DNA from: JADFSZ01 sp022560555 [NCBI: PVC group bacterium]
Lineage (GTDB): Bacteria; GCA-001730085; JADFSZ01
NCBI GenBank assembly: GCA_022560555.1
Contig: JADFSZ010000013.1
Coordinates: 1-16,636 of the forward strand
Length of the DNA stretch: 16,636 bases
Direction of reading: 5' to 3'
Numbering within the stretch: the stretch's first letter is position 1; each line of letters starts with the position of its first letter. Under the pieces are notes generated by a model, which worked only from the letters and a program-made list of their open reading frames with translations, made no database searches and was not told where the DNA came from. This document shows positions 1 to 16,636 of this stretch, in pieces. Both the position numbers and the translations under genes were made by a program.

Positions 1-1
1 G

Positions 2-112
2 TTTACATACAGCTATAGAAACTTTGTAGATCCGAGTGGAATTTTACCATCCTACGCTCAATTTATATTTGCGAATGGCATAACAGAATCTGAAATGTAT
101 GGCGTAAGATAA
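2..112 (+). CDS. C-terminal tail of a probable RHS/YD-repeat protein (partial)
   Basis: An open frame enters from the left edge and ends at a TAA at 110-112, giving 36 residues. It contains NFVDPSG, the hallmark of the RHS-associated core, which normally reads Y.YV.NNP.NFVDPSG. Here the segment before it is YSYR, so the usual NNP stretch is missing; the gene may be a degraded copy or a divergent tail. RHS proteins are large secreted or surface shells that often carry variable C-terminal toxins. The remainder after the motif is only about 23 residues, too short for a known toxin domain. The rest of the gene lies outside the window. The identification rests on one short motif, so it is moderate at best. 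Confidence 0.45.
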   Translation, partial: FTYSYRNFVDPSGILPSYAQFIFANGITESEMYGVR

Positions 113-182
113 CAAAGAGTATAACAAGCCCAGAAAACCGTACAATGCAGGGTTGGAATAATAAAGAAAGGAGATGGCCCCG

Positions 183-602
183 GTGGAAAGTAATGACAGA
201 AAAGAACAATTTATTGAAATGAGAGCAAAAGGGATAAGCTATGACAAGATTTCCAGGGCCCTAGCTGTATCTAAGCCCACTCTTGTGAGATGGAGTAAAG
301 GTTTATCACAAACCATTAAGAATATGAAAGCCATCGAATTAGAGGTGCTGCTTGAAAAATATTATGCTACCAAAGTGAAAAGGATTGAACTCTTTGGAGA
401 GAAATTAAAGTGTATCAAAGACGAATTGGATAAAAGGGAATTGTCAGAGGTCTCTACAGAGAAGCTTTTTGAATTATACGTTAGATTTATCGAAATTCTC
501 AAGAAAGAGGTAGTAGATGTAGTATTTAGCGCGGAAAGTGACGTCATCGAGATGGTACATAAAATGAGTCAAGAAATAAATACTGAAACCTGGGGTGGAT
601 GA
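183..602 (+). CDS. helix-turn-helix DNA-binding protein with helical C-terminal region
   Basis: I choose the GTG at 183 as the start. The Shine-Dalgarno AAAGGAG (167-173) lies 9 bases upstream of it, whereas the in-frame ATG at 174 abuts the SD and could not be used well. The product is 139 residues. The first ~35 residues form a homeodomain-like HTH (RKEQFIEMRAKGISYDKISR, then a recognition helix around SKPTLVRW), as in resolvases, transposases and phage small terminase subunits. The remaining ~100 residues are predicted to be charged, mostly helical and possibly coiled-coil, with no catalytic motif. Together with the excisionase-like gene downstream, this looks like a regulator from a mobile element or an RHS-associated accessory cluster. 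I do not recognise the family precisely. Confidence 0.7.
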   Translation: MESNDRKEQFIEMRAKGISYDKISRALAVSKPTLVRWSKGLSQTIKNMKAIELEVLLEKYYATKVKRIELFGEKLKCIKDELDKRELSEVSTEKLFELYVRFIEILKKEVVDVVFSAESDVIEMVHKMSQEINTETWGG

Positions 603-626
603 TAACAAAAGTTAACCGTTTTGTTA
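603..626. repeat. 8-bp perfect inverted repeat between the two HTH genes
   Basis: TAACAAAA (603-610) and TTTTGTTA (619-626) are perfect reverse complements separated by GTTAACCG. The repeat starts right after the upstream stop codon and ends 14 bases before the SD of the next gene. It is AT-rich with no T-tract, so it is not a convincing terminator. An operator for one of the flanking HTH proteins is possible, but that is inference. Confidence 0.4.
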
Positions 627-657
627 CCACTTTAGCAATGGAGGAGTAGATTGCCTG

Positions 658-840
658 ATGGAGAAGCGCTATATAAGTTCACAAGAGTTATCTGATTTTA
701 TTGGAGTTAAACCTCAAACCCTTCGAAAATGGGTCTGCTATCGTAAGATTCCTTTTTTCAAAGTAGGAAGAATGGTCAAGTTTGACCTCCGAGAAATAGA
801 GAAATGGATGGAGAAAAAACGCAGAAAAGCTCTATATTGA
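658..840 (+). CDS. excisionase-family (MerR-like, HTH_17) DNA-binding protein
   Basis: A complete 60-residue protein. ISSQELSDFIGVKPQTLRKW is the helix-turn-helix, followed by the RKIPFFKVGR wing and a final helix ending in a basic tail. This is the usual layout of excisionase or small MerR-like proteins, which bend DNA for site-specific recombination or act as small regulators. GGAGGAG (640-646) precedes the ATG by 11 bases. It sits 55 bases after the larger HTH gene on the same strand, probably co-transcribed. No integrase or attachment site is visible in the window, so an actual excision role is unproven. A B12 riboswitch transcript from the opposite strand points into this gene. Confidence 0.75.
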   Translation: MEKRYISSQELSDFIGVKPQTLRKWVCYRKIPFFKVGRMVKFDLREIEKWMEKKRRKALY

Positions 841-880
841 CAACTACCCAAAACTATAGTAATGTATAGAACATGGCTTT

Positions 881-897
881 GAAGAAAGGGATTCTTC
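881..897. repeat. small hairpin GAAGAA-aggga-TTCTTC
   Basis: A 6-bp perfect inverted repeat with a 5-base loop lies 40 bases after the stop of the excisionase-like gene. No T-run follows it on either strand, so I do not call it a terminator. It lies inside a wider inverted repeat (871-880 with 960-969, including one wobble pair) that brackets the riboswitch terminator. Confidence 0.35.
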
Positions 898-902
898 GAT
901 AA

Positions 903-943
903 TCAAAATCAAAATAAAACCCATCTTGAGAAAAGACGGGTTT
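903..943 (-). terminator. intrinsic terminator of the cobalamin riboswitch transcript
   Basis: Read on the minus strand, an 11-bp stem (933-943 with 917-927) closes a 5-base loop and is followed by the T-rich run TATTTTGATTTTG. The single non-Watson-Crick position is a G-U pair in minus-strand RNA but an A-C mismatch in plus-strand RNA, so the structure is built for minus-strand transcription. It lies about 58 bases past the aptamer, the normal place for a transcriptional expression platform. Confidence 0.8.
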
Positions 944-970
944 AAGAGATCAATAACCTAGAGCCATGTC

Positions 971-985
971 CCCTATCCTCGAGGG
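971..985 (-). other. small hairpin between aptamer and terminator (possible P13)
   Basis: On the minus strand CCCT (985-982) and AGGG (974-971) can pair around a 7-base loop, CGAGGAT. Cobalamin riboswitches normally carry a 3' hairpin whose loop kisses L5 of the aptamer when ligand is bound. The position fits, but I could not model the loop-loop contact. Confidence 0.35.
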
Positions 986-1000
986 TCAAGCGTGTTTACT

Positions 1001-1143
1001 CGCTAGCAGGCTTTCTGGCTCACGGCTTATCTACTCGCCCTGCCTTCCCACCCCAAATCTTCGGAGCAGTGGCTCTTTGGCTTTCGTATCCGTTTACAGC
1101 AGCGGGTCTGCACCTGATTTTCACAGGTTTTCCTACACTAACG
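1001..1143 (-). promoter_or_regulatory. cobalamin (B12) riboswitch aptamer, orphan
   Basis: Minus-strand reading matches the RF00174-type consensus in order: GGAAAACCTGTGAAAATCAG (B12 box region), CCCGCTGCTGTAAACGG, ACGAAAGCC, GAGCCACTG, GGGAAGG, then GAGCCAGAAAGCCTGC. Closing stem P1 pairs CGTTAG (1143-1138) with CTAGCG (1006-1001), six pairs including one G-U. A promoter lies upstream and an intrinsic terminator downstream, so the unit appears intact. Aptamers of this class bind adenosyl- or other cobalamins and usually turn off transport or synthesis genes. Here no minus-strand gene follows within the window; downstream lie only oppositely oriented accessory genes. The adjacent divergent gene makes adenosylcobalamin. 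Confidence 0.9.
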
Positions 1144-1181
1144 AAATGACTGTTTACAAAGAACGAAATTTAACAGCATCC

Positions 1182-1211
1182 AAAATAGCACGTCTTCAGA
1201 TAATTTGTCAA
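1182..1211 (-). promoter_or_regulatory. sigma70-type promoter for the cobalamin riboswitch
   Basis: On the minus strand TTGACA (1211-1206) is followed after 18 bases by TATTTT (1187-1182). Transcription would begin near 1175, about 30 bases before the aptamer's P1 stem. This is the expected geometry for a riboswitch leader. Confidence 0.6.
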
Positions 1212-1230
1212 TGGCTTATTTTTCGCCTCT

Positions 1231-1258
1231 TTTACAGAAGGTTCCTTTTATGTATAAT
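1231..1258 (+). promoter_or_regulatory. sigma70-type promoter for the corrinoid adenosyltransferase gene
   Basis: TTTACA (1231-1236), a 16-base spacer and a perfect TATAAT (1253-1258) lie just upstream of the gene, implying a leader of only ~20 bases. It is back to back with the minus-strand riboswitch promoter; the two -35 boxes are 19 bases apart. Confidence 0.6.
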
Positions 1259-1286
1259 ACACCGATTCATATCCACGGAAGAATTT

Positions 1287-1892
1287 ATGTCGCTACATAT
1301 TCATCGGGTATATACAAAAATCGGAGATGACGGATTAACACAACTTATGGGATCTCCCCGCGTTCCAAAGCATTCGCTTCCCATCGAATGCCTCGGGGCC
1401 TGTGACGAACTATGCGCTTTTATCGCCATGATTTCGATTCATTTAAAAGCTGTGAAAACGAAAAAGGTGTTTTCCGGGCAGATTATAAAACTGCTCACCC
1501 AAATCCAAAATGATGTGTTTGACATCGGGTACATCGTCACACACTCGAAACTTTCAGCCCATGATGCCCAATCCGTTTTTCCAACAAATAAAGTGGATCT
1601 TCTCGAAAAATGGCTGGACACGTGGTCTTCAGAACTCCCGCCTTTGATGTCTTTTATACTGGGCGGAGGAGGTATTCTTTCAGGTTCAACACACGTAGCG
1701 CGTACTATCTGCAGAAAAACAGAGAGGCTGTTCTGGGCCTATCAAAAAAAGAGGCGCTTGCCTTTGAGCTGTCTCAAATACCTTAATCGCTTATCGGATT
1801 TTTTGTTTGTGCTTGCCCGGAAATTGGCTTTCACATTCCACGAAAACGAAACCCTTTGGAATATCCCGAAAATCCCGCACCGAAAAAAATAA
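1287..1892 (+). CDS. pduO: PduO-type cob(I)alamin adenosyltransferase
   Basis: Transfers adenosyl from ATP to cob(I)alamin, making coenzyme B12. I start at ATG 1287 (201 residues). The open frame continues upstream to 966, but that part is the antisense of the riboswitch. Family marks include YTKIGDDGLTQLMGSPRV near the N-terminus (usual TRTGDxGxTxLxGGxRV), CDEL (usual VDEL), FILGGGG (usual FILPGG), the RTICRKTER arginine cluster for ATP, and the C-terminal YLNRLSDFLFVLARK signature. Several normally fixed residues differ (GG to GS; P to G in FILPGG), so it is a divergent member. The SD is weak (GGAAGA). It is convergent with ogt, 12 bases apart, with no terminator visible between them. The divergent B12 riboswitch supports a cobalamin role. 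Confidence 0.85.
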   Translation: MSLHIHRVYTKIGDDGLTQLMGSPRVPKHSLPIECLGACDELCAFIAMISIHLKAVKTKKVFSGQIIKLLTQIQNDVFDIGYIVTHSKLSAHDAQSVFPTNKVDLLEKWLDTWSSELPPLMSFILGGGGILSGSTHVARTICRKTERLFWAYQKKRRLPLSCLKYLNRLSDFLFVLARKLAFTFHENETLWNIPKIPHRKK

Positions 1893-1904
1893 AAAACCAA
1901 AAGC

Positions 1905-2333
1905 TTAAAGAAGATTTTCGACCTTTAGCAGTTTCTTCTTTTTCAAAATCCCGGATGAAAATCCACCGAGATCCCCATCGGATCGAACGACATAGTGACA
2001 CGGAATGAGAATCGGTGTACGGTTTTTGCTCATCACGCGGCCAACCGCGCGCGCGGCTTTCGGAACTCCCCCCTTTACGGCAAGTTCTTTGTAAGATAAG
2101 AGGCGCCCTGTTTTTCGTCTGTAAAGGGCCTTGAGGATCTTTTTTTCGAAAAGGGTGTATCTACCCCAATCAATTGAAACAGAGTTAAAACGCCGCAACC
2201 CCGTATCGCAATATTGAATTAAGGATGCTTTTAGTTTTTTTAAATCTAAATCATCCCTGTTTTCAACTCGCCCTTTTTGAAAATTAATAGAATAAACTTT
2301 TTTAGCCCGCATTTCCAGATGAATCCACCCCAT
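1905..2333 (-). CDS. ogt: methylated-DNA--[protein]-cysteine S-methyltransferase (Ogt/MGMT)
   Basis: Repairs O6-alkylguanine by irreversible transfer of the alkyl group to an active-site cysteine. With the start at ATG 2333 the protein has 142 residues. A winged-helix DNA-binding part (GRLLSYKELAVKGGVPKAAR, with the arginine finger in RAVG) leads to PCHYVV at residues 111-116, with acceptor Cys112, then GDLGGFSSG. The motif is normally PCHRVV, so Arg is replaced by Tyr. The open frame extends 43 codons further upstream, but that part overlaps the end of tgt in another frame and shows no homology; ATG 2312 is another possible start. No clear SD is seen. It starts 16 bases after tgt and is probably in one transcript with it. 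The N-terminal domain is short. Confidence 0.85.
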   Translation of the reverse strand: MGWIHLEMRAKKVYSINFQKGRVENRDDLDLKKLKASLIQYCDTGLRRFNSVSIDWGRYTLFEKKILKALYRRKTGRLLSYKELAVKGGVPKAARAVGRVMSKNRTPILIPCHYVVRSDGDLGGFSSGILKKKKLLKVENLL

Positions 2334-2349
2334 ATTTTTCGAATAAATA

Positions 2350-3504
2350 TTATCGGCTGCGACAAACTTTTTCAGATTTGTTCGACTGATACTCTTTGCA
2401 GAATTCTTTTTTGTAGTTTTCAAATGTGCCCTCCTCAATATGTTCGCGGCATTCCCGCACAAGGTTTAAAACAAAGTGAAGATTATGTATCGAATTTAGA
2501 TGCAATCCCAATATTTCCTGAGCCTGCATCAAATGCCGCAAATACGCCTTTGTAAATTTTTGACATGTAGCGCATGCACACCCCTCTTCTATCGGAGTAA
2601 AATCCTCGATGAATCTAGCGTTTCGAATGTTGATCGGCCCCTGTCTTGTGAAAAGAGACCCATTTCTGGCATTTCTGGTCGGCATCACACAATCAAACAT
2701 ATCAATACCTTCCCCGATCGCTCTCACCAAATCCACGGGTTCTCCGACTCCCATCAGATATCGGGGACGGTCTTCGGGCAAAAGATCAATAAAACTATCC
2801 AACACCCGGTACAATTCATCCCGCTCCTCTCCAACAGATAATCCGCCAATAGCATACCCGGGGAAATCCAAGCTCAACAATTCTTCGGCTGATTCTACCC
2901 GCAAATCAGGAAACATCCCTCCTTGAATAATTCCAAAGAGCATCTGACTGGGGTCTTGCCTTTGCACAAGAAATCGCTCTTTGGAAAGGGCGGCCCAGCG
3001 ATGTGTCCTCTGAAGAGAAATCCGGACTTCTTCTTGGGAGGCATCATGACTCACACATTCATCAAGCGGCATCAGTATATCTGAGCCCAACTGCAGCTGA
3101 AGATCAATCACTTTTGCGGGAGTTAACTCATGTTTGGATCCGTCAATATGTGACTGAAACGTGACACCCAAGTCTGTAATTGATCTAAGACGCGCTAAGC
3201 TAAAAACTTGAAACCCACCGCTGTCCGTTAATATCGGCTTTGGCCAAGCCATAAACTCATGAAGCCCGCCCGCTTTTTGAATGATGTCACACCCGGGCCT
3301 TAAATTGAGATGATAGGTGTTCGATAAAACAATCTCAGTTCCCATCTTCATCAAGTCATCGGGAGACAATGTCTTCACAGTCGCGAGAGTGCCAACAGGC
3401 ATAAAGACGGGAGTTTCGATCAGGCCATGGGCTGTTTGAAGTTCACCGGTACGCGCGCGCGTTTTTGCATCATGGGCCTTACGAATAAATGACATGCCGC
3501 TCAT
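2350..3504 (-). CDS. tgt: queuine/preQ1 tRNA-guanine transglycosylase
   Basis: Exchanges guanine-34 for preQ1 in tRNAs with GUN anticodons, in queuosine synthesis. It has 384 residues, normal for bacterial Tgt. Visible residues are Asp94 in DSGGFQVFS (general base), Asp271 in MFDCVMPTRNARNG (nucleophile), and the zinc site Cys309, Cys311, Cys314 and His340 (CACATC...SIHNLH), with spacing like the Zymomonas enzyme. QGGMF and GGLSVGE of the barrel are intact. ATG 3504 or ATG 3495 could start it; neither has a strong SD. The usual partners queA, yajC and secDF are absent nearby; ogt follows at once. Confidence 0.96.
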   Translation of the reverse strand: MSGMSFIRKAHDAKTRARTGELQTAHGLIETPVFMPVGTLATVKTLSPDDLMKMGTEIVLSNTYHLNLRPGCDIIQKAGGLHEFMAWPKPILTDSGGFQVFSLARLRSITDLGVTFQSHIDGSKHELTPAKVIDLQLQLGSDILMPLDECVSHDASQEEVRISLQRTHRWAALSKERFLVQRQDPSQMLFGIIQGGMFPDLRVESAEELLSLDFPGYAIGGLSVGEERDELYRVLDSFIDLLPEDRPRYLMGVGEPVDLVRAIGEGIDMFDCVMPTRNARNGSLFTRQGPINIRNARFIEDFTPIEEGCACATCQKFTKAYLRHLMQAQEILGLHLNSIHNLHFVLNLVRECREHIEEGTFENYKKEFCKEYQSNKSEKVCRSR

Positions 3505-3549
3505 TTTACATAAGAGCTTTCGGATTGTACAGGAATAGATAGATGGGAC

Positions 3550-4056
3550 TTAGAAGGCGCCGCTTTTTTTAGTATTGTCCTCGAGAGCCACTTCCAGATT
3601 TCTCCATTGTCCGGAAAGCTCTTCAATACAAAGAACAAGTTGCCGTACTTCAGGATAGAGGGTGTTGACAATTTTTGTTTTTTGATAAATTTCCGGTACG
3701 GACATCTCTTTCATAAGAACGGAGAACTTATTTAGTATTTCTGTTTTTTCTCTCGGAAACACAATCGAGGATTTAATCAAAGCTTCAACAAACTCTTTGA
3801 TCATTTGAGCCAAATGAACTTTTCCGAATCTGTGAAAATATTTAATTGCTTGATCAACACGGTATAGATGGACTCTCTCAATATGTTTCAGGGCATCAAC
3901 TGATATGTCCAAGAATTCACATGTAAAATCTTCAGGTATCAGTTCGGTCTCTTCAGGAATTTTGGCCGGTTTCTTTTTACGGAGGATGGCCAAATACCCT
4001 TTAATCTCTTCGGCCAAATTTTCCATGTATTCAAATTTAAACTTTCTCTTATTCAT
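3550..4056 (-). CDS. hypothetical all-helical protein
   Basis: I do not recognise this 168-residue protein. A strong SD, AAAGGAG (4072-4066), lies 9 bases before ATG 4056, so the start is secure. The sequence is charged and predicted mostly helical, with a basic N-terminus (MNKRKFKFEY), a short KKKPAKIPEE linker near residue 30, and then long amphipathic helices. There is no signal peptide, no membrane segment, and only one cysteine (Cys45) besides one near the C-terminus. A promoter and a palindrome-rich region lie directly upstream, so it is probably transcribed apart from moxR. tgt follows after 45 bases and may be co-transcribed. A regulatory or scaffold role is possible but unsupported. 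Confidence 0.75.
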   Translation of the reverse strand: MNKRKFKFEYMENLAEEIKGYLAILRKKKPAKIPEETELIPEDFTCEFLDISVDALKHIERVHLYRVDQAIKYFHRFGKVHLAQMIKEFVEALIKSSIVFPREKTEILNKFSVLMKEMSVPEIYQKTKIVNTLYPEVRQLVLCIEELSGQWRNLEVALEDNTKKSGAF

Positions 4057-4158
4057 ACCTTTTCACTCCTTTTGTAACAGAGACAATGCGCCGTACAGTT
4101 AAATGCGCAAGAAGCATGCCAAACAATAAATTTGTAAGCACTTAATATTAAATGGGTT

Positions 4159-4188
4159 AGATTATGACCAAGAATTAGAAAATGTCAA
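4159..4188 (-). promoter_or_regulatory. promoter for the hypothetical gene at 3550-4056
   Basis: On the minus strand TTGACA (4188-4183) and TAATCT (4164-4159) are separated by 18 bases. Transcription would start near 4152, about 95 bases before the ATG. It separates this gene, and perhaps tgt-ogt, from the moxR operon upstream. Confidence 0.5.
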
Positions 4189-4201
4189 AAATACTTAACA
4201 T

Positions 4202-4219
4202 TGTTACATCTGTGTAACA
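4202..4219. repeat. inverted repeat TGTTACA-tctg-TGTAACA
   Basis: A perfect 7-bp inverted repeat with a 4-base spacer, 13 bases upstream of the -35 box of the minus-strand promoter. Only the plus strand has a T-run after it (4220-4224), and no plus-strand gene ends here, so an operator is as likely as a terminator. A 12-bp perfect palindrome ATAGGGCCCTAT sits next to it at 4227-4238. Confidence 0.45.
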
Positions 4220-4226
4220 TTTTTCG

Positions 4227-4238
4227 ATAGGGCCCTAT
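4227..4238. repeat. 12-bp perfect palindrome after moxR
   Basis: ATAGGGCCCTAT is an uninterrupted 12-bp palindrome, 11 bases past the moxR stop codon. Without a loop it is unlikely to be a terminator. It may be a protein-binding site or chance. Confidence 0.3.
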
Positions 4239-4249
4239 AGTAAATATAT

Positions 4250-5242
4250 TTAAGGTACTTCAATCACGTTGAAGATTTTTTCGATGATATGTTCGCTCGT
4301 CAGATCCTCTGCCTCGGCTTCATACGTAATGATTACACGATGCCTTAGGATATCCATTCCAACCGATTTAACATCATGCGGAGTAACATAGCCGCGTCCG
4401 TTCAAAAAGGCATGGGCCTTGGACGCCAAGGCCAGAGAAATCGTCGCGCGGGGGGATGCCCCGTATTCAATAAAACTCGCGATATCCAGATTATACTGTT
4501 TTGGATCCCTTGTTGCCATCACAATGTCGACAATATAGTTTTCAAGTTTTTCATCCAAGTAGATCTCATTGATAATCTGTCTGGATTTGAGTATAACATC
4601 CGGAGTGACAATCGGCGTTACTTCTGTCTCTTTGTCAACCACAGCCATCCGTTTTAAAATTTCTTTCTCTTCTGCTTTATTGGGATATGTTATCTTCAAC
4701 TTCATCAAAAACCTGTCCACTTGCGCTTCAGGCAAAGGATAGGTCCCCTCCTGTTCAATAGGATTTTGTGTCGCAAATACAAGAAACAATGTATCCAGCT
4801 TTTTGGTTGAGCTTCCCAAGGTGACTTGGCGTTCCTGCATCGCTTCAAGAAGAGCGCTTTGCACTTTCGCGGGCGCGCGATTAATTTCGTCTGCTAAAAT
4901 AATATTTGAAAAAATAGGCCCTTCTTTGACGGAGAAGGTCCCGTCCTTTGGATTATAGATCTGTGTACCAACGATATCGGCCGGAAGTAAATCAGGTGTG
5001 AATTGAATTCTTTGAAATTTAGCTTGAATGGTTTTGGCGAGGGTTGAAATAGTAAGTGTCTTGGCAAGTCCGGGAACACCTTCAATCAAAATATGGCCGT
5101 CTGTCAGAATCCCGATGAGGAGACGTTCAATCACATAACGCTGTCCAACAATAACTTTAGAGATCTCATCCCGTAAGCGCTCAAGGTAAATCCCCTCCGA
5201 TCGAACACGTTCATTTAACGCCTGAATGTCATCATGTCTCAT
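4250..5242 (-). CDS. moxR: MoxR-family AAA+ ATPase
   Basis: A cytoplasmic AAA+ chaperone-like ATPase of 330 residues, normal for MoxR. Walker A is GVPGLAKT (55-62), Walker B IILADE (114-119), sensor 1 ATQNP (157-161), and PEAQVDRF (171-178) carries the conserved arginine. The C-terminal lid has SPRATISLALASKAHA. MoxR proteins usually activate or assemble metal enzymes or envelope complexes and are encoded with DUF58 and von Willebrand factor A proteins. None of those follow here: a different transcription unit comes next. The start ATG 5242 lies 8 bases after the DUF4186 gene, with a weak AAGG, so it is probably the last gene of the rny-ymdB-DUF4186-moxR unit. Confidence 0.93.
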   Translation of the reverse strand: MRHDDIQALNERVRSEGIYLERLRDEISKVIVGQRYVIERLLIGILTDGHILIEGVPGLAKTLTISTLAKTIQAKFQRIQFTPDLLPADIVGTQIYNPKDGTFSVKEGPIFSNIILADEINRAPAKVQSALLEAMQERQVTLGSSTKKLDTLFLVFATQNPIEQEGTYPLPEAQVDRFLMKLKITYPNKAEEKEILKRMAVVDKETEVTPIVTPDVILKSRQIINEIYLDEKLENYIVDIVMATRDPKQYNLDIASFIEYGASPRATISLALASKAHAFLNGRGYVTPHDVKSVGMDILRHRVIITYEAEAEDLTSEHIIEKIFNVIEVP

Positions 5243-5250
5243 ATATCGCC

Positions 5251-5664
5251 TTAAGACTTCTCTGTTCCGATTTTTTCCTTCTTGTCCTTTTTCCTTTTAG
5301 GTTGATTTTTTACACATTGTTTTTCCAGCCACTCAAGAATCACATCTCCTGTGTACTGAATTTCTTTCTGATTCAATTGTCGATTTATTTTAATTTTGTG
5401 CCATTTCTCAAGACATTTCCTACAGCAAGTAGCTGTTGCGTGCTGAGCTTTAAATACGGGATGTCCCGACATGGGTGTCTGCTTTCCGTCATTTTTAATC
5501 ACCGGCGGCGCAATCCGACGCGCTATGAAATCATAGGCATGCTTCTTTATCGTATCAAACCCTCGAACAGAAATATATTCCAAATCTTTTTCATCCAGCT
5601 TAAACTGACTTCTGAAACTTGATTGTGTTAAACGTTTCAATACATCATCGATTTTTTTAGACAT
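5251..5664 (-). CDS. DUF4186 family protein
   Basis: 137 residues. The pattern RLTQSSFRSQFKL, FDTIKKHAYDFIARRIAPP, NDGKQTPMSGHPVFKAQHAT, ATCCRKCLEKWHKI and VILEWLEKQ matches the DUF4186 family as I know it. Conserved histidines plus the CCRKC cluster suggest a metal site, though no activity is established. The C-terminal ~20 residues are a Lys-rich tail (KKDKKEK). The gene overlaps ymdB by 8 bases and ends 8 bases before moxR, so translation is probably coupled. A purine-rich SD (AGAGGAG) stands directly before ATG 5664. Function unknown; the context links it to RNA turnover genes by operon only. Confidence 0.85.
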   Translation of the reverse strand: MSKKIDDVLKRLTQSSFRSQFKLDEKDLEYISVRGFDTIKKHAYDFIARRIAPPVIKNDGKQTPMSGHPVFKAQHATATCCRKCLEKWHKIKINRQLNQKEIQYTGDVILEWLEKQCVKNQPKRKKDKKEKIGTEKS

Positions 5665-6457
5665 GCTCCTCTTTCCCTTCTAGTTGGTAAACAACACGTT
5701 TAATCTCTGTAGCTTTTCCTGTTTTCTCATCAACTTCAACAGAGATTCCGGAAGCTCGCACATCATGAACGGCTACGTCAAATCGCTCCGGCTGCCTGGA
5801 TAAAAATGTCTTTATCACTTTTTCCTTATCACGTCCAATAACCGAATCATAAGGCCCCGTCATCCCGACATCCGTAATATAGGCCGTTCCCTTTGGCAAA
5901 ATCCGTTCATCCGCTGTCGGCACATGTGTGTGTGTTCCAAACATACAGCTGACTTGGCCGTCTAAATACCACCCCATAGCTATTTTCTCTGACGTGGCTT
6001 CAGTATGAAAATCCACAAAAATAATGTTCGTTTCTTTTTGAAGCTGTTTCACAAGTCTGTCCGCTTTTCGAAACGGACAATCCACCGGATTCATAAAAAC
6101 ACGTCCGATCAGATTGATCACACCCACCGATAGGCCGGTACGGGAGGAGACCACAACATGTCCTTGTCCGTGAGTGTCATCCGGATAATTAGCCGGACGC
6201 AGCAGACACGCCTGTTCGTCCAAATACTCTAAAACATCCCTCTTTTTCCATACGTGATCCCCGGTTGTAATCACGTCAATACCGCAGTCCAAAAGTTCTT
6301 CCGTTAACCTTTTCGTGATTCCGGACCCCGCCGCGGCATTTTCCCCGTTGACAATAACAAAATCGAATCCTTCTCTTTCTATAACGCCTCCAAGAACCAC
6401 TTTAAGAATATCGCGTCCGGGACGGCCAACCACATCACCTAATATTAAAGTTTTCAT
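5657..6457 (-). CDS. ymdB: YmdB-family metallophosphoesterase (TIGR00282)
   Basis: 266 residues. Members hydrolyse 2',3'-cyclic nucleotides and in Bacillus affect biofilm and motility gene expression. Metal-ligand positions are visible: Asp8 in LGDVVGRPGR, Glu39-Asn40 in VNGENAA, Asp67-His68 in TTGDHVW, His151 in VDFHTEATSEK, and His176/His178 in GTHTHVPTADE. Position 67 is Asn (GNH) in the Bacillus protein, so GDH is a ligand-position variant. The gene directly follows rny, a pairing known from Firmicutes; the gap is 39 bases with no strong SD. It overlaps the next gene by 8 bases. Confidence 0.94.
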   Translation of the reverse strand: MKTLILGDVVGRPGRDILKVVLGGVIEREGFDFVIVNGENAAAGSGITKRLTEELLDCGIDVITTGDHVWKKRDVLEYLDEQACLLRPANYPDDTHGQGHVVVSSRTGLSVGVINLIGRVFMNPVDCPFRKADRLVKQLQKETNIIFVDFHTEATSEKIAMGWYLDGQVSCMFGTHTHVPTADERILPKGTAYITDVGMTGPYDSVIGRDKEKVIKTFLSRQPERFDVAVHDVRASGISVEVDEKTGKATEIKRVVYQLEGKEEHV

Positions 6458-6496
6458 ATCATGAGAGTCCGGATCATAGGTTCATGGTTTTTCGAT

Positions 6497-8065
6497 TTAT
6501 TTGGCATACTCAACAGATCGAGTCTCTCGAATGACCACAACTTTGATTTGTCCGGGATACGCAACTTCCTCCTCAAGTTTTTTGGCAATATTTCGCGCAA
6601 TCAAGGGAGAATCCGGATCTCCGATTTCGTCCGGTTTGACAACAACCCGAATCTCACGGCCGGCCTGAATAGCATGAACCTTTTCGATTCCGCGGAACGA
6701 TTCGGCAATTTGCTCGATTTTGGCCATGCGTTTTATATAGGCTTCCAATGTGTCACGCCTGGCCCCGGGCCGGGCGGCCGACATGGCATCCGCCGCGGCT
6801 ACCAACACCGCCATCAATGTTTCAGGCTCTTCTTCCCCATGATGACTCGCAACCGCGTTGCAAATCTCCGGAATTTCTCCGTATTTACGGCAGAGATTCC
6901 CGCCAATCACGGCGTGGGATCCTTCAACTTCATGATCAACAGCTTTGCCTATATCATGCAGAAACCCGGCACGGCGACACAACTGAATATCAACTCCAAG
7001 CTCACCGGCCATCGTTCCCATAAGATAGGCGATTTCTTTGCTATGTCTCAGAATGTTTTGCCCGTAACTGGTACGATATTTAAGACGTCCCATCAGACGA
7101 ATGAGCTCTGGGTTCATGCCCCGCAGACCCAATTCCAGCGCCGCCTGCTGCCCGTCTTCAACCATCTTTTCTTCGATTTCGTTCCGTGTTTTTTCAACAA
7201 CTTCCTCAATGCGTGCAGGATGTATACGGCCGTCAGATATCAGCTTTTCTAAACTGATCCGGGCGATTTCCCTCCGGACTTTGTTAAACCCGGAAATAAT
7301 CACCGCTTCGGGCGTATCATCAATGATCACATCGATCCCCGTGGCGGATTCAAAAGCACGAATATTCCGGCCCTCCCGGCCGATAATACGGCCCTTCATC
7401 TCATCATTGGGCAAATGCACAACGGAAACAGTCGTCTCTACCACATGCTCCGCGGCGTATTTCTGGATCGCGAGACCGACAATGTTCCTCGCGCGTTTCT
7501 TTGATGTTTCCCGCGTCTCATCTTCGACCTGTTTGACAATAATAGCGGCCTCATGCTTAACATCATCTTCGATCTTTTCCAATAAAAGCTTTTTTGCTTC
7601 CTGTGAACTCACACCGGAAATTCTTTCCAGTTCCCGCTTTTCTTCACTGATCAGGCAATCAATTTCTTTTGATCGCGTATCAATTTTAGTCTCCGCTTCT
7701 TTAACCGTCTTTTCCTTCTCGTCCAAATCATAAATCTTCTTATCAAGATATTCAAGACGCTTATCAAGATTAGTCTCTTTTTGCGCTAAACGTCTCTCGT
7801 ATTCGAGAAGCTCTTGCTTGCGGGTTTTGGTTGATTCATCAAATTCCGCCGTTGCTTTCAATTTCCAATCTTTTAACTCAAATTCAGCTTCTTTGCGCCG
7901 TGAATCAATCTCCTTTTCGGTTTCATCTTTAACACGCGTAATGTAATTTTCTGTATCCTTAATTTTCCGGCTAGTTAGAAATTTTCGCAGATAAAAACCG
8001 ATGAAAAAGAAAATGACGCCACAGACAAGGACCGTTAGGGCAAACCAAAACACAATCTGCTGCAA
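6497..8065 (-). CDS. rny: ribonuclease Y
   Basis: A membrane-anchored endoribonuclease that initiates mRNA decay. 522 residues, close to the ~520 of Bacillus RNase Y. In order: an N-terminal transmembrane helix (about 4-26), a long charged coiled coil (30-200), a KH domain ([15 protein letters not shown] at 225-239), and an HD domain with His370-Asp371 in [12 protein letters not shown] plus SHHGEEEPE; the C-terminus ends in the typical [12 protein letters not shown]. The start is a TTG at 8065, chosen because AAGGGGGTG (8081-8073) sits 7 bases upstream and no in-frame ATG precedes the membrane helix. That SD is locked in a 15-bp hairpin with an anti-SD-like segment. The only strong promoter seen is ~390 bases upstream. 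Confidence 0.95.
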
Positions 8066-8072
8066 ATGAATA

Positions 8073-8118
8073 CACCCCCTTCATATCAATCAATCGATCA
8101 TTGGACATAAAGGAGGTG
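8073..8118 (-). promoter_or_regulatory. SD-sequestering hairpin in the rny leader
   Basis: In minus-strand RNA, GUGGAGGAAAUA-like complementarity is perfect: segment 8118-8107 (CACCTCCTTTAT) pairs with 8084-8073 (ATGAAGGGGGTG), and three further pairs continue inward (8106-8104 with 8087-8085), for 15 bp around a 16-base loop. Three pairs are G-U on the minus strand and become A-C mismatches on the plus strand, so the structure is specific to the rny transcript. The 3' arm is the whole rny SD. The 5' arm, ATCACCTCCTTT (8120-8109), equals the 3' end of 16S rRNA. This should strongly limit rny translation unless it is opened or cut. Confidence 0.7.
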
Positions 8119-8464
8119 ATAATTTTTTTATCTTCGCTGAAAAGTCTTAAATAAAAAAATAGGTCAACGAATTAAGAACAGTTTTTAGATTCACTCGAAT
8201 TCGGAAATGCACGTCCATATCTTGATTTTGAATATGGTGATCAAATAATTGCCACCTGAGTATTGGGTCATCATGATTTTCACTTGAGTCGCTTTGCATC
8301 ACGTTGATTCAGGGTAAACTTCTTCAAAAACAGGAGTGCATTCGCATTCTAAAACTGTAACTCTATTTCCCACAATATGTTAACAATAGATTTTAACTGA
8401 CTTTTTGTTAGACTTTTGTCCTTGGTTAGTAATCGGTAGTAATAGGCTCTCTTTTAGACATAAA
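8119..8464 (-). other. long non-coding leader region upstream of rny
   Basis: About 345 bases with no convincing gene on either strand; the longest minus-strand reading frame starting with ATG that I noticed is 27 codons. It holds a 10-bp A/T inverted repeat (8122-8131 with 8151-8160), CCATAT/ATATGG arms (8215-8220 with 8232-8237), two degenerate ~25-base direct repeats (8236-8261 and 8265-8289) and a short tandem repeat (8424-8433 and 8435-8443). I recognise no riboswitch or housekeeping RNA. If transcription starts at the promoter at 8465-8493, the region is the rny 5' leader. Confidence 0.5.
8236..8289. repeat. two degenerate ~25-bp direct repeats
   Basis: The plus-strand segments 8236-8261 and 8265-8289 both begin with GGT/GGGT, contain a CATC/GATCA-like core followed by AT-rich bases, and end in CAC(C/T)TGAGT, only 3 bases apart. 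Multiple short repeats of this kind occur at the ends of some insertion sequences (IS21 family among them), but no transposase remains nearby. The identity is tentative. Confidence 0.3.
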
Positions 8465-8493
8465 ATTATAAAGCATGTTGCGGCGGATGTCAA
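8465..8493 (-). promoter_or_regulatory. perfect-consensus sigma70 promoter upstream of rny
   Basis: On the minus strand TTGACA (8493-8488), exactly 17 bases, then TATAAT (8470-8465): both hexamers and the spacer match consensus. The -35 box overlaps the stop codon of the epimerase gene. Transcription would start near 8458, giving rny a leader of about 390 bases, or driving a separate small RNA from the gap. Confidence 0.7.
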
Positions 8494-9440
8494 CTACGAC
8501 AATACGGGCTCTTCTGATACCAAAGAATCGTTTTCTTAATCCCTTCTTCCAGACCAACACTTGGCTTGTACCCCAATAATCTCTTGGCCTTACGAATATC
8601 CGCATGGGAGTGCTTCACATCTCCGACTCGCGGGGCAGCATAACGAAAAGAAACATCCGTTTTGATATGCCTCTTGAGAATACGTCCCAATGTGTTTAAA
8701 TCAACACGGCTTCCACAACCAATATTATAGACTTCACCCAGAGCCTTTCGGGGCGCCCGACACGCCTTCAAGTTGGCTAAAACCACATTTTGGACATAGG
8801 TAAAATCACGGCTCTGAAAGCCATCTCCATAAATGGTGGGAGCCTTTCCATCCAACAACGATACAATGAATTTAGGAATCGCGGCCGCGTAAAACGACGC
8901 GGGATCCTGATAAGGGCCGAACACATTAAAATATCTGAGGCCAATAACCGGAACCTTGTATAGGTCATAAAACATTTTCGCGTATTGCTCGTTGTTTAAC
9001 TTTTGAAGAGCATACGGAGATAACGGGCTTGGAATAATCTTTTCGTGTTTGGGCAACACTTTTGTATCCCCATAAACGGCCGATGAGGATGCGTACACAA
9101 CACGTTTAATTCTTGACTCTTTCGCGGCAAAAAAGATATTAAATGTTCCGTTGATGTTCATATCATGACTTTTATCCGGATGCTCACAAGACAACGGAAC
9201 GGACGGCAACGCCGCCAGATGAATACAATAGTCTACACCGCGCATCGCGCGTTTTACCGTCTTCAAATTACGGATATCTCCCTTGATAAATTGGATTTTT
9301 TTACCGCATTCCGAAAGATTTTTCGCGGATCCCGTCAGCAAATTATCCAAAACGACAACGCGATGCTTTTTGGCTACCAACGCGTGAACAACATTTGAGC
9401 CTATAAAACCCGCTCCGCCTGTCACAAGAAATTTTGCCAT
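8490..9440 (-). CDS. NAD-dependent epimerase, UDP-N-acetylglucosamine 4-epimerase type (WbpP/GalE-like)
   Basis: An extended short-chain dehydrogenase of 316 residues. GGAGFIG (8-14) is the Rossmann NAD site; the catalytic set is Ser118-120 with Tyr143 and Lys147 (SPYALQK). GLRYFNVFGPYQDP, YAAAIPKF and YGDGFQSRDFTYVQN match the WbpP/TviC group, which interconverts UDP-GlcNAc and UDP-GalNAc (or their uronic acids). It starts 14 bases after the upstream dehydrogenase with no SD, so it is probably coupled to it. With the two dehydrogenases it supplies acidic UDP-sugars for a surface polysaccharide. Substrate preference (acetylated or not) cannot be fixed by eye. Confidence 0.88.
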   Translation of the reverse strand: MAKFLVTGGAGFIGSNVVHALVAKKHRVVVLDNLLTGSAKNLSECGKKIQFIKGDIRNLKTVKRAMRGVDYCIHLAALPSVPLSCEHPDKSHDMNINGTFNIFFAAKESRIKRVVYASSSAVYGDTKVLPKHEKIIPSPLSPYALQKLNNEQYAKMFYDLYKVPVIGLRYFNVFGPYQDPASFYAAAIPKFIVSLLDGKAPTIYGDGFQSRDFTYVQNVVLANLKACRAPRKALGEVYNIGCGSRVDLNTLGRILKRHIKTDVSFRYAAPRVGDVKHSHADIRKAKRLLGYKPSVGLEEGIKKTILWYQKSPYCRS

Positions 9441-9454
9441 ATTGGTATTGTGTC

Positions 9455-10756
9455 CTATATAAGTACTATTTTGCTACTCTTAATGCCTTTCGTGATATAA
9501 CGCGTATCAATCAGCATGGAGCAGTTTTTGACAATGTTTTTGATTTGTTTTTTATAAGCCAAGTGGTCTGTAATCAGCAAAACACAATCCATCGATTTTA
9601 AATTTGCAGGCGTGGGCTTTTTATAAACACCCTGAATATGTCCATCCATTTTGGCATAATAAGGATCATGGATAAAGATTTTTGCTCCTTTGGTATTAAG
9701 AGCGCTAATAATATCAAGGGCCGGGGATTCCCGGATATCATGAACATCTTTTTTATACGCAAGACCCAGTATATAGATCTTCGCGCTTTTGATGGATTTG
9801 CGCCTTTCATTCAGGGCCTCAATGGTTTTTTGAATCACATACTGCGGCATCATGCGATTGATCTGGCTTGCCAGATCAATAAACCTGGCCTCAAAATCAA
9901 ACATACGGGCCTTCCAAGACAAATACAATGGATCAATAGGAATGCAATGACCGCCTAATCCCGGGCCGGGATAAAAGGGCATAAAACCAAAGGGCTTTGT
10001 CGCGGCCGCCTCTATCACTTCCCAGACATTGATATTCATCTTGTCGCACATCATCGCGAGCTCATTGACAAGACCAATATTCACAATGCGAAACGTGTTC
10101 TCAAGGAGCTTTACCATCTCCGCGCTTTGGGTGGATGACACTTGAATCACCTTAGGAATAATATTTTGATAGAGCGCGGCCGCGATTTTCGTAGATAAGG
10201 GGTCAATCCCTCCGACCACTTTAGGGATATCTTTGGTTTTATAATTTTTATTGCCCGGATCAACACGTTCGGGAGAAAAAACCAGTAAAAAATCTTTTTT
10301 CGGAACAAGACCAGCGTCCATCAGCATTTGCGCGATCACTTCGTCCGTCGTCCCCGGATATGTAGTGCTTTCTAAAATGATAAGACGTTTTTTAGCATTT
10401 AAAGATAAGATACTCTCTACGGCCTGAATGATATAAGACACATCCGGCTCTCTCGTCTTTCTTAAAGGGGTCGGAACACAAATAATGACAACATCCGTAT
10501 CATTCAAGGCCGAAGTGTCGCTGAAGGGCATAAATGTCTTTCGCTTTAGGGTGCTTTTGACTTCCGTATCTTTCACATCACCGACATAGGACTTTCCACG
10601 GCAAAGAGAGGACACCTTTTCTTCGTTTAAATCAACGCCCTTGACACGAAACCCTTTTTTGGCAAATTCCAACGCGAGTGGCAGCCCCACATACCCAAGC
10701 CCGATCACGCCGATAACAGCTTTCTTCTTTTTGATTTTTTCCAATAAAAATTTCAT
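9455..10756 (-). CDS. UDP-N-acetyl-hexosamine 6-dehydrogenase (WbpA/WbpO/TviB-like)
   Basis: Two-step NAD-dependent oxidation of C6 of a UDP-HexNAc to the uronic acid. 433 residues. The Rossmann start is GVIGLGYVGLPLA (16-28); ESTTYPGTTDE (129-139) and FSPERVDPGN (160-169) are typical of the WbpA/TviB branch rather than UDP-glucose dehydrogenases. Lys216 and Asn220 in VKLLENTFR and catalytic Cys271 in GLGGHCIPIDP are present. It overlaps ugd by the 4 bases ATGA and precedes the WbpP-like epimerase by 14 bases. The pair parallels TviB-TviC, which make UDP-GalNAcA. GlcNAc versus GalNAc use is inference. Confidence 0.9.
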   Translation of the reverse strand: MKFLLEKIKKKKAVIGVIGLGYVGLPLALEFAKKGFRVKGVDLNEEKVSSLCRGKSYVGDVKDTEVKSTLKRKTFMPFSDTSALNDTDVVIICVPTPLRKTREPDVSYIIQAVESILSLNAKKRLIILESTTYPGTTDEVIAQMLMDAGLVPKKDFLLVFSPERVDPGNKNYKTKDIPKVVGGIDPLSTKIAAALYQNIIPKVIQVSSTQSAEMVKLLENTFRIVNIGLVNELAMMCDKMNINVWEVIEAAATKPFGFMPFYPGPGLGGHCIPIDPLYLSWKARMFDFEARFIDLASQINRMMPQYVIQKTIEALNERRKSIKSAKIYILGLAYKKDVHDIRESPALDIISALNTKGAKIFIHDPYYAKMDGHIQGVYKKPTPANLKSMDCVLLITDHLAYKKQIKNIVKNCSMLIDTRYITKGIKSSKIVLI

Positions 10757-12075
10757 AGTCTTACCTTCATTTTCTCAAAATTTGTTTTTCGCCCGATACT
10801 GATATATTGTAATTGATGCTCTTCCATTTGAAAAGGCTCATATATATTCCGCCCATCAATCACGAGAGGATTTTTTAATTCCCTCTTTATACGATGTAAA
10901 TCCAAGCCCTTAAATTCCGGCCATTCCGTTAAAATAACAAGAACATCACAATCTCTGGCCGCCTCATACGGGTTGTGAACATAGGTCAAATCCGGAAATA
11001 TTGACCGGGCTTTTTCTATCGCCTCCGGATCATAGGCTTTGATCCTCGCCCCTCGTTTTAACAAAAATTTAATCACATCAATGGAAGGAGCATTTCTCAT
11101 ATCATCTGTGTTCGGCTTATAGGCGAGGCCCCAAATGCCAATTTTTTTCCCATTGAGATCACCGAGAGCATCTTCGATTTTTTTACAAAACATTGTTCGC
11201 TGATTTTTATTGATTTTTTCTACCTCAGAGAGCAGCCCAAAATCATACCCTAAATCCTTCGCGATCCGGCGGAAAGCAGCAACATCTTTCGGGAAACATT
11301 CGCCCCCATAGCCGATTCCAACACCAAAAAACTTTGTCCCGATCCTTGGATCAAATCCCATACCCTGAACCACTTCTTTAACGTCCGCGCCGGACAACTC
11401 GCATATATTTGCCAAAGCATTCGCGAAAGATATCTTCGTCGCTAAAAACGAATTGGATGCGTGTTTAATCATTTCCGCGCTACGGATATCCGTTGTAAAT
11501 ATTTTCTTCTGAAACGGACTATACAAATCCGTTAATATCTTCTTGGCTTTCTCACTTTCAACACCAATAATAATTCGATCCGGATTCAAAAAGTCCTTAA
11601 CGGCGGATCCTTCGCACAAAAACTCCGGGTTGGATGCCACATCAAAAGAACAGGAGGATTTTAAAGATTCTTTAATGGTCTTAAAAACCCATTCGCATGT
11701 TTTAACAGGAACAGTGCTTTTCTCCACAATGACTTTATATCCATTTAGATTTTCGGCTATCTCCCTCGAAACTTTTTCTATATAGGTAAGGTCCGCTCCC
11801 CCATCGGGAAGAGGAGGTGTCTGCACACAGATAAAAACAACCAAACTGTCCTGGATGCTTGTTTTTATGTCTGTCGAAAATTCCAAACGTCCTTCATTCC
11901 TATTCCGTTCGATAAGCTCCTTGAGTCCCGGCTCATAGATCGGCATACCGCCTTGAATGAGTTCGTTGATCTTGCCTTCATCATGATCCACACAAATGAC
12001 ATCATTGCCCATACTGGCCAAACACGTGCCGGTCACTAAGCCAACGTAGCCCGTTCCTATAATGGTGATTTTCAC
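10753..12075 (-). CDS. ugd: UDP-glucose 6-dehydrogenase
   Basis: Oxidises UDP-glucose to UDP-glucuronate. 440 residues, normal for the bacterial family. MKITIIGTGYVGLVTGTCLA is the classic Rossmann start; VEKSTVPV (117-124), SNPEFLCEGSA (148-158), Lys204/Asn208 in MIKHASNSFLATKISF, and catalytic Cys260 in GYGGECFPKD are all visible, as is GLAYKPNTDDMRNAPS in the C-terminal domain. It overlaps gatA and the next dehydrogenase by 4 bases at each end (ATGA junctions), so it is translationally coupled on both sides. It stands where gatB would be expected after gatA. Confidence 0.95.
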   Translation of the reverse strand: MKITIIGTGYVGLVTGTCLASMGNDVICVDHDEGKINELIQGGMPIYEPGLKELIERNRNEGRLEFSTDIKTSIQDSLVVFICVQTPPLPDGGADLTYIEKVSREIAENLNGYKVIVEKSTVPVKTCEWVFKTIKESLKSSCSFDVASNPEFLCEGSAVKDFLNPDRIIIGVESEKAKKILTDLYSPFQKKIFTTDIRSAEMIKHASNSFLATKISFANALANICELSGADVKEVVQGMGFDPRIGTKFFGVGIGYGGECFPKDVAAFRRIAKDLGYDFGLLSEVEKINKNQRTMFCKKIEDALGDLNGKKIGIWGLAYKPNTDDMRNAPSIDVIKFLLKRGARIKAYDPEAIEKARSIFPDLTYVHNPYEAARDCDVLVILTEWPEFKGLDLHRIKRELKNPLVIDGRNIYEPFQMEEHQLQYISIGRKTNFEKMKVRL

Positions 12076-13541
12076 GCGGAACTTTCGGTTTCAAATTTTG
12101 GTTTCTGCTTGTGGTGATCGGTGGCCTGTTCATAAGCGTGGGCGGCTTCTAAAACAGCACTTTCTTCAAAAGCCCGGCCTAAAAGCTGTAACCCGACAGG
12201 AAGTCCTGACTTGTCAAAACCACACGGGAGTGAGATCCCGGGTAATCCGGCTAAATTGGCAGAAATCGTAAACACATCAGACAAATACATATTGAGAGGG
12301 TCATCCGTCTTTTCTCCCAAACGAAAGGCCGTTGTCGGAGAAGTCGGCGTTAAGACGAGGTCAACCGCTTCAAACGCCTTGTCAAAATCCTGTTTGATCA
12401 AAGTCCGAGCCTTTTGCGCCTTCAAATAATAAGCATCGTAATACCCTGAACTCAAAGCATAGGTTCCCAAAAGGATTCTTCTCTTCACTTCCGGGCCAAA
12501 CCCTTGACCACGCGTTTCTTTGTACATGTCTTTCAACCCTAATTTTCCGCTCGCCCGATACCCATATTCAACACCGTCATAACGAGCTAAATTTGAACTG
12601 GCTTCCGCCGTTGCGATAATATAGTAGACAGCAATACAGTACTCGGTATGCGGCAATGTGATCTCACTCATATGAGCACCCAGTTTTTCATAAACATCAA
12701 TGGTATCTTTAATGGATTTTTTAACTTCCGGATCTACCCCCTCGATAAAATACTCTTTCGGAACACCGATCTTCACACCTTTTACGCCTTTTTCTATAGC
12801 GTTCGTATACAACGGAGGCTCTTTGTCAACAGAGGTCGCATCCATCGGATCTTTCCCGGAAATAACTTCCAATAATAAAGCCGCGTCACGAACGTTTTTA
12901 CTAAACGGGCCAATCTGGTCCAACGAAGACGCAAACGCGACCAAACCGTACCGCGACACACGGCCATAAGTCGGCTTCATCCCCACCACACCGCAAAAAG
13001 ATGCCGGCTGGCGAATTGATCCTCCTGTATCGGAGCCCAAACCTAAAACGACCTCGTCTCCTGCCACAGCCACGGCGGATCCCCCGGACGATCCTCCGGG
13101 AGCACGAGTGATATCCCAGGGATTTCGACTGGCACCAAACGCGGAATTTTCCGTGGATGATCCCATCGCAAATTCATCAAGATTAGTTTTCCCGATTATG
13201 ATAGCATCCTCGGCCTTCAGCTTCTCGACAACAGTGGCATTATAGGGCGACATATATCCCTCGAGTATTTTCGACGAACACGTTGTCGGCATCCCGATGG
13301 TCATAAGATTATCTTTAATAGCAATCGGAACACCTGCTAATTTCCCAAGCGATTGACCTTTGGCCCTTTTTTGGTCAATCCGTTCGGCCTCTTTAAGAGA
13401 CGCGGCTTCATTGAGCGCGAGAAAAGCTTTGAGATGAGAATCCTTATCACGAATTGTCTGAAAAACATCTTTGATACAGTCAACAGTAGATATTTCTTTG
13501 CTAGTGTATTTTTCCTGCAGACTTTGCACGCTTAATTCCAT
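12072..13541 (-). CDS. gatA: aspartyl/glutamyl-tRNA amidotransferase subunit A
   Basis: The amidase subunit of GatCAB: hydrolyses glutamine and supplies ammonia to convert Glu-tRNA(Gln) or Asp-tRNA(Asn). 489 residues. The amidase-signature Ser-cisSer-Lys triad is visible: Lys76 (AIKDN), Ser151 (GGSSGGSA) and Ser175 (GSDTGGSIRQPA), each three residues lower than in the Staphylococcus enzyme. It starts 11 bases after gatC without a recognisable SD, so coupling is likely. gatB does not follow; ugd does, overlapping by 4 bases. Confidence 0.97.
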   Translation of the reverse strand: MELSVQSLQEKYTSKEISTVDCIKDVFQTIRDKDSHLKAFLALNEAASLKEAERIDQKRAKGQSLGKLAGVPIAIKDNLMTIGMPTTCSSKILEGYMSPYNATVVEKLKAEDAIIIGKTNLDEFAMGSSTENSAFGASRNPWDITRAPGGSSGGSAVAVAGDEVVLGLGSDTGGSIRQPASFCGVVGMKPTYGRVSRYGLVAFASSLDQIGPFSKNVRDAALLLEVISGKDPMDATSVDKEPPLYTNAIEKGVKGVKIGVPKEYFIEGVDPEVKKSIKDTIDVYEKLGAHMSEITLPHTEYCIAVYYIIATAEASSNLARYDGVEYGYRASGKLGLKDMYKETRGQGFGPEVKRRILLGTYALSSGYYDAYYLKAQKARTLIKQDFDKAFEAVDLVLTPTSPTTAFRLGEKTDDPLNMYLSDVFTISANLAGLPGISLPCGFDKSGLPVGLQLLGRAFEESAVLEAAHAYEQATDHHKQKPKFETESSA

Positions 13542-13552
13542 AATAGAAAGGC

Positions 13553-13840
13553 CTATTCGATAACCGGAGGAACCAGAAAAAATCCGTCTTGCTGTTTTGG
13601 CGCTTGATTCAAGACCTGATCACGGTTGACACTCGGTTTAATTTCATCTTTGCGAAAAACATTTTCAAGATCAAGGACATGGTCCATCGGCAACACATTT
13701 GTTGTGTCCAATTCATTCAGTTTTTCAATGTATTTTAGAATGCTTTCGAGCTGACCTAGATACAATGTCTTTTCCTTTTCTGACAATTGGACATGCGCGA
13801 GAGTGGACGTATACTCTATATCTTTTTTAGAGAGAGGCAT
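13553..13840 (-). CDS. gatC: aspartyl/glutamyl-tRNA amidotransferase subunit C
   Basis: A small 95-residue belt subunit that holds GatA and GatB together. It shows the family pattern: an N-terminal helix beginning LSKKDIEYTSTLAHVQLSEK, the QLESILKYIEKLNELDT helix, PMDHV, then R.DE at 63-66 and a C-terminal DGFFLVPPVIE. The SD AAGGGA overlaps the purS stop codon, 8 bases away, so purS and gatC are one transcript. Confidence 0.93.
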   Translation of the reverse strand: MPLSKKDIEYTSTLAHVQLSEKEKTLYLGQLESILKYIEKLNELDTTNVLPMDHVLDLENVFRKDEIKPSVNRDQVLNQAPKQQDGFFLVPPVIE

Positions 13841-13848
13841 AGGTCCCT

Positions 13849-14103
13849 TCAGGTTTCGATCCTGGTAATATCATAGGAATATTGTTCAATCACAGGATTG
13901 ACAAGAAGCTTTTGACACATATTCTTCAGGATGTCTTCGGCTTCTTTTGCACTCTTAGAATTTAATTTGATTTCCATGTATTTCCCCAAGCGCACATCCT
14001 CAACACCTTGGAATGCGAGACTTTTGAGGGCATTTTGAACCGTGACCCCCTGGGGATCCAACACGCTCTTTTTCAATGTGACATAAACCTTTGCTAAAAA
14101 CAT
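13849..14103 (-). CDS. purS: phosphoribosylformylglycinamidine synthase, PurS subunit
   Basis: The small subunit of the PurLQS complex (fourth step of purine synthesis), bridging PurQ and PurL. I start at ATG 14103, giving 84 residues (usual 80-85): FLAKVYVTLKKSVLDPQG matches the family N-terminus and GAGGAAGG (14117-14110) lies 6 bases upstream. The open frame extends 15 codons further but that part overlaps purC and lacks homology. GVEDVRLGKYMEIKL and the C-terminal LLVNPVIEQY are typical. purQ and purL are not in the window. Confidence 0.92.
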   Translation of the reverse strand: MFLAKVYVTLKKSVLDPQGVTVQNALKSLAFQGVEDVRLGKYMEIKLNSKSAKEAEDILKNMCQKLLVNPVIEQYSYDITRIET

Positions 14104-14131
14104 AAGATGCCTTCCTCTATCGGTGCCTTTT

Positions 14132-15040
14132 TTACAGCTGACACGCATATCCGGTTAATTGTTGAAAAACCGCTAAGTATCTTTCGGATGTCTTTTCTAC
14201 AATATCTACCGGCAAAGCCGGGGCCGGAGGTGTTTTGTCCCAGTCGAGAGCGTTTAAATAATCCCGCACAAACTGCTTATCAAAATTGGGTTGACTTTGA
14301 CCCGGCCGGTATTCATCCAAGGGCCAAAAACGGGATGAATCCGGAGTGAGAACTTCATCGATCAGGATAATATCCCCGTTGTCATCAAGGCCAAACTCGA
14401 ATTTTGTATCCGCAATGATGATCCCCTTTTCAAATGCCAAGTCCCTGGCAAACCGATAAATCTCAAGACTTTTATTTTTGAGATAGGCCCCTGTTTCTTT
14501 GCCGACAATATCACACATGACCTGAAAAGAAATATTCTCGTCATGACCCGTATCCGCCTTTGTGGCCGGTGTAAAAATGGGTTCTTCAAGTTTGGATGAT
14601 TCGACCAAGCCTTTCGGAAGAACTTCTCCGCATACGGTTTGGGATTTTTGGTATTCTTTCCATCCGGATCCGGCCAAATATCCCCTCACAACACATTCCA
14701 CGGGAAACACCTTTGTTTTCTTCACAAGCATGCTTCTTCCCTTCAAGAGGTCTTTGTAGTCACTGAGCTCTTTGGGAAATTCATCGGGATTCATCGTGAT
14801 TAAATGATTCTTAACCACGCTTTTCAGTTGAAAAAACCAAAATTGAGAGATTTTGCTCAGCACGATCCCTTTGCCGGGAATTCCGTTCGGACATACGCAG
14901 TCAAACGCAGAAATACGGTCCGTCGCAACAATAAGGAGTTTATCCTCAATTTCATAGACATCCCGAACTTTTCCTTTTCGAAATTCTTTGACTCCTTCAA
15001 AATTTGTTTCAAGTACGGCTTCCATATGCTGCGTGCTCAT
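14132..15040 (-). CDS. purC: phosphoribosylaminoimidazole-succinocarboxamide synthase (SAICAR synthetase)
   Basis: Joins CAIR and aspartate using ATP to make SAICAR. 302 residues, the longer form of the family rather than the ~240-residue one. Motifs: GKVRDVYE (23-30), ATDRISAFD (39-47), GIPGKGIVLSKIS, VVRGYLAGSGWKEY, DTKFEFGLD and LIDEVLTPDSSRFW. It overlaps purB by 4 bases (ATGA) and precedes purS by 28 bases. ATG 15025 (residue 6) is an alternative start. Its product is the substrate of PurB next door. Confidence 0.96.
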   Translation of the reverse strand: MSTQHMEAVLETNFEGVKEFRKGKVRDVYEIEDKLLIVATDRISAFDCVCPNGIPGKGIVLSKISQFWFFQLKSVVKNHLITMNPDEFPKELSDYKDLLKGRSMLVKKTKVFPVECVVRGYLAGSGWKEYQKSQTVCGEVLPKGLVESSKLEEPIFTPATKADTGHDENISFQVMCDIVGKETGAYLKNKSLEIYRFARDLAFEKGIIIADTKFEFGLDDNGDIILIDEVLTPDSSRFWPLDEYRPGQSQPNFDKQFVRDYLNALDWDKTPPAPALPVDIVEKTSERYLAVFQQLTGYACQL

Positions 15041-16311
15041 AATTTGATTACCCGTTCAATAATTTTCGAAGCATGTTTTGTGTGACAATGGAGATCGAAA
15101 CACTCAGTGATTTCCTTTTGCGTGAGAATTTTACGCACTTTCGAGTCCTTCATAAGGAGATCCTTTAATGAAAGTTTTGTGTCCCATGCTTTCATCGCGT
15201 GGGCTTGCACGATTTTATAAGCCTTTTCGCGTGTGAGGCCTTTTTTGATGAAGGCTAACAGAACCTGCTGACTCGAAGGCAAGCCATATGACAAATCGAT
15301 ATTCTCCTTCATCTTTTTTTCATAAACGATGAGGTTTTTTAAAAGTCCTACAGATTTTTTCAACATATAGTCAAGCAAAATCGTGCTATCCGGAATAATC
15401 ACGCGCTCTACGGACGAATGAGTTATATCACGTTCATGCCATAGAGGAATGTTTTCCATCGCGGGCACTACGTGGCCGCGCAAAACGCGGGCCAAACCTG
15501 AAATACGCTCACACACAATCGGATTCTTTTTATGAGGCATCGCGGAAGATCCTTTTTGCCCCTTACTGAAGCTCTCCTGAACTTCAGAAACCTCTGTTCT
15601 CTGAAGGTGGCGGATTTCTGTCGCGATTTTGTCCAGGCTGGATGCGATGATCGCGAGCACCGATATAAATTCGGCATGACGATCACGCTGAATAATCTGC
15701 GTTGAGATCGGTGCCGGTTTCAGTCCCATTTTTTTGCAAACATATTTTTCAATTGATGGATCAATATGCGCGTATGTTCCAACGGCACCGGAAATTTTTC
15801 CGTAACTGATGGTGTCAACCGCTCTTTGAAGACGCTCAAGGTTCCGCTTGCCCTCGGCTAAAAATACAGCCATTTTCAAGCCAAATGTCGTCGGTTCTGC
15901 GTGCACACCGTGACTTCGGCCCATAATAACGGTGTTTTTGTATTTTCGGGACAAATGGGTGAGAACCTGAATCAATTCCTTTAAATCTTTTATAAGAATC
16001 TCACCGGATTGTTTCATCTGATAAGAAAGGGCCGTGTCGAGAACATCCGAACTCGTCATTCCCATATGAATAAAACGGGAGTCAGGGCCTACATGCTCGG
16101 CAACGGATGTCAAAAAGGCAATGACATCATGCTGGACCGTTTTTTCAATGGCATGAATTCTCTTCGTTGTAAATTTGGCTTTCTTCTTGATAACACGTAG
16201 AGATTTTTGGGGGATGTTCCCTAGCTTCGCATGAGCCTCACAAGCATAAACCTCAACAAGGAGCCAGGCTCGAAACCTGTTGTCATCGTCCCAAATATGT
16301 CTCATCTCCAT
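15037..16311 (-). CDS. purB: adenylosuccinate lyase, N-terminally shortened
   Basis: Cleaves SAICAR and adenylosuccinate, releasing fumarate. 424 residues. Aligning from memory to Bacillus PurB without gaps over the first 90 residues, catalytic His134 (GRSHGVHAEPTTFG; His141 there) and Ser255 (GSSAMPHKKNP; Ser262) are present. The protein begins MEMRHIWDDDNRF, where Bacillus has MIERYSRPEMSAIWTDENRF. The first seven residues, including the substrate-binding Arg4-Tyr5, are absent. A stop codon two codons upstream closes the frame, so they cannot be restored by another start. No SD precedes ATG 16311; ATG 16305 is even shorter. Directly upstream is a truncated histidine kinase, overlapping by 29 bases. 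It may be impaired or the result of a chimeric join. Confidence 0.93.
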   Translation of the reverse strand: MEMRHIWDDDNRFRAWLLVEVYACEAHAKLGNIPQKSLRVIKKKAKFTTKRIHAIEKTVQHDVIAFLTSVAEHVGPDSRFIHMGMTSSDVLDTALSYQMKQSGEILIKDLKELIQVLTHLSRKYKNTVIMGRSHGVHAEPTTFGLKMAVFLAEGKRNLERLQRAVDTISYGKISGAVGTYAHIDPSIEKYVCKKMGLKPAPISTQIIQRDRHAEFISVLAIIASSLDKIATEIRHLQRTEVSEVQESFSKGQKGSSAMPHKKNPIVCERISGLARVLRGHVVPAMENIPLWHERDITHSSVERVIIPDSTILLDYMLKKSVGLLKNLIVYEKKMKENIDLSYGLPSSQQVLLAFIKKGLTREKAYKIVQAHAMKAWDTKLSLKDLLMKDSKVRKILTQKEITECFDLHCHTKHASKIIERVIKL

Positions 16312-16636
16312 TAATTATTATACTATCGGGCCCTGCATCCTCATAAAATAACTTAATATTGCTAGCTTGCACGAGCGGCTTCAATTCTTCCATAATTTTT
16401 ACAACCAAGGCAACAACATTAAACTTCTCTTGTTTGAGAACCAATCTGCCCTGTTCAATCCGGGAAACATTCAATAAATCATTAACTAATTTTAACATTC
16501 GCTCATTATTATCGTAAACTATATCAAGATACTCTTTTTGTTGCTGCGACACTTCGCCAAGCCTACCCGTCAAAAAAAGATCCAAAGACCAACGAATAGA
16601 ACTAAGGGGTGAACGCAATTGATGTGAAACAATACT
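16283..16636 (-). CDS. sensor histidine kinase, partial at the window edge and truncated at its C-terminus
   Basis: The frame enters from the right edge as SIVSHQLRSPLSSIRWSLD: the H box of a HisKA dimerisation domain with its phospho-accepting His five residues in. NNERMLKLVNDLLNVSRIEQGRL completes the second helix, and the beginning of the ATPase domain follows (KPLVQASNIKLFYED). Coding homology stops at IINGDE; the last residues TYLGR are only the out-of-frame reading of the purB start, ending in TGA. The N box and the remaining HATPase_c domain are missing, so autokinase activity is lost. The sensor part lies beyond the window. Probably a gene remnant created by a deletion into purB, or by a misjoined assembly. 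Confidence 0.75.
   Translation of the reverse strand, partial: SIVSHQLRSPLSSIRWSLDLFLTGRLGEVSQQQKEYLDIVYDNNERMLKLVNDLLNVSRIEQGRLVLKQEKFNVVALVVKIMEELKPLVQASNIKLFYEDAGPDSIIINGDETYLGR

Follow-up and report, generated by a model that had tools for sequence, protein, structure and literature searches.

Results

A cobalamin riboswitch probably severed from its operon

We describe a complete cobalamin (B12) riboswitch that has no gene behind it before its contig stops. It is probably an ordinary leader of the terminator type, severed from a B12-uptake operon where accessory DNA intervenes and the assembly has a gap. The window, by which we mean the whole stretch of DNA analysed, takes up contig C146 completely (bases 1-16636), one of 222 contigs. 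The assembly holds 1,658,262 bases and is 91.54% complete with 1.98% contamination.

The aptamer lies on the minus strand at 1157-988 and matches the known family RF00174 over its full length (cmscan, model positions 1-189 of 189, E = 7.6e-20). A preliminary description of this DNA, made from the letters alone, had proposed a complete B12 aptamer on this strand, with P1 at 1143-1001, and had suggested an Infernal search with RF00174 as a check. That search scores well above the gathering score (84.1 against 31.5 bits), the placement of P1 agrees with the covariance-model alignment, and the unit is confirmed as a genuine and complete cobalamin riboswitch. Between 600 and 1300, RF00174 is the sole RNA family matched at E values up to 1, a count that leaves out two overlapping matches of the same clan. 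The genome has one RF00174 match at E 0.001, the C146 site.

Adjoining the riboswitch and divergent from it is a B12 gene that is absent from the earlier account. It encodes a PduO-type cob(I)yrinic acid a,c-diamide adenosyltransferase (1287-1892, plus strand, start codon placed by eye), with 152.2 bits for PF01923 and 130 bits for TIGR00636 against a cut-off of 108.45. The consensus scan places a promoter-like site, TTTACA-16-TATAAT, ahead of it (1231-1258, plus strand, 11 of 12 matches). PduO is present in 23 of 59 relative genomes. It falls within 5 kb downstream of RF00174 on the same strand in two genomes, G053 and G026 (distances by eye), and in G043 it stands 8 kb from a riboswitch match in divergent orientation, that match being below the gathering score (by eye). 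A PduO scan of the genome contig collection returned 27 pattern matches, none of them a relative. The minus strand folds well at 1218-1326 (z -4.3, 25 shuffles), across from where the adenosyltransferase gene begins.

A terminator-type expression platform

The aptamer is flanked by candidate elements of a transcriptional switch. Upstream, a consensus scan finds TTGACA-18-TATTTT, a promoter-like site in which TG precedes the second hexamer (1211-1182, minus strand, 10 of 12 consensus matches). The preliminary description had called these positions a promoter. The site is there, but such sites are common (9 in 3 kb against 6.0 expected in shuffles), and its use is plausible rather than proven.

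Downstream of the aptamer, the expression platform contains an intrinsic-terminator-like site, as the preliminary description had also proposed (943-903, minus strand). The terminator scan gives a stem of 11 pairs with a loop of 5 at 943-917, followed by the T-rich tail TATTTTGATT at 916-903, and the hairpin folded alone reaches -12.7 kcal/mol. Its direction follows from G-U asymmetry, again as described: on the plus strand the G-U pair becomes C-A and the stem breaks at that point. Terminator-like sites are as frequent as in shuffles (3 found against 3.0 expected). We nevertheless regard the promoter-like and terminator-like sites as credible because their order and spacing fit around a strong aptamer.

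The linker between aptamer and terminator (985-962, minus strand) contains the stretch GAGGAUAGGG, which can pair with the 5' arm of the terminator in a duplex of -10.2 kcal/mol. Judged from these energies, it is a plausible antiterminator. By eye, a five-codon ORF stands behind a GAGG-like site in the expression platform (967-950, minus strand); we put it down to chance and do not count it as a gene.

In the cobalamin riboswitch family, binding of B12 favours the terminator, and lack of B12 lets transcription run on. The folding energies make a corresponding switch plausible for the C146 leader. RNA polymerase would start near 1175 on the minus strand. With cobalamin, most likely the ligand, bound to the aptamer, the terminator at 943-917 would form and release a short transcript of some 270 nt. 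Without cobalamin, the terminator arm would be held in the other pairing and transcription would continue.

No same-strand gene before the contig end

The minus strand runs for 987 bases past the aptamer before the contig stops. The longest ORF in these bases, of 61 aa, is antisense to the gene at 174-602. The earlier observation that the roughly 900 bases downstream hold plus-strand genes only is thereby borne out. As controls we took 20 riboswitch loci from other genomes, drawn from the 22 best-scoring RF00174 rows among the relatives' genomes and so not a random sample. In 19 of them an ORF of 180 aa or more begins on the same strand within 700 nt. The 20th is cut by a contig end at 355 nt. 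ORFs were called mechanically in these loci, and an opposite-strand ORF is the longer one in 2 of the 19 (L009 and L015). The absence of a same-strand gene after the C146 riboswitch is an unusual arrangement.

The preliminary description went further and spoke of a riboswitch with no gene to regulate. It is correct that no minus-strand gene follows on the contig, but the phrase overstates the case. As the contig comprises nothing beyond the window, the statement can hold only up to the point where the assembly stops, 916 bases past the terminator, and contig C130 carries a candidate target in its btuC-DUF71 pair. We attribute the absence of the target mainly to foreign-looking DNA and the contig end.

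Probable accessory DNA in bases 1-868

The stretch from the contig end to base 868 is compositionally atypical. Its GC content is 0.368 against a mean of 0.434 (sd 0.025) in 198 windows of the same genome, and its tetranucleotide distance, 0.477 against 0.316 (sd 0.031), exceeds that of all 198. These control windows are half-overlapping and come from part of the genome, with some source pieces overlapping each other; the same pieces gave both controls and reference, and the test leans slightly towards a foreign call for 1-868. A Markov-model scan is less clear: 400-base windows in 1-900 score about -1 to -2.5 sd with no sharp boundary, and equally low scores are given to the riboswitch itself.

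The plus-strand genes of this stretch look mobile-element derived. At 174-602, a 142-aa HTH_23-like protein (Pfam, below cut-off) has relatives of 31-37% identity in four Bacillota plasmid records of 11 to 38 kb, and two of the three plasmids inspected have genes for a tyrosine integrase and a partition-type ATPase close to the relative. The protein has matches in 5 of 386 genomes, its own included; one of the others reaches E 7e-9 and three lie between 5e-4 and 1e-3. Phage sequences searched with it gave no relatives, and in IMG/VR the protein alone found none while a four-sequence alignment found one. At 658-840, a 60-aa excisionase-type HTH_17 protein scores above the cut-off of TIGR01764. 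It does not align with the 60-aa HTH protein encoded on the Streptococcus plasmid. The HTH_17 protein also resembles MAD1 of a methylation-associated defence system (NF047737, E 9.3e-10, 38.6 bits against a cut-off of 80).

Bases 1-868 are thus probable accessory DNA, putatively of mobile origin and cut by the contig end. The preliminary description had offered two explanations for the missing gene, displacement by an accessory insert or a B12-controlled non-coding RNA as the product. We favour displacement: the outlying composition and the plasmid-type and excisionase-type genes speak for it, even though the Markov-model scan is less clear.

A candidate target on contig C130

The natural target would most likely be the B12-uptake operon of the genome, part of which is assembled at the right end of C130. 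This contig carries the only FecCD match of the genome, for which the best NCBIfam names are two BtuC models, both below cut-off. The btuC gene is followed by a gene for a DUF71 protein. Its start lies 84 bases from the right contig end, and these bases hold 30 codons of open frame and nothing else; there is no riboswitch ahead of btuC in them. The orientation is compatible with a continuation of the leader, as the minus strand of C146 exits at the left end and that of C130 enters from the right end. For the assembly as a whole, about 1% of random gene starts would lie this near an upstream-side contig end, and about 12% of random sites would have a downstream-side end no more than 917 bases away, both values being reckoned after the fact. 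After btuC-DUF71, C130 also encodes an UpxY-family (RfaH/NusG-like) antiterminator that scores above cut-off (16219-16752 of the piece L046, minus strand).

The ends of C146 and C130 are most likely linked, without an overlap of sequence: the window shares no 16-mer with the 2,580-base end piece of C130 (L045). Under the severed-operon explanation, the assembled part of the operon would consist of btuC-DUF71 and the end of a single gene upstream of it. Leader and operon would lie apart through the accessory DNA of 1-868, which would follow the leader, and a break of the assembly inside it.

Other uptake components were sought in the bin. BtuF and a TonB plug were not found, in a bin that is 91.54% complete. 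Queried with the ATPase of the related locus L112, the genome gave 18 ABC ATPase matches and no clear BtuD. The best of them, on C216, was rejected as BtuD because it lies beside genes for a zinc-type binding protein and a Fur-like protein (by eye). The absence of BtuF, the TonB plug and BtuD is compatible with a severed operon because one missing piece between C146 and C130 would explain it. The 30-residue tail upstream of btuC is a weak candidate for the end of BtuD. Compared with three ATPases, its score was reached by 1, 34 and 39 of 300 shuffles, and for an unrelated frame the figure was 13 of 300. BLASTP with the tail found nothing.

Loci that combine btuC, DUF71 and a riboswitch are found elsewhere. 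We scanned the genome contig collection with a DUF71 alignment and took the best 80 of 594 confirmed loci. A BtuC relative occurs in 3 of these 80 and PduO in 1, and as many of the loci are short, more may lie beyond their ends. Seven of the 80 were searched for RNA families, and RF00174 was found in all three btuC-bearing loci and in none of the four others. The nearest, L112, has in order a riboswitch, a TonB receptor, an ATPase, btuC, BtuF (by eye) and DUF71. Its btuC product is 47% identical to the C130 BtuC over 316 residues; its TonB receptor and ATPase are below the NCBIfam cut-offs. For the other two, L116 and L097, gene order comes from ORFs, motifs and tblastn only. PMC3541065 reports that 75 of 102 DUF71 genes of the B12 group have B12 transporter genes next to them, and the C130 gene may be a member of this group.

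Btu operons led by RF00174 are a close known counterpart of the C146 site. It shares with them the full aptamer, the promoter-like site and the intrinsic terminator, and B12 genes stand nearby (the divergent PduO gene) or elsewhere in the genome (btuC-DUF71). It differs in that the target gene is off the contig and foreign-looking plus-strand genes come after the terminator.

Several observations weigh against severance from this operon. DUF71 and the riboswitch are often apart; the two share a contig in none of the five genomes that have both (G021, G022, G039, G040 and G042). No overlap joins the contigs, the BtuD tail is weak, the Markov-model scan has no sharp edge, and a larger fold, described below, suggests that leader DNA extends to about 868. 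Of the 59 relatives, one genome is labelled as belonging to the same phylum, and searches of it for the riboswitch, PduO and DUF71 gave no match.

The severed-operon explanation provides a concrete and testable link between the left end of C146 and the right end of C130, and points to a probable site of accessory DNA beside the B12 locus of a sparsely sampled phylum. Beyond this it is mostly a caution: when a fragmented assembly shows a riboswitch "without a gene" and a contig end is close by, a severed operon is the first explanation to consider.

A possible larger fold around the terminator

RNA that reads through the terminator could adopt a larger fold at 972-868 of the minus strand. An outer helix of 11 bp (972-962 with 878-868) encloses the terminator and a second hairpin at 897-881. 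The segment 974-866 folds to -37.6 kcal/mol (z -5.3; none of 200 shuffles folds as well) and ranks second among 2066 distinct windows of both strands, each folded with 25 shuffles (2068 foldings, two repeated). We consider this fold suggestive, as its limits were set after the helix was seen and the fold scan gives comparable helices in eight of its rows, which fall at five places in the window. If the fold is real, the DNA of the leader itself would reach as far as about 868, leaving 28 bases to the stop codon of the HTH_17 gene. A reading of the inverted repeat 868-878/962-972 as a MITE or transposon was rejected, since a whole-genome search finds no second match to bases 1-985.

The strongest fold of the scanned windows lies elsewhere, at 8066-8174 of the minus strand (z -5.5, 25 shuffles). 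It is directly upstream of an ORF at 8065-6497 that is RNase Y-like by eye, and it matches no Rfam family at the gathering score of that family.

Alternative explanations

The missing target might also be an artefact, with the left 868 bases or so misjoined to a riboswitch that is really followed directly by its gene. The atypical composition of 1-868 would be expected of such a chimera, and an assembly this fragmented, with measurable contamination and a contig end inside the stretch itself, makes misjoins conceivable. A real insertion would look alike, however. The fold at 972-868 reaches across the likely join, and the genome contains no repeat of 1-985 that could have caused it. We consider a chimera unlikely.

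The second explanation of the preliminary description, that the read-through RNA is itself the product, has precedents. B12 riboswitches control AspocR and Rli55 in Listeria, which are RNAs and not genes (PMC8079631), and EutX in Enterococcus is likewise an RNA under a B12 riboswitch (PMC5821096). For Clostridioides difficile, a review lists riboswitches of other classes that have antisense RNA targets, and in addition one orphan riboswitch with no known function (PMC11477304). The C146 RNA could be antisense to the HTH_17 and HTH_23 genes and repressed by B12, as AspocR is, or it could be a protein-binding decoy RNA.

The resemblance to both kinds is partial. AspocR (Rli39) is antisense to pocR in Listeria monocytogenes, and read-through of the C146 terminator would similarly oppose genes for DNA-binding proteins, which lie antisense with their 3' ends first. 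The promoter-like site, aptamer and terminator are all complete, the stretch 974-866, which includes the terminator, folds better than its shuffles, and the terminated form, at about 270 nt, is near in size to AspocR (230 nt) and Rli55 (200 nt; PMC8079631). Unlike pocR, the opposed genes look mobile and have no known B12-linked regulator among them; the HTH proteins showed no B12 link in our searches. As for the decoys of EutV, EutX and Rli55, the C146 leader shares with them a short terminated form and a structured region past the terminator.

Binding sites of ANTAR proteins are hexaloop hairpins. The hairpins here have loops of 5, and no hexaloop hairpins are seen. A search for ANTAR proteins gave no match in this genome, but the control genomes gave none either. 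Conservation of the C146 arrangement is seen in no relative. A non-coding RNA as the product is quite unlikely in our judgement, and if the antisense form of it were true, it would add one more to the B12 riboswitches that act through a non-coding RNA. The more specific proposal, that under B12 scarcity the read-through RNA would fold at 972-868, cover the HTH_17 and HTH_23 mRNAs and so tie the accessory element to the B12 state of the host, appears highly doubtful.

That the riboswitch is a relic, its target lost and no function left, would agree with the absence of a target on C146 and of BtuB plug and BtuF matches in the genome, but is very unlikely given an intact aptamer and terminator, which fit recent separation or selection, and the retention of btuC-DUF71 and of methionine synthase (MetH).

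The methionine synthase, which also counts in favour of the severed-operon explanation, is encoded on contig C204 and is of the B12-dependent type. It exceeds both NCBIfam cut-offs, scoring 1557.3 bits where the cut-off is 1497, and covers model positions 326-1232 of 1234. A further protein with a B12-binding domain and, by eye, an HTH-like N-terminus is encoded on contig C180 (3-737 of the piece L044, minus strand), where its gene is cut by the contig end.
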